Assembly: GCF_003555545.1 (NCBI RefSeq)
Contig: NZ_CP032157.1
Location: forward strand, 934,546 to 998,545
Source of the DNA: Paraflavitalea soli
GTDB lineage: Bacteria; Bacteroidota; Bacteroidia; Chitinophagales; Chitinophagaceae
Direction: 5' to 3'
DNA length: 64,000 bases
Shown here piece after piece: positions 1 through 64,000 of the stretch. Position 1 is the stretch's first letter. Each line of letters begins with the position of its first letter. A program made the position numbers and the translations under genes. A model generated the notes under the pieces. It did not search any database. It had not been told where the DNA came from and was given only the letters and a program-made list of their open reading frames with translations.

Positions 1-218
1 TGGTGATCAACCGCGATAGCACGGCTAAAACCATTCCTGTTCAGTTTTCCAATATGACCATGCTGAATAAAACCAGCCAGGAAGTAAAGCAACTGAAGGG
101 AACCAGTCCCGCCGACTATGCACCGGTATTCAGCAATATTACCAATGTAAGCACGGATGCTTATGGTCGCATGACGATCACAGTACCGGCTTATTCGGTA
201 ACACGTTATAGTTTTTAA
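1..218 (+). CDS. C-terminal fragment of a probable secreted glycoside hydrolase (5' end outside window)
   Basis: The reading frame is open from the window edge to the TAA at 216-218, so only the last 70 or so residues are seen. The fragment has the alternating hydrophobic pattern of a beta-sandwich and ends in ITVPAYSVTRYSF, the type of closing strand found at the C-terminus of the all-beta domain of many glycosidases (for example GH30, GH39 and GH51). The catalytic domain is not in the window, so the family cannot be fixed. It lies 12 bases before the lyase gene, same strand, and is probably co-transcribed with it in a polysaccharide-degradation cluster. The GTG at position 3 is not taken as a start. 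Confidence 0.55.
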   Translation, partial: VINRDSTAKTIPVQFSNMTMLNKTSQEVKQLKGTSPADYAPVFSNITNVSTDAYGRMTITVPAYSVTRYSF

Positions 219-230
219 AGACAAAACAGG

Positions 231-2141
231 ATGCCCATGTATCAACGCGTATTATCAGTTCGTCTTCATTGCATCAGCAAGTTATTGTTGTTGATGTGTT
301 GTATGTGCAGTACAGCGATCGTGTCCGCTCAGTCAGTGAAGATCGATACTTCCCGGATCATGGGCCACCCCAGGTTATTGCTGCTGCCGGGACAGGAAGA
401 AGGCATTAAGAAAAACATAGCTTCCAATATAGCCTGGGGTAAAGTGCACGCCGATATACTGGAGGCCTGCGACAGCCTGCTGGATAAACCTGCTTTGGAG
501 CGGGTGTTGATCGGCCGGCGTTTACTGGACAAATCAAGAGAAGCGCTGCGGCGTATCTTCTTCCTGTCCTATGCCTGGCGTATGAGCGGCAAAAAGAAAT
601 ACTTCAGGCGCTGTGAGGAAGAGTTATTGGCTATATCTGCCTTTACGGACTGGAACCCTTCGCATTTTCTCGATGTGGCTGAGATGACGATGGCGGCAGG
701 CATTGGATACGACTGGTTGTACAAAGATCTGTCGCCCGCTTCCCGTCAACGGATCAGTGAGGCAGTGATCACAAAAGGGCTGACCCCTTCGCTGGAAGAA
801 AAATACAATGGATGGCTCAGGGGTAAGAACAACTGGAACCAGGTATGTAATGCTGGTATCTCTTTTGGAGCAGCAGCAGTCTATGAAAGCCGGCCTGCCC
901 TGGCCGCTCAGCTCATCGAAAGGGCCATACAGAGTGTGCAAATACCCATGAAGGAATATGCGCCTGATGGTAATTATACCGAAGGGTACAGTTACTGGGC
1001 TTATGGCACCAGCTACAATGTGTTTTTGATCAGTTTGCTTGAACAATTGTTTGGTACAGACTATAGTCTTTCGCAACTGCCCGGCTTCCTGAAAACGCCT
1101 TTCTTCTATGAGCATGTAGTTGGTCTTTCCGGTAAACCTTTCAACTACTCCGATTGTGGTGATGGAACGGAGGGGCTGCAACCGGCCATGTTCTGGTTTG
1201 CCAATAAACTAAAAGACCCTTCTGTACTGTGGCAGGAAAAAGACAATTTGGAGAAAGGCAGATCAATGGCCAAATGGAACCGTTTTCTGCCTGCTGCTAT
1301 GATATGGGGCAAAGATGTTGATGTGACTGCTGTACCGTCTCCTGCTGCTACCTGGGTAGGCGATGGCGAAAACCCGGTAGCGCTGCTGCGTACTTCCTGG
1401 AACAAACAGTCGGGCATTTTCATAGGCTTTAAAGGGGGCACTCCTGCTGCAGGACATGGGCATATGGATGCAGGTTCTTTTGTGCTGGATGCTGAAGGCG
1501 TACGCTGGTCGGCCGACCTGGGCATGCAGGGCTACGAGTCGCTGGAATCGAAAGGATTGCAGATATGGGATATGGGCCAGGCTTCTGACCGGTGGAAAGT
1601 ATTTCGCTACAGCAATTTTTCACACAGTACCATCACCGTCAATAAGGCACTGCAACAGGTAAATGGCCGAGCTACTTTTCTAAAGCATTCCGGTGACTCT
1701 TTATTTACCCGGGCCGTGATGGACCTGGGGTCATTGTATGCCGGCAGTCTCACCAAAGCAGTACGGGGCATTGCTATCGCGAACAAACAATACGTGACCG
1801 TGCGCGATGAATGGGAAGCCGGTGATAGCACCTGCACGGTGCGCTGGGCCATGCTTACACCTGCCCATGTAGTATCGATCGATAAAAACCAGGTACAACT
1901 GCAAAACAATGGTAAAAAGCTGACCTTATACGTAAACGGCCTGCCCGAAGGAGCGGCATTAAGAACCTGGCCTACAGATCCTCCCAACAGTTATGATGCC
2001 CTCAATATCGGTACCGTGCTGGTGGGATTTGAAATGACGTTACCTGCCCATACGAAAAAAGAAGTTACTGTACTGCTGGTGCCAGGTGAGGGCCAGGTAA
2101 TGATCAAAAAATCTTCGCTGCTGCCGCTGAGCGAATGGTAA
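231..2141 (+). CDS. heparinase II/III-like polysaccharide lyase, secreted
   Basis: A 636-residue protein with an N-terminal signal peptide (hydrophobic stretch about residues 17-33, cleavage near SAQS). The mature N-terminus has HPRLLLLPGQE (about residue 46), typical of the alpha/alpha-barrel part of heparinase II/III and alginate lyases. The C-terminal beta-sandwich holds GHGHMDAGSF (about 405-415), the hallmark of the Heparinase_II_III C-terminal family, whose His and nearby Tyr take part in catalysis. It should cleave uronic-acid polysaccharides by beta-elimination in the periplasm or outside the cell. The substrate cannot be told from sequence alone. Met3 (position 237) is an alternative start. 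It follows the glycosidase fragment by 12 bases and ends before a strong hairpin. Confidence 0.85.
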   Translation: MPMYQRVLSVRLHCISKLLLLMCCMCSTAIVSAQSVKIDTSRIMGHPRLLLLPGQEEGIKKNIASNIAWGKVHADILEACDSLLDKPALERVLIGRRLLDKSREALRRIFFLSYAWRMSGKKKYFRRCEEELLAISAFTDWNPSHFLDVAEMTMAAGIGYDWLYKDLSPASRQRISEAVITKGLTPSLEEKYNGWLRGKNNWNQVCNAGISFGAAAVYESRPALAAQLIERAIQSVQIPMKEYAPDGNYTEGYSYWAYGTSYNVFLISLLEQLFGTDYSLSQLPGFLKTPFFYEHVVGLSGKPFNYSDCGDGTEGLQPAMFWFANKLKDPSVLWQEKDNLEKGRSMAKWNRFLPAAMIWGKDVDVTAVPSPAATWVGDGENPVALLRTSWNKQSGIFIGFKGGTPAAGHGHMDAGSFVLDAEGVRWSADLGMQGYESLESKGLQIWDMGQASDRWKVFRYSNFSHSTITVNKALQQVNGRATFLKHSGDSLFTRAVMDLGSLYAGSLTKAVRGIAIANKQYVTVRDEWEAGDSTCTVRWAMLTPAHVVSIDKNQVQLQNNGKKLTLYVNGLPEGAALRTWPTDPPNSYDALNIGTVLVGFEMTLPAHTKKEVTVLLVPGEGQVMIKKSSLLPLSEW

Positions 2142-2159
2142 TACGTACCCTATTGCAAT

Positions 2160-2203
2160 AGAAAAGGGGCATGTCTTGTTATCAAAACATGCCCCTTTTT
2201 TTA
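2160..2203. terminator. bidirectional rho-independent terminator
   Basis: AAAAGGGGCATGT at 2162-2174 pairs with ACATGCCCCTTTTT at 2187-2200 around a 12-base loop. It is A-rich on one side and T-rich on the other, so it can end transcription of both the lyase gene (plus) and the convergent msrA gene (minus). Confidence 0.85.
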
Positions 2204-2222
2204 TGTTCGTGAAAGAAGACGC

Positions 2223-2888
2223 TTAGTGTGCCTTCTTCATTTTGTTCTTGAACACTTTTTCAAACTTCTCCAGTTTGGGGCGGATCACATAGTAACAATA
2301 AGGGGCGGAGCCATTGTTGTTGTAATAATCCTGGTGGTAGTTCTCTGCTATATAGAATTCTGAAGCAGGGGTGATCTCTGTAACAATGGGTTTATCCCAG
2401 GCGCCGCTTTTTTCCAGTTCTGCCTTGTACTTCTCTGCTTTGGCTTTTTGCTCGGCATTGTGGTAAAAGATCGCGCTGCGGTATTGTGTACCTACGTCAT
2501 TGCCCTGGCGGTTGAGGGTGGTAGGATCGTGGGTTTGCCAGAATGCTTCCAGCAATTCATCAAAACTGATCTTTGCGGGGTCGTATACAATCTCTACACA
2601 TTCTGCATGACCGGTGGTTCCTTCACATACTTCTTTATAAGTAGGGTTCTTTACATGTCCGCCACTGTAGCCGGATGATACTTTTAAAACACCATCCAAC
2701 TGCTGGAAAATAGCTTCCGTGCACCAGAAACAACCGGTGCCAAAGGTAGCCGTGTCTGTGCGGAAGGTGGTTTCTTCCGTTGAGGGAGATGTTAAACTGC
2801 TTGTCATATATTTTTGAGGATTTTCTCGTACAGCACAGGATAGTAAGGTTACCATCGAAATGAGCGTTGTTGTAAACATCAGTTTCAT
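2223..2888 (-). CDS. msrA: peptide methionine sulfoxide reductase MsrA (lipoprotein form)
   Basis: Reduces methionine-S-sulfoxide in proteins. The frame is open from 2915 (230 residues). The start is placed at the second Met (2888), because it begins directly with a charged residue and a hydrophobic run ending in LLSC, a lipoprotein signal that would anchor the enzyme in the envelope. The catalytic GCFWC lies at residues 61-65 of the longer form, followed by the MsrA blocks SGYSGG, GHAECV and the ENYHQDYY segment near the C-terminus that is standard for the family. No MsrB domain is fused. A single gene facing the lyase gene across a shared terminator. The longer start would place nine polar residues before the signal and is less likely. 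Confidence 0.93.
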   Translation of the reverse strand: MKLMFTTTLISMVTLLSCAVRENPQKYMTSSLTSPSTEETTFRTDTATFGTGCFWCTEAIFQQLDGVLKVSSGYSGGHVKNPTYKEVCEGTTGHAECVEIVYDPAKISFDELLEAFWQTHDPTTLNRQGNDVGTQYRSAIFYHNAEQKAKAEKYKAELEKSGAWDKPIVTEITPASEFYIAENYHQDYYNNNGSAPYCYYVIRPKLEKFEKVFKNKMKKAH

Positions 2889-3026
2889 GCTTCGTCTTTT
2901 TGTTAGATCAGCCATTTTGATAGTTGGATTTTACTACCCATATAAACGCATTATTGCTCATTTGGGTTTGCAGCCCGGCTGATAGAAGGCCGCTTTTACC
3001 ATTAGGTTAACATTAGGAAAACCAGG

Positions 3027-3066
3027 AATACAGGGTATAGAATACAGAATTCAGAAGCCCGAATGC
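3027..3066. repeat. short intergenic repeat, AGAATnCAGAA family
   Basis: The sequence around 3039-3062 (AGAATACAGAATTCAGAAG) matches one arm of the palindromic repeat at 46843-46889. It lies in the 330-base gap between the divergent msrA and mutS2 genes. Apart from the promoter candidate at 3168 I see nothing else in this gap. Confidence 0.5.
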
Positions 3067-3167
3067 AGCACTTAGACGTCAAAAAGCCGGAAAACTTGCT
3101 ATAAATCAACCATTTCCAGGCGCGGAGCTATCCTAAATCCTACATTAGAAATCCGCAATCCTCTTCG

Positions 3168-3175
3168 TACCTTTG
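3168..3175 (+). promoter_or_regulatory. candidate -7 promoter element for mutS2
   Basis: TACCTTTG fits the Bacteroidota housekeeping consensus TAnnTTTG and lies 40 bases before the mutS2 start codon. No convincing TTTG-type -33 element was found at the right distance, so the call rests on one element. Confidence 0.4.
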
Positions 3176-3214
3176 CTCCTCATAAAAATAAGAGGATATC
3201 TGCGATAATCATTT

Positions 3215-5335
3215 ATGAAATTTTTTCCCGAGTCGGCTTTGGTGCAATTGGAATTTGAGAAAGTCAAGTCTTTGTTAGAGGAGTACTGTAATACCTTGTA
3301 TGCCAAAGAAAAAGCAAAAGAACTACGCATTCATACCCGTAAGGAGTATATTGACCTGGAGCTGCAGCAAACCCACGAATACAAGTTGCTGGCCCAGCAT
3401 GGCCTGAATTTTCCCAACGATCATACGCTTAATATAGCCAGGGAGCTGAAACTCATCGGTATTCCCGGTGCGGTATTGTCTGAGGAGCAGCTGATGCAGG
3501 TGCGCAAACTGGCGGAAAGCCTGCAAAGCATTTTCCGTTGGTTCGATTCTGAGCGCCGGGGCGCCTATCCGGCCCTGGCTAAAGTGGTGGCGGACACCTA
3601 TTACGAAAAAGCCATCCTGGAACTCATAGACGATGTGCTGGATGAGAGTGGCAATGTAAAGGACAATGCTTCTGAAGAACTGTCCCGCATACGGCTGAGC
3701 CTTTATAAACGTCGTAATGAACTGCGCCGTTTGTTTGACCGGATCGTACAGAAACTGGTCAAAGCCGGTCATGCGGCCGATATTGAAGAAGCTTTTCTCA
3801 ACGGGCGTAGGGTAGTAGCGGTGTATGCGGAACAGAAAAGGCAGGTAAAGGGTATCCTGCATGGTGAAAGCGATACCCGTAAGACAGCCTTTATCGAGCC
3901 GGAGGAAACGATCGAACTGAACAACGACATCTTTTCCCTCGAAAATGAGGAAAGCCGCGAAGTATACCGCATCCTGCGCGAGCTCACGGCCAAACTGGCC
4001 ATGTACGCGCCCCTCCTTAAATCCTATTATGATATTTTAGGTGAATATGACTTTATCCGGGGCAAGGCCAAACTGGCGTCGGCCATCAATGGCAACCTGC
4101 CCATCCTGAGTGATAAAGCCCATGTACACCTGGTGCAGGCTTACCATCCTTTGTTGTACCTATATAACAAGCGTTCCCAGAAACCTACCATGCCGGTAGA
4201 AGTGACGCTCGATGAAAAGAGCCGCATACTGGTTATTTCCGGTCCCAATGCCGGGGGGAAAACGGTTACCCTCAAAACCGTAGGGTTGCTACAACTGATG
4301 ATCCAGAGTGGCCTGCTGGTGCCCGTACACCCCACTTCGCAGTTCGGCATCTTCAAGCAGATCATGATCCATATTGGTGATACCCAAAGCCTGGAGTTTG
4401 AGTTGAGTACCTATAGCTCACACCTCAAGAATATGAAGCATTTCATGGAAGTGGCCAATGGAAAGACACTCTTCTTTATTGATGAGCTGGGTAGCGGTAG
4501 TGATCCCAACCTGGGCGGCGCTTTTGCCGAAGTGATCCTGGAAGAAATGGTGCGCAAGCATTCCATGGGTATTGTTACCACCCACTACCTCAACCTGAAG
4601 GTAATGGCCAATAAAACACCGGGCATCATCAACGGGGCCATGGCCTTTGATGAAAAGAACCTGATGCCAATGTACAAACTCATCATTGGTAAACCAGGTA
4701 GCTCTTATACTTTTTCCATTGCAGAGCGTATCGGCCTGGCGCCTTCATTGATTGCCCGTGCCCGCCAACTGGTGGAGGAAGATCATTTCCGGCTGGATAA
4801 GCTGCTCAACCGTACTGAGCAGGACCTGCAGGAGATCGAAAAGAAGGAAAAGGAATTGCATAAGCTGCTGAAGGAAAATGAGCGGATGAAGAAGGATATG
4901 GAAGCCCTCATTGACAAAGAAAAGCATTACCAGCAGGTGGAATTGCTGAAGCACCAGAATAAGGTGACGGAAGAGCGTATCGCCTACCTCAAGGATATGG
5001 AGCGCAAGTTGAAGCAGATCGTGCTGGATTGGCGCAAAGCCGGTAGCAAGGAGGATAAGCGCGACCTGATGAAGCAACTGCATGCCTTGTTATTTGGCCA
5101 GAACCAAAAGCAGGTAACTGAAAAAGTACAGAAAAAGATCGGTTCAAAATACAAGGAAGTAGGCGGCGAAATTGTAATTGGCAATAAGGTGCTGATGAAG
5201 AAGAACCACCAGGTAGGATTTGTAAAAGAAATACGTGGCCGCAAAGCGGTCGTACAACTGGGGCTGATGCCTATTACAGTGGATATTGACGATCTGACCG
5301 TAGTAACGGAAAAAGTACCTGAACCGCCTCAATAA
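3215..5335 (+). CDS. mutS2: MutS2-family ATPase without Smr domain
   Basis: MutS2 proteins bind branched DNA or stalled ribosomes and use an ABC-type ATPase. Visible parts in order: the N-terminal MutS2 core (FPESALVQLEFEKVK), the lever/clamp region, the ATPase with Walker A GPNAGGKT (343-350) and Walker B FFIDELGSGSDP, a long Lys/Glu-rich coiled coil (about 520-620), then a small KOW-like beta segment (VGFVKEIRGRKAVVQLG). The protein ends at residue 706 just where the linker to the C-terminal Smr nuclease domain (about 80 residues) normally begins, and no Smr sequence follows in any frame before 5409. The ATG at 3215 lies at a normal distance from the promoter candidate. Confidence 0.9.
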   Translation: MKFFPESALVQLEFEKVKSLLEEYCNTLYAKEKAKELRIHTRKEYIDLELQQTHEYKLLAQHGLNFPNDHTLNIARELKLIGIPGAVLSEEQLMQVRKLAESLQSIFRWFDSERRGAYPALAKVVADTYYEKAILELIDDVLDESGNVKDNASEELSRIRLSLYKRRNELRRLFDRIVQKLVKAGHAADIEEAFLNGRRVVAVYAEQKRQVKGILHGESDTRKTAFIEPEETIELNNDIFSLENEESREVYRILRELTAKLAMYAPLLKSYYDILGEYDFIRGKAKLASAINGNLPILSDKAHVHLVQAYHPLLYLYNKRSQKPTMPVEVTLDEKSRILVISGPNAGGKTVTLKTVGLLQLMIQSGLLVPVHPTSQFGIFKQIMIHIGDTQSLEFELSTYSSHLKNMKHFMEVANGKTLFFIDELGSGSDPNLGGAFAEVILEEMVRKHSMGIVTTHYLNLKVMANKTPGIINGAMAFDEKNLMPMYKLIIGKPGSSYTFSIAERIGLAPSLIARARQLVEEDHFRLDKLLNRTEQDLQEIEKKEKELHKLLKENERMKKDMEALIDKEKHYQQVELLKHQNKVTEERIAYLKDMERKLKQIVLDWRKAGSKEDKRDLMKQLHALLFGQNQKQVTEKVQKKIGSKYKEVGGEIVIGNKVLMKKNHQVGFVKEIRGRKAVVQLGLMPITVDIDDLTVVTEKVPEPPQ

Positions 5336-5408
5336 CCGGCATGAAAATATACTCTGCTTTGTACTGCTATTCAGTAGCCTGCCGAAGCCTCTTTTAATTT
5401 GATTGATC

Positions 5409-6305
5409 TTAACGAAAGGTAAAGGGCTCCATGAGTTCCACCCTGGTTCCATCAGGATCGTACAAGTTAAGTTGCCATTTATTATTGCGTCCTATCCGGG
5501 GAGGAGCGAGGTTATAGGCTGTTTTAGTGGCTCTCGGTCTAAGCATATCTACTGCCTGCTGCATGTCTGGCACCAGCAATGCAATATGGTGCAGGCTGCC
5601 CAGTTGTTGTTTATTGGGTGGTGCATTGATCAGCATGTATTCAATGTAGTCGGTACTTTCCGGCAGGCGCATGTTGATCCAGCTGGTAACGGAATCGGTG
5701 GCGCCACCTTTCCATATTTCCGTAAAGCCAAGTATGTCTTTATAAAAAGCATCTGATAATGGCAGGTTGGCAATGGTGATGCCTGCATGTAGTATCCGGG
5801 CTGATATGGGGTTGCCTGTTTTTGGGGTGATAGGGTTTGGACCTGCATCGGGGTATTGGATGAATTGCAGGAGATGATTTTCCGGGTCCAGTATCGCAAA
5901 AGAAAGACTGCCGTCGGTGTACCTGGTAAGTGTATCCGGCACTGCCGATCCTTTACTTTTTAAATACTGCCGCATGGCGGCTGCATCGGTGGTTTGTAAA
6001 CCAATGGCCAGCAAACGCTCTATTTGCCCCGCTGGCAGACCGGCATGGACGACTATATTCTGCCGCTGGTTGACACGGATTAGTAAAGATTGTTTACCAC
6101 GCATGCTCAAAGGACTTAGCGGATAGCCCAACAAGCCCTGGTAGAAGTCTGCTGCTTTTTTGATATCGCTTACTTGTACTTCTACTGCCGCAATGCCAAT
6201 GATGTCAGGTCGTTTGACGGTTTGTGCCTGACTGGCGACCATCGCCATCAAAAGTTGTAGCAGGATCAATAAGGAAAAACAGGGGTGTGCTATTTTACGG
6301 GACAT
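5409..6305 (-). CDS. secreted two-domain VOC (glyoxalase-fold) protein
   Basis: 298 residues with a signal peptide (hydrophobic about 10-26, cleavage near SQAQT). Two vicinal-oxygen-chelate modules follow: about 36-155, starting VEVQVSDIKKAADFYQGLLG, and about 165-295, starting AGITIANLPLSDAFYKDILGF. Both have the ADFY/DAFY-LLG pattern, and the second keeps LHHIALLV and the closing DPDGTRVELMEP, where metal-ligand His and Glu usually sit. Such proteins are lyases, dioxygenases or binding proteins, and the substrate cannot be read from the sequence. Export is uncommon for the family and is shared with many Bacteroidota paralogues. It is divergent from the SnoaL-like gene. Confidence 0.75.
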   Translation of the reverse strand: MSRKIAHPCFSLLILLQLLMAMVASQAQTVKRPDIIGIAAVEVQVSDIKKAADFYQGLLGYPLSPLSMRGKQSLLIRVNQRQNIVVHAGLPAGQIERLLAIGLQTTDAAAMRQYLKSKGSAVPDTLTRYTDGSLSFAILDPENHLLQFIQYPDAGPNPITPKTGNPISARILHAGITIANLPLSDAFYKDILGFTEIWKGGATDSVTSWINMRLPESTDYIEYMLINAPPNKQQLGSLHHIALLVPDMQQAVDMLRPRATKTAYNLAPPRIGRNNKWQLNLYDPDGTRVELMEPFTFR

Positions 6306-6463
6306 ACGGTAAGTTACAAAGCCGGTACATTATTTACAACAGGATTTTGGGAGCAGCATTGGGATAAAAGTGCAATGGGCTTGATGAAGGATAAGGAAAT
6401 ATCTTATCCCATGATATTGGGCATGGTTGGGATGGGACAGAACTTTAGCCGCAAAAAAAAGTT

Positions 6464-6946
6464 ATGCGGTTAGTTGCTGCCAGTATTGTTTTTGGCCTGT
6501 CGGCCTTGTGCGTTAGCTTCTCCGGTACTTCTCATGAAGCCCAAAATAAAAAGATCATCCAGCGTTATTATGGAGAGGTTTGGAACCAGGGTAGACTTGG
6601 TGTGCTGGATGAATTGCTCGACCCACAATACATTAATCACACGCCCAGTGTACCCAATCCACCGGCAGGGCCGGCAGGTTTAAAGCCCATTGTAGCAGCT
6701 ATCAGAAGAGCTTTTCCTGATCTGCATTATGAGATCAAAGACATTGTCGTCAATGATAGCATGGCGGTGGCCAGGGTAGTGATGACAGGCACCCAGCTCG
6801 ATAGCTTGTTCAACCTGCCGCCCACTGGCAGGAAGATAAGGGTTAATCAAATGAATATCGAAAAAGTGCGCAATGGCAAGATTGTGGAACACTGGCGGGT
6901 AACAGATGAGCTTACCCTGATGAAACAATTAGGCTTTGTGCCCTAG
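6464..6946 (+). CDS. SnoaL-like ester cyclase family protein, exported
   Basis: 160 residues with a short N-terminal signal (hydrophobic 4-20) and then one SnoaL/NTF2-like alpha+beta barrel. The typical start is NKKIIQRYYGEVWNQGRLGVLDELLD, split by the H in YINHTP. FPDLHYEIKDIVV and the closing VEHWRVTDELTLMKQLG follow. SnoaL-like folds act as polyketide cyclases, isomerases or small-molecule binders, and in Bacteroidota these secreted versions are uncharacterised. The ATG at 6464 directly precedes the signal. It converges on the broken serine hydrolase with an 18-base gap. Confidence 0.75.
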   Translation: MRLVAASIVFGLSALCVSFSGTSHEAQNKKIIQRYYGEVWNQGRLGVLDELLDPQYINHTPSVPNPPAGPAGLKPIVAAIRRAFPDLHYEIKDIVVNDSMAVARVVMTGTQLDSLFNLPPTGRKIRVNQMNIEKVRNGKIVEHWRVTDELTLMKQLGFVP

Positions 6947-6964
6947 AGGAGCGGCAAAAGCAAC

Positions 6965-9138
6965 CTATTGCAGTTCCTCCAATATCAGGTCGGTCATATC
7001 AAACCGGGGAAAATCGCCTTTGTTGCTCAGCAGGATCACCAGGATATGGTCATCTGGTTGACGCACAAACATGGAGTAATAACCGAAGTCGCTGCCCGGG
7101 TGGTATATAATGGTATGCTTCTTCGATTTTTTAAACAGCTTTTTGTCGATCATCCAGCCGTAGCATCCCATTTCATGAGATCTGTCACAGTAGTTGCGAT
7201 ACCGCCGGCTCCGGCTACATTGGTGATGGGATAGACCGGTTCTGGCTGGCCCAGCCAATAGCCGGTTGAATTTAATGTGGTCAGTCCAAATCCGGAATGA
7301 TCCATACCTGCCGGAGTGAATATCCGTTCCTGTAGTTGCTTGCCATAGGACTGCCTGGTAACCTTTTCGATAATGGCCGCCAGCAACAGGTAGCCCGAGT
7401 TGGTGTAGCTAAACCGGCTACCCGGCCTGAATTCGGATGCGTCACTGCAAAAAGCATTGACCAATTCCGGAAGGCTATACGCCTGGCTTATGATCTTTGC
7501 CGTATAGCCTTCATTTTTGGTGTAGCTGGGAATGCCGGAAGTGTGTGTTAATAATTGGGCGATGGTTACAGCGCCATGTACATGAGCAGGGAAGAATTGT
7601 CCAATGGTATCTTGCAGATCCAGTTTTTTCTCCTGTACCAGCTGTAATATCAACTGGGCGGTAAAAGACTTGGTAAGTGAGCCGATCCTGTATTGGGTGC
7701 TGTCTGTCGCTGGTATTCCCTGTTCCTGGTTGGCCATGCCATACCCTTTGGAAAGAATGGTGTTCCCTTTGTATTTGATCAGTACGGATCCGTTGAAGGA
7801 GCCCCTGTTGTGATAATATTGACAGATGGAGTCGATCCGGACGCCTTCATTGCCTTTTATCTTCCGTAGTCTGGATTCCATGCTGCCTTTCAGGCTGAAT
7901 GCTTCATTCCTTTCCCCGATGGCTTGGGCTATAGCTTCAGTGTTGTAATCAGGCAACAGGATATTGTAATCCTTCCAGAATTGGCTGGTATTGTCGGTCT
8001 GCTGAAATTCGATGAGCTTATTATTGCCCAATGTTTCCTTGCCCGAAAAGGAGTTGGCAGGCAGGGTATCAATATCTGTTACGATATAATCTACCGTTAT
8101 ATCGGCCGGGAAATCATAGAATGCCCGGTTGCTTTTGAAGTTCAGGACATTGTCGTTTCTTACGGTAGATAATATCCATTTGCCGCCATAAGGCCGGTAG
8201 GTGATGTCCCAGGCTTCTTTACGCACATCGATATTCAATCCGATGATCTTCATCAGCGCCCGGGTGCCCGCATCTCCATATTTGCAATAGGCCATGCCGC
8301 GGGGACTTCTGGCCATTTGTACTGAAATAAAAGCGAGACTTTCTACATCGATCAGTATTCTTCCTTTGAACAGGGATTCGTTTATACCTTCCTTTTGATC
8401 AAACAATAACTGGTATGCTTCCCGGCCATTGTATTGCATTACGCCCCGCAAGGTGAACTGGTGTTTCTTAATACCTTCTTTGCTGAGCAGTTCCGAAGCT
8501 GCAAGCTGTTTGATAATATCCAGTTCATAGAGGTCCTTGGGTTTAAGACCGAGGTCAATGCCGTGCGATGCCTGCTCGTCCTGTATCGACCGCATCTTCA
8601 GCAGCTGGAACTGGTTTGTTTTGGAGGAGGTATACCCAAAGTTATAAATATCAAAAACGGCTTCAGACAGCATGATGTGTTCTTCCCCTTTTTTGGTATC
8701 GATCCGGTAGAATCCGCGTGTAATATGCGGCGTTGTGAAGTAGTTGTCGGCTATCCTTTTCTGCGCATTTTCCAGCAGCTCCAGCGGGTTGATGGGTTTT
8801 ACCACCACCTTCTGCAAAGCCTGGGGCAAGGGCGTGAGTTGAAAGTCGACAGGTTTTGATTTGTCAATACCTGCTACTGCTACACGGAGCGGGTGGAAGC
8901 CCAGGTGGGTGACCTCCAGGGTATCATTGGCGGCTGCGCCCCTGATTTTCAGCAGGAAGTTTCCTGCCTGGTTGGTGAGTGTGCCTGTGCCCTTGGTAAC
9001 AAGCCTTACAGAGGCTCCGGCCAGTGGTATCTGATGGTTGTCTTTTACCTGGCCGGTAACCGTCCATGGTGTATCCTGGGCGGGGGAATGAAAGCAATAG
9101 GTGATCAGGAGGGAGAGCAGGAGTAGAAATCGCAGCAT
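6965..9138 (-). pseudogene. CarboxypepD_reg + serine hydrolase (class C beta-lactamase fold), disrupted
   Basis: The main frame (9138 to 7150, 662 codons) has a signal peptide, a CarboxypepD_reg-like beta-sandwich (about 25-105), a DUF-type middle part, and a beta-lactamase/D-aminopeptidase domain with the nucleophile motif SLTK (about 487) and YTNSGY (about 577). It runs DLMKWD and then stops at TGA 7150-7152. One frame over, the C-terminal part continues from about 7165 as YGWMIDKK, the third active-site element HPGSDFGYYS, and ends at 6965. In intact relatives several dozen residues separate KWD from YGW. Here they are joined almost directly, so an internal deletion has also shifted the frame. 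A full active site cannot be made without frameshifting. Confidence 0.8.
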
Positions 9139-9213
9139 TTATTTTTAGCTAAAATAGGCGTGCATATGTTAAGTATTATTTAAAACGAGTACCAATAGCC
9201 TGTCCTATTAATA

Positions 9214-10566
9214 CTAGGTAAGATTGTTGGCGACGGATTTCCCCCGTATTATATCCACAATACCCTCATTGGTAATGATCATCATGCCATGCCGGTCGGC
9301 GGAAATGCCTTCCTGCAGTTGATATGTGTACCGGGGTGTCTGTTTATCCATAATGGTGGGGAAGAATACAAATTGCATGTTGCGGCAACGTTCCCGCAGG
9401 GTTTCCCCGGCTTCTACGATATGGGTAGACACGATAAAAGTAACGTTGCTGTTTGCTCCCAAAGCTTCCGTTACTGCTACCGTGGCGTCATAAGCATCCT
9501 TTACATTGGTGCCCTTAAACAGTTCATCAAAGATGATGACCAGGTTTTTTGATTGGCTCACTGCTGTCGCCACTTCTTTTACCCGTAATACCTCTGCATA
9601 AAAATGGCTGTACCCCATGGCCAGGTTGTCGGGCACATTGATGGAAGTGAAGATGCCGTCCTGCACAGAAAACTCCATGTTTTCGGCAGCCACCGGGAAA
9701 CCCATATGCGCCAGGTAAACTGCAATGCCAAAGGATTTCATAAAAGTGGATTTGCCCGCCATATTGGCACCGGTGAGGAAGATCATATTGCTGGCATGGT
9801 TGGTATAAACGCTATTGGCCACCGCTCCCGGCACGCGGGGATGGTACAGGTTGGTAATAGCAATACGGTTTTGCCCGTCTGCAAAAGGAAGGGCCCTGGC
9901 CCAGGTGAATTGCCGCTCACCCGCAATCTTCGACACGGTGATGTACACATCAGTTTCATACAATACCTGCATCAGCCACTGCAGGTCCTGCTGCAGGGTA
10001 TGGCGCAGCAAGTGATCGTATTGTATAACCTTTGATAGTGGTAAGGCAGCACCGCCCCGGTCGTTCAATAATTTTTGAATAGCCGGATTATTGAATAATT
10101 GCTGCACCTTGCGAATGGTGGTCCCCCATGGAGAACTGCCATCGGGATCAAGCTGGCTATAGAACAATTGTAGCTGGTCCAGTAACTTCATCACCTGCAA
10201 CATGCCGCTCTGTATCAGGTCGTATTCCTGGTCGGAGGCCATCAGGCGCATTAGTTTCTTTCCGGTGAGTCGTATGGCGGCGGCGGGCAGGCTATTGCTG
10301 CCTGCAGTACTGAGGTAGTGCTCTACGGCCTCACACAGTTCCTTACTTATGGGGAAGGCAACGGACCGCTCGCGGAAGAATTGAAAGATACTGCTGCGGA
10401 CATTGATGTCGGCGGCATTGCTCAGTGGCTGCTGGAACATCGATTCCAGTAACAGGCCCCCGCCGCGCGATTGCGTGCGATTGAACAAATGAAAAATGGA
10501 ATCGCTTTTATACCTGCCGGGAATGTTCAGGTCATCCAATGTCTGCTTATCTGCAATAAAACTCAT
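9214..10566 (-). CDS. MutS-domain ATPase, copy 2 of tandem pair
   Basis: 450 residues, much shorter than MutS (about 850). It has no mismatch-binding domain, only the core/lever helices and the ABC ATPase of MutS: Walker A GANMAGKST (about 265), the switch segment MGYSHFYAEVLR, Walker B VIIFDELFKGTN, and STHIVEAG where the conserved signalling His sits. It starts one base after the stop of copy 1, which is 449 residues with the same opening (FIADKQTLDDLN), so the two arose by duplication and probably work as a heterodimer, as MutS-family ATPases must dimerise to close the ATP sites. Last gene of the minus-strand run. The DNA substrate and role are unknown. Confidence 0.8.
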   Translation of the reverse strand: MSFIADKQTLDDLNIPGRYKSDSIFHLFNRTQSRGGGLLLESMFQQPLSNAADINVRSSIFQFFRERSVAFPISKELCEAVEHYLSTAGSNSLPAAAIRLTGKKLMRLMASDQEYDLIQSGMLQVMKLLDQLQLFYSQLDPDGSSPWGTTIRKVQQLFNNPAIQKLLNDRGGAALPLSKVIQYDHLLRHTLQQDLQWLMQVLYETDVYITVSKIAGERQFTWARALPFADGQNRIAITNLYHPRVPGAVANSVYTNHASNMIFLTGANMAGKSTFMKSFGIAVYLAHMGFPVAAENMEFSVQDGIFTSINVPDNLAMGYSHFYAEVLRVKEVATAVSQSKNLVIIFDELFKGTNVKDAYDATVAVTEALGANSNVTFIVSTHIVEAGETLRERCRNMQFVFFPTIMDKQTPRYTYQLQEGISADRHGMMIITNEGIVDIIRGKSVANNLT

Positions 10567-10567
10567 G

Positions 10568-11917
10568 TCAAACGGTTTTTAGTCGCTGTTGCCTGCTTTT
10601 GATGATCTCGATGATCCGCTCATTGTTGATGATCATCATGCCATGTCTATCGTTGGTAATGCCTGATGTTAACTGATAGGTGTAGCCGGGTATATGGCCA
10701 TTCATCACTGTAGGGAAGTACACAAAATTGATATTGTCGAATTGCTTTTTCAGTACCTCGCCTGCTTCAATGATATGGGTAGAAATGACAAAGGTGCAAT
10801 GATGCTTTTCGGCAAAGGCGGCCGTAATGGCCACCGTGGCATCATAGGCATCTTTTACATTGGTGCCGCGGAAAAGCTCATCAAAGATCACCACGATATT
10901 CTCTGTACGATTTACCTGCTCCGCCACTTTTTTCAGGCGCAGCACCTCGGCATAGAAATGACTGTACCCCATATGGAGGTTGTCCGACAGGTTGATGGTG
11001 GTATACAAGCCACTTTGCACAGAAAAGGTCATACGCGCGGCCGGTACCGGAAATCCCATATGGGCCAGGAAGATCGTAATGCCCAGGGTTTTCATGAAGG
11101 TCGACTTGCCAGCCATATTGGCGCCGGTAAGAAAGATCACATGGCTATGCTGATCCACCTCCAGGGTATTGGCCACGGCTTTGGGCAACAGCGGATGGTA
11201 CATGCCTTCAATATGCAGGGTATGACCGCCGGCCGCCTCTGCTTGTGTAAACGCAAATCCCCGGTCTTTCGCCACCTGTGCAATGGACAGGTAAACGTCC
11301 ATATGGTAGAGATAAGAAAGCAGCTTCCTGATCTTCTCCCTGGCGGCAAACCTCAATACCTGGTCGTATTTAGCTGTTTTGGCATAGGGTAGTTTTTTAT
11401 TCCCTTTCTCTTCATACATCCAGGTCAGTTGCTCATTCTGCAGCAATGTCTCCATTCCCTGTACTTCGGCCTGGTAAGCAGGAGGTGCTTTCTGTGCCTG
11501 CAACTGATGCAGGAAGTCGCGCAGGGTATTGAAGATGTCGATGGCCGCCACTACGCCTTTGTGCAGCAATTCATATTCCGTGTCGGCTCCCATATAATTG
11601 CGTACCCTGCGCTGCAGCGTATCATCGCCTTCTACCAGCCGGCTGCGTTCGTCGGTATTGCTCAAATAATGTTCAATAGCATCAAATGCTTCATTGGCAA
11701 ATGGAAAGGAGGCCTGCTTTTGCAGGAAGTACTGAATGATGCGGCTGCGCCGGTTGATCTTTTCCGCATCCGACAGGGGGTAGGTAAACATCTCTTCCAA
11801 CAGGCGGGCGCCGCCATTGGTATGCGTTTTATTGAACAGGTGGTAGATACCACCCGAGCGGTGCTTGCCGAAAATATTCAGGTCATCCAGCGTTTGCTTA
11901 TCTGCTATAAAAGCCAT
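10568..11917 (-). CDS. MutS-domain ATPase, copy 1 of tandem pair
   Basis: 449 residues, paralogous to the next gene along its whole length. Motifs: N-terminal FIADKQTLDDLNIFGKH, Walker A GANMAGKST, NLHMGYSHFYAEVLRLK, Walker B VVIFDELFRGTNVKDAYDA, and ISTHIIEAG. It lacks MutS domains I and II, so it does not resemble a mismatch sensor. The last part (YQLTSGITNDRHGMMIINNERIIEII) is the conserved C-terminal block of this Bacteroidota family. It starts 16 bases after the GldF-GldG fusion, so it is translated from the same message. I know of no defined function for this two-gene pair. Confidence 0.8.
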   Translation of the reverse strand: MAFIADKQTLDDLNIFGKHRSGGIYHLFNKTHTNGGARLLEEMFTYPLSDAEKINRRSRIIQYFLQKQASFPFANEAFDAIEHYLSNTDERSRLVEGDDTLQRRVRNYMGADTEYELLHKGVVAAIDIFNTLRDFLHQLQAQKAPPAYQAEVQGMETLLQNEQLTWMYEEKGNKKLPYAKTAKYDQVLRFAAREKIRKLLSYLYHMDVYLSIAQVAKDRGFAFTQAEAAGGHTLHIEGMYHPLLPKAVANTLEVDQHSHVIFLTGANMAGKSTFMKTLGITIFLAHMGFPVPAARMTFSVQSGLYTTINLSDNLHMGYSHFYAEVLRLKKVAEQVNRTENIVVIFDELFRGTNVKDAYDATVAITAAFAEKHHCTFVISTHIIEAGEVLKKQFDNINFVYFPTVMNGHIPGYTYQLTSGITNDRHGMMIINNERIIEIIKSRQQRLKTV

Positions 11918-11933
11918 GATCGATCAGTTTAAA

Positions 11934-14231
11934 TTATCTGCCTCTTCTGCGGATCCAGAGCACGATGGCGCATATAGCCAGTATGCCGGGGAATACCCAG
12001 GTGAGCAATACTTTTATCCGGAAAGCGCCGTCTTTGTCTGCTGATATCTTATCGTCTGTTGAGTCCGGCCTGCGCACATCGATGGGCACTTCATTATCCG
12101 ACAGCCAAAAGAATGCGCCTGTAAGGATCGAGTAATTCACGGCCGGTATATTATTACGGGTAATGCTGATCTCACCATTGCTGATACAATCGGCATCACC
12201 CAGTATCACTATCTTCTGCGTTCTGCTGCTCACTTTCCGTGATAAAGCCATGGCTGTTGGATAAGCCTTTTGTACTTCGCCAATGGCTGGGTTCAGGGAT
12301 ACGGAGTCGTCAATGAAATCGGTGGTCTCCATTTCATTCCAACTGAGGGAGTCGGAAGTCAGCAACGGGGTAACGGCAAAGCCTTTATCCGTCGTATATT
12401 CCAGGCCTACGGCGCTGGGCATGGTCACCACCCGCTTTGCTTTATGCATCGAGCCAAAGACATAACTGAGGCTGCCAGCCTGGGGAGTAGCGCGGGCAAT
12501 GGTAAAGTTGGCTACAAAGTTGTCGTTCTTTTTCACCAATACGCCGGGCGCGAAGCGGACGCCGAAGGGGGCTACGAGATCATCCATGGCCTGCTGCCGT
12601 TTTGCCTCACCGGCTATGAAGAGATTCCCGCCACGCGCCACGTACTTGTCCAGGTTCACTTTTTCATCCGGCATCAGGGCCGTTCTCATATCCGCTATGA
12701 CGATGATATTGATGTCGTCAGGTATTGCCCGGGTCAGTACCACATCGGCTACATTGAAGCCCTGGTTGATGACAGAGTAGCGGAAAGGTTTCTCATCGGC
12801 AAAACGGTTGTAATTCCGGTCGCCTTCTTTGTGGTTATCGCGCTCACCATGACCGCTTACAAACCCGATCTTTGGCAATGGCATCGCCAGTCTTTTCAGC
12901 GCGGCGGTGATCTCTGCTTCTGAAGGGAATATCATCTGGTCATCGAAGATGCGCAGGAAGGTCTTCTCGCCGCTTTCCCTTTCGATCACCCGTACAAATT
13001 TGTAACCTTCGGGGGAGAGATCCACTTTTTTCCTGACTTCCTCCACGGGCGTAAGCATACTTTCCTTCATACCATAGAGCTCCAGCATTTTTTGCAGACG
13101 TTCCTTGTTGTTGAGTTTGGGAAAGCGTTTGGCCAGGCCGGGATTGTTGGTCGTATCGGCATAGTAAACATACTTCAGTTTGATCTCCGGCTTAAAACGT
13201 ACGTATTGCCTGAACCGGTAGATGTCGGCAAGTACGGCCCTGGGATAAGCGATGTATAAATTCTGATCGTCCCAGATATTGGTATAGGTCGTGATGGTCA
13301 GACCGCCCTTCAGTTTTTTGATCACCTCCTGGCTGTTGGGCGTCAGGGTATTGAATTTGGTAGAAGTTACGTCGTAATACTTCATCAGCATAGGACGTGA
13401 GGTAGCATATCCGAGCAGCAGGGCTATACTGATAACACCTACATATTTCCATACCGAAGCCGTCCACCGCGTTTGTTGCCGCACTGCATTGAGGCGGATG
13501 ATGGTCAGGGAGAGGAATAGCAGCATGACGATCACAAAATACAGGAAGTCTTCGCTGCTGAACAAGCCCAGCAGGAAGCCGCCAGCCCGTCCGGAGATGG
13601 TAAGCCAATAGGTAATATCCCGCACAAATTCAATGTCCTGCCAGAGGCTGCCCACATAATTGAGGGCCGCCAGTACGGCCAGGGTACCCATGGCGGCTAC
13701 CACCTGGTAAGAAGTGAAGCTGGACATGAACAGGCCGATGGCTGCATATGCAGTGATGAGCATATAGATACCCAGGATGCCCATCAGCACAGCTTTTAGT
13801 TCAAAGTCCCTGATCGTGCTCCAACTAGTTAATACATACACCAACAGGATGGCTACGAGAATAAACGCATAGATCAGCATGGAAAGGTATTTACCCAGGA
13901 TGATCTGTGCATTGGTAATGGGTGAGGAATAGAGCAGTTTGATGGAGCCGCTGGCAAATTCCCGGCTCATCAGGCCCATTGTGAGCAAAGGAATATACAG
14001 GTATAGGTATCCGAGTACGTTGGTGAGTACACCGCCCTGCTGGTTGGCAAAAATATCGAGGGAGATACCCGAGGATTTATACCCCTGCTCCAGGTACCTG
14101 ACCCAGCTTTCGTACTGCGAAGAGAAACCCATACTGACCTGGAAGGTGAATATGATAATGATCAGCCACGCTACGGGCGAGTAAAATAATGTTTGCAGTT
14201 CTGCCCGCGCTATATTGAATACGGTCTTCAT
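11934..14231 (-). CDS. GldF-GldG fusion: ABC transporter permease plus GldG-like periplasmic domain
   Basis: 765 residues. The N-terminal 240 or so residues form an ABC-2 type permease with about six membrane helices (first VAWLIIIIFTFQVSMGF, then FASGSIKLLYSSPI, the usual ABC-2 cytoplasmic loop). After a further helix (about 255-272) comes a large extracytoplasmic GldG-type domain starting YYDVTSTKFNTLTPNS, with the GldG core VSGHGERDN and the IVIADMRTALMPDEK block. It closes with a C-terminal membrane helix and RRRGR. In Flavobacterium GldF and GldG are separate proteins and pair with GldA for gliding and T9SS-related functions. Here they are one chain. The ATPase gene lies 45 bases upstream. 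Confidence 0.85.
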   Translation of the reverse strand: MKTVFNIARAELQTLFYSPVAWLIIIIFTFQVSMGFSSQYESWVRYLEQGYKSSGISLDIFANQQGGVLTNVLGYLYLYIPLLTMGLMSREFASGSIKLLYSSPITNAQIILGKYLSMLIYAFILVAILLVYVLTSWSTIRDFELKAVLMGILGIYMLITAYAAIGLFMSSFTSYQVVAAMGTLAVLAALNYVGSLWQDIEFVRDITYWLTISGRAGGFLLGLFSSEDFLYFVIVMLLFLSLTIIRLNAVRQQTRWTASVWKYVGVISIALLLGYATSRPMLMKYYDVTSTKFNTLTPNSQEVIKKLKGGLTITTYTNIWDDQNLYIAYPRAVLADIYRFRQYVRFKPEIKLKYVYYADTTNNPGLAKRFPKLNNKERLQKMLELYGMKESMLTPVEEVRKKVDLSPEGYKFVRVIERESGEKTFLRIFDDQMIFPSEAEITAALKRLAMPLPKIGFVSGHGERDNHKEGDRNYNRFADEKPFRYSVINQGFNVADVVLTRAIPDDINIIVIADMRTALMPDEKVNLDKYVARGGNLFIAGEAKRQQAMDDLVAPFGVRFAPGVLVKKNDNFVANFTIARATPQAGSLSYVFGSMHKAKRVVTMPSAVGLEYTTDKGFAVTPLLTSDSLSWNEMETTDFIDDSVSLNPAIGEVQKAYPTAMALSRKVSSRTQKIVILGDADCISNGEISITRNNIPAVNYSILTGAFFWLSDNEVPIDVRRPDSTDDKISADKDGAFRIKVLLTWVFPGILAICAIVLWIRRRGR

Positions 14232-14276
14232 GGTTGTGCTTGCTTTTTCTTAGGGAATCGACTGGGTGAATAAATC

Positions 14277-15197
14277 CTATTGCTTTGAGAGTTCGGCGAA
14301 AATGGCATCGAGAGAGCTCTTTTCCGCGTATATTTCTGTGAGTCTCCAGCCTCGGGCAACACTGGTTTCGATGATGCGTTCTTTCACTTCCTGCCCGTCG
14401 GTGAATTTCAGCCGGTACTTTGGCCCGCCCAGTTCTTCCACCCCTGCCACACCGGGAATGGCCTGCAATTCGGCTACGGATGGCATGGCGATCATTGATA
14501 CGATCAGCGTATTGGGAACAATGTAGTTGTCAAATTCATCTACTGTGCCGGCAAATACCACGCGGCCCTGTTCGATCATGCGTATATAATCGCACGTTGC
14601 CTGTACCTCGGATAAAATATGGGTGGATAAGATCACCGTGCGTTCTTCTGCGATCTCCTTTACAAGGTTGCGGATCTCCAGTATCTGGTTGGGGTCGAGC
14701 CCATTGGTAGGTTCATCCAGTACCACGAACTCGGGATTGTGAATGATGGCCTGGGCGATGCCTACACGCTGCTGGTATCCGCCAGACAGGTTGCGGATGA
14801 GCCGTTTGCGCATATGGGTAATAGAGCATCGGGCAAGTACATGAGAAACCGCCTTGTCTATTTCAACCGCCGGGATAAAGCGCAGCCGCGCGCTGTACTT
14901 CAGGAATTCCTCTACAGTAAGGTCGGTATGCAAGGGGGGCTTCTGTGGCAGGAAGCCAATGCGACGTTTGGCTTCCACCGGGTTTTCCCGCATATTGATC
15001 CCCCTTACATACACATTGCCTTCCGTTTGCTTCAGCACACCACACATGATGTTCATAGTGGTAGATTTACCGGCGCCGTTGGAACCCAGCAGGCCGTAAA
15101 TCCCATTTTTCGTGATCTCAAAGTTGATGTCCCGGATGGCCCATTGCACACTGTAACGGTGCGATAACTTCTCTACTTTTACAATTGAATCGGTCAT
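14277..15197 (-). CDS. gldA: GldA-like ABC transporter ATP-binding protein
   Basis: 306 residues: Walker A GSNGAGKST (38-46), Q-loop near GFLPQKPPLHTDLTV, signature LSGGYQQRV (about 138), Walker B FVVLDEPTNGLD, and the switch His in STHILSE. After about residue 225 comes the regulatory tail found in GldA/ABC-2 ATPases. It should power the GldF-GldG fusion encoded immediately downstream. The start is 35 bases after the stop of the preceding lipoprotein gene, too short for an obvious promoter, so read-through from the SusCD genes is possible. True GldA assignment is by family resemblance and context. Confidence 0.85.
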   Translation of the reverse strand: MTDSIVKVEKLSHRYSVQWAIRDINFEITKNGIYGLLGSNGAGKSTTMNIMCGVLKQTEGNVYVRGINMRENPVEAKRRIGFLPQKPPLHTDLTVEEFLKYSARLRFIPAVEIDKAVSHVLARCSITHMRKRLIRNLSGGYQQRVGIAQAIIHNPEFVVLDEPTNGLDPNQILEIRNLVKEIAEERTVILSTHILSEVQATCDYIRMIEQGRVVFAGTVDEFDNYIVPNTLIVSMIAMPSVAELQAIPGVAGVEELGGPKYRLKFTDGQEVKERIIETSVARGWRLTEIYAEKSSLDAIFAELSKQ

Positions 15198-15232
15198 AAT
15201 AGGGTAGTGGCCTGTTAATATTTATTAATTGC

Positions 15233-16138
15233 TTATTGTGCATTTCCGATGGCCTGCAGGTCGACGCCAAATGTTGCCTTGAAATACGCAATAACGATAT
15301 CATACTTTTTTTTGATGATCCCCTTGGTGTCAATGGCGGGATTTAACACACCGCCCGTGGCAGTGAGCTGGGTATAAGTATTGGATACAATGGTTGACAT
15401 AAATGCATCCCAATCAGCATCGGGCGAACGCCGGTACCAGTCGATCACACCCTCCTGCTGAAAATTGGCATAGGTCAAACCCGTATAATTCGTCAGCACT
15501 GTAAAAGCGCTGCTGCGTTTGATGGCTCCTTTACTGAAGGCAGTTGACAGGAACACGGAATTGAGGGTAGACTTATAGGCATACCTTTCTGCTGCCGTTA
15601 TGCTGGTGATGCGAGGGCCTCCCCAGGTGAGGGCAAAGAAATCAGGTCCCTGGTAGGTATCCTGTGGTGTAGGCCAGTTATCCGTAGGTTTGCCCGGGCC
15701 TGCATAGGCATAATAAAAGCTGTCCAGCAGGAATATTTTTTTCGGTAACCCGGCTTTCATCAAGGCATCCGGGTAGTATTTCAGCCACAGGTCTTTCAGC
15801 AGCGCCAATTGTTGCCCCACATAAGCCTCGTTGGCCGGTACATCGAAATAACCGCTGGCAGTTGTTGAGTCTTTGACCGGATCATAGATGCCATTTGTAT
15901 AATACTTTACCTGGTAGTACAGGTCTTTGGCCACATATTTATACAGGAACATGGTATTGTACTTCTGGAACAATTGCAGGATATCGGCATCGTAGGGATG
16001 ATTACCCTGGGGCAGGGTATAATCACCGTATACGTTTTCCTTTTCAGGCGAAGGGGTGAGGGCTTTTTCTTTTTTGCAGCCCGCTGCCAGGACTGAAAGT
16101 CCTGCCATCAGAAAGAGAAAGTTGAAAATAGGTTTCAT
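15233..16138 (-). CDS. SusCD-associated metallohydrolase-like lipoprotein lacking HExxH
   Basis: 301 residues with a lipoprotein signal (LAAGCKKEK). The layout matches the putative zinc-binding metallopeptidase lipoproteins that follow SusC/SusD genes: FQKYNTMFLYKYV, the helix VGQQLALLKDLWLKYYP, the strand LPKKIFLLDS, and a late helix where relatives carry HExxH. At that place this protein reads KSTLNSVFLSTAFSKG, and the only His in the whole protein is in GNHPYD near the N-terminus. It therefore cannot bind zinc in the usual way and may be a binding or structural subunit. It starts 22 bases after susD and belongs to that operon. Confidence 0.7.
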   Translation of the reverse strand: MKPIFNFLFLMAGLSVLAAGCKKEKALTPSPEKENVYGDYTLPQGNHPYDADILQLFQKYNTMFLYKYVAKDLYYQVKYYTNGIYDPVKDSTTASGYFDVPANEAYVGQQLALLKDLWLKYYPDALMKAGLPKKIFLLDSFYYAYAGPGKPTDNWPTPQDTYQGPDFFALTWGGPRITSITAAERYAYKSTLNSVFLSTAFSKGAIKRSSAFTVLTNYTGLTYANFQQEGVIDWYRRSPDADWDAFMSTIVSNTYTQLTATGGVLNPAIDTKGIIKKKYDIVIAYFKATFGVDLQAIGNAQ

Positions 16139-16159
16139 AACAAGTTGTTTGAGCGTCAG

Positions 16160-17686
16160 TTAAGGATTGGGTACCAAAGCCGGATTTTTGGCGAGTACAG
16201 AGCGGCGGAAAGGCAGCACATACCGTTTGTCGCCTTTGGCCAGCACATAATCCACCGGCGCCTGGCCGGCCGTTGTTTGCAGCTTGTGGTGGATCTCGGG
16301 CATGCCATAGCGGCGCAGGTCGAACCAGCGATGGTCTTCAAAACTCAGTTCCCGCCTGCGTTCATCACGATAGAAGTTCAGCAGCGCCTGGCCACTGAAG
16401 TTTACGGGTGTATAGGCTACATTGCGGGTGTCATACCGGTAAAACCGGAGGAAGTTGAGGTCTTCCAGGGCGGCGGTGCGCAATGATTCATCATTGTTCT
16501 TCAGGTAGAGCTGGATATTGCTTTCGGCCCTGTTGAGGTATAATTCCGCCACCCGCATACCTTTTGTAGGTTCGCTGCTGGTTTGTTTCGACGACTCCTT
16601 GCCGCCCGTCATTATATAAGGGATCGTCCAGCAACACTGGTCTTCATATTCCCAGGCATGAAAGAAGCGGAGACGCAGGTCACCCCGGTTCGTAGTGCTG
16701 TTGGCATTGTATTCATATTTGCTTTGCAGGTCGGGCGATACCTGGAATACGGGAACGCCTGTAGGGATCAGTTTCATGCCCTTGTATTCATTCGTACTGC
16801 CATACCCTGCCCAGATCAACTCCGGACTGTTGAGGTTGTACACGTTGGTGGCAGGAGCTTCATTATCCCAATATGGTTTGCTGATGCTGGCCAGGCGCAG
16901 CAGGCCGGCATTGCGGCCAAGGCCCAGGGTGGCATATTTTTTAGCTTCCTCCCATTTTTCCATGTAGAGGTATAGGCGTGATAACAGGTTGTATACAAAT
17001 ACATCCGTGGCCCTGTATTTACTGTTATTCGTTCCATACTGCTCCAGTAAGGGCATTGCCTTCAACAGGTCGGCTTCTACCTGTTCATAGATCTTTGCCA
17101 CGGAGCTACGTACCGGATAGGCATCGCCCACCACAGAAGTAAGGATCAATTCAACGCCTGCACTGGTATGTATATCTATGCCAGGCGCATTGTAGGGTTG
17201 GCCGTAGAGATTTACCAGCATAAAGTAAAAATAGCTCCGCATGGCAAGTGCCTGACCGCGTACATTTTCCCTGCCATCGTGGTCGCCCCGCACAGCATCG
17301 ATCATGTCGAGCACTACATTGCAGCCCATGATACGGTGGTAATAATGTTCGTAGGTGTCAATGGCATCTATCGGCTTAGCAGCTTCCACGCGTTCAAACA
17401 TATCATCGCGCCAGGTATAAATGGGTTCGTAGCGTTTATAAGCATCCGGCGCGTATTTAGAAGGATTGAAATTGCTCGATACATCGTCCGTCATCATATC
17501 GAGGTAGGCATGAAAGCTGGGTTGAGCCGATCCGGCGGGGTATACCTCGCCCATGAGTATCTGTTGCAATTCGGCCACCGTGGAGGGTTTCACTTCATCC
17601 TGGCTTTTTTCTTCGAGGTATTTGCTGCAGCCAGTGAAGCCGGTCACCAGCAGCATTCCCCATATGATCTTATATAATGTGTTCAT
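16160..17686 (-). CDS. SusD/RagB family outer-membrane lipoprotein
   Basis: 508 residues with a lipoprotein signal ending FTGCSKYLEEK. It has the SusD N-terminal motif (QDEVKPSTVAELQQIL), the TPR-like helical scaffold with ALAMRSYFYFMLVNLYGQPYN, and the C-terminal SusD block (RVAELYLNRAESNIQLYL ... ERRRELSFEDHRWFDLRRYGM). It is the ligand-binding lid of the SusC channel encoded 21 bases upstream. The ligand is not evident. Association with a metallohydrolase-type lipoprotein and no carbohydrate-active enzyme suggests a peptide or other non-glycan substrate, which is inference. Confidence 0.93.
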   Translation of the reverse strand: MNTLYKIIWGMLLVTGFTGCSKYLEEKSQDEVKPSTVAELQQILMGEVYPAGSAQPSFHAYLDMMTDDVSSNFNPSKYAPDAYKRYEPIYTWRDDMFERVEAAKPIDAIDTYEHYYHRIMGCNVVLDMIDAVRGDHDGRENVRGQALAMRSYFYFMLVNLYGQPYNAPGIDIHTSAGVELILTSVVGDAYPVRSSVAKIYEQVEADLLKAMPLLEQYGTNNSKYRATDVFVYNLLSRLYLYMEKWEEAKKYATLGLGRNAGLLRLASISKPYWDNEAPATNVYNLNSPELIWAGYGSTNEYKGMKLIPTGVPVFQVSPDLQSKYEYNANSTTNRGDLRLRFFHAWEYEDQCCWTIPYIMTGGKESSKQTSSEPTKGMRVAELYLNRAESNIQLYLKNNDESLRTAALEDLNFLRFYRYDTRNVAYTPVNFSGQALLNFYRDERRRELSFEDHRWFDLRRYGMPEIHHKLQTTAGQAPVDYVLAKGDKRYVLPFRRSVLAKNPALVPNP

Positions 17687-17706
17687 ATAATTGCAGTTTA
17701 GACAGC

Positions 17707-20700
17707 TTAGAAACTTACGTTGACAGTCATTGAATAAACCCGTGGTATGGGCTGATTGCCGGTTGCCACTTCAGGATCTACTCCTTTGTATTCCTTGCTC
17801 ACGATAATGAAGGGGTTTCTTACGGAGGCTATGAATGCCAGGTTTTTCACGCCCAGCAGCCTGATCACTTTGCTGCCCAGGTTATAACTTAGCGAAATAT
17901 CATTGCAGCGCAGGAAAGATCCATTTACCACGCGGGCGGTGGAATAATTGTAGATATCGTATACTTCCTCATAACCGCCCAGGCTGCCATTGTTGTTGGG
18001 CACCACGGTCCACGCAGGCTGTACGTTGCCATTGGCGTCGGGCACCCATTGGGGTATGGAGGGGATATTGGTGATCTTTTCATCGCCCGGCTTTCTCCAG
18101 CGGTTTACAAAGTCTTTCGGCATATTGTTATAGGCGCTGGGAAGTCCGGAACCATCAAACATCTTGTAGAGGATGCGTTTGCCGCCAAGGGCCATATTGA
18201 AAGAGGTAGACAGGTTCAGCGATCTGTACCGGAATGAAGTAGAAAAACCGGCCGTGAAATCCGGATCAAACCGGCCACCATATACCAGGTATTCCGTGGC
18301 GTCCCGCTCTACGATCGGTTTGTCTGATACTTTGGGGATATTGAACAGGGGATACCCGTATTGCTGATCGAGGCCGGCGAAATCAAATACCCAGAAGGAC
18401 GATACCGCATATCCTTTTTTATAAAGTTTTCCGTCTGCTGCATTCTGCCAGGAATTGTTACGAGGTACATCCGTGTTGAGGGAATTGGTGTTTTTAGAAG
18501 TATTGACCGACATATTCCATACGAAGTCCTTTGAACGTACCAGCGTGCCGCTGACGGTGAGCTCCATACCATGGTTGAGCATAGTGCCTGCATTGACAGG
18601 CATATTGGCAATGCCATATGATACGGGCACTTCTTTGTAGATGATCAGGTCATCAGTGCGTTTGCGGTAATATTCCAGCGACAGGATAAAGCGGTTTTTG
18701 GCCACTCCCAGGTCAAGCCCAAGGTTGACGGTCTTCGTTTTTTCCCAACGGAGGTCTTTATAGCCCAATGATCTGATCAGCAATTCAAACTCACCGGTGG
18801 TGCTGTTCACCACGCTGCGGGGTAATTGTGCGATGAGGTCGGGACCTACATTTTCTGCTACATTGCCCTGCCAGCCATACGAGGCACGCAGGTTCAGCTC
18901 ACTTAGCCATATCTGGTTGGCCATCCAGGGCTCATTGTGCACATTCCAGCGTATGCCGCCGGCCCATACGGGAAGAAAGCGGTGTTTCTTATCTTGCCCG
19001 AAGCGATTGGAGGCGTCGGAACGCAAACTACCGGTCACCACATAGCGCTCATCGTAGGAATAACTAAGGCTGCCATAGTAAGACAGGAAGTTGGCTTCCC
19101 GGTCAACAATGGTGTTATTCATATTTAGATAGAGCGGGTTATCAATCAGGTTGGCGCTATTATAATCATTGATCCGGCGGGGCGGGAGGGTAATATTGCG
19201 TCCACGATCAGGAAAATAGCCATAGGTGGTGGTTGATACACCATTGGTTTTCGTACTGCGCATTTCCTGGCCCACCAGGGCCCCCAGCCGGTGGCGGTTG
19301 ATCAACTTGTTCCAGGCCAGGCTGTTCCTCCATGTCAGCGAGGTATTGCGCGATTCGGTCGTATTGAACTCGCCGCCATGGGGCAGTTGCGACTCCCGGT
19401 AAGGTTGGCTGCCTACACCATAGGTGCCGTACTCATAACGCCGGATAGTCGTGATGTAATTGCTGTATTCCGACGCATAGGCTTCGGCTACTGCATTGCT
19501 GGAAGTGATACCGAGGGCGCTTTCAAAACGGAGGCTGGGCAGGATGAGGTAGTTCACATTGAGGCTGCCATTGAAACTGCGCTGGTCATTCTGGTTGCCT
19601 GTTTCGGCCAGTTCATTCAGGATATTGAATTTGAAAGGTTGGTTATAGGAATAACCTTTTTCATAATACTGCAGGCTGCCATCAGGTGCAAAGGCGGGAA
19701 TGGCGCGGCTTGTCTCCTGCGCATATTTGAAAGGGTCCACCCGGTAAAAGCCATCTGTTCTGATCTGGTTAGCGCTCAGTCGTACGCCCACCGTCAATTT
19801 GTCGCTCACCTGTGCGTCGAGGTTGATCGAACCATTGATCGAGCGGGTATCATTGCCCTTGGCATTGCCGAAGTTCTGGTTATAACCCAGCGACGTATAA
19901 TAAGCGACTTTCTCATTGCCACCTGAAATGCTGACGGTATGATTGTGGCTGAAAGGCGTTCGGTACAACAGGTCTATCCAGTTGGTATTGACCACTTCGA
20001 GGTCCTTGACTTCCTGGTTAAACTGGTCGTAGGAGATCTCTTTATTGAGGTAGCGGCTGATAGCATGTTCATAACCGACCGCCTCTGTAACCCAGGGACC
20101 CAGCAGGCGCCGGTCGTAGATCTCGCGCGAAACATCGACACGCTCTTTGGAGTTCATCAGGTTGAGCTTATCGTAATTTAATTTCTCTGTGATGGCAAGA
20201 CCACCACTATAGTTCAAAGACATGCGTCCTTGTTTACCACGTTTTGTTTTGATCACAATCACGCCGTTGGCGGCTTTTACGCCATACAATACCGTGGCGG
20301 CTGCATCCTTCAGCACCGTTACATCCTCAATGTCATTGGGGTTGAGCCAGGCGATGGAGTTGCCTATATAATTGCGGATCATGTCGAAGTTATTGCCCAC
20401 ATCATTGAGCGAGGTTGCCTGGAAGGGAATGGGATCAGTTTGGATGATGCCATCCACTACCCATACCGGCTCCTGGTTGCTGAGCAGGGTAGAAGTGCCC
20501 CTTACCCGCACACGCTGGCGGGTACCTACCTGCCCATTGTTGTTCATGACCACCACACCGGGTAGTTTACCCTGTATCATTTGTTCAATACTATTGGTAC
20601 CATCAAACAGCAGGTCTTCCCGCTTTACTGTATTGGTTGAACCTACCATTTCTGATTTACGGATGGATTGATAGCCGGTTACTACCACCTGCGACATTTG

Positions 20701-21300
20701 GGAGGGTTCTTCCTGCAGCCTTACATCTTTGGTGATCGTCGTGGCGCCTTCTTCGGCGCGGACGGGTATTTGCAGGGATTTCATACCTACATAACTGAAT
20801 CGTAGCGTACTGCGACGGCCGGTGATGATCATGTATTTGCCGTTGGCATTGGTGAGTCCGGAGCGGCCCGAGCCCAGGTCTTCCACTGTGGCGCCGGGAA
20901 GGGCGTTGCCGGCAAAGGAAAGCACCTCGCCACTTACCTGTACCGTGGTATCGCTTGCAGACTTTACTACTTCTTCCGCCGGTTTGCGTTTGATGATGAC
21001 GGTATTCTTCTCTACTGTATACTGCATATCCGTTCCTTTCAGCAGCAGGTCGAGCACTTCTGTCAGTTTCTTGCCGGTAACAGTGATCGTGACATGCGGA
21101 TGTTTGTTGAGCTCATCCACGCTGTAAATGAAATTAAGTTCCGTTTGCTTCCTCACTTCCGTGAGCGCTTCCGACAAGCGAACGTTTTTAAGGTTGAGCG
21201 ACACCTTTTTTTCGGTGTCCTGTGCGCTCAGGGAAAGCATGAGCAGTAGTCCCGCGGCCATGAGGAGGCAGCGGCATGCGATACGCAGCAGGTGATTCAT
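17707..21300 (-). CDS. SusC/RagA TonB-dependent receptor with STN signalling domain
   Basis: 1197 residues. Signal peptide (to about residue 26), then an STN domain (about 30-105: SLNLKNVRLSEALTEVRK ... VEKNTVIIKR), a CarboxypepD_reg-like domain (VSGEVLSFAGNALPGATV), a plug domain starting SQVVVTGYQSIRKSEMVG with VWVVDGI and VLKDAAATVLYG, and a 22-strand barrel ending VYSMTVNVSF. The STN domain lets the receptor signal to a FecR-type anti-sigma factor in the periplasm, and the FecR and ECF sigma genes lie directly upstream. It imports its ligand together with the SusD partner using TonB energy. Confidence 0.94.
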   Translation of the reverse strand: MNHLLRIACRCLLMAAGLLLMLSLSAQDTEKKVSLNLKNVRLSEALTEVRKQTELNFIYSVDELNKHPHVTITVTGKKLTEVLDLLLKGTDMQYTVEKNTVIIKRKPAEEVVKSASDTTVQVSGEVLSFAGNALPGATVEDLGSGRSGLTNANGKYMIITGRRSTLRFSYVGMKSLQIPVRAEEGATTITKDVRLQEEPSQMSQVVVTGYQSIRKSEMVGSTNTVKREDLLFDGTNSIEQMIQGKLPGVVVMNNNGQVGTRQRVRVRGTSTLLSNQEPVWVVDGIIQTDPIPFQATSLNDVGNNFDMIRNYIGNSIAWLNPNDIEDVTVLKDAAATVLYGVKAANGVIVIKTKRGKQGRMSLNYSGGLAITEKLNYDKLNLMNSKERVDVSREIYDRRLLGPWVTEAVGYEHAISRYLNKEISYDQFNQEVKDLEVVNTNWIDLLYRTPFSHNHTVSISGGNEKVAYYTSLGYNQNFGNAKGNDTRSINGSINLDAQVSDKLTVGVRLSANQIRTDGFYRVDPFKYAQETSRAIPAFAPDGSLQYYEKGYSYNQPFKFNILNELAETGNQNDQRSFNGSLNVNYLILPSLRFESALGITSSNAVAEAYASEYSNYITTIRRYEYGTYGVGSQPYRESQLPHGGEFNTTESRNTSLTWRNSLAWNKLINRHRLGALVGQEMRSTKTNGVSTTTYGYFPDRGRNITLPPRRINDYNSANLIDNPLYLNMNNTIVDREANFLSYYGSLSYSYDERYVVTGSLRSDASNRFGQDKKHRFLPVWAGGIRWNVHNEPWMANQIWLSELNLRASYGWQGNVAENVGPDLIAQLPRSVVNSTTGEFELLIRSLGYKDLRWEKTKTVNLGLDLGVAKNRFILSLEYYRKRTDDLIIYKEVPVSYGIANMPVNAGTMLNHGMELTVSGTLVRSKDFVWNMSVNTSKNTNSLNTDVPRNNSWQNAADGKLYKKGYAVSSFWVFDFAGLDQQYGYPLFNIPKVSDKPIVERDATEYLVYGGRFDPDFTAGFSTSFRYRSLNLSTSFNMALGGKRILYKMFDGSGLPSAYNNMPKDFVNRWRKPGDEKITNIPSIPQWVPDANGNVQPAWTVVPNNNGSLGGYEEVYDIYNYSTARVVNGSFLRCNDISLSYNLGSKVIRLLGVKNLAFIASVRNPFIIVSKEYKGVDPEVATGNQPIPRVYSMTVNVSF

Positions 21301-21340
21301 AATGTTGATTAGTTTGGTTGATATCCGTGTTACAGTACAG

Positions 21341-22528
21341 TTACTTTGATAAGACGGGGCTTACAATAATGGTCTTCCCCCGGATGCTGAATTTTAGGTC
21401 GCCGGCTTTTCCTATGGCAGCAAGCACGTCTTCGATGTGTTCCGTTTCTTTAAACCTTCCTCCAAACTTCTGACCTTTTAAAGCGGGATCGGTAAAGGTG
21501 ATTGTATAATCATATTGGCGGCCAAGCATGTTCATCACTTCTTCGAGCGTGATCTCTTCATAGATCATCTGACCAAACCGCCAGGCGGTATAGGTCTCTG
21601 TATCTACTGTTTTGCGGACGAAAGCACCGTTGCTATACTTTGCCTGCTCATTGGGGCGCAGGGTGGAACTGGCTGCGTCACCGTTGAGTTGTACAGACCC
21701 ATGTACCAGTGTAGTGGTAGGAACAGATGTATAGGTGTTGACATTGAACTCAGTACCCAATACGCGCACATCTACTTCACCTGCATTAACTATAAAGGGT
21801 AGTTTGGCATTGGGCTTCACTTTGAAATATGCTTCCCCTTTTTCGAGGACAACCTTTCTGCTGGCCACCCCGCCGAAATGGACCGGGTAATGGAGGATTG
21901 TTTCCGCATTGAGCCATACCTCCGTTCCATCGGCCAGTTCGATCTTGTATTTACCGCCCCTGGGAATGATCAGTGTATTGTATCCTGCCGGTTTCAGGGT
22001 TTCCGTAACGGCGGTATACTTTAGCAGCGACGTATCAATATTATTAATAGCAGTCTGTCCCTGGTGGATGGTAGAGTCCGCCTGCTGGTGCAGGTCGAGC
22101 CGCCGGCCATCGTCCAGCACCAACGTGGCCCGCTTATGATTAAGAGGCTCCGTAATATAGGTGCCGGATACGACGTCCCGGGGTACAGGTTGCTTATCTG
22201 TTTTCAGTAGGAGGTAGCCAGTGGCTCCCATCAATAGTATACCAACGATGATAGCCGCATAGCGCAGGAAACGCATGTGCACCATCCGCTTTTGTGTGCG
22301 TTGTTTTTCCAGTCCTTCCGACACTTTTCGCCAGGCAGCTTCTTCATCTATATTGCCCAACAGCTCTAGGGCATGGGCCGTCAGCTTTTCCTTTTGCAAC
22401 AAGTCTAGTAACTCCTGCTCTTCCGCTGTCAGGGCCTGCCAGGCGGCTGCCGGCGGCTGTTGGCCGCTGTGAATAGCCCTGAGTACCGTTTCCCATGGTG
22501 GTGGTTGCATGTTCATCGTTGATACCAT
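21341..22528 (-). CDS. FecR-family anti-sigma factor
   Basis: Single-pass membrane protein. The cytoplasmic N-terminus is a short helical sigma-binding part, the membrane helix is FLRYAAIIVGILLMGATGYLLL, and the periplasm holds the FecR domain (NTLIIPRGGKYKIELADGT ... VDVRVLGTEFNVNTY) and the C-terminal DUF4974 (ITLEEVMNMLGRQYDYTI ... FSIRGKTIIVSP) that contacts STN domains. The frame is open up to 22606, but the first 26 codons encode an unlikely sequence rich in Ile and Lys, so the start is placed at the MVSTMNM Met (22528). The second Met at 22513 is equally possible. It sits between the sigma factor and SusC genes. Confidence 0.88.
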   Translation of the reverse strand: MVSTMNMQPPPWETVLRAIHSGQQPPAAAWQALTAEEQELLDLLQKEKLTAHALELLGNIDEEAAWRKVSEGLEKQRTQKRMVHMRFLRYAAIIVGILLMGATGYLLLKTDKQPVPRDVVSGTYITEPLNHKRATLVLDDGRRLDLHQQADSTIHQGQTAINNIDTSLLKYTAVTETLKPAGYNTLIIPRGGKYKIELADGTEVWLNAETILHYPVHFGGVASRKVVLEKGEAYFKVKPNAKLPFIVNAGEVDVRVLGTEFNVNTYTSVPTTTLVHGSVQLNGDAASSTLRPNEQAKYSNGAFVRKTVDTETYTAWRFGQMIYEEITLEEVMNMLGRQYDYTITFTDPALKGQKFGGRFKETEHIEDVLAAIGKAGDLKFSIRGKTIIVSPVLSK

Positions 22529-22617
22529 TATGTCGCAGCTATCCGCCACGAGGGTGATCGTTTTGTTAATTTTTTTTTTAATCGTATGCAAGCAAGTGAT
22601 AATCAACGGCTGGGGGG

Positions 22618-23163
22618 TTAGCGCAGCCAGATCGCCAGGAGGATAAGGCCTAATGCGTCATCAGATACCCGTTCCCTTACGAAAGCATAGGCTTTTTTCA
22701 TTTGGGTCTTTACCGTATTGACGGAGATATTGTTTTGCTCGGCTATCTGGGTGTAGCTGAGCCTGTCCATAACGTGCAGGAGAAATATTTTTTTGCGTTC
22801 TGCCGGAAGCTGTTCTACCACTTCCATTACCTTGGCCGTCATGGACGCGCTGGATATAAAAAGCTCTTTTTCTTCCAGCGGGTTGGCGTCATCGGGGATG
22901 GCGCTCAGGGCTTCATCAGAAAGGGTTTGTTGTTTGCGGAGAAAACTGATGGCGCCGTTCTTAACGGCCCGGGTGGCATAGGCCTGGAAGGCGTTGATCT
23001 CGCCCACTTCCATACGGCGTTGCCATAATCGGAGGTAGAAGTCCTGAACAATGTCTTCGGCGGCAGCCTGGTCCCTCACAATCCGGAAAGCAACCAGGCA
23101 AAGGAACCTGTAATGTTGCCTGAACATCAATTCATATTCCGTTATTGTAAAAGCAGCAGCCAT
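22618..23163 (-). CDS. ECF RNA polymerase sigma factor
   Basis: 181 residues. Region 2 spans about 10-75 (HYRFLCLVAFRIVRDQAAAEDIVQ, then FYLRLWQRR), and region 4 about 115-170 (LPAERKKIFLLHVMDRLSYTQIAEQN, with a helix-turn-helix at the YTQIAEQNNISVNTVKTQ segment). It is the FecI-type partner of the FecR protein encoded next. Released on ligand binding, it should activate the SusC operon. First gene of the minus-strand series, so its own promoter must lie in 23164-23280. I see no clear TAnnTTTG there, which may mean it uses another sigma factor. Confidence 0.92.
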   Translation of the reverse strand: MAAAFTITEYELMFRQHYRFLCLVAFRIVRDQAAAEDIVQDFYLRLWQRRMEVGEINAFQAYATRAVKNGAISFLRKQQTLSDEALSAIPDDANPLEEKELFISSASMTAKVMEVVEQLPAERKKIFLLHVMDRLSYTQIAEQNNISVNTVKTQMKKAYAFVRERVSDDALGLILLAIWLR

Positions 23164-23281
23164 GTTCTATACGGTACACAGATCAGGTGGTGATAAAAAG
23201 ATAGGTCAGGTAATAATAGTTAGGTATCCGCAGGAGTAAGGGAGGGTGAAAATAAGGATTTTTTGGCAGCCGTGATAAATG

Positions 23282-23311
23282 ACACACCCGGCTCGCCGGA
23301 GCCGGGTGTGT
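23282..23311 (-). terminator. strong hairpin terminator for the FG-GAP/T9SS gene
   Basis: A 13-bp perfect stem (23282-23294 with 23299-23311, core CCCGGCTC/GAGCCGGG) with a four-base loop lies 15 bases past the stop codon of the minus-strand gene. The T-run after it is poor (TCATTTATC). Confidence 0.65.
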
Positions 23312-23326
23312 GGAGAAGAACTGTTA

Positions 23327-26300
23327 TTAATTCACTTTCAATATTTTTACTGCTTTTTCTGATTGTCCGCTCTTTAGCAGGGCCCAATATATTCCTGCCG
23401 GCAATTTCTCCAGCGTTACTTTATTCAATCCGGGCTTCAATACCTTTTCCTGCTGCACCAGCTTGCCGGTCATATCCACCACGCGTACAGTAACAAGGCC
23501 CCTCAGACTGGTTTGTGCAGTTACTTTAATGAGCAGGTTATCGTGCGTAGGGTTGGGAAACCAACTGATGGTGTAGCCCTGCCATTCCACATCGTTCACA
23601 GCGGTATATACAAAATTGAAATCGTCTGAAGTGATGCCACAGCCTTTATTGTCTTTGACGGTTACTTTGTACATACCAGCCTGGGTGGTAGGATATGTGC
23701 TGGCCGTAGCGCCCGTAATCAGGTTGTTGTTGAAGTACCATTGATAGGATGTATAGCCCGCAGTGGCATTCATAGCAATGCCGTTGCTGCTGATCGTTGG
23801 TTTGGCGGGCAAGGGCAGCAGAGTGGTGACGGATGGGGTACTCAATGCGCCGGTACAACCATTCTGTGTTGCCTGTACGGTATAGGAAGCCGCTTCTTTG
23901 GCATAATAGTCCTGGTTGGTAGCGCCTGTTATTGCCGTGCCATTTTTGAACCATTGGTTACCACTGGCGATGGACGATTGCAGCTTCACACTATCGCCCG
24001 TGCAAAAGGAAAGGTTGCCGGCGGGCGTGATGGTGGGCGTGGCGGGTATGGCATTGACCGTGATCACTACGCCTGCGCTGGCAGCCGATGTACAACCATT
24101 AGCGGATACCTGTACCGTATAGGTGCCTGATTCGTTGGCAATGTATTGCTGGTTGCCAGCGCCTATAATGGGGAAGCCGCTTTTGATCCATTGGTAGCCG
24201 CTGGCCGCGGATGATTGCAGCGTGACGCTTCCCCCATTGCAGAAGGTCGTATTGCCGGTAACAGTGATCGTGGGAGTGGCCGGAACAGGAAGGACAGTGA
24301 CGCTGACGGTATCGGAATAATTGTAACAACCCGAACTGCTGTTGGCCACGCGTACAAAGTAAGTGCCGGTAGTAATAGCATTATAAGTAAGACCATTGGC
24401 GGTGCCGATGGCGGTATTGTTTTTGAACCATTGATTATTGATGTTAAGACTGGAAGTAAGTGTTGCCGAGCCACCTTCGCAGAATTCAAGAGCGCCTTGT
24501 ACGGTAAGCGAAGGTTTAACGGGCGTGGGCAGGTTGTTGATGGTAATGGTATTGGAGGGGTCTGAGTAACAACCACCATTCGATACCCGCAGGGTATACT
24601 GGCCCGGAGCCCTGGCCCAGAGGGTATCTGCTGTGGCACCGGCAATGGGCTGCTGATCGAGGAACCATTGGATATTTCCGGTGAGGCTGGCTTTTAGCTT
24701 CACAGAGTCGGTAGCACATTTGTCGGCATTGCCTTCGGCAGTAATCGTGATAGCATTGGCAACTGGCGCACAGGTGCTGAAGGTGAAGCCCGGGCAGGTA
24801 GCTGCTGCATCAAGCATGTTCACCGGTTTCACCTTCCAGGTATAGTTGATGCCAGCCGCGGGGGTAAAAGTATAAAAGGTATCGGTGGTAGTCACTTCCG
24901 TATAAGCGCCGCTTTGTTGTATTATCCTCAATTGGTAGCTGGTGGCATTGGGTTCTTTTCTCCACCTGAATACCTGTGGTACATTATAGGGCAGGTTGGT
25001 GGTATTGTTGGCAGGCTGCACCAGCGCAGGGCATTGGGGAATGCCGGTGAGGATGCCGAGGTTGTTTTGCAGATAGGAAAGTGAAAAGCTTTGTGAATTG
25101 CCCGAAGTAATATCTGTGAGGCCATCACCATTCAGATCGGCGAGTGCGAGGCTGCCAGGGCCTGTTTGGGTATTGTAAGTGATAAAGGGAGTAAAAGCGA
25201 TGGTACCGGTGGTCGAGTTGTTCTTTAAAACGGCCACGGTCGATTCCACGACCCAGTTGGCCGTAATGATCTCTGGTTTTCCGTCTGCATCCAGATCACT
25301 CAAGGCCATGCCTCTCGGACTGCTGCCTGTTGGAAGATCAATACGGGCAGCAAAGGACAAACTGCCGGCACTTGTATTTTTAAACACAGCTACACTATTG
25401 CTGCCGCTGGCCAGTAATTCGGGTTTTCCGTCACCATCAAGGTCGCCAATATTCACATCCCAGGGAAAAGGCCCCGTTGAAAGGTCCATCCTGGGTTGAA
25501 AAGCCATATTTCCTGGCACAGCGTTATTCTTAAATACATGTATTACACTGGCATTACTATAGCAGGCCACTGCAATATCACGATTGCCATCGCCATCAAG
25601 GTCGCCAATGCATACTCCTTCCGGTGAGGCAGCCGTAGCAAGATCAATCCTGGTGCTGAAGGAAATATTGCTACTGGTAGAAGTATTTCTCAGAACAGAA
25701 ATGGTATTGCTGCTTTGGTTGGTGACCACGATATCGGCTTTGCCATCATTGTCCAGGTCGGCAATCGCCAGCTTACGGGGTTCATTGCCGGTGCCCAGGG
25801 TTAAAGGCCAGTCGAATAAAATATTACCGGGAGTACTGAGATTCTTCAATACTTTAATGCAGTTGAAGGTTAAGCTCGCAACGATCAGCTCAGGCAAGCC
25901 ATCTCCATTGAGGTCGGCAGCTGCTGCGCTGATTGGATTGATGGTACCGCCAAAAACTTCGTTGGTATAGGAGAATCCATTGCCCTGGCTCGTATTTCTT
26001 AGTATATGCACTTCATCAAAGGAGAAAAGAGTATAGATCAGGTCTGTTCTGCCATCGCCATCCATATCGCCGGACGACACGAAACCGCCGCCGCTCAGAG
26101 CCGTGGGGGCATTAAATGAAGTGGACGTAAAGTTCATGCCTCCGCCAGGATAAGTGACAATAAATGGGGTGGCGCTATAGCCGGTGAGCCCGTTCACCGC
26201 CACGGCAATTGGCTGGAAACTGGCACCCAGCGGTACCGCTACAGTGAGTGAGGTGGCGCTGGCTGCTATTACGGTTGCTTTCAGCGTACCGAAATACACT

Positions 26301-26458
26301 TTGTTGTCGGTACTAACGGTGCTGAAGTTGTTGCCGGTGATGATTACCTGTGTACCAACAGGGCCTGTAGCAGGGGCGAAGGAATTAATAACGGGTATTT
26401 GGCAAAACACTAGTTGTGCCTTGAGTGCCAGTGCAAGCACCAGGAGGAGGGTTCTCAT
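23327..26458 (-). CDS. secreted T9SS protein: IPT/TIG, seven-bladed FG-GAP propeller, Ig-like repeats
   Basis: 1043 residues. Signal peptide (cleavage near VFCQ), an IPT/TIG domain (about 22-105, INSFAPATGPVGTQVIITG), then seven FG-GAP/VCBS-type calcium-loop motifs (GDMDGDGRTD, ADLNGDGLPE, ADLDNDGKAD, GDLDGDGNRD, GDLDGDGKPE, SDLDADGKPE, ADLNGDGLTD), enough for one complete seven-bladed propeller. A fibronectin-like module follows, then about five Ig-like units of some 80 residues, each with a pattern like FCxGxSVxLxSS...YQWxKNG. The end is a type A T9SS sorting domain (WFPNPTHDNLLIKV ... KILKVN). It is exported across the outer membrane and probably anchored at the surface. Probably an adhesin or carrier; no catalytic motif was seen. 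Confidence 0.88.
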   Translation of the reverse strand: MRTLLLVLALALKAQLVFCQIPVINSFAPATGPVGTQVIITGNNFSTVSTDNKVYFGTLKATVIAASATSLTVAVPLGASFQPIAVAVNGLTGYSATPFIVTYPGGGMNFTSTSFNAPTALSGGGFVSSGDMDGDGRTDLIYTLFSFDEVHILRNTSQGNGFSYTNEVFGGTINPISAAAADLNGDGLPELIVASLTFNCIKVLKNLSTPGNILFDWPLTLGTGNEPRKLAIADLDNDGKADIVVTNQSSNTISVLRNTSTSSNISFSTRIDLATAASPEGVCIGDLDGDGNRDIAVACYSNASVIHVFKNNAVPGNMAFQPRMDLSTGPFPWDVNIGDLDGDGKPELLASGSNSVAVFKNTSAGSLSFAARIDLPTGSSPRGMALSDLDADGKPEIITANWVVESTVAVLKNNSTTGTIAFTPFITYNTQTGPGSLALADLNGDGLTDITSGNSQSFSLSYLQNNLGILTGIPQCPALVQPANNTTNLPYNVPQVFRWRKEPNATSYQLRIIQQSGAYTEVTTTDTFYTFTPAAGINYTWKVKPVNMLDAAATCPGFTFSTCAPVANAITITAEGNADKCATDSVKLKASLTGNIQWFLDQQPIAGATADTLWARAPGQYTLRVSNGGCYSDPSNTITINNLPTPVKPSLTVQGALEFCEGGSATLTSSLNINNQWFKNNTAIGTANGLTYNAITTGTYFVRVANSSSGCYNYSDTVSVTVLPVPATPTITVTGNTTFCNGGSVTLQSSAASGYQWIKSGFPIIGAGNQQYIANESGTYTVQVSANGCTSAASAGVVITVNAIPATPTITPAGNLSFCTGDSVKLQSSIASGNQWFKNGTAITGATNQDYYAKEAASYTVQATQNGCTGALSTPSVTTLLPLPAKPTISSNGIAMNATAGYTSYQWYFNNNLITGATASTYPTTQAGMYKVTVKDNKGCGITSDDFNFVYTAVNDVEWQGYTISWFPNPTHDNLLIKVTAQTSLRGLVTVRVVDMTGKLVQQEKVLKPGLNKVTLEKLPAGIYWALLKSGQSEKAVKILKVN

Positions 26459-26598
26459 GGTTGTTAGGCTGGTTGAGGGTTAAGGTTTTATGCCAAGCTA
26501 AAATATACATTTAATAGATATGAAAAAAACATCACCCGGCCGGGATTTGCAGCGCCTGTCGTTAAAGCAGACCCCGATCCTTGCATGACCACAACAAA

Positions 26599-26622
26599 AA
26601 AGCCCGGCAGAAGCCGGGCCAT
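26599..26622 (-). terminator. rho-independent terminator of the beta-helix gene
   Basis: GCCCGGC (26602-26608) pairs with GCCGGGC (26613-26619) around AGAA. On the minus strand it is followed by a T-run (26595-26601), so it ends the transcript of the gene that stops at 26650. Confidence 0.85.
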
Positions 26623-26649
26623 TAATAGGGACAGGGATCATAGAGTCAG

Positions 26650-29436
26650 TTACTTCTTTATAAATTTTACTTGTATATCATTCATCAGTCCATAATACAG
26701 GCCGGCATGAAGCCCGCCAATGTCTACGCTGTTTACGCCTGCCTGCAGGGGCAGGGTTTTTACCAATTTGCCATCTGCAGCATAAATACCCATGCTTCCT
26801 GCACTGGCCACCTTAATGTTGATATAGCTGGTGGCAGGGTTGGGATACACCAACAGATCGTTGCCGGTTCTTTGTGTAAGTCGTATAATACGGCTGTTTA
26901 CAGACCTGCCGTCTATATCAACCATCTTCAGCCGGTAATAAGCACCGGGTTCCGGTTGCGGGGTATTGAAAGTGTATCTGCTGAAGTTTCCTTTGGCCAT
27001 CACCTTGCCCAACGACTGGAATTGGGAACCGTCGATACTTTTTTCTACGTCGAAGTAATGGAAGTTGGTTTCTATATCGGTGTTCCATTGCAGATTGGCA
27101 ACAGCATTGTACAGACTTCCTGAAAAACCAAGGAGCCTTACAGGCAATGTGAGGTTGTTGTATTCGTAGGCGCCCAGGTCGATGGCTGTACCCACTATGC
27201 GGGGATTGCCGGTTATATCGGTAACACCGAGGCCCAGGCCCGTCGTATCGGGTGTGCCTGCATTAACGCAGGGGCTGGCCACGGGTAATTTCAATCCGTC
27301 GTCAGCGGTGTTCCAGATGCCATCTGTACCGGCGGGATTGGAAATGTCTGCAAATGGGCTGCTACTGCCCAATATATTGCCGGTACCAGCCCAGTTTACC
27401 TGGGTAAAGCTATAGGTGATGTTGCTGGTGCCATTTCCCATCCATATATCGGTATTTGCATCTGAAGCTGTATTGCCCCAAAACAGCGTATTGGTAACAG
27501 TAAGTGCGGGATAATAATTGTCGATAGCGCCGCCGCCGCCGCCGGCAACGTTATTCACAAAAGTTACATTGCTGACATACAGTGCATCGCCATAATTGCC
27601 TATCGCGCCACCATCGGCGCCCGCTATATTGCCTGCGAAGACAGTGTTTTTTACGATGGGCGAACTTGTCAGGTAATTGTACATAGCTCCACCGTATTTA
27701 GCTGTATTATTAGTGAAAATACAATGGCTGATCACGGGCGACGAATTGGAGTTCCATAATGCGCCACCACCTCCGGTATTGGTGGTGGAAGCAGTATTGT
27801 TTGAAAAAATACAGTTACTCACCAGGGGAGAAGCATTTCTGTTGTACATACCGCCGCCGGTACCGCCATTGGCAGCGGCTGCATTATTGGTAAATACACA
27901 ATTGTTGATGATAGGCGAAGCTTTAAAGTTGTACATACCACCACCCGATGTGGATGCGCCACCGGTAATGGTAAAACCATCCAACAAGCCGGTAGCATCA
28001 ATTGATTCATTGTATACAACCACATTGCCACTACCTTTTAAGATACTGGTATGCAAGGCCGGAGCACGTTGAGCAAAAGGGCCACCACCTGTTGGAAAGC
28101 CACCATAGATCTTTACATTGCGCAATAGGCTGAAAGCAATGGCAGCGGCGGGCTGGTAGGTACCCTTGGCTACCCATATATTGTTTACATTGGGGCACTG
28201 CTCTGCGGCTATCAACCCTTCATCAAGTGTTTTAAAAGCGGTGGCCCAACTGCCGCCATCGCCCGAAGCAACGATACTGCTGTCTACATACAAAGTTGTA
28301 TAGGCGTTGCAGGAGTACGAACTTTCGTAAGCACCCATATCTATTTTGCTGCCCTGAATACGGGTTGCGCCAGCCATATCAGTATTGGGCAGGTTGAGCC
28401 CTGTAATATCTGCCGCACCTCCATTTAAAGCAGGACTACCTGGCTTTAGTAAAATTCCGTCATCGGCCGTACCCCAAATATTATCGGGGCCCTTCGGATT
28501 GGATATATCAACAAAACGCGGGTCCACTTTTAAGTTCCCTAAAACCCCGCCCTGAATGATGTTGTTGGTGATTACAGGAATGTTTACAGAAGGCCAGATG
28601 AAGAAGCCTGAATTATTGCCCCACACAATACAATTCTTAATGGTAGGGGCCGACCTCGACTGACAATAGATGCCGGCAGCTCCGCCGGCCACCGTTGCGG
28701 TATTCCCAATAAAAGTACAGTTAATGATCTTAGGAGAAACGGGGCCTATATCATCGATATAGACACCACCGGCAAAATAGCCTGTATTGTTATAGAAAAT
28801 ACAGTTGATAACAGCTGCATTGCCGGAACTTGCCAAATTAACACCAGCACCGTAATTGATCGAATTACCCATATTGCTTTCAATGATACACTTGATCATT
28901 TTTGTGGAAGAGTTGCCAATCCATACAGCGCCTCCGCCATTGGCGATGAAGGTACAGTTGCTGATGGTGGGAGAGGAGGAACTATTCGTCATGCCTCCGC
29001 CAGTGTTGGCAAGGCCTTCCCTAATGGTAAATCCATCCAGTAAAGCGGCAGCAGTCAGGCCATTGTTGTTATTCCAGATAACACGTGCATTGTTGCCTTT
29101 CAGGATAGAGGTATGTTGTGCTGTTAAGTCACGCTCACCGAGCGTTAGTTCGGTGCCGGCAAAGCCACCATATATCTTCACGCCTTCTTTCATCGAGTAC
29201 CATACCCCGCCGGGAGGTTGATAAAGCCCCTGTGCTACAAATACACTGTCGCCTGCACTGGCAGTTGTAATAGCGGTTTGCAGGTCAATAGGGTCTCCCC
29301 ATGAATTGCCGGTGGCGGTAGTAAGCGCAGTGGGCGTAACAAACCATTTGGTTTGGGCTTGTGATCCGGAGACTATGCAAAGAAATAAAGCAAAGACAAT
29401 GGTTAACCGTTGGAGAAAGGTAAAGTTTTGGGTCAT
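26650..29436 (-). CDS. secreted T9SS beta-helix protein with internally duplicated module
   Basis: 928 residues. Signal peptide (cleavage near SGSQAQ). The body is two copies of the same module, about 30-372 and 378-770. Each opens with a Trp/Phe strand and GxSWxxA/D, continues with VAxGxYQPP and VKIYGGF, then HTSILKG, LLDGFTI, a Pmp-like right-handed beta-helix with GGGM(Y/T)N and INNCVF-type rungs, and closes with TADDG, SPxxN and GAYE. The C-terminal part has a beta-sandwich and a type A T9SS sorting domain (VYPNPATSYINIKV ... KFIKK). Likely a surface or extracellular carbohydrate-binding or lyase-like protein. No catalytic site is evident. An 18-bp perfect inverted repeat lies upstream. 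Confidence 0.88.
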   Translation of the reverse strand: MTQNFTFLQRLTIVFALFLCIVSGSQAQTKWFVTPTALTTATGNSWGDPIDLQTAITTASAGDSVFVAQGLYQPPGGVWYSMKEGVKIYGGFAGTELTLGERDLTAQHTSILKGNNARVIWNNNNGLTAAALLDGFTIREGLANTGGGMTNSSSSPTISNCTFIANGGGAVWIGNSSTKMIKCIIESNMGNSINYGAGVNLASSGNAAVINCIFYNNTGYFAGGVYIDDIGPVSPKIINCTFIGNTATVAGGAAGIYCQSRSAPTIKNCIVWGNNSGFFIWPSVNIPVITNNIIQGGVLGNLKVDPRFVDISNPKGPDNIWGTADDGILLKPGSPALNGGAADITGLNLPNTDMAGATRIQGSKIDMGAYESSYSCNAYTTLYVDSSIVASGDGGSWATAFKTLDEGLIAAEQCPNVNNIWVAKGTYQPAAAIAFSLLRNVKIYGGFPTGGGPFAQRAPALHTSILKGSGNVVVYNESIDATGLLDGFTITGGASTSGGGMYNFKASPIINNCVFTNNAAAANGGTGGGMYNRNASPLVSNCIFSNNTASTTNTGGGGALWNSNSSPVISHCIFTNNTAKYGGAMYNYLTSSPIVKNTVFAGNIAGADGGAIGNYGDALYVSNVTFVNNVAGGGGGAIDNYYPALTVTNTLFWGNTASDANTDIWMGNGTSNITYSFTQVNWAGTGNILGSSSPFADISNPAGTDGIWNTADDGLKLPVASPCVNAGTPDTTGLGLGVTDITGNPRIVGTAIDLGAYEYNNLTLPVRLLGFSGSLYNAVANLQWNTDIETNFHYFDVEKSIDGSQFQSLGKVMAKGNFSRYTFNTPQPEPGAYYRLKMVDIDGRSVNSRIIRLTQRTGNDLLVYPNPATSYINIKVASAGSMGIYAADGKLVKTLPLQAGVNSVDIGGLHAGLYYGLMNDIQVKFIKK

Positions 29437-29502
29437 CAGGCTGCTTTTAATGGTAACGGAGTTATTATCGCGCGAAGCTAATTCAGCAGTAATGCACCCA
29501 GG

Positions 29503-29546
29503 ACCAATACTTTGTCCTGATTTATAATTCAGGACAAAGTATTGGT
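29503..29546. promoter_or_regulatory. perfect 18-bp inverted repeat upstream of the beta-helix gene
   Basis: ACCAATACTTTGTCCTGA (29503-29520) is repeated exactly inverted at 29529-29546 across an 8-base spacer. It lies 67-110 bases before the start of the minus-strand beta-helix gene. The previous minus-strand gene already has its own terminator at 29613-29636, so this is more likely an operator or a 5' leader hairpin than a terminator. Confidence 0.55.
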
Positions 29547-29612
29547 GAAAAGATAACGGGGAATAATCGATTGACCAGGCCGTATAAGAACGGTGAAGTG
29601 GATGATGCCCAC

Positions 29613-29636
29613 AAAAAAGCCCCGCGCTGGCAGGGC
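29613..29636 (-). terminator. rho-independent terminator of the CBS-domain gene
   Basis: GCCCCGC (29619-29625) pairs with GCAGGGC (29630-29636), including one G-T pair, and is followed by six T on the minus strand (complement of 29613-29618). It lies about 40 bases past the stop at 29674. Confidence 0.85.
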
Positions 29637-29673
29637 CTTTATTTCTCCAGGGGGTAATTGGAGACGTAATGTG

Positions 29674-30111
29674 TTATCGTGCAGAATGCAGGTAATCTTT
29701 TAATTGGGTAATGGTTTCCTCATGAGAAAGGATGGTTTCCTTTACCACATCATTGATGGAAATAATACCAATTACCTGTTCGCCGTCAAATACAGGCAGG
29801 TAGCGGATGTTCTTGTCCGACATCAACTGCATGCAATAATCGATGGAATCGGCCGTGGTGACACGGGGGAAGTCATTAGACATAATTTCAGCAACAGGCG
29901 TATCTGTAGACGATCTTCCTTTCAGGATGATCTTACGGGAGTAGTCGCGCTCGGTCATGATGCCCAGGTAACGGCCATTCTCCATCACCATCACGGAACC
30001 AATATTCTGATCGGCCATGATCCTCAAGGCTTCCAGTACGGAATCGCCGGGTTGCACAGTGGTTATGTTACTGCCTTTGCGAAGTAAAACGTCAGCTACT
30101 TTTTTGTTCAT
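29674..30111 (-). CDS. tandem CBS-domain protein
   Basis: 145 residues of two CBS motifs, about 8-60 (VLLRKGSNITTVQPGDSVLEAL ... GRYLGIMTERDY) and 70-125 (IMSNDFPRVTTADSIDYCMQLM ... GEQVIGIISINDVV). Paired CBS modules bind adenine nucleotides and act as energy or cofactor sensors; the partner is not known. The frame stays open to 30297, but that extension overlaps the divergent lipoprotein gene and is unlike any CBS protein, so the start is placed at MNKKVADVLL (30111). It is a single gene with its own terminator. Confidence 0.88.
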   Translation of the reverse strand: MNKKVADVLLRKGSNITTVQPGDSVLEALRIMADQNIGSVMVMENGRYLGIMTERDYSRKIILKGRSSTDTPVAEIMSNDFPRVTTADSIDYCMQLMSDKNIRYLPVFDGEQVIGIISINDVVKETILSHEETITQLKDYLHSAR

Positions 30112-30291
30112 ACAGCTTAATTGTTTTGGTGATGCAATCGGTGTCTTGTAATATACAACATTTCGATGATACCAGGTCGGGAAATATCCCCACTTTTGGG
30201 GAGGCTTTATCACCGATTCTGTGCTGTTTGTATATTTCAGCAACTTTCCTGCCAGTGCCCGCGTAGTAGGAAGCATTAAAACAAAACAGCC

Positions 30292-31131
30292 ATGCACGCA
30301 AGATCATTATTCCTTGTCTTCCTCATTTTATCTACACTGGCCTGTCGCAAAGGCGATTGCCCTGATACGCCCCCTCCGCCCAAACCGGGGCCCGATATCC
30401 CGGCTGTAAGGCTGGTGGACATGAATGTAAGCCGGCTTCCTGCTCCTTATTACCATTTTACCTATAATGATTCCGGCTATATAACCCAGCTGAACCATTC
30501 CTCGGGATTGATCTTTTACGACTTTACCTATGCCAACAAAAAGATCCTGAAAATAGAGGCCAATAAAAACATTGCAGCCGATATCAATAAGGACCGGCTT
30601 GAGTATGAGTACCTTAATGAGCTGCCAGTGGCAATTAAGGTATTCAGTAAGCAAGGTGCCTTGTACAGGAAATGCCTGCTTGGCTTTTCTTCGGCCAACC
30701 AATTGCAGGAGCTTACCTGGCAGTTGGACCTGGGAGCCGGATTAGTACCGGAACAAACCCTCACCTTCAGTTATTACCCGGATGGTAACCTTAAAACGAT
30801 CGATTACCACAATTTCGCAGTAGGGCCTTTCCTGGAGAATTTCTATACAGATACGTTTGAGAACTACGATACTAAAACCAATGCGGACGGTTTTTCCCTG
30901 TTGCATACTCCACTGCATCATCCGGTTATATTGCCTGCTATTAAATTGCAATTGAACAACCCCGGCCGGGTATTTCGTACCGGTGTACTGACAGCCACCT
31001 TTGATGCCCGGTACAATTATACCTATGATGGGGCCGGCAGGCCATTGACCAAATCGGGCCCTGTTACCTTCAAAGAGCTCAATGGCACTACCGGGCAATT
31101 TGAATCTATGACCACCTATACTTATAATTGA
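30292..31131 (+). CDS. hypothetical lipoprotein with YD-type repeats
   Basis: 279 residues, lipoprotein signal with lipobox STLAC, then a proline-rich linker (PPPPKPGP). The body has several short beta-hairpin units with the pattern Y-x-Y-N/D-x-x-G (YHFTYNDSGYITQL, LTFSYYPDGNLKTI, YNYTYDGAGRPLTK), like the YD/RHS-type repeats of Bacteroidota surface lipoproteins (DUF4595-like proteins look similar). Probably sits at the outer membrane; no function can be assigned. It faces the lipoprotein gene at 31230, sharing a terminator region with it. Confidence 0.7.
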   Translation: MHARSLFLVFLILSTLACRKGDCPDTPPPPKPGPDIPAVRLVDMNVSRLPAPYYHFTYNDSGYITQLNHSSGLIFYDFTYANKKILKIEANKNIAADINKDRLEYEYLNELPVAIKVFSKQGALYRKCLLGFSSANQLQELTWQLDLGAGLVPEQTLTFSYYPDGNLKTIDYHNFAVGPFLENFYTDTFENYDTKTNADGFSLLHTPLHHPVILPAIKLQLNNPGRVFRTGVLTATFDARYNYTYDGAGRPLTKSGPVTFKELNGTTGQFESMTTYTYN

Positions 31132-31150
31132 TCGCCAACCGTGCGCATGA

Positions 31151-31179
31151 AAAAGGCCGCCTCCTGGTGGAGACGGCCT
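31151..31179 (-). terminator. terminator of the 323-residue lipoprotein gene
   Basis: AGGCCGCCTCC (31154-31164) pairs with GGAGACGGCCT (31169-31179) with one mismatch and a TGGT loop. The T-run is on the minus strand, so it serves the gene ending at 31230. Confidence 0.75.
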
Positions 31180-31229
31180 GTGTAGGTACGGTGAACCGAC
31201 TGAAAAGTCCCGGAGATAAGCCTTGTTTA

Positions 31230-32192
31230 TTATTGAATTGAACCCAGGAAAGCGTCTACTTCAGCTTGTGTGGCTTTGTGTATCGGTGCATCAATGTGCT
31301 GGTTGGCGCTGATGGTAATGCTTTGAGTGCCAAACTGTATGAAACCGTCACTGTCTTTTCCGATCAATACCAGGTGTGCCTGTGAGCCAATAGGCAGTGA
31401 GTTTTGGTAAGATTCAAACTTCTGAATGCTGTAGTTGAAAGGGAAGGTGATCACGGTGCTGATGTTCTTGAATACGAGGATCACTTGCAGGTCTGTTACC
31501 TGGTTATTGTCCTGGAAGGCCGGCAGCACAGTTACCGTTGTTTTGGGGTTAGGATCGCTGTAAAAGCGGTCACAGTTTACCCAGGTAAAGCCGGGCAGGG
31601 TGAAGCTGTAGCTGTTAGGTCCGTTGCCAAAAGGATAGTAAGGAGCGGGGATCCAGGTGGTAGGGTTTTGTGGTTGCTGACCGCCACCACCGGCGCCACC
31701 CTGGCCCTGATCACGCTTTTGCTGTACAAACAATCCCATGTCTTTATTATTCATCACTTTGGGCACTTCTACCTTGATACCGGTGTCACCCAGGGCAGGA
31801 TTCACCTGCAGATCTTTACCATCCTTCAGGGCTTTGATCAGCATTTCACCGCCTGATTCCAGTAACTGACCATTGGATTCCGTCATTACGCCGGAGAGCA
31901 ATACATCTTTTTTGCTGAGCACTTCTTTCAGGGTAACTGTTACGGTACCGCTCACTATGTTGCCGTTGCCATCTACAAAGGCATTGGCGGGAAATTTAAC
32001 CTTGGTACCTTTTTCACCAATGATAGAGAAACCGCTGGCTGCATTGCCGGTAAAGCTTTGGGTGGGCACTTTGTTGGCATCCCAAAATGCTTCGGCCCGG
32101 GCGTACTGAGGGGCGTCATTGTTTTTCTTACAAGAGGCCAGTGTTGCGATGGAAGCAGCTATAACGGTGGCTGCGAATAAGGAAGTTTTCAT
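31230..32192 (-). CDS. hypothetical lipoprotein, ZU5-like N-terminal part
   Basis: About 320 residues. Lipoprotein signal with lipobox ATLASCKKN. Residues about 45-115 (GTKVKFPANAFVDGNGNIVSG ... LSKKDVLLSGVMT) match a beta-rich module common in Bacteroidota surface proteins and resembling ZU5 domains. A Gly/Gln-rich linker (QGQGGAGGGGQQPQN) and a C-terminal beta domain follow. The Met at 32192 is preferred over 32201 because it begins the signal cleanly. It is divergent from the sigma factor gene at 32307, with the two start regions about 115 bases apart. Function unknown. Confidence 0.65.
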   Translation of the reverse strand: MKTSLFAATVIAASIATLASCKKNNDAPQYARAEAFWDANKVPTQSFTGNAASGFSIIGEKGTKVKFPANAFVDGNGNIVSGTVTVTLKEVLSKKDVLLSGVMTESNGQLLESGGEMLIKALKDGKDLQVNPALGDTGIKVEVPKVMNNKDMGLFVQQKRDQGQGGAGGGGQQPQNPTTWIPAPYYPFGNGPNSYSFTLPGFTWVNCDRFYSDPNPKTTVTVLPAFQDNNQVTDLQVILVFKNISTVITFPFNYSIQKFESYQNSLPIGSQAHLVLIGKDSDGFIQFGTQSITISANQHIDAPIHKATQAEVDAFLGSIQ

Positions 32193-32306
32193 AATAGTCA
32201 TTTTTTTTGTTGTGCCTACTCTTTGTCTTTGGAGGGCTTTTCGGCTTCCGCCCCTTGCGTGTTCACAGGTATATCAGCAGTCCGGTATTTTTGTTACCCC
32301 CTTGCC

Positions 32307-32960
32307 ATGAATTATTTTTGGCTATTTTTACCGGCAGGGGATCAGGAGGTGCTTGTGCCGTGTATATCACTCACTTATAAACCTTTTATTATTACAACCG
32401 TTATTCATACCGATCAGCGATACGTACAGGCGCTGCTGGAAAATGACACCCTCGCCGTGCGGGAGATCTACAGCAAATACGCCGGGAAGGTGCGTACCTA
32501 TATATTGGCCAACAGCGGCAGTGAGGACGATGCCGCCGATATTTTCCAGGAATCTTTGATAGATATCTACAATCAGGCTAAAAACAAAGGGCTGCAGTTA
32601 ACCTGTCCTTTTGAGCCCTTCCTTATTATAGTATGTAAAAGAAAGTGGCTCAATGAACTGAAAAAAAGAGGGCGGCAGCCGGTAACAAAAGAGGTGGATG
32701 ATGTATCTATAGGGGAGGATGTCTTTGCGATGGCCGAACAGCTAAAGCAAAACAATGAGAAAATGCAGCTCTTCCTGCAATGCTTTGAAAAAATGGGCGC
32801 TACCTGTAAAGAGATCATTAAACGCTGTATGGGAGGGGAAGACCAGGAGAAGATCGCTGAACAGCTAAAAGTGACTTATGGGTATCTCCGCAAAAAGAAA
32901 AGCGAGTGCATGGCATCATTGACACAGATGATCAAGGTTGCTTTTGATCAGCAGTCGTAA
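32307..32960 (+). CDS. sigma-70 family RNA polymerase sigma factor (start uncertain)
   Basis: The recognisable core begins near IHTDQRYVQALLENDT, with region 2 (YILANSGSEDDAADIFQESLIDIYNQA) and a C-terminal region 4-like helix-turn-helix (CKEIIKRCMGGEDQEKIAEQLKVTYGYLRKKK). No ATG lies right before that core. The nearest in-frame ATG is 32307, which adds about 30 unexpected residues, and the frame is open to 32223. The true start may be a rarer codon close to 32400. The next gene, 71 bases downstream, is a membrane protein with anti-sigma character, as in other sigma/regulator pairs. Lacks the usual region 4 DNA-contact spacing, so promoter specificity is uncertain. Confidence 0.8.
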   Translation: MNYFWLFLPAGDQEVLVPCISLTYKPFIITTVIHTDQRYVQALLENDTLAVREIYSKYAGKVRTYILANSGSEDDAADIFQESLIDIYNQAKNKGLQLTCPFEPFLIIVCKRKWLNELKKRGRQPVTKEVDDVSIGEDVFAMAEQLKQNNEKMQLFLQCFEKMGATCKEIIKRCMGGEDQEKIAEQLKVTYGYLRKKKSECMASLTQMIKVAFDQQS

Positions 32961-33031
32961 ATCTTGATCGTCCATCGTGCTTCAGACCGACCCTTAGTTA
33001 TCCGTATTATAAACCTTAAGAAGCTACCGTT

Positions 33032-33820
33032 ATGAAATATACATTGGAAGATATTGCCCGATATGTGGATGGCCTGATGGAGGCAGATGAGCAGCAGGCT
33101 TTTGAGGCAGCACTGCAAAGTGATCCCACGCTGCAGCAGCAACTGGCTTTTCACCGTGAGGTGGAGGCTGGCCTGCAGGATACGTTTGGCAAAGACGAGC
33201 AAAGGGAACAATTGAAAGGAACGATGCAACAATTGCGGCAGGAATATTTTGGTAACAAAACAGGGGAGACTTTGCAAGAGCAGAGCGCTTCTGCAACCAT
33301 CGTGTCGCCTCCATCCCAACCAGCTAAGGTAGTGTCGTTTAAAAAATATGTGGGTGTTGCGATCGCAGTGGCTGCTGTGCTGGTGATCGGTGTATTTGTA
33401 TGGAATCCTTTTGCGGGCAACCTGTATGAAAAATATGCAGCTACGCAGATGGTGGCGCAGGTAGAGCGGGGCAGTCACCTGGATACGGTATTGCTGGAAG
33501 CAACTACGGCCTTCAACAACAAAGAGTTTAATGTAGCGGCTGTAGACCTGGCGGAGGTAATACAAAACCAACCCGACAATAGTTATGCGCTGTTTTATTT
33601 TGGTGTATCCCTATTACAGACCGATCAGTTGCCGATGGCCAGGGCGGTATTTGAAAAACTGTTCAAAGGCGAGTCGGCCTTTAAATATGAGGCGGCTTTT
33701 TATGAGGCGCTCAGCTTCCTGAAAGAGAAGGACAAAGACACTGCCAAAGACTGGCTGGAAAAGATACCCGCCGATGCCCCCAATTATAAGAAGGCGCAGG
33801 AGTTGATGAAGAAGCTGTAA
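33032..33820 (+). CDS. anti-sigma-like membrane protein with C-terminal TPR repeats
   Basis: 262 residues. The N-terminus (YTLEDIARYVDGLMEADEQQAFEAAL) has the pattern of a zinc-less anti-sigma/DUF-type helical domain, followed by a linker, one membrane helix (106-126) and a periplasmic TPR-like part (about 155-262) rich in Ala/Leu pairs (FNVAAVDLAEVIQNQPDNSYALFYFG, LPMARAVFEKLFKG). The layout cytosolic helix / membrane helix / TPR suits a regulator that inhibits the sigma factor encoded just upstream and senses envelope state through the TPR. It is not a FecR protein. Confidence 0.75.
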   Translation: MKYTLEDIARYVDGLMEADEQQAFEAALQSDPTLQQQLAFHREVEAGLQDTFGKDEQREQLKGTMQQLRQEYFGNKTGETLQEQSASATIVSPPSQPAKVVSFKKYVGVAIAVAAVLVIGVFVWNPFAGNLYEKYAATQMVAQVERGSHLDTVLLEATTAFNNKEFNVAAVDLAEVIQNQPDNSYALFYFGVSLLQTDQLPMARAVFEKLFKGESAFKYEAAFYEALSFLKEKDKDTAKDWLEKIPADAPNYKKAQELMKKL

Positions 33821-33825
33821 GCTGT

Positions 33826-33948
33826 TTACCACCTCTTTTGCTTCCAATCCTCTTCCCGCTCTCTGAGTTTTCTCGTTCTATACCTGTACCAGAGGACTCC
33901 GAGGCCAAGGCTTATGGCCAGTATTACCAATCCAAGTTCATCAGTCAT
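33826..33948 (-). CDS. 40-residue single-pass membrane miniprotein
   Basis: ATG at 33948 to TAA at 33826-33828. The sequence opens MTDELGLVILAISLGLG, forming one membrane helix (about 5-20), and continues with a strongly charged C-terminal tail YRYRTRKLREREEDWKQKRW, so the helix would be N-out/C-in by the positive-inside rule. It converges on the TPR gene and its stop lies 6 bases past that gene's stop. A near TAnnTTTG element and a palindrome lie 25-46 bases upstream. It is too short for ordinary gene finders. I do not recognise a family, and the call is by composition and orientation. Confidence 0.5.
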   Translation of the reverse strand: MTDELGLVILAISLGLGVLWYRYRTRKLREREEDWKQKRW

Positions 33949-33972
33949 GTTTCAATCGGGTTGAAGGTTGGG

Positions 33973-33994
33973 TGTAAATATATTGTTATTTACA
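33973..33994. promoter_or_regulatory. AT-rich palindrome upstream of the miniprotein
   Basis: TGTAAATA (33973-33980) is repeated inverted as TATTTACA (33987-33994) across 6 bases, 25-46 bases before the start of the small minus-strand gene. On the minus strand TATATTTA resembles the TAnnTTTG promoter element. A possible operator or promoter. Confidence 0.35.
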
Positions 33995-34008
33995 GGAAGT
34001 TCAAATGT

Positions 34009-34116
34009 CTATACGGCCACCAGGTCAAAAGCATAGGTATAATTGATCAGCTTTTTCCCCTCTATGTTCTCTTTCCAGGCTGTTTCCTGGTGACTGAATT
34101 GCTTTAAAAGGGGTTC
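34009..34116 (-). pseudogene. short remnant of a coding sequence (C-terminus only)
   Basis: A 35-codon open stretch with no start, between stops TGA (34117-34119) and TAG (34009-34011). Its translation (segments LLKQFSHQETAWKENI and KKLINYTYAFDLVAV) looks like the natural C-terminus of a protein, unlike the low-complexity sequence around it. It may be what is left of a deleted gene. I do not recognise the family. The rest of 34120-34515 has no coding signal apart from the tandem repeat and the terminator listed here. Confidence 0.3.
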
Positions 34117-34148
34117 TCACGACGGTAGTTAAAGGCGCCCAATTGGCC

Positions 34149-34192
34149 TGCGCATGGTCTACGGATGGTCTACGCCTTGCCTACGTATTGCC
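34149..34192. repeat. four tandem 11-bp units
   Basis: Units TGCGCATGGTC, TACGGATGGTC, TACGCCTTGCC and TACGTATTGCC follow without gaps at 34149, 34160, 34171 and 34182. They share TACG at the start and GGTC or TGCC at the end. The gene-less zone 33949-34515 holds this array, the remnant and the terminator. Confidence 0.6.
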
Positions 34193-34460
34193 TGACCGCT
34201 CAATGAAAAGGGCCAGTGTTCTAAGGGGCGTAGGCAATACGGAGACAGTATCCAGGCCATGTTCAGGCAGCTTTACCAGGCTCCCCTTCTGCATGGGTCC
34301 AAAAGAACGAAGGCGAAGAAAATGGCGCTTTCGCGTTAAAGGCGGTTAGGAGGCGTTTTAAAGGTAGTGAGGTTCGATGCAGGGGTTTGTGTGGCGGGAT
34401 GGAGATCGGGGCTTAAAAGGGGGTGTAAGGCGGTGTAATTAGCAATGGCAGGCAGGAATA

Positions 34461-34500
34461 AAAAAGCCATCACCCTGTTGACAAACCGGATGATGGCTTT
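34461..34500 (-). terminator. terminator of the 201-residue membrane protein gene
   Basis: AGCCATCA (34465-34472) pairs with TGATGGCT (34491-34498) around an 18-base loop, and the minus strand continues into a T-run. It lies about 20 bases past the stop at 34516. Confidence 0.8.
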
Positions 34501-34515
34501 GCAATAATGTACTTA

Positions 34516-35121
34516 TCACGCATACACCACCTGGTTGGGCGGTGTTTTTATGTTTTTGTAGATAAAATAACCACAGGCAGCTATTGCCAGTCCGGCTACG
34601 ATCAATACACCTTGTGTCCCCAGTTGTTCGGCTACCCAGGCCATCAGGCGTTTCATGCCGGCCCGGCGACCGGAAAAATCAATGGTGCCGCCTTCTTCGA
34701 TTGTCTTCGCTTCGGTGTACAATACCCAGCCAAACAGGGCAATAAGTGCTAGCCCAATAAGCTGTCGCTGGATGGCCTTGAGGGGAGTCAGTTGTTGGGT
34801 GTTCATTTTCAGGAGCCTTTTGCCGGCGAGCCAGGTTGCCACTTCTGCCAGATCGGCCGGATTCCTGAATTTCAACATGATCTTTTTCTCATGGACGATC
34901 TTCAGCTCGACTGGTTCTTTTTCCGCATGTTGAAGCCCTGTTATATACTGTACATCGATCTCTTTTTTTGATTTCAGCAATCGTCCCAGTCCTTCATCAT
35001 TGAAGCCCTTCATAAAGTCATTGGGGTTATCATACGATCTGTTGATGACAAAAAGTTTTTCATCAGTTACCAGCAGCGATTGCCAGCTCTTTTCATTGTT
35101 AAGGGGAAATACCTGGTTCAT
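34516..35121 (-). CDS. hypothetical membrane protein with two C-terminal helices
   Basis: 201 residues from MNQVFPLNN (35121). The frame is open to 35352, but the extra 77 residues overlap the divergent GH20 promoter and have an unnatural composition. The N-terminal half is a soluble mixed alpha/beta part (SWQSLLVTDEKLFVINRSYDN ... KIVHEKKIMLKFRNP) of the size and pattern of a PH-like domain. Two membrane helices follow (IGLALIALFGWVLYTEAK and GVLIVAGLAIAACGYFIYKNI). I do not recognise the family. It is probably an inner-membrane protein and its own transcription unit. Confidence 0.6.
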   Translation of the reverse strand: MNQVFPLNNEKSWQSLLVTDEKLFVINRSYDNPNDFMKGFNDEGLGRLLKSKKEIDVQYITGLQHAEKEPVELKIVHEKKIMLKFRNPADLAEVATWLAGKRLLKMNTQQLTPLKAIQRQLIGLALIALFGWVLYTEAKTIEEGGTIDFSGRRAGMKRLMAWVAEQLGTQGVLIVAGLAIAACGYFIYKNIKTPPNQVVYA

Positions 35122-35346
35122 GGAGGTTGCTTTGGGGTTTAAAAGTGAGCTAAATATAATGGACATTCCGAAATTACCCAAGTTACTATTTGACGTATCC
35201 CGTGCAAACTGTTGCAGGTTCCTGCAAGTTGACAACTGATGATTGGGTGGTAATGGAGGGAGAGTCCTGACAAATATGAGCAATCGTTTGCGAATAAAAC
35301 GCAGCCTGTGAATACTGTATCTTGAGCCGGAACCAATAATCACAAG

Positions 35347-36948
35347 GTGCAAAAGAATATATTATTGAAATTATTGATCGCTGTTGTCTGCCTTCCTGGT
35401 GCTGTCACATCGCTGATGGCCCAAACCACTTGCCCCATCATCCCACTGCCGGCTGATGCCAGGCTGAACAGCGGTGCATTTAAGTTTGACAATACTACCA
35501 CCATTGTTACTACACAGGCTTCGCTGCAACCTATTGCCCAATACCTGCAGCAGGGGCTTTCTCAAAAGAGTGCTATCCAGGTAAAGCTGGGCAAGGCGAC
35601 CAAAGGATCAGTTGTAAAGTTGGTGCTCACTGGCAATAAACAGGATAAGCTGGTCCAGTTAGACGCCTATTCACTGGATATTCAACCCACACAGATCACT
35701 ATCACTGCTCCATCAGCCGCCGGCGTATTTTACGGAGTCATTTCCCTGTTGCAGCTTACTGCACAAAGTAAAGATGCTGCTGTAGCTTGCTGGAGTATTT
35801 CGGATATAGCCGGGTATGGATGGCGGGGTTTTATGCTGGATGAATCAAGGCATTTCTTTGGAAAGGCCAAGGTGAAGCAGTTGTTGGATTGGATGGCTTT
35901 TTACAAACTAAACCGTTTCCACTGGCACCTGACGGATGAGCCGGGCTGGCGGATTGAGATCAAGAAATATCCGGCGCTCACTCTAACAGGTGGTAAGGGC
36001 AATTACACAGACTCCCTGGCGCCTGCCCAATATTATACGCAGCAAGAGATCAAAGAAATAGTGGCCTATGCCGCAGCAAGATTTATTACCGTGATCCCGG
36101 AAATCGATATGCCGGGCCATGCCACAGCGGCCAACCGCGCCTATCCGGAATACAGTGGCGGCGGTTCTGCCAAACATCCGGAGTTTACGTTTAATCCCGG
36201 CAAGGAAGGTACTTATCAATACCTCACCAATATACTCAAAGAGACAGATGCTTTGTTTCCCTCGCAAATGATCCATATCGGTGGTGATGAAGTGAGTTTT
36301 GGCAATGAAAAATGGATGGCCAATCCTGACATACAACAACTGATGGCCAGGGAAAAGTTGACGGATGCGAAAGGCGTTGAGTTTTACTTTATCCGGCGCA
36401 TGGCCGATTGTTTGGCAACAATGAAGAATAAAGTATTGGCCTGGGATGAAGTAACGCAGGCCAACCTGGTACCTGAGCAAACTATTGTATTCTGGTGGCG
36501 CCATGACCAGCCCAGGCAACTGACGACTTCCCTACAGAAAGGATATTCGGTGGTATTGTGCCCCCGCTTGCCTTTTTACTTTGACTTTGTGCAGGACAGT
36601 GCACATGTATCGGGCCGGAAATGGGGACCCCAAAAGGGCTATGCTTCTCTCGAAAAGGTATATGATTTCTCTGTGGCTGATTATCCCATCCAGCCAGGAC
36701 AATTGTCACAGGTATTGGGACTGCAGGCCAACCTGTGGACGGAAACCATTAAGACAGAACAAAGGCTCGATTTCATGACCTTTCCCCGGATGCTGGCATT
36801 GGCAGAAACTGCCTGGACAGACCCACAACAAAAGAATTTCAACGACTTTGTAAAAAGGATGGAAGCACAATTGCCTTTGTTGAAACAGCAAGGCATACAG
36901 TATTACGATTTTGTACTACCGCAGCAATCACCGGAACCGAAGCGATAA
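35347..36948 (+). CDS. beta-N-acetylhexosaminidase, GH20
   Basis: 533 residues from a GTG start at 35347, followed by a signal peptide (cleavage near SLMAQT). GH20b-type N-terminal domain (about 30-150), then the catalytic (beta/alpha)8 domain with GWRGFMLDESRHFFG, FHWHLTDEPGWRIEI and the catalytic Asp-Glu pair D314-E315 in HIGGDEV, where the Asp orients the substrate N-acetyl group and the Glu is the acid/base. A Trp-lined pocket (LQANLWTE) closes the site. It removes terminal GlcNAc or GalNAc from glycans or chitin fragments in the periplasm. No other carbohydrate gene is adjacent. Confidence 0.93.
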   Translation: MQKNILLKLLIAVVCLPGAVTSLMAQTTCPIIPLPADARLNSGAFKFDNTTTIVTTQASLQPIAQYLQQGLSQKSAIQVKLGKATKGSVVKLVLTGNKQDKLVQLDAYSLDIQPTQITITAPSAAGVFYGVISLLQLTAQSKDAAVACWSISDIAGYGWRGFMLDESRHFFGKAKVKQLLDWMAFYKLNRFHWHLTDEPGWRIEIKKYPALTLTGGKGNYTDSLAPAQYYTQQEIKEIVAYAAARFITVIPEIDMPGHATAANRAYPEYSGGGSAKHPEFTFNPGKEGTYQYLTNILKETDALFPSQMIHIGGDEVSFGNEKWMANPDIQQLMAREKLTDAKGVEFYFIRRMADCLATMKNKVLAWDEVTQANLVPEQTIVFWWRHDQPRQLTTSLQKGYSVVLCPRLPFYFDFVQDSAHVSGRKWGPQKGYASLEKVYDFSVADYPIQPGQLSQVLGLQANLWTETIKTEQRLDFMTFPRMLALAETAWTDPQQKNFNDFVKRMEAQLPLLKQQGIQYYDFVLPQQSPEPKR

Positions 36949-36974
36949 AGTCATGCAGCTTCCCGCTTTTTATT

Positions 36975-38477
36975 TTATAGCACCAGCTGGTGAAAAGCAT
37001 CACCGAGGTATTCTACAAGGTCAGAAGCGATCAGGGATTCCTGTGAGGTGTAGGCTGCGGCCAGGTCGCCGGCCAGGCCGTGCAGGAATACGCCGGCAAT
37101 AGCAGCTTCTGAAGGGGTATAACCTTGTGCTGCGAGGCCGGTGATGATACCTGTCAATACATCTCCGCTGCCGCCGGTAGCCATACCGGGATTGCCCGTA
37201 CTGTTGAAATAAGCCAGGCCATCGGGTGTTGCCACCAGGGTATAACGTCCTTTGAGGACAATGATGATCTTGAAGTGGGCTGCTTTTTTCAAGGCGAGTT
37301 GTATGCGGTCAAAGTCATTGGCCGACTTGCCGAATAAGCGTTCAAACTCTTTGGGATGAGGAGTAATGATCGTATGGCGGGGCAGGCGCTCCAGCAATTG
37401 CTGGTGTTGCGCCATTGTGTTCAGCGCATCCGCATCCAGTATCAGGGCTTTGGTGGTTTGTTGAAAAATGCTTTCCAGTAATGCTTTATGTGTATCGTGT
37501 TGCGCCCAGCCGGGACCAGCGCCAATAGCATCATATTTCCCCAGGTCTACGGCCAGTTCAATGTATTCTTTCCCGGCGGTGTAGGTCATGGCTTCAGGCA
37601 CCGCTATTTGCATAATGGTATATCCGACAGCGGGTATATGGGTAGTGAGTTTGCCGGCGCCACTGCGTAAGCAGGCCTTTGCCGAAAGGGTAGCTGCGCC
37701 CATCATACCCTGACTGCCGGCTATGATGGCTGCATGACCATAAGTGCCTTTGTGGGCAAACTTATTACGTGGTTTGATAATGGATTGTACCAGCGCCTGG
37801 TTGATCCACCGGTTAGCAGCGGGATGTTCCAATGGAAAATTGGGATGCAGACCAATGTCCAGTATGTGCAGGTGGCCTACAAATGATTCATTCTCGGCTA
37901 CCAGGAAGGCCGGTTTATAACATTGAAAGCTGAGGGTATGCTGGGCCGTGATCACTGTATTGCCGATAGAACTGCTGTCAACCATCAATCCCGAAGGGAT
38001 ATCAATGGCGATCACCTCCAGTCCGCTTTGGTTGATATGTTTTACCACTTTGGCAGTAAGGCCTTCCAGCGGTCTGTTGAGCCCCGAACCCAGCAAGGCA
38101 TCTATAATGATATCACCTGCTGTGAGTGCCGGTATATTTTCTTCAGCGGGAATAAATTTGATAACGGCCTTGCTGCCGTGAAGCCGGGCCAGGTTGGTTT
38201 GAAAGTCTTCCGTGCCCTTGTGGCCAAATTCCAGGATGTATACGGTTACGGGATGATCGCTTTCTGCCAGCAGACGGGCAATGGCCAGTCCGTCGCCGCC
38301 ATTATTACCCTTGCCACAAAAGATGACAAAGCCAGTTGTTGTCTGTTGCTGGTATTGCTGCAGCCATTCTGCGCAGGCCTGAGAGGCGCGCTCCATCAGG
38401 TCAATGGATGTTATGGGTTCATGAAGGATGGTGTATTCATCCCAGGCGCGTATGTCGGTGGCGGAGTAAATATACAT
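36975..38477 (-). CDS. nnrE-nnrD (nnr): bifunctional NAD(P)H-hydrate epimerase / ADP-dependent dehydratase
   Basis: 500 residues. The N-terminal epimerase domain (YjeF_N, about 1-215) has GKGNNGGDGL (55-64) and interconverts R- and S-NAD(P)H hydrate. The C-terminal ribokinase-like dehydratase (about 235-500) has GSQGMMGAATLSAKA, the LDADALN motif, TPHPKEF, KGRYTLVATP and NPGMATGGSGDVLTGII. Together they repair damaged nicotinamide cofactors in the cytosol. The length is normal for the fused form. It faces the GH20 gene with a 26-base gap. Confidence 0.95.
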   Translation of the reverse strand: MYIYSATDIRAWDEYTILHEPITSIDLMERASQACAEWLQQYQQQTTTGFVIFCGKGNNGGDGLAIARLLAESDHPVTVYILEFGHKGTEDFQTNLARLHGSKAVIKFIPAEENIPALTAGDIIIDALLGSGLNRPLEGLTAKVVKHINQSGLEVIAIDIPSGLMVDSSSIGNTVITAQHTLSFQCYKPAFLVAENESFVGHLHILDIGLHPNFPLEHPAANRWINQALVQSIIKPRNKFAHKGTYGHAAIIAGSQGMMGAATLSAKACLRSGAGKLTTHIPAVGYTIMQIAVPEAMTYTAGKEYIELAVDLGKYDAIGAGPGWAQHDTHKALLESIFQQTTKALILDADALNTMAQHQQLLERLPRHTIITPHPKEFERLFGKSANDFDRIQLALKKAAHFKIIIVLKGRYTLVATPDGLAYFNSTGNPGMATGGSGDVLTGIITGLAAQGYTPSEAAIAGVFLHGLAGDLAAAYTSQESLIASDLVEYLGDAFHQLVL

Positions 38478-38569
38478 GGCTGAAGATCGTATTTGGGAAT
38501 ACTAAAGATAATACAGCCTCTTAAACTATTACGAACTCATTGCCGATTGCCGATTCACGATTGCTGAAA

Positions 38570-39901
38570 TCATTTCTTCCCTGCCTTGCCGGCATAAGAA
38601 GTAGTGGTGCTCCTTTTTTTGGTGGTCTTTACTTTGGCCTTGGCTACCAAATGTTTTTTGGAAGATGATTTGCGTACAGTAGCATTGGAACGCTTGCGTA
38701 CGACAGTGGTACGGGCCACACGGCCATCCTCGTCATCACGGTCGGTATGCTGCATGTAATCGCCAAAATAGTCAGCCATCTCTTTGGCCGAATAAATATT
38801 GCGGGAATCATTGTTGCAAAGGGCTACAATGGTGACATCCTCATCGATCAGGCGCACAAAAATGGTGCGGTTGCCATGCCACCAACCGGTATGGTAAATG
38901 AGCTTTTTGCCATTTTTCAGCACATACATACGCCAGCCAAGTCCATAATTGTGGGTGCCGGCCTTTTCATTGCTGTAGGGGGTATAGGCCGCCTCCAGGG
39001 TGCTCTGTTTGAACATACGGCCATTGTGCAGGGCCTGATCCCATTTCACAAGGTCACGTGGTGTGCTGTAGATATTCTTGTCGCCGTATACCATGTCGAG
39101 GAAATCGAAGGCATATTGACGGCCATTGTAATAATAGGAGGGGAGGCTGCGGGCTGAATCGGCCCGGGTGTACACATAGGTATCACGCATGCCCAGGGAA
39201 TCAAAAAAGGTGTTTTTCAGGAAGTCGCCATAAAACTGGCCGCTTACTTTTTCAATGATCAGGGCCAGGAGGGCATAGTTGGTATTGGAATAGCTGAATC
39301 CACGATCAGGACGGCCGATGGGGATCTTTTTGCGGTTGGCGATCAGGAAGTCCAGTACATCCTGGTTGTTCATGATCTTGCGCCGGTTCCAGCCCAGGTT
39401 GCCCATATAATGGTCATACTTGGGAATGCCGCTGCGGTGGTTGAGCAGCATTTTGACGGTAACGCCGGCACAGGGGAAGCCGGTGAGGTAATTGCTTACC
39501 GGATCGTCAATATTGAGCTTGCCTTCATCCCAAAGCTTTAATACGGCCATGGCTGTGAAGGTTTTAGATACGGAAGCCAGGTGAAAGGGCGTATTGGCGG
39601 TGATGGAATCACCGTAACCCCGGGGATTGGCAAAACCTGCGTAATGCTCGTATAGGATCTGGCCCTTCCGGGCTACCAGCACGCTGCCATTGAGGTGATC
39701 GCCAAAGGTGGTATCTATAAAGCCCTTTACCAGGGAAATATAATAACTGGATGAATCTGAGGTGTTTGTAGTAGAGTTGGCAGCAGCCGACAAGGTCGCC
39801 TGTCCATTAGACTGGGACAAAAGCTCAGGCTGCTTATCATTGAGTTGCGCACAGCCTATCACAAAAAGGCTAAGTGGTATGAACCTTAACATGGTTTTCA
39901 A
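38570..39901 (-). CDS. lipoprotein serine hydrolase (class C beta-lactamase fold) with Lys-rich tail
   Basis: 443 residues. Lipobox FVIGCAQ, Ser/Thr-rich linker, then the beta-lactamase/transpeptidase-like domain: SVSK (S110-K113) nucleophile motif, YSNTNY second motif and YHTGWWHG third motif, so the active site is complete. Such proteins include D-aminopeptidases, esterases and peptidoglycan-related hydrolases. After about residue 395 comes a tail of roughly 45 residues very rich in Lys, Arg, Ser and Thr (VRKRSNATVRKSSSKK ... KAGKK), unusual for the family. A single-gene unit as far as can be seen. Confidence 0.85.
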   Translation of the reverse strand: MKTMLRFIPLSLFVIGCAQLNDKQPELLSQSNGQATLSAAANSTTNTSDSSSYYISLVKGFIDTTFGDHLNGSVLVARKGQILYEHYAGFANPRGYGDSITANTPFHLASVSKTFTAMAVLKLWDEGKLNIDDPVSNYLTGFPCAGVTVKMLLNHRSGIPKYDHYMGNLGWNRRKIMNNQDVLDFLIANRKKIPIGRPDRGFSYSNTNYALLALIIEKVSGQFYGDFLKNTFFDSLGMRDTYVYTRADSARSLPSYYYNGRQYAFDFLDMVYGDKNIYSTPRDLVKWDQALHNGRMFKQSTLEAAYTPYSNEKAGTHNYGLGWRMYVLKNGKKLIYHTGWWHGNRTIFVRLIDEDVTIVALCNNDSRNIYSAKEMADYFGDYMQHTDRDDEDGRVARTTVVRKRSNATVRKSSSKKHLVAKAKVKTTKKRSTTTSYAGKAGKK

Positions 39902-39929
39902 AAGGACTGTTTTATACTGGGTTAGCGAT

Positions 39930-40330
39930 CGTCAAAAGTACCAAATAATCACGGATTATATCAGTTTATGCACTGATTTCACAGATTTTTAGATACTGTA
40001 ACCTACTGATAAATACTTATTTCTGTCTGCATCGGTCAAATCTGGTCTGTTACGTCAATCCGCGATTCGTTTTTCCGTTTCAATTTTATGCGACATCTTT
40101 GCACCCCGAAGTGCGGATTGTATGGATTCTCAAGGATTTCGCAGATTAGTGGATAATATTCAATGTTTCTTAAGGAATGGTAGATATTATTCACTTTGTC
40201 GGCCCGGCCGAACTTCCCATTCACGTAATCTGTAATTATCCATGCAATCTGTATAGTCTACAAAATGCGTTTGGTCAGCGCAATCCGTATTCAACTGTGA
40301 GATCCGCGATTTGATTACTTAACGCAAAAG
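39930..40330. repeat. gene-less region packed with degenerate AATCYGYGATT-type repeats
   Basis: In the 442-base gap before serA I see many variants of one short word family: CACGGATTA, CACAGATTT, CAATCCGCGATTCG, CGCAGATTAG, GTAATCTGTAATT, GCAATCTGTAT, GCAATCCGTATT, GATCCGCGATTTG. They occur in both orientations with no fixed spacing. The minus-strand open frame across 40036-40224 is a by-product of these words, not a gene. No terminator-like hairpin was found. Confidence 0.5.
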
Positions 40331-40343
40331 ATGAGCCATCATT

Positions 40344-41582
40344 ATGAGCGACAAAAAAAATACAAGTTATCCGAAAGAGAAAGTAAACATCCTGTTCCTG
40401 GAGAATATCAGCGACGCCGCTGTGAAAAACTTTAAGGATGCAGGTTATGTATCGGTCAGGAAACTGGGCGGAGCCCTTACAGAAGACGACCTGGTAAGAG
40501 AAGTGAAAGACGTACACCTGCTGGGTATACGGTCCAAAACCCAGATCACCCCCCGCGTGCTGGAAGCTGCCAAAAAGCTGCAGGCCATCGGTTGTTTCTG
40601 TATTGGTGTGAACCAGGTAGACCTGAAAAGCGCCACAGACCATGGCGTAGTTGTATTCAATGCACCTTATTCCAATACCCGCTCGGTAGCGGAACTGGTG
40701 ATCGGTCTGTCCATTATGCTCATTCGCCGCATTCCCGATAAGAACAATGCCGCCCACAAAGGGGTATGGATGAAGGAAGCCAAGGGTAGCTATGAATTGC
40801 GCGGTAAAACACTGGGCATCATCGGTTATGGTAATATCGGCTCACAAGTGAGCGTATTGGCAGAGGGTATGGGTATGAAAGTGATCTTTTATGATGCGGT
40901 GACCAAACTGCCCCTGGGCAATGCGATCGGCAAAAAGACCCTGAAAGAAGTGGTGAGCCAGGCAGATATCATCACACTGCATGTACCTGACAATAATGCT
41001 ACTAAGAACCTGATCAATAAGAATGCATTAAAGAACTTCAAAAAGGGTTCTATCCTGATCAACTATGCCCGTGGTGAAGTGGTGGACCTGGAAGGACTGC
41101 GCAAATGCATCCTGGATGGCCAGATAGCCGGCGCGGCCATCGATGTATTCCCCTGGGAGCCGGAGAAGAACGGCGACCGTTTTGAAACTCCATTGCAGGA
41201 GCTGCCCAACGTAATCCTGACACCGCATATTGGCGGTTCTACAGAAGAGGCGCAAATGAATATCGGGGAAGATGTGAGCAATAAATTGTTCCAGTACCTG
41301 GAAATGGGCCTTACCAATGGCTCTCACACGGTACCTGCCATCAACCTTCCACCACAGGAAGGTACGCACCGGATATTGCACATTCACCGCAACGTGCCGG
41401 GGGTATTGTCGGAGATCAACACGCAATTGTCCAAGCACAACATTAATATCCTGGCGCAATACCTCAAAACCAACGATGAGATCGGTTATGTCGTATTGGA
41501 TGTAGACAGGAAGATATCGGACAGGGCGTTTCAGCTGCTGAAGGAAGTGAAAGAAACGATCAAGGTGAGGTTATTGTATTAA
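40344..41582 (+). CDS. serA: D-3-phosphoglycerate dehydrogenase with ACT domain
   Basis: 412 residues, first step of serine synthesis (3-phosphoglycerate to 3-phosphohydroxypyruvate, NAD-dependent). The substrate part opens LFLENISDAAVKNF, the NAD-binding Rossmann loop is GIIGYGNIGSQ, catalytic elements are NYARGEVVD (Arg), the Glu in the EPEKN region, and TPHIGGST (His). A C-terminal ACT domain (about 335-412, HIHRNVPGVLSEINTQL) gives serine feedback control. The length fits the type with one ACT domain. It is first in an operon, 9 bases before the AAA+ gene. Confidence 0.95.
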   Translation: MSDKKNTSYPKEKVNILFLENISDAAVKNFKDAGYVSVRKLGGALTEDDLVREVKDVHLLGIRSKTQITPRVLEAAKKLQAIGCFCIGVNQVDLKSATDHGVVVFNAPYSNTRSVAELVIGLSIMLIRRIPDKNNAAHKGVWMKEAKGSYELRGKTLGIIGYGNIGSQVSVLAEGMGMKVIFYDAVTKLPLGNAIGKKTLKEVVSQADIITLHVPDNNATKNLINKNALKNFKKGSILINYARGEVVDLEGLRKCILDGQIAGAAIDVFPWEPEKNGDRFETPLQELPNVILTPHIGGSTEEAQMNIGEDVSNKLFQYLEMGLTNGSHTVPAINLPPQEGTHRILHIHRNVPGVLSEINTQLSKHNINILAQYLKTNDEIGYVVLDVDRKISDRAFQLLKEVKETIKVRLLY

Positions 41583-41591
41583 TATTATAGA

Positions 41592-42923
41592 ATGAACGAT
41601 CATATCAAGAGTCTGCAGGAAGCATTGCAGGTATCACCGGACAATGTGCCGCTGCGGCTGCACCTGGCAGAAGTGTTGTTGCGGGAGAAAATGTATGGAG
41701 AATCTGCAGCACAATACAGTGAGGTGTTGCAGCGAAGCTATGGCAATGCCAAAGCGAAGCTGGGATTGGCGGAAGCCTGGTTTTACCAGCAGAAATATTC
41801 TGCGGCGATCATCATTTATGAAGAGCTGTATCCTGAACTGCCTTCGGATGCGATGGTGTTTTTTGTGAAATGCCTGATTAAGGAACATTCTTTACAGCAG
41901 GCAGTGGAAGTATATCAAAAGGTGGTGGCGCTAAACCCTGAATTCCGGGACGAAGAGATCGACGCCAAACTGCGCATGAGCAGTGGGGGGGTACAAGGTC
42001 CCGAAGGAGATGATTTTGATGATGACCTGGACCTGGAGCGTAATGCGGGCAGTTATTTTTTAGAGAAACCAACCATCAATTTCTCGCACGTAGGTGGTAT
42101 GGCGCGCATCAAGGATGAGATTTCCATGAAGATCATACAGCCGCTGAAGAATCCCGACCTCTACAAGGCCTTTGGGAAAAAAGTAGGCGGTGGTATCTTA
42201 TTATATGGCCCTCCGGGCTGTGGCAAAACCTATATAGCGAAAGCTACCGCAGGAGAGATCCATGCAAAGTTTATCAACATCGGGTTGCATGATATTCTCG
42301 ACATGTGGATTGGCAACAGTGAAAAGAACCTGCATGGGATCTTTGAACTGGCCCGTAAGAATGCGCCTTGTGTATTGTTCTTTGATGAAGTGGATGCTAT
42401 GGGCGCCAGTCGCAGTGACCTGCGCCAGAGCGCTATGCGTCACGTGATCAACCAGTTCCTGGCTGAGATGGACGGCGTACAATCGGACAATGAAGGGGTG
42501 CTGATCCTGGCGGCTACGAATGCCCCCTGGAGTGTGGATGCGGCCTTCCGCAGGCCCGGCCGGTTTGACCGGGTGATCTTTGTAGAGCCGCCCGATGAGG
42601 CAGCACGGGAAGAGATCATACAAGCGATGTTGAAAGACAAACCTGTAAAGGATATTGATACACGTAAGGTGGCTAAGGAAACACCCGACTATTCGGGGGC
42701 GGATATCAAAGCGATGATCGATATAGCGGTAGAAGAGAAGCTGCGCGACTCGATGGCCAGCGGCAACCTCCAGCCATTGGCTACAAAAGACCTGCTGAAA
42801 GCCGCCAGGGTACATCGTCCTACCACGCTGGAATGGTTTTCTTCGGCACGCAATTATGCACTGTATGCCAACGAGAGCGGGTTGTACGATGATATCCTGA
42901 AATTCCTTAAGATCAAAAAGTAA
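41592..42923 (+). CDS. AAA+ ATPase with N-terminal TPR domain
   Basis: 443 residues. TPR repeats fill about 1-125 (LHLAEVLLREKMYGESAAQYSEVL, LGLAEAWFYQQKYSAAIIIYEEL, VEVYQKVVALNP). An acidic linker (DDFDDDLDLE) leads to a classical AAA domain of the Cdc48/FtsH type: Walker A GPPGCGKT (206-213), pore loop MWIG, Walker B FFDEVDA (about 264), sensor 1 AATN and arginine-finger segment RRPGRFDR. No peptidase domain. It is probably a hexameric unfoldase or remodeller with the TPR as substrate adaptor. The next gene starts 2 bases after its stop and encodes a TPR membrane protein, so the two should act together. The function is not known to me. Confidence 0.85.
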   Translation: MNDHIKSLQEALQVSPDNVPLRLHLAEVLLREKMYGESAAQYSEVLQRSYGNAKAKLGLAEAWFYQQKYSAAIIIYEELYPELPSDAMVFFVKCLIKEHSLQQAVEVYQKVVALNPEFRDEEIDAKLRMSSGGVQGPEGDDFDDDLDLERNAGSYFLEKPTINFSHVGGMARIKDEISMKIIQPLKNPDLYKAFGKKVGGGILLYGPPGCGKTYIAKATAGEIHAKFINIGLHDILDMWIGNSEKNLHGIFELARKNAPCVLFFDEVDAMGASRSDLRQSAMRHVINQFLAEMDGVQSDNEGVLILAATNAPWSVDAAFRRPGRFDRVIFVEPPDEAAREEIIQAMLKDKPVKDIDTRKVAKETPDYSGADIKAMIDIAVEEKLRDSMASGNLQPLATKDLLKAARVHRPTTLEWFSSARNYALYANESGLYDDILKFLKIKK

Positions 42924-42925
42924 TC

Positions 42926-44182
42926 ATGACGGATGTAGCGCCCTTGCTGGAACGGGCTAATTTATTACTGGCGCAGGGGCGGCCCAAAGATGCAGAGCGC
43001 CAGTTGGCCGATGCATTGCGGCTGGATCCGGAAAATGATTATGCCCTGGGATTACTTACCCGGTGCAAGTTTGATCTGAAGCAATACAAGGAAGGGATTG
43101 AGATCATACAGCGGGCTATTCAACTGATGCCGGAGGAAGGATACTACTTTTACCTGATGGCCTTTGGTTATTACCAGCTGGACAATAATACGCTGGCTTT
43201 GCAGCACTTGCAAAGAGCGGTAGAACTGAGTCCCTGGAGTGCTGAATTCTTTGGGCTGTGGGGGCTGGTATTACTGGAAGAAAAGCAATTTGAGCAAGCG
43301 CTGCAGCGGGCCAATGAAGGGCTGGCAGTAGACCCGGAAAATATTACCTGTCTGAATGTACGGTCTACGGCGCTCAACAAACTGAAGCGGGTAGACGATG
43401 CCATTGAAACGATGCAGGATGCGCTGGAAAAAGATCCGGAGAATCCTTATACGCACATGACATTTGGGTGGAACCTGCTGGAAAAAGGCAGGCACAAGGA
43501 GGCTGCCAAGCATTTCCGGGAAGCATTACGGCTCCATCCCAACCTGGAAGGGGCCCGTGAAGGATTGAAGCAGGCGCTGAAATCGAAGATACCTCCCTAT
43601 AAATGGCTGTTACAATATAGTTTCTGGATCAACAACAAAGGAAAGAAAGCCCGCTGGATCATTCCGCTGGGCATTTACTTTGGCATCCAGGTTATTACCC
43701 GTCTTTCCGAGCAAGGCGGCGGCAGTATTGCCATGATCGGTTTGGTTATTATGGCCTTGTACCTGTTGTTTGTCATTACCAGCTGGGTGATCAACCCGCT
43801 GGCCAATTTCTTCCTCTTATTTCATAAGGATGGCAAGTATGCGCTGAGCAGCCGTGAAAAAACGAATGCTATTGCGCTCATCACAGCATTGGTGGCTGGC
43901 CTGGCTGTAGTGACGATTGGACTATTTTTGCCCGGTCATCCCGAACCCGTTGTATTTGCAGGCCTGGTAATCATGTCGTTGGGCCTGCCACTGGGGCATA
44001 TGCGTTTCCCCATTCGACTGAAAGGCAATTTGCTGGTGCAATGGTATTCCATGGCGCTGGTGCTACTGGGGTTTGTTACCATCACTTTTATGCTGTCTGG
44101 CGTACCCGCTGCAGTTACACTATTATATGCTTACGGTATTTGCTTTGTGCTGTATACCTGGGTGAGTGTGTTTGGAAAATAG
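42926..44182 (+). CDS. TPR-repeat membrane protein, partner of the AAA+ ATPase
   Basis: 418 residues. Residues about 1-205 are six or so TPR units (ERANLLLAQGRPKDAERQL, EGIEIIQRAIQLMPEE, ALQHLQRAVELSPWS, EQALQRANEGLAVDPEN). The C-terminal half has about six membrane helices, from WIIPLGIYFGIQVI to FVLYTWVSVFG. The TPR half faces the cytosol if the first helix follows the positive-inside rule. It starts 2 bases after the AAA+ stop codon. The ATPase carries its own TPR, so both proteins could share substrates or bind each other. No family name can be given. Confidence 0.8.
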   Translation: MTDVAPLLERANLLLAQGRPKDAERQLADALRLDPENDYALGLLTRCKFDLKQYKEGIEIIQRAIQLMPEEGYYFYLMAFGYYQLDNNTLALQHLQRAVELSPWSAEFFGLWGLVLLEEKQFEQALQRANEGLAVDPENITCLNVRSTALNKLKRVDDAIETMQDALEKDPENPYTHMTFGWNLLEKGRHKEAAKHFREALRLHPNLEGAREGLKQALKSKIPPYKWLLQYSFWINNKGKKARWIIPLGIYFGIQVITRLSEQGGGSIAMIGLVIMALYLLFVITSWVINPLANFFLLFHKDGKYALSSREKTNAIALITALVAGLAVVTIGLFLPGHPEPVVFAGLVIMSLGLPLGHMRFPIRLKGNLLVQWYSMALVLLGFVTITFMLSGVPAAVTLLYAYGICFVLYTWVSVFGK

Positions 44183-44208
44183 TTCACCGTCACCATATTA
44201 CCAGATTG

Positions 44209-45117
44209 TTACCTGGAGCTGCTGAACGCCATGAGGTCGCTTCTACCCCTTAACAGGCGTACATTGGCGGGGATGCCGCGGGAAATATAAGTACCGGTTT
44301 TCCCCCCGGCATATACAATCTCTTTACCGGGAAACAATGCTGATAACCGATGCAGGTATTCTCCCAGATCACATTTGATGAGGTTGGTAATGAGGTAGAA
44401 GTAAATCTGGGTGATCGGCTGGTCGGGGTTAAATTTTTCATACTGGGTGCAAGCAGCCTTGAGTGTCTCCGTTTTGACATTACTACCCAGGTAGAGATAG
44501 GGTATACCATTCTTTCTGAGCATATATTGCATGAACAGGATGGGTATCTCATGGAGTTCTCCATAGGGCGTATATATTAATACGCGTCGTTGGGGTTTGG
44601 TGACTGCCGGCCTGTTGAGCTTGTCGGTCGCTGCCAGGATCTTTTTGATGATAAGGGCGCTGGCAAAATGCTCCTGGGCAGGCATCACATTACCTGCCAT
44701 CCATAAATGGCCAATTTTCCGGAGCAAAGGAAATAAAACCTCCAATACACCATTTTCGAAGCCTGTTTGATGTACCAGGCAGTCCAGCGTGTTTTCAAAC
44801 CTTTCGAAGTCCAGGTCGATGGTAGCTTCCAATAACCGGTTGATATAGATGTCATGATTCTCCCGGTCGGGCTTGATTTCCAGTGCCAGCCGGGAAATGT
44901 CTTCCTCCGACAGGCCTGCAATCCGGGATATCTTGTAGCCATGGTGATACAGGAAGGATATCCGGAGGAGCTGCTTCAGGTCTTCATTGTCATAAAACCG
45001 GTGGTTGCTCCTCTTGCGCCTGGCATTGAGGATGCTATGCCGCTGCTCCCAGATGCGGAGGGTATGGGCTTTAATACCAGTCAGGTTCTGAACGTCGCGT
45101 ATAGAAAAAAAGTTCAT
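44209..45117 (-). CDS. MerR-family regulator with cobalamin-binding-like domain (CarH/LitR type)
   Basis: 302 residues. MerR winged helix (about 4-72, starting FSIRDVQNLTGIKAHTLRIWE). The middle is a helical cap with the W-x9-EH motif (W139, E149, H150), which in CarH-type photoreceptors caps adenosylcobalamin. The C-terminal Rossmann-like part (about 178-290) keeps E187 and the axial-ligand position H189 in GELHEIP, but the final Gly of the usual ExHxxG is Pro192. It may therefore be a light- or B12-sensing repressor, or a derivative that no longer binds cobalamin. No carotenoid genes lie nearby. Convergent with the TPR membrane gene, divergent from lepB. Confidence 0.82.
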   Translation of the reverse strand: MNFFSIRDVQNLTGIKAHTLRIWEQRHSILNARRKRSNHRFYDNEDLKQLLRISFLYHHGYKISRIAGLSEEDISRLALEIKPDRENHDIYINRLLEATIDLDFERFENTLDCLVHQTGFENGVLEVLFPLLRKIGHLWMAGNVMPAQEHFASALIIKKILAATDKLNRPAVTKPQRRVLIYTPYGELHEIPILFMQYMLRKNGIPYLYLGSNVKTETLKAACTQYEKFNPDQPITQIYFYLITNLIKCDLGEYLHRLSALFPGKEIVYAGGKTGTYISRGIPANVRLLRGRSDLMAFSSSR

Positions 45118-45258
45118 AAATGTGTAACAAACCGGAAGTTATTACAACTAATACACCTGTTCAAATACTGTTTAGTGTATATAGTGCCTGGGGAATAAAT
45201 GGGGCAATTTATTCGTAAATTCCTGGTTAATACCCTGTTTCTATGACAATTAATATGG

Positions 45259-45266
45259 TATTTTTG
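45259..45266 (+). promoter_or_regulatory. candidate -7 promoter element for lepB
   Basis: TATTTTTG fits TAnnTTTG and lies 27 bases before the lepB start codon. A TGTTTC stretch at 45236-45241 is a weak -33 candidate with about 17 bases between them. The divergent MerR gene may be controlled from the same 175-base gap. Confidence 0.4.
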
Positions 45267-45292
45267 CCCGGAATTTTAATAAAAAGCACAGC

Positions 45293-46822
45293 ATGAGTTC
45301 ACACGATCTGTCCGTCATTATTTTAATCTCGCTGCTGATTGTACTATTGCCTGCCGTAGGGTTGTATAAAATGTTCCAAAAGGCAGGTATCCCGGCCTGG
45401 AAAGCATTTGTACCTTTTTTGAATACCTGGGAAATGCTCAGGCTGACCGACCTGAAAAAGCATTGGTTTTTCTGGCAGTTCATTCCTGTAGTAGGCTGGT
45501 TCATCAGTTTATGGATATTGGTAGAGTTTGTTAAGCTATTTGGCAAGTTCCGTTTCCTGCAGCATGCGGCTACGGTATTGTTTGGATTTGCCTACCTGCC
45601 CGCTATTGGTTATGATGCCAAAGAAAAGTACTATGGTCCGGAGATCGTGAAAAAGCATAAAAAGACCGCTGCGCGCGAATGGATCGATGCCGGTGTATTC
45701 GCCATCGTAGCGGCCACCCTGATCCGTACCTTTGTTTTTGAAGCCTATACCATTCCCACAGGATCTATGGAAAAGACCCTGCTGGTGAATGATTTTCTGT
45801 TTGTAAGCAAACTCAGCTATGGTCCCCGGATCCCCAATACACCGCTGGCCATACCTTTTGTTCACCATACCCTGCCCATTACGAATTCTAAATCATACTC
45901 CGAGCTCATCCACATTCCCTATACACGCTGGTTTGCCAGTCCGGTAAAAAGGAATGATGTAGTAGTGTTTAACTTTCCGGCGGGCGATACGGTGATCAAC
46001 CTTGAAGAGTTTCAGTCCCGGAACCCTTATTATGATGTAGCCTGGGAGATCGGAGACCACAATATGGATGTAGGCAGGCAGATCATCCTGTCTAATCCCG
46101 ACCGGTACCCCCTGATCATACGACCGGTTGATAAAAAAGAGAACTATATCAAACGATGTGTGGCCATTGCCGGTGATACCTTACAATTAATAGACGGTGT
46201 ATTGTTCATCAATGGGCAGAAAGCATTCCTGCCTCCCAAGATGCAGATGTTCTATTATGTGACCACTAAAGGGCAGCCATTAGACCCTGATGTGCTGCGG
46301 GAAGAATATGATTTCGACAAAGTAGATGACCTGGAACTTAGCCCCATGGGAGGCAACCGTTACCGGATGTTGCTCACCAATGATGCCAAAGACAAAATGA
46401 TCAAAAACGGTATTATCGACAGCATTGTGGTGGCCAAACAGGAAGATTCCAAGATATTCCCCCGTGATGGTAAGCACCATTGGCAGGTAGATGATTTTGG
46501 TCCTTTGTGGGTGCCTAAAAAAGGCGCTACGCTTACGCTGACACCAGATAACTATGCGATGTACGAACGCGCTATCCGTGTGTATGAGCACAATGACCTC
46601 GAAGTACGCAATGGTAAATTTTTCATCAACGACAAAGAGACCAACCAATATACCTTCAAAATGGATTATTTCTGGATGATGGGAGATAACCGTCATCAGT
46701 CACAGGATAGCCGTTTCTGGGGTTTTGTGCCCGAAGATCATGTGGTAGGAGAAGCATGGCTTATCTGGATGAGTTGGGATAAGGGCGTGCGCTGGAGCCG
46801 CATGTTTAGTAGCATTCACTAA
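45293..46822 (+). CDS. lepB: signal peptidase I with N-terminal DUF5684-like membrane part
   Basis: 509 residues, far longer than the E. coli enzyme (324). Residues 1-105 form a multi-helix membrane part with AGIPAWKAFVPFLNTWEMLRL, typical of DUF5684. A further helix (about 130-148) leads to the peptidase: nucleophile S158 in PTGSMEK, the Box C-E region, and general base K287 in YIKRCVAIAGD. The end has MGDNRHQSQDSRFWGFVPEDHVVG, the conserved Box E. An insert of roughly 130 residues lies between the two catalytic boxes. It cleaves signal peptides of exported proteins, of which this window has many. Confidence 0.94.
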   Translation: MSSHDLSVIILISLLIVLLPAVGLYKMFQKAGIPAWKAFVPFLNTWEMLRLTDLKKHWFFWQFIPVVGWFISLWILVEFVKLFGKFRFLQHAATVLFGFAYLPAIGYDAKEKYYGPEIVKKHKKTAAREWIDAGVFAIVAATLIRTFVFEAYTIPTGSMEKTLLVNDFLFVSKLSYGPRIPNTPLAIPFVHHTLPITNSKSYSELIHIPYTRWFASPVKRNDVVVFNFPAGDTVINLEEFQSRNPYYDVAWEIGDHNMDVGRQIILSNPDRYPLIIRPVDKKENYIKRCVAIAGDTLQLIDGVLFINGQKAFLPPKMQMFYYVTTKGQPLDPDVLREEYDFDKVDDLELSPMGGNRYRMLLTNDAKDKMIKNGIIDSIVVAKQEDSKIFPRDGKHHWQVDDFGPLWVPKKGATLTLTPDNYAMYERAIRVYEHNDLEVRNGKFFINDKETNQYTFKMDYFWMMGDNRHQSQDSRFWGFVPEDHVVGEAWLIWMSWDKGVRWSRMFSSIH

Positions 46823-46842
46823 GAAGTCAGAAGCCAGTATAT

Positions 46843-46889
46843 AGAATCCAGAAGTCAGAATCGCAGTAGCATTCTGAATTCTGGATTCT
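46843..46889. repeat. palindromic intergenic repeat, AGAATnCAGAA family
   Basis: AGAATCCAGAAGTCAGAAT (46843-46861) is matched inverted at 46871-46889 with one mismatch, spacer 9 bases. Flanking words AGAAGTCAGAAG (46822) and ATTCTATATTCTTC (46891) extend the same family. It fills the gap between lepB and cdd and may serve as a transcript-end hairpin. A related half copy is at 3039. Confidence 0.65.
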
Positions 46890-46918
46890 GCATTCTATAT
46901 TCTTCTTAAATTGTATCC

Positions 46919-47413
46919 ATGAAATCAAGCGAGTATAAATTTTCCTACGAGGTATATGATTCCATAGATGAGCTGGATGAGCAGGATGCCTTTTTGCTCA
47001 ATAAAGCACGGGAGACGACCCCAAATGCCTGGGCGCCTTATTCCCGTTTCAGGGTAGGGGCCGTGGCCCGCTTAAAGAATGGCGAACTGGTCATTGGCGC
47101 CAACCAGGAAAATGCTTCTTACCCGGCGGGCATTTGCGCAGAACGGGTCTTATTATCCACCGCCGGTGCTACTTATCCCGGGCAACCTATCCAATCGATA
47201 GCCATCAGTTATGAAGGCGATGGTGTGTCCGGCGACCATCCTATTAGCCCCTGTGGTATCTGCCGGCAAACCCTGCAGGAGTTTGAACAGCGTACGAAAC
47301 ACCCGGTCCGGTTAATATTGGCAGGTAAAACTGGTCAGGTTTATATCATACCTGCTGCCAGTATGTTATTGCCGCTGGCCTTTTCCGGCGATGAACTTGA
47401 TGTCCAGTTATAA
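46919..47413 (+). CDS. cdd: cytidine deaminase
   Basis: 164 residues, deaminates cytidine and deoxycytidine to uridine forms in pyrimidine salvage. Zinc ligands and catalytic residue are visible: C73-A-E75 in GICAERV and C112/C115 in PCGICRQ, the three-cysteine arrangement of tetrameric bacterial Cdd. The front motif YSRFRVGAVARLKNGELVIGAN is also standard, with an N-terminal extension of about 35 residues (YKFSYEVYDSIDELDEQDA) that is common in Bacteroidota enzymes. The ATG at 46919 follows the repeat at 46843-46889 by 29 bases. Confidence 0.95.
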   Translation: MKSSEYKFSYEVYDSIDELDEQDAFLLNKARETTPNAWAPYSRFRVGAVARLKNGELVIGANQENASYPAGICAERVLLSTAGATYPGQPIQSIAISYEGDGVSGDHPISPCGICRQTLQEFEQRTKHPVRLILAGKTGQVYIIPAASMLLPLAFSGDELDVQL

Positions 47414-47531
47414 CTAACTGTTTCTGCCTCTTATATTTAGCATTTATTTCTTTACTAAAATTTGCCGCTATCTATCCTGTTTAATAGCGCAGAATAAGTA
47501 ATTTGTACTTTATATTTAGTTTCGCTTGCTT

Positions 47532-50084
47532 ATGGGGAGACTCCTTTTATTGGTATGCTTTGTATTGATTGCAAACAGTGTATTTTGCCAGTCACACGGA
47601 TTAAGGTTTTCAAGTCATGAGGTTGTTCCCGAAAAGAGAACCTCACTTAACCTGACACCTAAAGACCCCTTGTGCCTCAAACAGGCTGCTGAGATCTCTT
47701 TCGACCTGGCTTTTACTCCCAACCTGGAAACCTATTTTGGGTATATCATGCGCCTGGTAACAGGCAACAATCAAAACATAGATATTGTCTACAACCAGAA
47801 ACTGCAGAAGTTCAACTTTGTGATCGGGGAAACTGTTTCCGGAGAATTTACCATCGATTCCATGCATTTATACGGCCAATGGAGCCAATTCAAGGTGACC
47901 CTGGATGCCAAAACACAGGAAGCAGGGTTTTACCTCAATAACCAGCTGGTGTCTAAAGGCAAGGCCAATATTTCCCATGCCACCTGTTACCGCATTTTTT
48001 TCGGCGCCAACGACTTTACAGGATTTCAGATCACCGATATCCCACCCATGAACATCCGGGATATCCGGATAGCAGAAGGTACTGCACAGGTAGCTTATTA
48101 TCCATTGTCTGAAAGCAGCGGCAATGAATGTGCCGATGAAATAAAGAATAAAGTAGCCCTGGTGACAAACCCGGTATGGATCAAACCCCGCCACCAGAAC
48201 TGGGTGCAGGCGGCGGCCGTTGAAACGAGGGGAGTAGCCAGTGTAGCTTTTGATAAACATACAGAAAGGCTCTACATTGTATCTCCCGACTCTTTGTACC
48301 AGTATTCCTTTAAGAACGGACAACTGACGGGCACAAAGCTCACTGTCGGTCGCGATACGTTGCCACCCGGCAATCAATCGGTGTGTAATGCTGCCGGTAA
48401 CGCCTTGTACAATTTTAATATAGATGAGAAGAAAGTAAGTACCTGGCAACCACAGGCCGGCAAGTGGGACCTGAACTTTACACCGGGACAACTTACCGTA
48501 TACTGGCAGGCCAATAAGTTCCTGTCGCCGGCAGATAGCTCCTTATATATAATAGGCGGATACGGCCAGTTGCAATACAAGAATGAAGTGCAGCGCTATC
48601 ATTTTCCTACCAAAGAATGGGAATCTATAGACCCCGGCGGTGATTTCTTTATGCCACGCTACCTGGCTGCCCTGGGCACCAATAACGCCGGCGATACCGC
48701 TTACATCATCGGTGGCTTTGGCAGTAAGACCGGCGATCAAACGATCAACCCCAAATATAGTTATGAACTAATAGCCTTTAGTGTAAAGAGCAATACTTTC
48801 AAAAGTCTCTTTCACCTGAAGGAACCTCCTAACCAATTTTGCTTTGCCAATAGCCTCGTCATTGATTCTGCTACGCGGGACTTTTATGCGCTCATTCATC
48901 CCATTGACCGCTTCAACTCGGTACTGCAATTGATGAAAGGCTCTCTGCAATCGCCGGATTATCAGCTGATGGGTGATACGATCCCTTATGCCTTTCATGA
49001 CATTGAATCATTTGCTGACCTCTATTATTGCCCAGTGAGTAAAAAGCTGGTTGCTGTAACCCTTTTTACCAATAAGCAGAATATTACCAGTGTAAAGGTC
49101 TATACCATAGATTTTCCACCCAATAAACTGGTGGCGGCAGCAACTCAGGTAGCCAAACCTTCCCGCGACTGGGTTTGGTTCCTGATAGCAGGGCTCCTGG
49201 TAGCGGTGGGTGTACTGGCGATGATGTGGCGGAAGAAGCGGGCGGATCAACTGGCGCACCAGGAGGCAAACTGGCAGGCAGCCATACCTGGCAAGGCAAC
49301 TGCGCCGGCAGTGACAGCTCATGCTGTGCCGGGAATAACAGAGCTGGCGGGCAGCAAGGAAGTGGCAGCCATCAACTTATTCGGGCAATTGGAGGTTTTT
49401 GACAAAGAAGGGAATGATATTACTAAAATGTTTACTCCTTTGCTCAAGGAGTTGTTCCTGCTGGTATTGATCCATACCTACAAAGATGGCCGGGGTATTG
49501 CTTCTGAAAAACTGTATGAAACTTTATGGAGCGATAAACCGATCAAAGATGCGCGGAATAATTTCTCCGTTAATGTGGTAAAGCTAAAAGGCATCCTGGA
49601 AAAAATAGGGGATTGCCATATCGGCAAAGAGACGGGTAAATGGAAACTGGATATCCTGAATAATTCCATTAAGGTAGACTTTCAGCAATACATGGAACTG
49701 GTGTCGCATAAAACGGCTATTAATAAAGCCTATGCGCATGAACTGGTACAGATTGTTGGAAGGGGGGCTTTCCTGAGCACCATGCATTATAGCTGGCTGG
49801 ATGATATTAAATCGGATGTTTCCGGTAAAACCATAGATATACTATTAAGTTATATATCAACGGCCGATCCCCTGGCCGACGCTGAATTTATTATCAAAGC
49901 CACCAATTGCATCTTCTTTTCCGACCAGCTCAACGAAGAGGCCCTGGTCTGGAAATGCAAATGCCTGGTACTGCTTGGGCGGCATGGCATGGCCAAAGAT
50001 GCCTACCTGAAGTTTGCCAAAGAATACCGGGAGAATTATGGGCAGGACTTCGAAAGGTCGTTCACCGAAATGACCGGGCAGTAG
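47532..50084 (+). CDS. membrane-spanning hybrid regulator: LamG/Kelch sensor, TM, winged-helix/BTAD output
   Basis: 850 residues from the ATG at 47532 (a TTG at 47526 would add two codons). Signal peptide (cleavage near SVFCQ), a LamG/concanavalin-like domain (about 45-180), Kelch-type propeller repeats (about 230-500, e.g. LYIIGGYGQ, AYIIGGFGS), one membrane helix (546-567), then a cytosolic part. Residues about 620-695 (EVFDKEGNDITKMFTP ... RNNFSVNVVKLKGILEKIG) fit a winged-helix domain of the SARP/OmpR type, and about 710-850 resembles the bacterial transcriptional activator helical repeats. It is probably a one-piece sensor that controls the mannan-type locus directly downstream. Confidence 0.72.
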   Translation: MGRLLLLVCFVLIANSVFCQSHGLRFSSHEVVPEKRTSLNLTPKDPLCLKQAAEISFDLAFTPNLETYFGYIMRLVTGNNQNIDIVYNQKLQKFNFVIGETVSGEFTIDSMHLYGQWSQFKVTLDAKTQEAGFYLNNQLVSKGKANISHATCYRIFFGANDFTGFQITDIPPMNIRDIRIAEGTAQVAYYPLSESSGNECADEIKNKVALVTNPVWIKPRHQNWVQAAAVETRGVASVAFDKHTERLYIVSPDSLYQYSFKNGQLTGTKLTVGRDTLPPGNQSVCNAAGNALYNFNIDEKKVSTWQPQAGKWDLNFTPGQLTVYWQANKFLSPADSSLYIIGGYGQLQYKNEVQRYHFPTKEWESIDPGGDFFMPRYLAALGTNNAGDTAYIIGGFGSKTGDQTINPKYSYELIAFSVKSNTFKSLFHLKEPPNQFCFANSLVIDSATRDFYALIHPIDRFNSVLQLMKGSLQSPDYQLMGDTIPYAFHDIESFADLYYCPVSKKLVAVTLFTNKQNITSVKVYTIDFPPNKLVAAATQVAKPSRDWVWFLIAGLLVAVGVLAMMWRKKRADQLAHQEANWQAAIPGKATAPAVTAHAVPGITELAGSKEVAAINLFGQLEVFDKEGNDITKMFTPLLKELFLLVLIHTYKDGRGIASEKLYETLWSDKPIKDARNNFSVNVVKLKGILEKIGDCHIGKETGKWKLDILNNSIKVDFQQYMELVSHKTAINKAYAHELVQIVGRGAFLSTMHYSWLDDIKSDVSGKTIDILLSYISTADPLADAEFIIKATNCIFFSDQLNEEALVWKCKCLVLLGRHGMAKDAYLKFAKEYRENYGQDFERSFTEMTGQ

Positions 50085-50087
50085 CCT

Positions 50088-50225
50088 TTGCCACCCAGCT
50101 TGTCGAAGGCGTCTAAAGGGTGGGCGCCCTTTCGGGGCGGCTCACTCTGATCTAAAGGCGCTTGTCGAAGGGTGTTTTGTAGAAATTCCTCTTTAAGGGG
50201 CTTCGACAGAGTTTATCCGGCTCCG
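50088..50225. repeat. intergenic repeat cluster: GCTTGTCGAAGG words and a GC-rich hairpin
   Basis: Copies of GCTTGTCGAAGG at about 50098 and 50161, and the inverse CTTCGACA at about 50200. Between them, 50113-50150 is a GC-rich hairpin that recurs inverted at 54151-54190. It fills the 270-base gap before the GH92 gene; nothing else is seen there except the start region of that gene. Confidence 0.6.
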
Positions 50226-50370
50226 CGTGACGCAGCCCTACATGCTTTTCTTCATAAAAAATTAAAAAACAAGCTATTAATTTCCCAATTAATGGTTTTG
50301 TTAATGCCTTTATTAGTCTCCTCCTCCTTTCTTGCACTAAGAATTACTCAACGAAATGTTTGCCTGCTAT

Positions 50371-52593
50371 ATGAAAAAGCTCCTGCTGCTTTTACTGCTT
50401 TTGTGGAATGTTGCCGTCCTTTATGCCCGTCAACCCGGTAAAGCTTCCCTGCTGGTATCAGAAAGATCTAATCTTGCATATGTCGATCCCACTATTGGAA
50501 ATGTAGGTCAGCTCCTGGAGCCTACCCGGCCCACCATCCAGTTGCCCAATCAGATGATCAGGGTAGCCCCTCAGCGAAAAGATTACCTGGATAACCAGAT
50601 CACCAGTTTCCCGTTAAACATCGTTTCGCACCGGCTGGGGCAGGTGTTTGCCATCAAACCCTCCGTAAAGCCTATTGCCCGGGAGAGCTGGCAGGCCCGA
50701 ATGGCCTATGACCACGACCTGGAGATCAATGCGCCCTGGCATTATTCCACCTACCTCATCGATGATGAAGTGACGGTTGAGTTCACCCCTGGCAAAAAAG
50801 CCGGTATCTATCGTTTCCGCTTTCCCCAGTCGGCCCATAAATCCATTTTGCTGGATGTATACAATGGCGGCCAGTCCAATTATAGTTTTCCCTCCGCTAC
50901 AGAAATAACCGGCCTCGAAACCTGGCATGGAGATGTAAAAGTGTATATGTATGGTGTATGGAATACAGCGGGTAAGGGGGAGTTATGGGAAGGCAAAGGT
51001 CCTAAAGCTGCTGTGAGTTTTCCCTCAACGACTACTGAGGTTGAGTTGAGGTATGCGATCAGCTATGTAAGTGCTGAGCAGGCCAGGAAGAATTATGAGA
51101 CTGAATTGAAGGGCAGGAGTTTCGCCAGCCTGGTGGAAAACGGCAAAAAAGCCTGGGATAAAGTGTTGTCACAAATAAAAGTAGAGGGGGGCACGATAGC
51201 CCAGAAGCGTTCTTTTTATACCGCTTTGTACCGGTGTTATGAAAGAATGGTGGATGTATCGGAAGACAACAACTATTATAGCGGTTATAACAAGCAGGTA
51301 AATAAAGACCAGCGTCCTTTTTATGTGGACGACTGGGCATGGGATACTTACCTTGCGCATCACCCCCTGCGTATGATCCTGAACCCCGCGCAGGAGGAAG
51401 ATATGCTGCAGTCTTATGTACGCATGTACGAGCAAAGCGGCTGGATGCCCACCTTCCCCGTATTGTTTGGCGATCATGCCTGCATGAATGGATTTCATTC
51501 TTCCGTAGTGTTTTTGGATGCATACCGCAAGGGGTTGAAAAACTTTGATATCCAGAAAGCATATGAAGGCATGCGGAAAAATGCCACGGATGCTACCATT
51601 ATTCCCTGGCGCAATGGGCCTAAAACATCTCTCGACGATTTTTACCATACCAACGGTTATTTCCCCGCGCTTGCTCCCGGCGAAAAAGAAACGGTGGGCC
51701 TGGTAGATAATTTCGAAAAGCGGCAGGCAGTAGCTGTTACGCTGGGTACCAGTTACGACGACTGGGCATTGGCCCAACTGGCTAAAGACCTGAAGAAACC
51801 TGAAGATTATGCCCTGTTCACACCAAGGGGCCTTAATTATAAGAACCTATGGCACCCCGAGAAGAAATTCTTCCTGCCGAAAGATGACAAGGGCAACTGG
51901 ATCAACATTGATCTGAAGTTTGACGGCGGTCCCGGTGGACGCGATTATTACGATGAGAACAATGGCTGGACCTACCTGTGGCAGGTGCAACAGGATATAC
52001 CGGGCCTCATTGACCTGATGGGGGGCAAGAAAACTTTTGAAGACAGATTGGATCAATTGTATCGCGAAGGACTGGGCCGCAGTAAACATGAATTCTGGTC
52101 CAAATTTCCCGATGCTACCGGCCTGGTAGGCCAATATTCCATGGGTAATGAGCCGAGCTTTCATATTCCCTACCTCTACAATTTTACCGCTTCGCCCTGG
52201 AAAACGCAGCAGGTTACCCGCTTCCTGCTCGATGTGTGGTTTAAGGACAATGTGTTTGGCATTCCCGGTGATGAAGATGGTGGTGGTATGACGGCCTTTG
52301 TAGTTTTCTCTTCTATGGGCTTCTATCCGGTAACACCCGGGTTGCCTGTGTATACGATCGGCAGCCCCTTATTCAGCAAAATAACCATTGACCTGCAGAA
52401 TGGAAAACAGTTCAGGCTCACTGCCAACCGCTGTTCTGTAGTCAATAAATATATTCAAAGCGCTAAGATGAATGGAGTGGTGTTGAATACACCCTGGTTC
52501 ACACACGAGCAACTGATGAAGGGAGGACACCTGGAACTGGAAATGGGCCCCAAGCCCAACAAGACCTGGGGCACGGCCAATGCGGGTTTTTAA
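50371..52593 (+). CDS. GH92 family alpha-mannosidase
   Basis: About 740 residues with a signal peptide (Leu-rich, cleavage near LYARQ). Typical GH92 N-terminal beta-sandwich opens VDPTIGNVGQLLEPTRPTIQLPNQM. The (alpha/alpha)6 catalytic domain has GDHACMNGFHSSVVFLDAY, the general-acid motif GNEPSFHIPY and the base motif GIPGDEDGGGM, plus the C-terminal SMGFYPVTPG. GH92 enzymes are calcium-dependent inverting exo-alpha-mannosidases. The ATG at 50371 begins the signal directly, the ATG at 50356 adds five residues. It lies between the hybrid regulator and a pectate-lyase-fold protein in the presumed mannan locus. The exact linkage cannot be told from sequence. Confidence 0.93.
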   Translation: MKKLLLLLLLLWNVAVLYARQPGKASLLVSERSNLAYVDPTIGNVGQLLEPTRPTIQLPNQMIRVAPQRKDYLDNQITSFPLNIVSHRLGQVFAIKPSVKPIARESWQARMAYDHDLEINAPWHYSTYLIDDEVTVEFTPGKKAGIYRFRFPQSAHKSILLDVYNGGQSNYSFPSATEITGLETWHGDVKVYMYGVWNTAGKGELWEGKGPKAAVSFPSTTTEVELRYAISYVSAEQARKNYETELKGRSFASLVENGKKAWDKVLSQIKVEGGTIAQKRSFYTALYRCYERMVDVSEDNNYYSGYNKQVNKDQRPFYVDDWAWDTYLAHHPLRMILNPAQEEDMLQSYVRMYEQSGWMPTFPVLFGDHACMNGFHSSVVFLDAYRKGLKNFDIQKAYEGMRKNATDATIIPWRNGPKTSLDDFYHTNGYFPALAPGEKETVGLVDNFEKRQAVAVTLGTSYDDWALAQLAKDLKKPEDYALFTPRGLNYKNLWHPEKKFFLPKDDKGNWINIDLKFDGGPGGRDYYDENNGWTYLWQVQQDIPGLIDLMGGKKTFEDRLDQLYREGLGRSKHEFWSKFPDATGLVGQYSMGNEPSFHIPYLYNFTASPWKTQQVTRFLLDVWFKDNVFGIPGDEDGGGMTAFVVFSSMGFYPVTPGLPVYTIGSPLFSKITIDLQNGKQFRLTANRCSVVNKYIQSAKMNGVVLNTPWFTHEQLMKGGHLELEMGPKPNKTWGTANAGF

Positions 52594-52607
52594 TTTCATC
52601 CTTGGGT

Positions 52608-52715
52608 GTCATTTCGAACGGAGCGCCTCTCACCATTCTGTCATTTCGAACGGAGCGTAGCGGAGTGAGAAATCTATTGCTTCGATAGCGGATTTCTCCC
52701 TGCGGTCGAAATGAC
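52608..52715. repeat. palindromic element GTCATTTCGA...TCGAAATGAC with extra half copy
   Basis: Outer arms GTCATTTCGA (52640-52649) and TCGAAATGAC (52706-52715), inner arms GAGAAATC (52667-52674) and GATTTCTC (52691-52698). A further half copy GTCATTTCGAACGGAGCG starts at 52608. This matches a short interspersed palindrome common in Bacteroidota genomes, likely REP-like. Confidence 0.75.
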
Positions 52716-52825
52716 AATAAAGTGTGAAATGACAATAAAGAGTGAAATGACAATGAAGAGTGAAATGAGAATGAAGTGGGGAGTGACAATAAAGTGGAGA
52801 GCGACAAAGAAGAAGGAATGACAAC
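52708..52825. repeat. tandem array of about six 18-bp units before the pectate-lyase-fold gene
   Basis: Units of the form GAAATGACAATAAAGTGT start at 52708, 52726, 52744, 52762, 52780 and 52798, diverging toward the right, with a partial copy at 52816. The array grows out of the right arm of the palindrome and ends 18 bases before the ATG at 52844, so it covers the place where the promoter or leader would be. Confidence 0.8.
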
Positions 52826-52843
52826 TTTTTTAACGATGCCATT

Positions 52844-54070
52844 ATGAAATACGCTGTATTGCTATTGCTGTTGATGTCTGCTATTGGTGCCGGTGCTTTT
52901 GCACAGGGCAAAAGTATCCGGGAATTCCAGGTACTTCCTAAAAATGATGCTGCTACCAATGGGGCCAATCTTCAAAAAGCCATTGACTGGGCTTCTGCCA
53001 GCGGCGCTGCCTTATATGTAGAGCCGTCCGAGGAACCTTACACCATTGCCAGTGGTATCATCTTAAAGAAAAACGTATCGCTTATTGGCGTACATGGCCC
53101 CACACCGCGGGGCACCCGGCATGCCACCAAAAAACAACCGGTGGGTAGTGTATTTAAAATAATAGATGACAAGAACCCATTCATTACAGTCGAGTCGGCC
53201 ACACAGATCAGGGGTATCCAGTTCTGGTATGCCAACCAGGAGTTGAAAGACTCTGCTAAGATCATTAAGTACCCGCCTACGATACAGGTGAGCAAAACCT
53301 CCAAAACAGAAGGGGTAACGCTTACCAACCTTACTTTCTACGGCGAGTATATGGCCATGGATTTTAATGCCAGCCGGAGAATGGCCTGCGAGCTGATCCT
53401 TATTGAACATTGCTATGGGTATCCGTTGAGTGGCGAGTTTATCCGGATCAACTATTGTTATGATATACCCCGTTTCCTCCATTGCCACGTGAATCCTTCC
53501 AATATGCGGCAGATCGGATTTGGCTTTTCCAAAGCGATCATTGATAAGGTGGTCAGCAGCAAGACCTATGCTTATGCCATCAACAATACGGACAATGCCC
53601 AGCTGATGGACCTGTTCACCTTTGCCACCTGGGGCGGTATTTACCTGGGCGCAGAAAGCTATGGGCAGCTGACGAATTTTAACCTGGATTGTGTAGCTGT
53701 GGGCCTCTATAAAGGTGGTTCCAATAGCAAGAACCGCAACTGGCAGATCGCGCAGGGCTCCATCATTGCCAATGCCGGCACAACGCTGGATGAGATCCAT
53801 CCCATTATTATTGAAGGAAAAGGACATACCGCCATCACCAACGTAGAGGCATTCTCCGGTGGTAATGGCGCATTAACGAACCTGGAAAAGTCATTTGATT
53901 TTATGCAGGTATTGGGTACGGAAAGACTCACCGTATCCCTGGTAGGCTGCCGCATGCGCAATTATGTGACCGACCTGCCCATCACCATTAAAAACCCCGC
54001 TGCTGTGGTACAAGCCGTAGCCTGTATTGATAAAGAAGAAAAACTGTACAACGCAACCTTGGGAAACTAA
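52844..54070 (+). CDS. pectate-lyase-fold (right-handed beta-helix) secreted protein
   Basis: 408 residues with a signal peptide (cleavage near GAFAQG). The start of the mature protein (IREFQVLPKNDAATNGANLQKAIDWASASG) is the entry strand of the pectate lyase superfamily 3 / GH28-related beta-helix, followed by VEPSEEPYTIASGIILKKNVSLIGVHG and many short parallel strands. No catalytic Asp pair of GH28 could be located with confidence, so this may be a binding or lyase-like member. It is in the presumed mannan locus between GH92 and the SusC gene, perhaps handling a pectic or capsular portion of the same polymer. Confidence 0.7.
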   Translation: MKYAVLLLLLMSAIGAGAFAQGKSIREFQVLPKNDAATNGANLQKAIDWASASGAALYVEPSEEPYTIASGIILKKNVSLIGVHGPTPRGTRHATKKQPVGSVFKIIDDKNPFITVESATQIRGIQFWYANQELKDSAKIIKYPPTIQVSKTSKTEGVTLTNLTFYGEYMAMDFNASRRMACELILIEHCYGYPLSGEFIRINYCYDIPRFLHCHVNPSNMRQIGFGFSKAIIDKVVSSKTYAYAINNTDNAQLMDLFTFATWGGIYLGAESYGQLTNFNLDCVAVGLYKGGSNSKNRNWQIAQGSIIANAGTTLDEIHPIIIEGKGHTAITNVEAFSGGNGALTNLEKSFDFMQVLGTERLTVSLVGCRMRNYVTDLPITIKNPAAVVQAVACIDKEEKLYNATLGN

Positions 54071-54150
54071 TAAACCAATTTTAACACCAAAACGATGCTA
54101 TCCATGTACTATGCCACCTTTTACCCGCCATGACATTTACTGATCAGCGG

Positions 54151-54190
54151 CTCAGGGTGAGCCGCCCTTCGAGGGCGACCCACCCTAAAC
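54151..54190. repeat. GC-rich hairpin element, inverted copy of the one at 50113-50150
   Basis: Stem GGGTG (54155-54159) with CACCC, and CGCCC with GGGCG around the TTCGA loop. Reverse complement of 50113-50150 matches most of it. The 165-base gap between the beta-helix and SusC genes shows no other feature that I can name. Confidence 0.7.
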
Positions 54191-54235
54191 CGCCTACGGT
54201 ATCAAACTTCACTTATCTAAACAATTAACTGATTT

Positions 54236-57200
54236 ATGAAAAGATTGTATTACATATTATTCCTGGCATGTGCTTTCCCCTTTTTAGCTGTGGCACAGCA
54301 AAAAGTGATCAGTGGGAAAGTGACGGATGCCAGCCGCACGGCTTTGCCGGGTGTTACTGTTTCTGTGAGAAGCAGTAATGGCAATGCGTCGACCGACGTG
54401 TATAAGTCGGCTGCAACCACAGACAGTCAAGGATCTTTTAGCATTACCGTTCCACAAGGAGCTACCGCATTGGTATTTACTTTTGTCGGTAAAAAAGAGG
54501 TTGTTGAAACCATTGGTACACGTACGGTTATGAATGTAACCATGACTGATGGTGACGACCAGCTATCAGATGTAGTGGTAATAGGTTATGGAACCCGGAA
54601 AAAGGAAACGCTTACGGGTTCTGTAAGCAATATCTCCAATAAGGATATCCAAACAACTACCAGCGTAAGCCTGGCGCAAAAGCTACAGGGTAAAGTGGCT
54701 GGTTTGCAGATACGGCAGCTGAGTGGTGAGCCCGGTACATTTGAGAACATGATCAATATCCGTGGTTTTGGAGCTCCTTTGTATGTTATCGATGGTATCG
54801 TACGGGACGGCTCTTCTGAGTTCCAGAGACTTAATGCCGATGATATTGAGAGTGTATCTTTTCTGAAAGATGCCTCTGCCGCTATTTATGGCTTTGGTTC
54901 TTCCAATGGTGTGGTGATCGTTACTACCAAGAAAGGCGCCCGGGGTAAGGCTTCCTTTAATTACACCGGTGTGGTAGGATTTTCACAGCCTACCGATGTG
55001 CCCCGCATGGCCAATGCCTCCGAATGGATGCAGATGCGCAATGAGGCCAACCTGAATATGTATACCAGTCCAACCCCTTTCATCACCAAGGAAGAGTTGC
55101 AAAAATGGATCGATGGTGCGCCCGGTTATGAAAGTACGGACTGGTATGATGCGGCCCTCAAAAAGACCTCCATCACACAACAGCATAACCTGAGTGCTTC
55201 CGGTGGCAACGAAAAAACACAATATTATATCGGTCTGGCCTATGTAGATGAAGGCAGCTACCTGCGCAGCAATGACATGAATTACAAGCGCTACAACTTC
55301 CGCTCCAATATCACAACGGAACTGGCCAAGAACCTGAAAGCAGAAGTGCTGATCGGTGGCCGTTACGATATCAGGACAACACCCGGTGAAAACTTCTTCA
55401 ATATCTTCAAGGGCACACGGGTAACCCTGCCTACGGAGAAGCCTTATGCCAATGGCAACCCACTGTATCCTGCGATGGTAACACCGTCTACGCAGAACCC
55501 CCTGGCCTTATCTGACAGGAGTATTACCGGGTACAGTGAAACGGTAAACAGGGGAGTACAATCTACCTTCTCATTGACCTATGATGTACCATTCGTGAAA
55601 GGACTTACGTTGAAAGGCACAGCGGCTTATGACCTCAACAGCTACCAGGGTAAGGATGTATCCAAACCTTATACCTTGTACACGTATGTAAATGGTGATT
55701 ATGTACCCTCTCCCCAGCGGGTAGGTACGGGTGGTATTTCCAATGGCTATGGCAACAGCAACCGATTTGTGGTGATTGGCCAGGCCAACTATGCCACTAC
55801 CATTGCCAACCACCATAACGTGGCCCTCCTGGGCGCCTTTGAACAAAGGCAGGACTGGAGCCGTAACGCCGACCTGAGAAGGATCTATGATTTCTATACG
55901 ATCGACCAGATCAACGCAGCCAGTGGTAATGGTATGACCAATGGCGGCGGAGAAGGACAATCCGCTTCTCAGGCGGTACTGGGTCGTTTCAACTACGATT
56001 ACGATAAAAAGTATTTGCTCGAACTGGCATTCCGTTACATGGGTACTTATGCTTATCCTCCCGATACTCGCTGGGGTTTCTTCCCCATCATTTCCGGTGG
56101 CTGGAGGATTTCTGAAGAGAACTTCATGAAAAATATACCGGTTATCTCCAACCTTAAATTACGTGCTTCTTATGGTCGTGTGGGTGAGCAGGCTGGCGGT
56201 CCCTTCCAGTGGATCCAGGGCTTTTCGCTGAGCGGTGGCGGTCAATATGAGTTTACCAACGGAAGCCTGACCACTGGTGCGCAGGCGCCCGGACTGGTGA
56301 ACCCTTCACTGACCTGGGTTACTGCCAAGACAGCTGATATTGGTATTGAAGTTGGTTTGTGGAATAATAAGCTGACCCTGGAAGCAGCTGTTTACCGCAG
56401 AGACAGGCTTGGTATTCCTGCCCGCAAAAATGTGTCCCTGCCCAATACCTTTGGCGCTTCCCTGCCTGAGGAGAACCTTAACAGTGACCGTACGCAAGGT
56501 ATAGAGTTTACCATTGGTTACAACGACAGGATTGGAAAGGACTTCCGTTTTAATGTGTCCGGCAACTTCAATTTTGCCCGTTCACAAAACCTCTATGTTG
56601 AAAGAGGGCCCTTCCAAAGCAGCTGGGACAAATGGAAAAACGGAACAGCATACCGCTACGATGATATCATCTGGTCCTATACTTACCTGGGCCAATTCCA
56701 GAACATGGATGAAATTGCCAACTATCCCATTCAGGGCGGTGATAATGCCAATACGCGTGAGTTGCCCGGCGACTTCAAATATTCCGATATCAACAACGAT
56801 GGTATGATCGACGACAAGGATATGTTGCCCATGTACCTCGGCGCCAACGGTACCAATGATAACCAAAACCCAAGGGGTAAAAATCCCAAGATCAACTACG
56901 GTCTTACGCTCAATGCTTCTTACAAAGGATTTGACATCAATTTACTATTGCAGGGTTCTGCTATGTACACCGTTCGTTTCAGCGAAGTATATGCTGAAGT
57001 ACTGGCCTTCCGTGGTAATACGCCTGCCTATTTCTTCGACAGGTGGCATAGAGCGGATCCCTATAATCCAAAGAGTGATTGGATACCCGGTAAATGGCCC
57101 GCTACCCGGTTCAATGGTGATGTAGGCGCTATGTACAGAGAGAGTTCTGTATGGCGTAAAGATGCCTCTTATGTGCGTTTGAAAAGCGTGGAACTGGGTT

Positions 57201-57397
57201 ATACGTTCGAGAACAAATTGTTCTCCGGTAGCGGTATCAAAAAACTACGTGTATTTGTAAGCGGCTTTAACCTGCTCACCATTGCCGATCCTTTTGTAAA
57301 AGCTTTCGATCCGGAAAGACTGGAAGGTTTGTTCAATGCAGGGTTCAACTACCCGCTTTCCAAAATATATAACGTAGGTCTCAATCTTAACTTCTAA
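54236..57397 (+). CDS. SusC/RagA TonB-linked outer-membrane receptor (no STN domain)
   Basis: 1053 residues. Signal peptide (cleavage near AVAQQK), CarboxypepD_reg-like domain (KVISGKVTDASRTALPGVTV), plug beginning LSDVVVIGYGTRKKETLTGSV, with LYVIDGIV and FLKDASAAIYG, and a barrel ending KIYNVGLNLNF. Unlike the SusC at 17.7-21.3 kb it has no STN part, so it should not signal through a FecR protein, which suits control by the hybrid regulator upstream. It imports oligosaccharides with the SusD protein encoded 12 bases later. Confidence 0.94.
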   Translation: MKRLYYILFLACAFPFLAVAQQKVISGKVTDASRTALPGVTVSVRSSNGNASTDVYKSAATTDSQGSFSITVPQGATALVFTFVGKKEVVETIGTRTVMNVTMTDGDDQLSDVVVIGYGTRKKETLTGSVSNISNKDIQTTTSVSLAQKLQGKVAGLQIRQLSGEPGTFENMINIRGFGAPLYVIDGIVRDGSSEFQRLNADDIESVSFLKDASAAIYGFGSSNGVVIVTTKKGARGKASFNYTGVVGFSQPTDVPRMANASEWMQMRNEANLNMYTSPTPFITKEELQKWIDGAPGYESTDWYDAALKKTSITQQHNLSASGGNEKTQYYIGLAYVDEGSYLRSNDMNYKRYNFRSNITTELAKNLKAEVLIGGRYDIRTTPGENFFNIFKGTRVTLPTEKPYANGNPLYPAMVTPSTQNPLALSDRSITGYSETVNRGVQSTFSLTYDVPFVKGLTLKGTAAYDLNSYQGKDVSKPYTLYTYVNGDYVPSPQRVGTGGISNGYGNSNRFVVIGQANYATTIANHHNVALLGAFEQRQDWSRNADLRRIYDFYTIDQINAASGNGMTNGGGEGQSASQAVLGRFNYDYDKKYLLELAFRYMGTYAYPPDTRWGFFPIISGGWRISEENFMKNIPVISNLKLRASYGRVGEQAGGPFQWIQGFSLSGGGQYEFTNGSLTTGAQAPGLVNPSLTWVTAKTADIGIEVGLWNNKLTLEAAVYRRDRLGIPARKNVSLPNTFGASLPEENLNSDRTQGIEFTIGYNDRIGKDFRFNVSGNFNFARSQNLYVERGPFQSSWDKWKNGTAYRYDDIIWSYTYLGQFQNMDEIANYPIQGGDNANTRELPGDFKYSDINNDGMIDDKDMLPMYLGANGTNDNQNPRGKNPKINYGLTLNASYKGFDINLLLQGSAMYTVRFSEVYAEVLAFRGNTPAYFFDRWHRADPYNPKSDWIPGKWPATRFNGDVGAMYRESSVWRKDASYVRLKSVELGYTFENKLFSGSGIKKLRVFVSGFNLLTIADPFVKAFDPERLEGLFNAGFNYPLSKIYNVGLNLNF

Positions 57398-57409
57398 AAA
57401 GAGCTTGCT

Positions 57410-59305
57410 ATGAAATTGAATCATATAAAATATATCGTATTGGCAGCAGGTCTCTCGTTTGCTGGTTGTAAGCGGGTACTGGATCTGCAACCTACTGATA
57501 AAGTGACGGCAGATGCCATCTTTGGCGATCCTGCCGGTGTAAAGATCTATATGGCCAATCTTTACTACCAGTTGCCCATTGAAGATTTTGCTTTCTTCCG
57601 TGCCGGTTTTAATCAAAATGGCGGTGATCCCAACAATGGTGGTTTCAGCCCTGCCATGGAAACCGATGAGGCCGTGCATACAGAGTTTGGTGATTTTGTG
57701 GGCGATGGTGATTTCCATTGGTGGGATCAGGGCTACAAACTCATCCGCGATGTGAACCTCCTCATCGATTATATTCCTACCCTCAAGATCCGGGATGATG
57801 AAAGGGCGGCGTTGAAAGGTGAGAGCGCCTTTATTAAGGCCTTTGCTTATTTCGCACTGGTAAAAAGGTATGGCGGTGTGCCCCTGATGAAAAAATCACA
57901 GGTGTACACGGGTGATGCTGAAGCGCTGAAAGTGCCCCGCAGCACAGAAAAAGAAACCTGGGATTATGTAATGGAGTTGTGCGATGAGGCCATTGCCAAC
58001 CTCGCTGCTACCAAAGGAAGCCGTCGTGCCTCCAAATATGCCGCTTACGCATTGAAGAGCCGTGCGGCGCTGCATGCTGCCTCCCTCGCTAAGTTTGGCA
58101 ACCGCATCACCCTTACAGGCCCTGCAGTGGACCAGAAACTGGTAGGTCTGGATGCTTCCGCAGCCAATGGCTATTACAAATTGGCGATCGATGCCTCTGC
58201 AGCTATCATTTCCAGTAACCAGCTTAGTTTGTATAAACCCAATCCTACTGATCCTGCACAGGCAGCGGAGAATTATCGCGAGTTGTTCCAGGATCCCAAT
58301 GTAGCCAATGACAACGAAGCCATCCTGATCAAAGGTTATTCATTGCCCGGTAATAACCTGGGGCATAATTATGATATCTGGTACCAGCCTGCACAGGTGG
58401 CCAATGGCTGGCCTCACCCCGGTCGTATGAATCCTACACTCGACCTGGCCGATGTGTATGAAAGTTATACGGCACCCGGTGCATCTGCTCCCATTGTAAC
58501 CCGTACGGATGGTAATGTAACGGACTATAATGGTTTTAACAGTGGCACCAGCTATTTACAATTCGATACACCGAATGATATCTTCAAGAACAAAGATGCA
58601 CGCCTGTGGGCAACAGCTATCCTGCCCAGCACCAACTGGAAGAACATTTCCATCATTATCCAGGCAGGTTTTGTAAAACCCGATGGTAATGCGGTGATCC
58701 GTACCAAAGACCAGATCACGGTAAGCGGCACTACTTATTATAGCTACGGTGCTCCTGATGTGACGATGTACTCTGGTTTTGACACCTATGGCGGCAATAA
58801 TACCCGCACTGGTTTCTCCTTCAAAAAATTCATGAACCAGACCAAGCCTATCGAGGCAGGCTGGAACCGCAGCACCAGCGATTGGGTAGAGTTTCGGTAT
58901 GCCGAAGTATTGCTCAACTATGCCGAAGCTGTTATTGAAAGTGGCCAGGGTGATGCTGTGCTGGCCGCCAAAGTGCTGAATGATATCCGCCACCGCGCAG
59001 GTCATACCACCAATATTCCTTTGACTGCCGACAATGTGCAAAGAGAAAGAAGGGTAGAGCTGGCTTTTGAGAACAAAAGGCTGTGGGACCTGATACGCAG
59101 AAGAGAATTCCACACCGAGTTCAACAACCGGTTTTTGCACTCTTTACTGCCGCTGCAGGACCTGCGTGCATTACCTGCCAAAAAGTACATTTTCGTACGG
59201 GTGAATGTGCCTAACTCCGGTTCCAAAACATTCCAGCCCAAGAGCTACTACCGGTATGTGCCGGGTATTGGTTCCAATGGACTGGTACAGAATCCGCAGT
59301 ATTAG
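57410..59305 (+). CDS. SusD/RagB family glycan-binding lipoprotein
   Basis: 631 residues with lipobox SFAGCKRV. N-terminal SusD block (LDLQPTDKVTADAIFGDP), TPR-like region with GESAFIKAFAYFALVKRYGGVPLM, and C-terminal conserved block (RYAEVLLNYAEAVIESG ... RRVELAFENKRLWDLIRR). It is the surface lid of the SusC transporter directly upstream. The DUF3823 lipoprotein gene follows after about 105 bases, the usual order for this kind of locus. Confidence 0.94.
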   Translation: MKLNHIKYIVLAAGLSFAGCKRVLDLQPTDKVTADAIFGDPAGVKIYMANLYYQLPIEDFAFFRAGFNQNGGDPNNGGFSPAMETDEAVHTEFGDFVGDGDFHWWDQGYKLIRDVNLLIDYIPTLKIRDDERAALKGESAFIKAFAYFALVKRYGGVPLMKKSQVYTGDAEALKVPRSTEKETWDYVMELCDEAIANLAATKGSRRASKYAAYALKSRAALHAASLAKFGNRITLTGPAVDQKLVGLDASAANGYYKLAIDASAAIISSNQLSLYKPNPTDPAQAAENYRELFQDPNVANDNEAILIKGYSLPGNNLGHNYDIWYQPAQVANGWPHPGRMNPTLDLADVYESYTAPGASAPIVTRTDGNVTDYNGFNSGTSYLQFDTPNDIFKNKDARLWATAILPSTNWKNISIIIQAGFVKPDGNAVIRTKDQITVSGTTYYSYGAPDVTMYSGFDTYGGNNTRTGFSFKKFMNQTKPIEAGWNRSTSDWVEFRYAEVLLNYAEAVIESGQGDAVLAAKVLNDIRHRAGHTTNIPLTADNVQRERRVELAFENKRLWDLIRRREFHTEFNNRFLHSLLPLQDLRALPAKKYIFVRVNVPNSGSKTFQPKSYYRYVPGIGSNGLVQNPQY

Positions 59306-59310
59306 GAAGA

Positions 59311-59341
59311 AAGCTGCGAGCTATGAGCTACGAGCTGAATA
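59311..59341. repeat. short GAGCT-rich repeat in the susD-DUF3823 gap
   Basis: GCTGCGAGCTATGAGCTACGAGCTG contains three GAGCT words at about 10-base spacing (near 59316, 59326 and 59335). A small low-complexity repeat in the 105-base gap after susD. It has no obvious terminator shape. Confidence 0.4.
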
Positions 59342-59411
59342 CAGGCCCGGAAGCTGAGCCTAAGGGAGGTAAGAACTAACCCCCGATTTTTAAAAGTTAA
59401 TAAACTTCGTT

Positions 59412-60095
59412 ATGAATAAGTTTCGATTAATACTTTTTTTATCCGTCATAGCCCTGGCATCCTGTAAAAAGGATAACTATGATGGCCCCACTGCCGGGCT
59501 TTCCGGTAATTTCTTTGATGCTACTACCCACGAACTGGTGCAGATGGACATTATCCGTGGTACACAGATCGAGTTCATTGAGCATGGATATGCCAATCCA
59601 GCCACGCAAACCATGATCATCAAGAATGATGGCACTTACGCCAACACCCTGATGTTTGCCAATACGTATACCATCAAGATACGGGAGCCGAATTTCATTC
59701 CTGTTCCTGAGCAGGAAGTGGTAATAAACGGACAAACCAAACTTGATTTCCAGGTTACCCCCTATATCCGGGTAAAGGATGTAAGCATTGTAAAGAATGG
59801 CACCAAGATCGTAGCTACTTTCAAGCTGCAGCAAAATGTGATCAACAATGTATCGAAGATCGGTCTGTATGCCCATTCCGATTCAAGGGTAGGTGAGCCG
59901 ATGCGTGTAGTAGCTAAAGAGCAATCCATTGGCGCCGTTACCAATCCGGCCACCGTGTACACATTGGAAATAGATATTCCTGCTTATCCCAACGAGCTGA
60001 AAGCAGGTAACAATTATTATTTCAGGGTGGGCGCCTTCATTGACATTGGCGGCACCAAGCCTAATTATGCACCAGCTGTAAAGCTGACAATATAG
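59412..60095 (+). CDS. DUF3823 lipoprotein of the SusCD locus
   Basis: 227 residues, lipobox ALASCKKDN. The start of the mature part (DNYDGPTAGLSGNFFDATTHEL) and the following beta-rich units (IEFIEHGYANPATQTMIIKNDGTYAN ... KFTYTIKIREPNF-like strands) match DUF3823, a two-domain beta-sandwich encoded after SusD in many polysaccharide utilisation loci. It is thought to be a surface glycan-binding protein comparable with SusE/F, which is inference. The stop lies 117 bases before the GH71/99-like gene start. Confidence 0.88.
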   Translation: MNKFRLILFLSVIALASCKKDNYDGPTAGLSGNFFDATTHELVQMDIIRGTQIEFIEHGYANPATQTMIIKNDGTYANTLMFANTYTIKIREPNFIPVPEQEVVINGQTKLDFQVTPYIRVKDVSIVKNGTKIVATFKLQQNVINNVSKIGLYAHSDSRVGEPMRVVAKEQSIGAVTNPATVYTLEIDIPAYPNELKAGNNYYFRVGAFIDIGGTKPNYAPAVKLTI

Positions 60096-60212
60096 TTCCC
60101 GTATCCTGATAACCATCGGGTCGGGTGACCATTGCTGAAACGAGGGGTGCAGTCCGAGGCAGTAGGGCTGTGCCCTGGTTTTCAGCATCCGGAACACTTA
60201 AAACATTGTACT

Positions 60213-61547
60213 ATGAGAAAAATAACAAGGCTCCTGGCATTGTCAGCTTGTCTGGCGATCATCAGCTGCTCCAAAAAAGGTGGGGGAGGGAACAATCCTC
60301 CCGATCCTCCGGATCCGCCGCCGGTAACGGAAGTTGTATATGATGAAACAGGGTGTTTGTATACCTCCTATAATAAACTGGTGATGGCTGGCTACCAGGG
60401 ATGGTTTGCCGCACAGGGTGATGCCTCCGAACGTGGCTGGTACCATTACCAAAACGGTAATTGCGGTGGCTTTATGCCTGGCTGTTCGGCTGTGGATTTC
60501 TGGCCCGATATGACCGAGTATACCAAATCGTATAAGTCGCCATTTAAGTTCCCCAATGGGAATGATGCGTACCTGTACAGTCCTTATGATGAGGAAACGG
60601 TAGACCTGCACTTTAAATGGATGAAGGATTACGGCATTGACGGGGTGTTTATGCAGCGTTTTGTAGGAGAAATAAAACCAACGAATGCAAAGGGCAAAAG
60701 GCATTTCAACAAAGTATTGGAAAATGCCCTGAAGGCTGCAAAGAAATATGGTCGTGCCATTTGTGTGATGTACGACCTCAGCGGTTGTAGTCCGGCAGAT
60801 GTTGCTTACCTGGAGCAGGACTGGAATGAATTGCAGTCATTGTTCAATCTGTTTAGCAATACAGCCAATCCAACTTACCTGCGTCACAATAAGAAACCCC
60901 TGGTGGTCATATGGGGCGTAGGATTTAATGACAACAGGCAATACACAACGGCTGATGTAGACAAGGTGGTAGATAAGATCAAGGGCCCCACCAAAAAAGT
61001 ATCCGTGATGCTGGGCGTGCCTTATTTCTGGCGCACCCTGAAGAACGACACAGAAGCTTCACCTGCCCTGCACACCCTCATTAAGAAATGTGATATCGTG
61101 ATGCCCTGGGCTGTGGGAAGGTATGGCAATGACAACTACAACAATGTGGCTGGTGGCGAACTGGCAGGGGATATACAATGGTGTACGACCAACAGTATTA
61201 CCTATGTACCGCTGGTTTTTCCCGGATTTAGCTGGGGCAACCTGCGCATGGATGCCGCCCAGTACAACTCTATTCCCCGCTTTAAAGGAGATTTCCTATG
61301 GAAACAGGTGGCAGGGGCCAAAATCTCCGGCGCACAAAGCCTGTATGTGGCCATGTTTGATGAGATTGATGAAGGCACAGCCATCTTTAAATGTGCCCGT
61401 GAAGCCGACCTGCCTTTGCACGGCAGCAGAAAGTTTATTGGCATAGACAACGACCTCGCTTCAGATTATTATTTATGGCTTACAGGCCAGGCTGGCAAGT
61501 GGTTCCATGGTGACAATGGATTTTCTGCCACCAAACCTGTACGCTGA
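60213..61547 (+). CDS. GH71/GH99-like lipoprotein hydrolase, copy 1
   Basis: 444 residues from MRKITRLLAL (60213). The frame is open to 60132, but this ATG starts the lipoprotein signal (lipobox AIISCSKK). A Gly/Pro-rich linker (NPPDPPDPPPV) precedes the catalytic barrel: MAGYQGWFAAQGD, DLHFKWMKDYGIDGVFMQRF, YDLSGCSP, PLVVIWGVGF, and MFDEIDEGTAIF, where E384 and E387 match the E-x-x-E pair of GH99 endo-alpha-mannosidases. Expected to act on internal alpha-mannosidic linkages, supporting a mannan-type substrate. A paralogue follows 200 bases later. Confidence 0.85.
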   Translation: MRKITRLLALSACLAIISCSKKGGGGNNPPDPPDPPPVTEVVYDETGCLYTSYNKLVMAGYQGWFAAQGDASERGWYHYQNGNCGGFMPGCSAVDFWPDMTEYTKSYKSPFKFPNGNDAYLYSPYDEETVDLHFKWMKDYGIDGVFMQRFVGEIKPTNAKGKRHFNKVLENALKAAKKYGRAICVMYDLSGCSPADVAYLEQDWNELQSLFNLFSNTANPTYLRHNKKPLVVIWGVGFNDNRQYTTADVDKVVDKIKGPTKKVSVMLGVPYFWRTLKNDTEASPALHTLIKKCDIVMPWAVGRYGNDNYNNVAGGELAGDIQWCTTNSITYVPLVFPGFSWGNLRMDAAQYNSIPRFKGDFLWKQVAGAKISGAQSLYVAMFDEIDEGTAIFKCAREADLPLHGSRKFIGIDNDLASDYYLWLTGQAGKWFHGDNGFSATKPVR

Positions 61548-61579
61548 ACCTTTTCCATAATGCAAGTGAACATTCCAAC

Positions 61580-61603
61580 CCCGGTTTGTTTTTACAGACC
61601 GGG
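61580..61603 (+). terminator. hairpin after GH71/99-like copy 1
   Basis: CCCGGTTTGT (61580-61589) pairs with ACAGACCGGG (61594-61603) with one G-T pair and a TTTT loop. The sequence after it is only weakly T-rich, so it may be partial termination or an RNA-stabilising hairpin. Confidence 0.5.
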
Positions 61604-61616
61604 CTTGAATGTTATT

Positions 61617-61735
61617 TGAAGAGAAGACAGGAAGACGGGAAGACCGGAAGTCCGGAAGGAAAACGGCTACGCCACTAATGTATTACTTACCGACTTTCGG
61701 ACTTTACTGACTTTCGGACTATTCCATTAAAAACT
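61617..61735. repeat. imperfect palindromic repeat with CCGGAAGTCCGGAAG and GACTTTCGGACT words
   Basis: On the left are GGAAGACGGGAAGACCGGAA and CGGAAGTCCGGAAGG; on the right, two GACTTTCGGACT words, 14 or so bases apart. The words are roughly reverse complementary, forming a degenerate palindrome around a GGCTACGCCACTAATG middle. It fills the gap between the two GH71/99-like genes. Confidence 0.5.
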
Positions 61736-61746
61736 CATTCATAAAT

Positions 61747-63021
61747 ATGAAAACTACGCCTGGTATTTTCCTGATCGGCTTAATGTTGACGACCTTTTCT
61801 CTTCACGCCCAGTTCAAACACAGCAAAGAAACAAAATACCCTTCCTATAGAGGGCTGATGATGGCAGGCTACCAGGGATGGTTCCGTGCCCAGGGCGATG
61901 GTACCAATGCCCGGCGTTTTGCCTATGGCAATGAAGAACGCAGTGGTATTGACATGTGGCCCGATGTTACCGAATATGAAAAGACGTATGAAACGCCCTG
62001 GAAACTGCCCGACGGCAAGCCGGCCCGGTTTTTCAGCAGTAACGATAAAAGTACGGTAGACCTTCATTTCAAGTGGATGCAGCAATATGGCGTGGATGGG
62101 GTGTTCATGCAACGTTTCTTTGGCAATGCCAAGGGGCGTGATAGCGTATCGGGCACCATCCTCAGGAATGCCTTTGAAGCCGCTTCCAAATACGGCAGGG
62201 CCATTGCTGTAATGTATGATCTTTCCGGTTTGCGGGGTTCTAATGAAGACTGTTCAGCCCTCATTGAGGATTGGAAATACCTGGTGGATAAACTGAAGGT
62301 CACTAACCAGGCTGGTCAGAAGACTTACCTGCACCATAATGGCAAACCGCTGGTGGCTATTTGGGGCGTTGGTTTCCCTGACAGGCCTTATAATATCCGG
62401 AATATTGGGTTGGAGAAATTGATCGACTTCCTCAAGAATGACCCGGTATACGGTGGTTGTGCCGTAATGCTGGGTGTGCCTGCCTTTTGGCGTGAACTGA
62501 ATGCAGACTGTCTGCCTGATCCTTACCTGCATACGCTGATCAAACAATGTGATATTGTATTGCCCTGGACGGTACAGCGCTACAGTCCGCTTTTGCACAA
62601 TGATATGGACCGTTTTCGTGATAATACCATAGCTGATATAGAATGGTGCAGGAAGAATCATATAGATTATGTACCCTGTGTATATCCCGGCTTCAGCTGG
62701 CACAACCTGAGCCGCTATGAGTTTCCGGATGATGTAAAACCTGTGGGCTCCATTCCCCGCCAGGGAGGCCGTTTTTACTGGCAGCAGATCAGTACGGCTA
62801 TCAATGCTGGTGCTTCCATGTTGTATGTGGCTATGTTTGATGAGGTGAACGAGGCAACTGCCATCTTTAAAGTAACTGATACGCCCCCCATGAGTACCGT
62901 CACTTCTTTTATCAATAATGACGGCAAGCCTTCGGATCACTACTTGTGGCTGACGGGCGAGGCCGGGAAGATGTTGCGCAACGAAAAACCGCTTACGCTG
63001 AAGATGCCGGAGCGGAAGTAG
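61747..63021 (+). CDS. GH71/GH99-like secreted hydrolase, copy 2
   Basis: 424 residues with an SPI signal peptide (cleavage near FSLHAQ), not a lipobox, so it is freely periplasmic or exported. Paralogue of copy 1: MAGYQGWFRAQGD, DLHFKWMQQYGVDGVFMQRFF, YDLSGLRGS, PLVAIWGVGF, and MFDEVNEATAIF with the E-x-x-E pair at E366/E369. The Gly after the second Glu is Ala here. Different cell location of the two copies (lipoprotein versus soluble) suggests consecutive steps, surface cut then periplasmic cut. Ends before a terminator. Confidence 0.85.
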   Translation: MKTTPGIFLIGLMLTTFSLHAQFKHSKETKYPSYRGLMMAGYQGWFRAQGDGTNARRFAYGNEERSGIDMWPDVTEYEKTYETPWKLPDGKPARFFSSNDKSTVDLHFKWMQQYGVDGVFMQRFFGNAKGRDSVSGTILRNAFEAASKYGRAIAVMYDLSGLRGSNEDCSALIEDWKYLVDKLKVTNQAGQKTYLHHNGKPLVAIWGVGFPDRPYNIRNIGLEKLIDFLKNDPVYGGCAVMLGVPAFWRELNADCLPDPYLHTLIKQCDIVLPWTVQRYSPLLHNDMDRFRDNTIADIEWCRKNHIDYVPCVYPGFSWHNLSRYEFPDDVKPVGSIPRQGGRFYWQQISTAINAGASMLYVAMFDEVNEATAIFKVTDTPPMSTVTSFINNDGKPSDHYLWLTGEAGKMLRNEKPLTLKMPERK

Positions 63022-63149
63022 GGGAGAGATGATTGAAGTATATAGATTGTTTCTATTTGTAGATATTATTTAAAGACTAATGCGTGTTGTAGGCAATCCG
63101 TGTGTATCAATTTAAGTAATAATCCTATTTTACTGTTTAACCCTGATAC

Positions 63150-63177
63150 GGGAGGTTTTTAAAGCCTCCCATTTTTG
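63150..63177 (+). terminator. rho-independent terminator closing the mannan-type locus
   Basis: GGGAGG (63150-63155) pairs with CCTCCC (63165-63170), extendable by three weaker pairs, followed by ATTTTTG. It lies 130 bases after the last gene of the locus and ends the plus-strand transcription unit. Confidence 0.8.
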
Positions 63178-63284
63178 TTCGGTAAAAAAGGTGTTTATAC
63201 GGTTTGAGGCTTGCTGGTTTAATGATAAATTGGCAGTAAACTAATACAGTGTATACCTATTTCCTTTTTCAGTCAAATAACCAA

Positions 63285-63758
63285 ATGAGCTCTTACGAGA
63301 TTGTATCAACTCTGTTAGCGATTTTGGCCATCATCGTCAGTCTCTTTGCGTTATATGCCGCTAAAAAGGCCAATCAGTTGGCGAAAGAGGCCAACGACTT
63401 GACAGAAAAAAATGCATTGGACGAAAAAGAACAATTTAAGAAGGCGAATACCTTTTCCATGTATGCGGCGGTCGGTGCCTGGCCAGGAATCAATATGAGC
63501 AGTCCGGTAGGGCCTGATGTAACCAAGGTTGCCAACCTGATGGACCATGTTGCCACGATCTGGATGGAGAATAGTGTTGACAAAAAGACGATCCTGGAAA
63601 GCGTTTGGCTGCAATATAAAACGGCCTATGAACAATTTAATGGCGTGTCTGCTGTCATACCAGGATATCAGCAATCCGGAAGAACCTTTGATAGCTTATT
63701 ATCGCCTAAGATAAGGGAAGCCTATGAGCAGATGAAACAAGGCAACGTTCACGTTTAA
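63285..63758 (+). CDS. small membrane-anchored hypothetical protein
   Basis: 157 residues from MSSYEIVSTLL (63285). A GTG at 63249 would add 12 residues that do not look like a signal. One N-terminal membrane helix (about 6-26, LLAILAIIVSLFALYAA), then a charged coiled-coil segment (KKANQLAKEANDLTEKNALDEKEQFKKAN) and a globular part. The arrangement helix / coiled coil / small domain occurs in many bacterial proteins of unknown function. It is followed by another small gene after 12 bases, so they are probably co-transcribed. Not part of the locus to the left because a terminator separates them. Confidence 0.65.
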   Translation: MSSYEIVSTLLAILAIIVSLFALYAAKKANQLAKEANDLTEKNALDEKEQFKKANTFSMYAAVGAWPGINMSSPVGPDVTKVANLMDHVATIWMENSVDKKTILESVWLQYKTAYEQFNGVSAVIPGYQQSGRTFDSLLSPKIREAYEQMKQGNVHV

Positions 63759-63770
63759 TAACATTAATAT

Positions 63771-64000
63771 ATGAAACCGCAAATGCAGCAACAACAAAAT
63801 ATGATTGACCAGATACTGGAGATGCAGGAGTTCATTAAACCAGGCGTCAAAAAGAATCCTTACGGCGATTTGTTTGGCAAGGACGAGAATCCTCAGAAAC
63901 TGGTCTTTAATAATGAAAGGAAGGATGAAATAAAATTGGATGAACTAATGCCCGGGTATGAAAAGAAGATTGAATTTGGAGATAAGTTTCATAATATCCG
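63771..64000 (+). CDS. hypothetical protein, 3' end outside window
   Basis: ATG at 63771, open to the window edge (76 codons and two bases). The N-terminus is Gln-rich (MKPQMQQQQNMIDQILEMQE), then a polar segment with FIKPGVKKNPYGDLFGKDENP and many Asp, Glu and Lys. No signal or membrane helix in the visible part. It begins 12 bases after the preceding stop, so it is in the same unit. I do not recognise the family. Confidence 0.6.
   Translation, partial: MKPQMQQQQNMIDQILEMQEFIKPGVKKNPYGDLFGKDENPQKLVFNNERKDEIKLDELMPGYEKKIEFGDKFHNI

What the first reader, a model, noticed from the sequence alone, without database searches (positions are those of the whole stretch)
47532..50084. One-piece LamG/Kelch membrane sensor with SARP-like cytosolic output beside a glycan locus
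Seen: signal peptide, LamG-like and Kelch-like extracytoplasmic parts, one membrane helix, and a cytosolic winged-helix plus activator-like helical repeats in one chain, directly upstream of GH92 and a SusCD pair. Known: glycan loci are usually controlled by hybrid two-component systems, SusR, or FecR/ECF pairs. Inference: this protein is a direct sensor-regulator for the locus, with the Kelch propeller reading a glycan and passing the signal through one helix without phosphorelay.
Basis: partly seen in the sequence, partly recalled or inferred. Interest (0 to 1): 0.7.

Follow-up and report, generated by a model that had tools for sequence, protein, structure and literature searches.

The report
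Membrane-anchored SARP-type glycan-locus regulator
This bacterial gene makes a sensor that spans the inner membrane, with a lectin-like part and a Kelch propeller outside and a DNA-binding unit of the kind that switches on Streptomyces antibiotic genes inside, and it is paired with a matching row of DNA repeats at the start of the neighbouring sugar-degradation genes.

Summary
ORF 47532-50084 (850 aa) has a signal peptide, a lectin-like beta-sandwich, a Kelch propeller, one membrane helix, a disordered linker and a cytosolic winged helix plus helical repeats. The cytosolic unit models at pLDDT 94; its only PDB fold matches at E<=0.001 are six chains of EmbR and AfsR, both SARP-type, although sequence profiles do not recognise it. 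The family is large (302 encoding stretches). GH92 or SusC lies within 9.8 kb in 49 of 50 loci with full flanks; GH92 in 32 of 50 against about 3% expected. New here: the gap between regulator and locus holds three or more direct repeats RTTAR at 11-12 bp steps in 34 of 49 regions (shuffles: 0.03 per 49), a set distance before a -7-like box, as in SARP operators. The window has four (50276-50316). The exact 12-bp quadruplet sits beside the regulator, at one place per genome, in 11 of 14 genomes that carry it, and in 0 of 20 without it. Best reading: a membrane-spanning SARP-type activator of the adjacent, probably alpha-mannan, locus. Ligand, activation and signalling across the membrane are inferred.

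The parts
47532..50084 (+). Regulator gene, 850 aa, lectin-like / Kelch / one membrane helix / SARP-type unit
47532..47591 (+). Signal peptide, residues 1-20
   Evidence: sequence; hydrophobic N-terminal segment in 70 of 77 members
47598..48167 (+). Lectin/LamG-like beta-sandwich, residues 23-212
   Evidence: predicted fold; no Pfam hit in this protein
48204..49115 (+). Kelch propeller, residues 225-528, 23 strands
49167..49253 (+). Membrane helix, residues 546-574, followed by RKKR
49254..49364 (+). Disordered cytosolic linker, residues 575-611
   Evidence: pLDDT under 50 for 574-607; lowest conservation of the protein
49365..49655 (+). Winged helix (OmpR/SARP type), residues 612-708
   Evidence: best conserved part of the protein
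49656..50075 (+). Helical repeats, BTAD-like, residues 709-848
50276..50316 (+). Predicted operator: four direct repeats RTTAR starting at 50276, 50288, 50300 and 50312
50328..50334 (+). -7-like promoter box TTTCTTG, 11 nt after the last repeat
   Evidence: conserved at this distance in 34 anchored regions
50371..52593 (+). GH92 alpha-mannosidase family; the ORF opens at 50356, the likely start with signal peptide is 50371
52844..54070 (+). Pectate-lyase-like protein (weak Pfam hit, below cut-off)
54236..57397 (+). SusC
57410..59305 (+). SusD
59412..60095 (+). DUF3823 protein
60132..61547 (+). GH99-like protein, similar to the next; no Pfam hit of its own
61747..63021 (+). GH99-like protein (Pfam GH99 E 4e-6, 26.6 bits, below the cut-off of 33)

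Best explanation
A one-component, inner-membrane-spanning activator of the adjacent glycan locus. The periplasmic lectin-like and Kelch parts sense a glycan fragment, most likely a mannose-containing oligosaccharide brought in by SusC/SusD. Binding gathers or reorients the protein, and the tethered SARP-type units sit side by side on a row of 3-4 direct repeats (RTTAR, 11-12 bp steps) that occupies the place of the -33 box, and recruit RNA polymerase to the GH92-SusC-SusD operon. Shown by computation: domains, SARP fold, linkage, operator and its specificity. Inferred: activation rather than repression, the ligand, signalling through one helix, and that no partner protein is needed.
For: Cytosolic unit pLDDT 94.2; all six PDB hits at E<=0.001 are EmbR/AfsR, next hit E 0.27; hhalign with three SARP-like proteins probability 94, E 1.2e-7. 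GH92 or SusC within 9.8 kb in 49 of 50 loci; GH92 32 of 50 against p about 0.029; same gene order at 27% identity in Persicobacter. Operator: 34 of 49 regions with three or more repeats, 0.03 per 49 in shuffles; fixed distance to a -7-like box; 1 of 109 chains inside a coding sequence; exact quadruplet at one place beside the regulator in 11 of 14 carriers and in 0 of 20 non-carriers; repeat number and step follow the protein clade. No kinase or receiver domain.
Against: Sequence profiles do not recognise the output unit: BTAD 6 and Trans_reg_C 8 of 54 members at best E about 0.02, no better than plainly unrelated families in the same list, and Pfam BTAD has no match in the window genome. The fold matches have rmsd 5.3-6.1 A and TM 0.56-0.63. 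8 of 49 regions have no or one repeat; Persicobacter has no clear array; the second copy in the window genome has two perfect and one degenerate repeat. The carriers were mostly picked from the clade where 12-bp arrays had been seen. Neither binding nor expression was tested; operator and regulator are linked only by place and co-occurrence.
Confidence: 0.82

Rival explanations
1. Same protein and operator, but the signal is passed by cleavage: a protease cuts the linker or membrane helix and frees the SARP-type unit, which then acts as a soluble activator.
For: Long disordered linker of variable length, 23-89 residues, median 43.
Against: No conserved cleavage motif was seen; linker and helix are the least conserved parts. 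No protease gene is kept beside it outside the genus (immediate neighbourhoods only). Tethered action is known for SusR and other membrane regulators (PMC3878776 and PMC10269533, passages).
Confidence: 0.15
2. A repressor: without glycan the tethered units block the promoter, and glycan releases them.
For: The repeats overlap the presumed -33 region, where a bound protein could also block.
Against: The spacing of the nearest repeats to the -7-like box resembles that of the AfsR activator's two 11-bp repeats (PMC10936776, passages); SARP proteins are activators in the papers seen.
Confidence: 0.08
3. The repeats are a general promoter feature of GH92/SusC genes, or the site of another regulator, and are not read by this protein.
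For: The regions were chosen next to those genes, and binding was not tested.
Against: The window genome has 7 GH92 and 105 SusD genes but one exact quadruplet, at this gene, and one triplet place elsewhere. 0 of 20 genomes without the gene have the quadruplet; repeat step tracks the protein clade; a Parabacteroides protein with the same output unit but other neighbours also has the repeats beside it.
Confidence: 0.06
4. The Kelch propeller binds a partner protein (SusC/D, another envelope protein) and not a glycan; the lectin-like part alone, or the partner, senses the sugar.
For: The propeller's best fold matches are protein-binding Kelch domains; related proteins sense with LamG domains and no propeller.
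Against: The propeller is kept and conserved in the 77 aligned members, which says nothing on what it binds; no test made here separates the two.
Confidence: 0.3

Closest known systems
SARP activators (AfsR, PimR; EmbR by fold)
   Same: Winged helix plus helical activator domain; operators of 2-3 direct repeats with 11-bp period near the -35 region (PMC10936776 and PMC5930380, passages).
   Different: Those papers describe Streptomyces proteins; this one is tethered to the membrane, has its sensor outside the cell membrane, sits in Bacteroidota, uses RTTAR with 11- or 12-bp steps and up to four or five copies, and controls (inferred) a glycan locus.
SusR
   Same: Inner-membrane one-piece regulator with periplasmic sensor and cytosolic DNA-binding part beside a Sus locus (PMC3878776, passages). 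It works like SusR in layout.
   Different: SusR's DNA-binding part is said there to resemble no other known one, and its predicted sites are two repeats 67 or 77 bp apart; here SARP fold and 11-12 bp steps. No direct sequence comparison with SusR was made.
Hybrid two-component systems (HTCS)
   Same: Periplasmic sensor (propellers, recalled), single chain, glycan loci; two HTCS serve alpha-mannan in B. thetaiotaomicron (PMC3878776, passages).
   Different: No kinase, receiver or AraC domain here.
Transmembrane transcription regulators (ToxR/CadC type)
   Same: One chain with sensor, membrane helix and DNA-binding domain (PMC10269533, outline, passages and section 6).
   Different: In ToxR/CadC the winged helix is N-terminal and has no BTAD (recalled); here it is C-terminal with a BTAD-like part. 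The words BTAD and propeller do not occur in that paper's main text; its supplements were not seen.

Membership tests
SARP activators | OmpR-type winged helix followed by BTAD helical domain | tested here: met
   By fold: pLDDT 94.2; six PDB hits at E<=0.001, all EmbR/AfsR, 251-257 columns
SARP activators | Sequence match to Pfam Trans_reg_C and BTAD at cut-off | tested here: not met
   No hit in the protein; 8 and 6 of 54 members at best E about 0.02, at noise level; one relative BTAD E 0.0031, below cut-off
SARP activators | Operator of direct repeats with about 11-bp period before the -10 box | tested here: met
   Prediction only: 34 of 49 regions, fixed distance to a -7-like box; binding not tested
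SARP activators | Activates transcription through sigma region 4 and RNA polymerase | not testable with these tools
   No experiment
SusR | SusR-type DNA-binding domain and far-spaced repeats | not tested
   No SusR sequence was compared; the operator found has 11-12 bp steps, not 67/77 bp
HTCS | Histidine kinase, receiver and AraC domains in one chain | tested here: not met
   Only Kelch families at E<=10 in Pfam
Transmembrane transcription regulators (broad class) | One chain with a DNA-binding domain and at least one membrane helix | tested here: met
   (prediction)
ECF/anti-sigma pairs | Sigma factor and anti-sigma gene pair | tested here: not met
   Neither fold nor Pfam hit; the annotated genes 42926-63021 show no sigma factor

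The most novel reading that the evidence does not exclude
A fourth class of regulator for Bacteroidota glycan loci, next to SusR, HTCS and ECF/anti-sigma: membrane-tethered SARP-type activators with interchangeable lectin-like sensors (LamG, LamG-LamG, LamG-Kelch). Ligand binding outside lines up three or four tethered protomers on a row of RTTAR repeats inside. The class reaches from soil Chitinophagales to gut Parabacteroides, and its operator code lets regulons be read from sequence.
Probability: 0.72. Interest if true: 0.8.

Novelty: new variant of a known kind. Interest (0 to 1): 0.73.

Why it matters
Glycan loci are a main foraging tool of Bacteroidota, and the review-like passage read here names three regulator types for them (PMC3878776). 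This looks like a further, widespread type; two of its members in Persicobacter are annotated 'hypothetical protein'. It brings a DNA-binding design known from Streptomyces antibiotic control to the membrane, and it comes with a predicted operator that makes the sensor-to-gene link testable at once. It would also let GH92-type loci and their inducers be assigned by sequence.

Tried and rejected
Pfam, NCBIfam and PDB sequence searches did not recognise the C-terminal unit; the one PDB profile hit, MccA at E 1.3, is taken as chance. A search for Pfam BTAD in 198 genomes of the phylum (66 with a match, none in the window genome) gave many TPR-like partial hits and, among the 30 loci looked at, proteins mostly without a membrane helix; the best ones served only for one profile comparison. 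A first four-row alignment of these held one row in a wrong frame and was replaced by three rows. An EM consensus on the divergent regions alone was less clear than the repeat analysis. The upstream genes of the window's genus (signal peptidase I, cytidine deaminase) were considered as partners and rejected, since in the neighbourhoods listed they are not kept outside the genus. Sigma-70 and terminator scans gave counts near shuffles (promoters 30 against 26.0, sd 5.9; terminators 25 against 17.0, sd 4.3) and were not used. The quadruplet hits in G002 are a (GTTA)n microsatellite at a contig end and were not counted.
Full report
What is there. The frame 47532-50084 (+) encodes 850 residues. 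Pfam finds Kelch repeats, four families over cut-off, and nothing else up to E 10; NCBIfam finds nothing up to E 0.01. A full-length AlphaFold model built on 77 family members (mean pLDDT 88.4, pTM 0.52) shows a beta-sandwich at 23-212, a propeller of 23 strands at 225-528, one long helix at 546-574, a linker under pLDDT 50 at 574-607, and a compact unit at 613-848. Foldseek's best PDB matches for the whole model are Kelch propellers (LZTR1, KLHDC3, KLHDC10). The lectin/LamG label for 23-212 is the weakest: no Pfam hit in this protein, only the model and other proteins that carry a true Laminin_G_3 domain with the same output unit.

The cytosolic unit. Modelled alone on 54 members it reaches pLDDT 94.2. 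In the PDB six chains match at E<=0.001: EmbR (2fez, 2ff4 twice) and the SARP unit of AfsR on its promoter (8hvr, 8k60 twice), over 251-257 columns at 14-16% identity, TM 0.56-0.63, rmsd 5.3-6.1 A; the next hit is at E 0.27. By sequence it is remote. In Pfam, BTAD is touched by 6 and Trans_reg_C by 8 of 54 members at best E 0.021 and 0.026; they head the list by count, but unrelated families reach similar counts (OST_P2 5) or better E-values (Phage_Mu_Gp36 0.00097), so this is noise level. A protein with two LamG domains and the same kind of output unit reaches BTAD at E 0.0031, below cut-off. hhalign with three small SARP-like proteins gives probability 94 and E 1.2e-7 for that one comparison, over residues 51-233 of the unit. 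The winged helix is the best conserved part of the protein (mean identity to the commonest residue 0.73; stretch 671-692, the presumed recognition helix, 0.78), while cytosolic linker (0.21) and membrane helix (0.32) are the least.

How common. The window genome (8.44 Mb, one contig) has two copies. Of 59 genomes in the relatives search 8 have a match, namely the window genome, 4 of its genus and 3 of its family. In the family 20 of 195 have one, of which G194 is a weak hit to part of the propeller. In the GTDB collection 302 of 343 pattern stretches encode a relative and the best 80 were kept; the named genera include Paraflavitalea, Segetibacter, Chitinophaga, Pinibacter, Foetidibacter, Pedobacter, Mucilaginibacter, Larkinella, Spirosoma and Dyadobacter. 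76 full-length proteins from these went into alignment A2; 5 of the 80 loci (L031, L046, L092, L103, L104) were left out as split or truncated and L062 gave two. In 395 genomes of the class the output unit was found in 6, the window genome included and one of them a 50-residue piece. Relatives of the output unit occur with other sensors: a 520-residue protein without propeller whose N-terminal half resembles the lectin-like part by eye (L170, no Pfam LamG hit), a protein with two LamG domains (L172, 708 aa) and, at 32% identity over residues 614-848, a LamG protein of Parabacteroides distasonis. Four Persicobacter records hold the full length at 24-27% identity; in two of them a gene is listed there, 'hypothetical protein'.

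What it sits beside. In the window: GH92, a pectate-lyase-like protein, SusC, SusD, DUF3823 and two GH99-like proteins. GH92 with GH99 points to alpha-mannan (recalled from Bacteroides mannan loci). Of the 80 loci 50 have at least 9.8 kb on both sides: GH92 lies within that distance in 32, SusC in 37, one or the other in 49 (the exception is Spirosoma, L052). 28 genomes that carry the gene hold 261 GH92 in 193 Mb, so a randomly placed gene would have one that near with probability about 0.029; the loci are related, so the binomial figure is not a true significance. SusCD is a weaker sign, since the window genome has 105 SusD genes. The window genome has 7 GH92, and both regulator copies have one within 7 kb. 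Layout changes but adjacency stays: regulator then GH92 in one direction in Paraflavitalea and Segetibacter, back to back with the locus in Chitinophaga. Persicobacter plasmid pPP5 has regulator, GH92, TonB-dependent receptor, SusD, DUF3823, one other gene, GH71/99-like. Other near neighbours, among 94 downstream and 85 upstream proteins scanned: GH99 10 and 2, GH3 9 and 2, GH43 7 and 2, GH95 4 and 15, DUF5703 11 upstream; so the glycan differs between clades. Among the 25 families shown for each set, regulators are few (LacI 3 of 94, receiver domain 2 of 85), but the lists are cut at 25 families and the longest proteins had been left out, so hybrid systems could be missed.

The operator. I took the gap between the regulator and an adjacent SusC or GH92 gene: 16 divergent and 36 co-directional regions, window included, 14 and 35 after removing near copies. 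Loci whose neighbour is another gene were not used. An EM search found a motif far above shuffled controls (log-likelihood 347 against 86-87 for both sets together at 24 bp). It resolves into direct repeats [C/T]TAA[C/T] at 11 or 12 bp, which read RTTAR toward the locus in both layouts. Read that way, 34 of 49 regions have three or more in a row, 15 of them four or more, 7 have two and 8 none or one; shuffles give 0.03 regions with three per 49. The opposite strand gives 11 of 49, since ATTAAT is its own complement. Anchored on the last repeat, 34 regions share a block at +12 to +18 (T or A in 32 and 33 of 34 at +12 and +13, T in 31 and 32 of 34 at +16 and +17, G in 23 of 34 at +18), which fits the Bacteroidota -7 box TAnnTTTG (recalled). 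The two nearest repeats would then lie about where AfsR's two 11-bp repeats lie, -40 to -19 (PMC10936776, passages); no start site is mapped here. PimR's main operator is three heptamers with 4-bp spacers (PMC5930380, passages). In the window the repeats start at 50276, 50288, 50300 and 50312, the -7-like block is 50328-50334, and the likely GH92 start is 50371.

Specificity. In the 80 loci (1.51 Mb) there are 109 chains of three or more, both strands counted, so one place can count twice; 1 lies inside a called gene (60 bases from either end). Of 109, 49 lie up to 500 bases before GH92 or SusC, 34 before other genes, 6 before the regulator, and 19 before none. Of 27 chains of four or more, 21 lie before GH92 or SusC. 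The 64-kb window has this one array. In the window genome the exact 12-bp triplet has four matches, three at this operator and one at 6574148 near a histidine-kinase-like gene, against one for the reversed control pattern. The exact quadruplet was sought in 34 genomes, 14 with the regulator, picked mostly from the clade where 12-bp arrays had been seen, and 20 without. It is present at a single place, less than 1 kb from the regulator, in 11 of 14; G002 gave only a microsatellite, G013 and G082 nothing, and the loci of these three have three repeats or mixed steps. It is in 0 of 20 without the regulator; the reversed control pattern gave one match in 34 genomes. Repeat number and step follow the protein: at 50% identity or more to the window protein, 13 of 16 regions have four or more repeats, and 41 of 42 steps (in regions with three or more) are 12 bp; below 50%, 18 of 31 have three or more and 30 of 37 steps are 11 bp (2 of 49 regions had no full-length protein and are not in it). 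The Parabacteroides protein has ATTAG, GTTAA, a degenerate GTTTA and GTTAA at 11-bp steps before the next gene, an oxidoreductase. Against: Persicobacter pPP5 has no clear array, and the window genome's second copy has two perfect repeats and one degenerate at 11 bp.

How it most likely works. A periplasmic glycan fragment binds the lectin-like or Kelch part; the protein clusters or turns in the inner membrane; the SARP-type units, on their flexible tethers, line up on the repeats and bring in RNA polymerase. No kinase or receiver domain was found. Shown by computation: anatomy, fold, linkage, operator. Inferred: ligand, activation, signalling through one helix. Cleavage and release of the cytosolic unit is the main rival for the signalling step.

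What is known. PMC3878776 (passages) names SusR, HTCS and ECF/anti-sigma as the Bacteroidetes types for glycan loci, and two HTCS in alpha-mannan-activated loci of B. thetaiotaomicron. SusR is a membrane regulator too, so this works like SusR in layout; SusR's DNA part is said there to resemble no other, and its predicted sites are 67 or 77 bp apart. PMC10269533 (outline, passages and section 6) shows that membrane-bound one-component regulators are enriched in Bacteroidota; the words propeller and BTAD are not in its main text, and its supplements were not seen. PMC11216935 (passages) lists ECF-sigma, anti-sigma and HTCS as the regulators in one set of glycan loci. Ten searches of an open-access library were made (one search was for SARP operators and for glycan-locus regulators). 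No listed title or abstract start describes this fusion or its operator; subscription papers and preprints are not covered. I therefore call it a new variant of a known kind: a membrane-spanning SARP-type regulator for glycan loci.

Noticed in passing
L172:76-2199 (+); L170:1495-3054 (-); L197:12063-14741 (+): The same kind of SARP-type output unit behind other sensors: two LamG domains (L172), a short sensor without propeller (L170), and a long N-terminal part with LamG in Parabacteroides distasonis (L197), the last with RTTAR repeats at 11-bp steps before the next gene.
   Followed up: partly
window genome G000:C1:7741106-7743682 (L014, L015): A second copy of the regulator (40% identical) with SusC, SusD, two GH92 and a GH99-like gene downstream, and a row of several copies of a roughly 50-base repeat between regulator and SusC.
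   Followed up: partly
window 44209-45117 (-): MerR-type regulator with a B12-binding domain, like the light sensor CarH (recalled).
   Followed up: no
window 45293-46822 (+): Signal peptidase I with a DUF5684 domain at its N-terminus, kept with a cytidine deaminase before the regulator in the genus.
   Followed up: no
G000:C1:6574148-6574176 (L178): The only other 12-bp RTTAR triplet in the window genome, at a gene that looks like a histidine kinase followed by a response regulator.
   Followed up: partly
L041:18863-18902, L043:6719-6758 and other entries: 34 chains of repeats lie before genes I did not label, among them 753-residue genes in several Mucilaginibacter loci; they may mark further operons of the same regulon.
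   Followed up: no
G002 contig C164, bases 3-59: A (GTTA)n microsatellite at a contig end in a relative.
   Followed up: no
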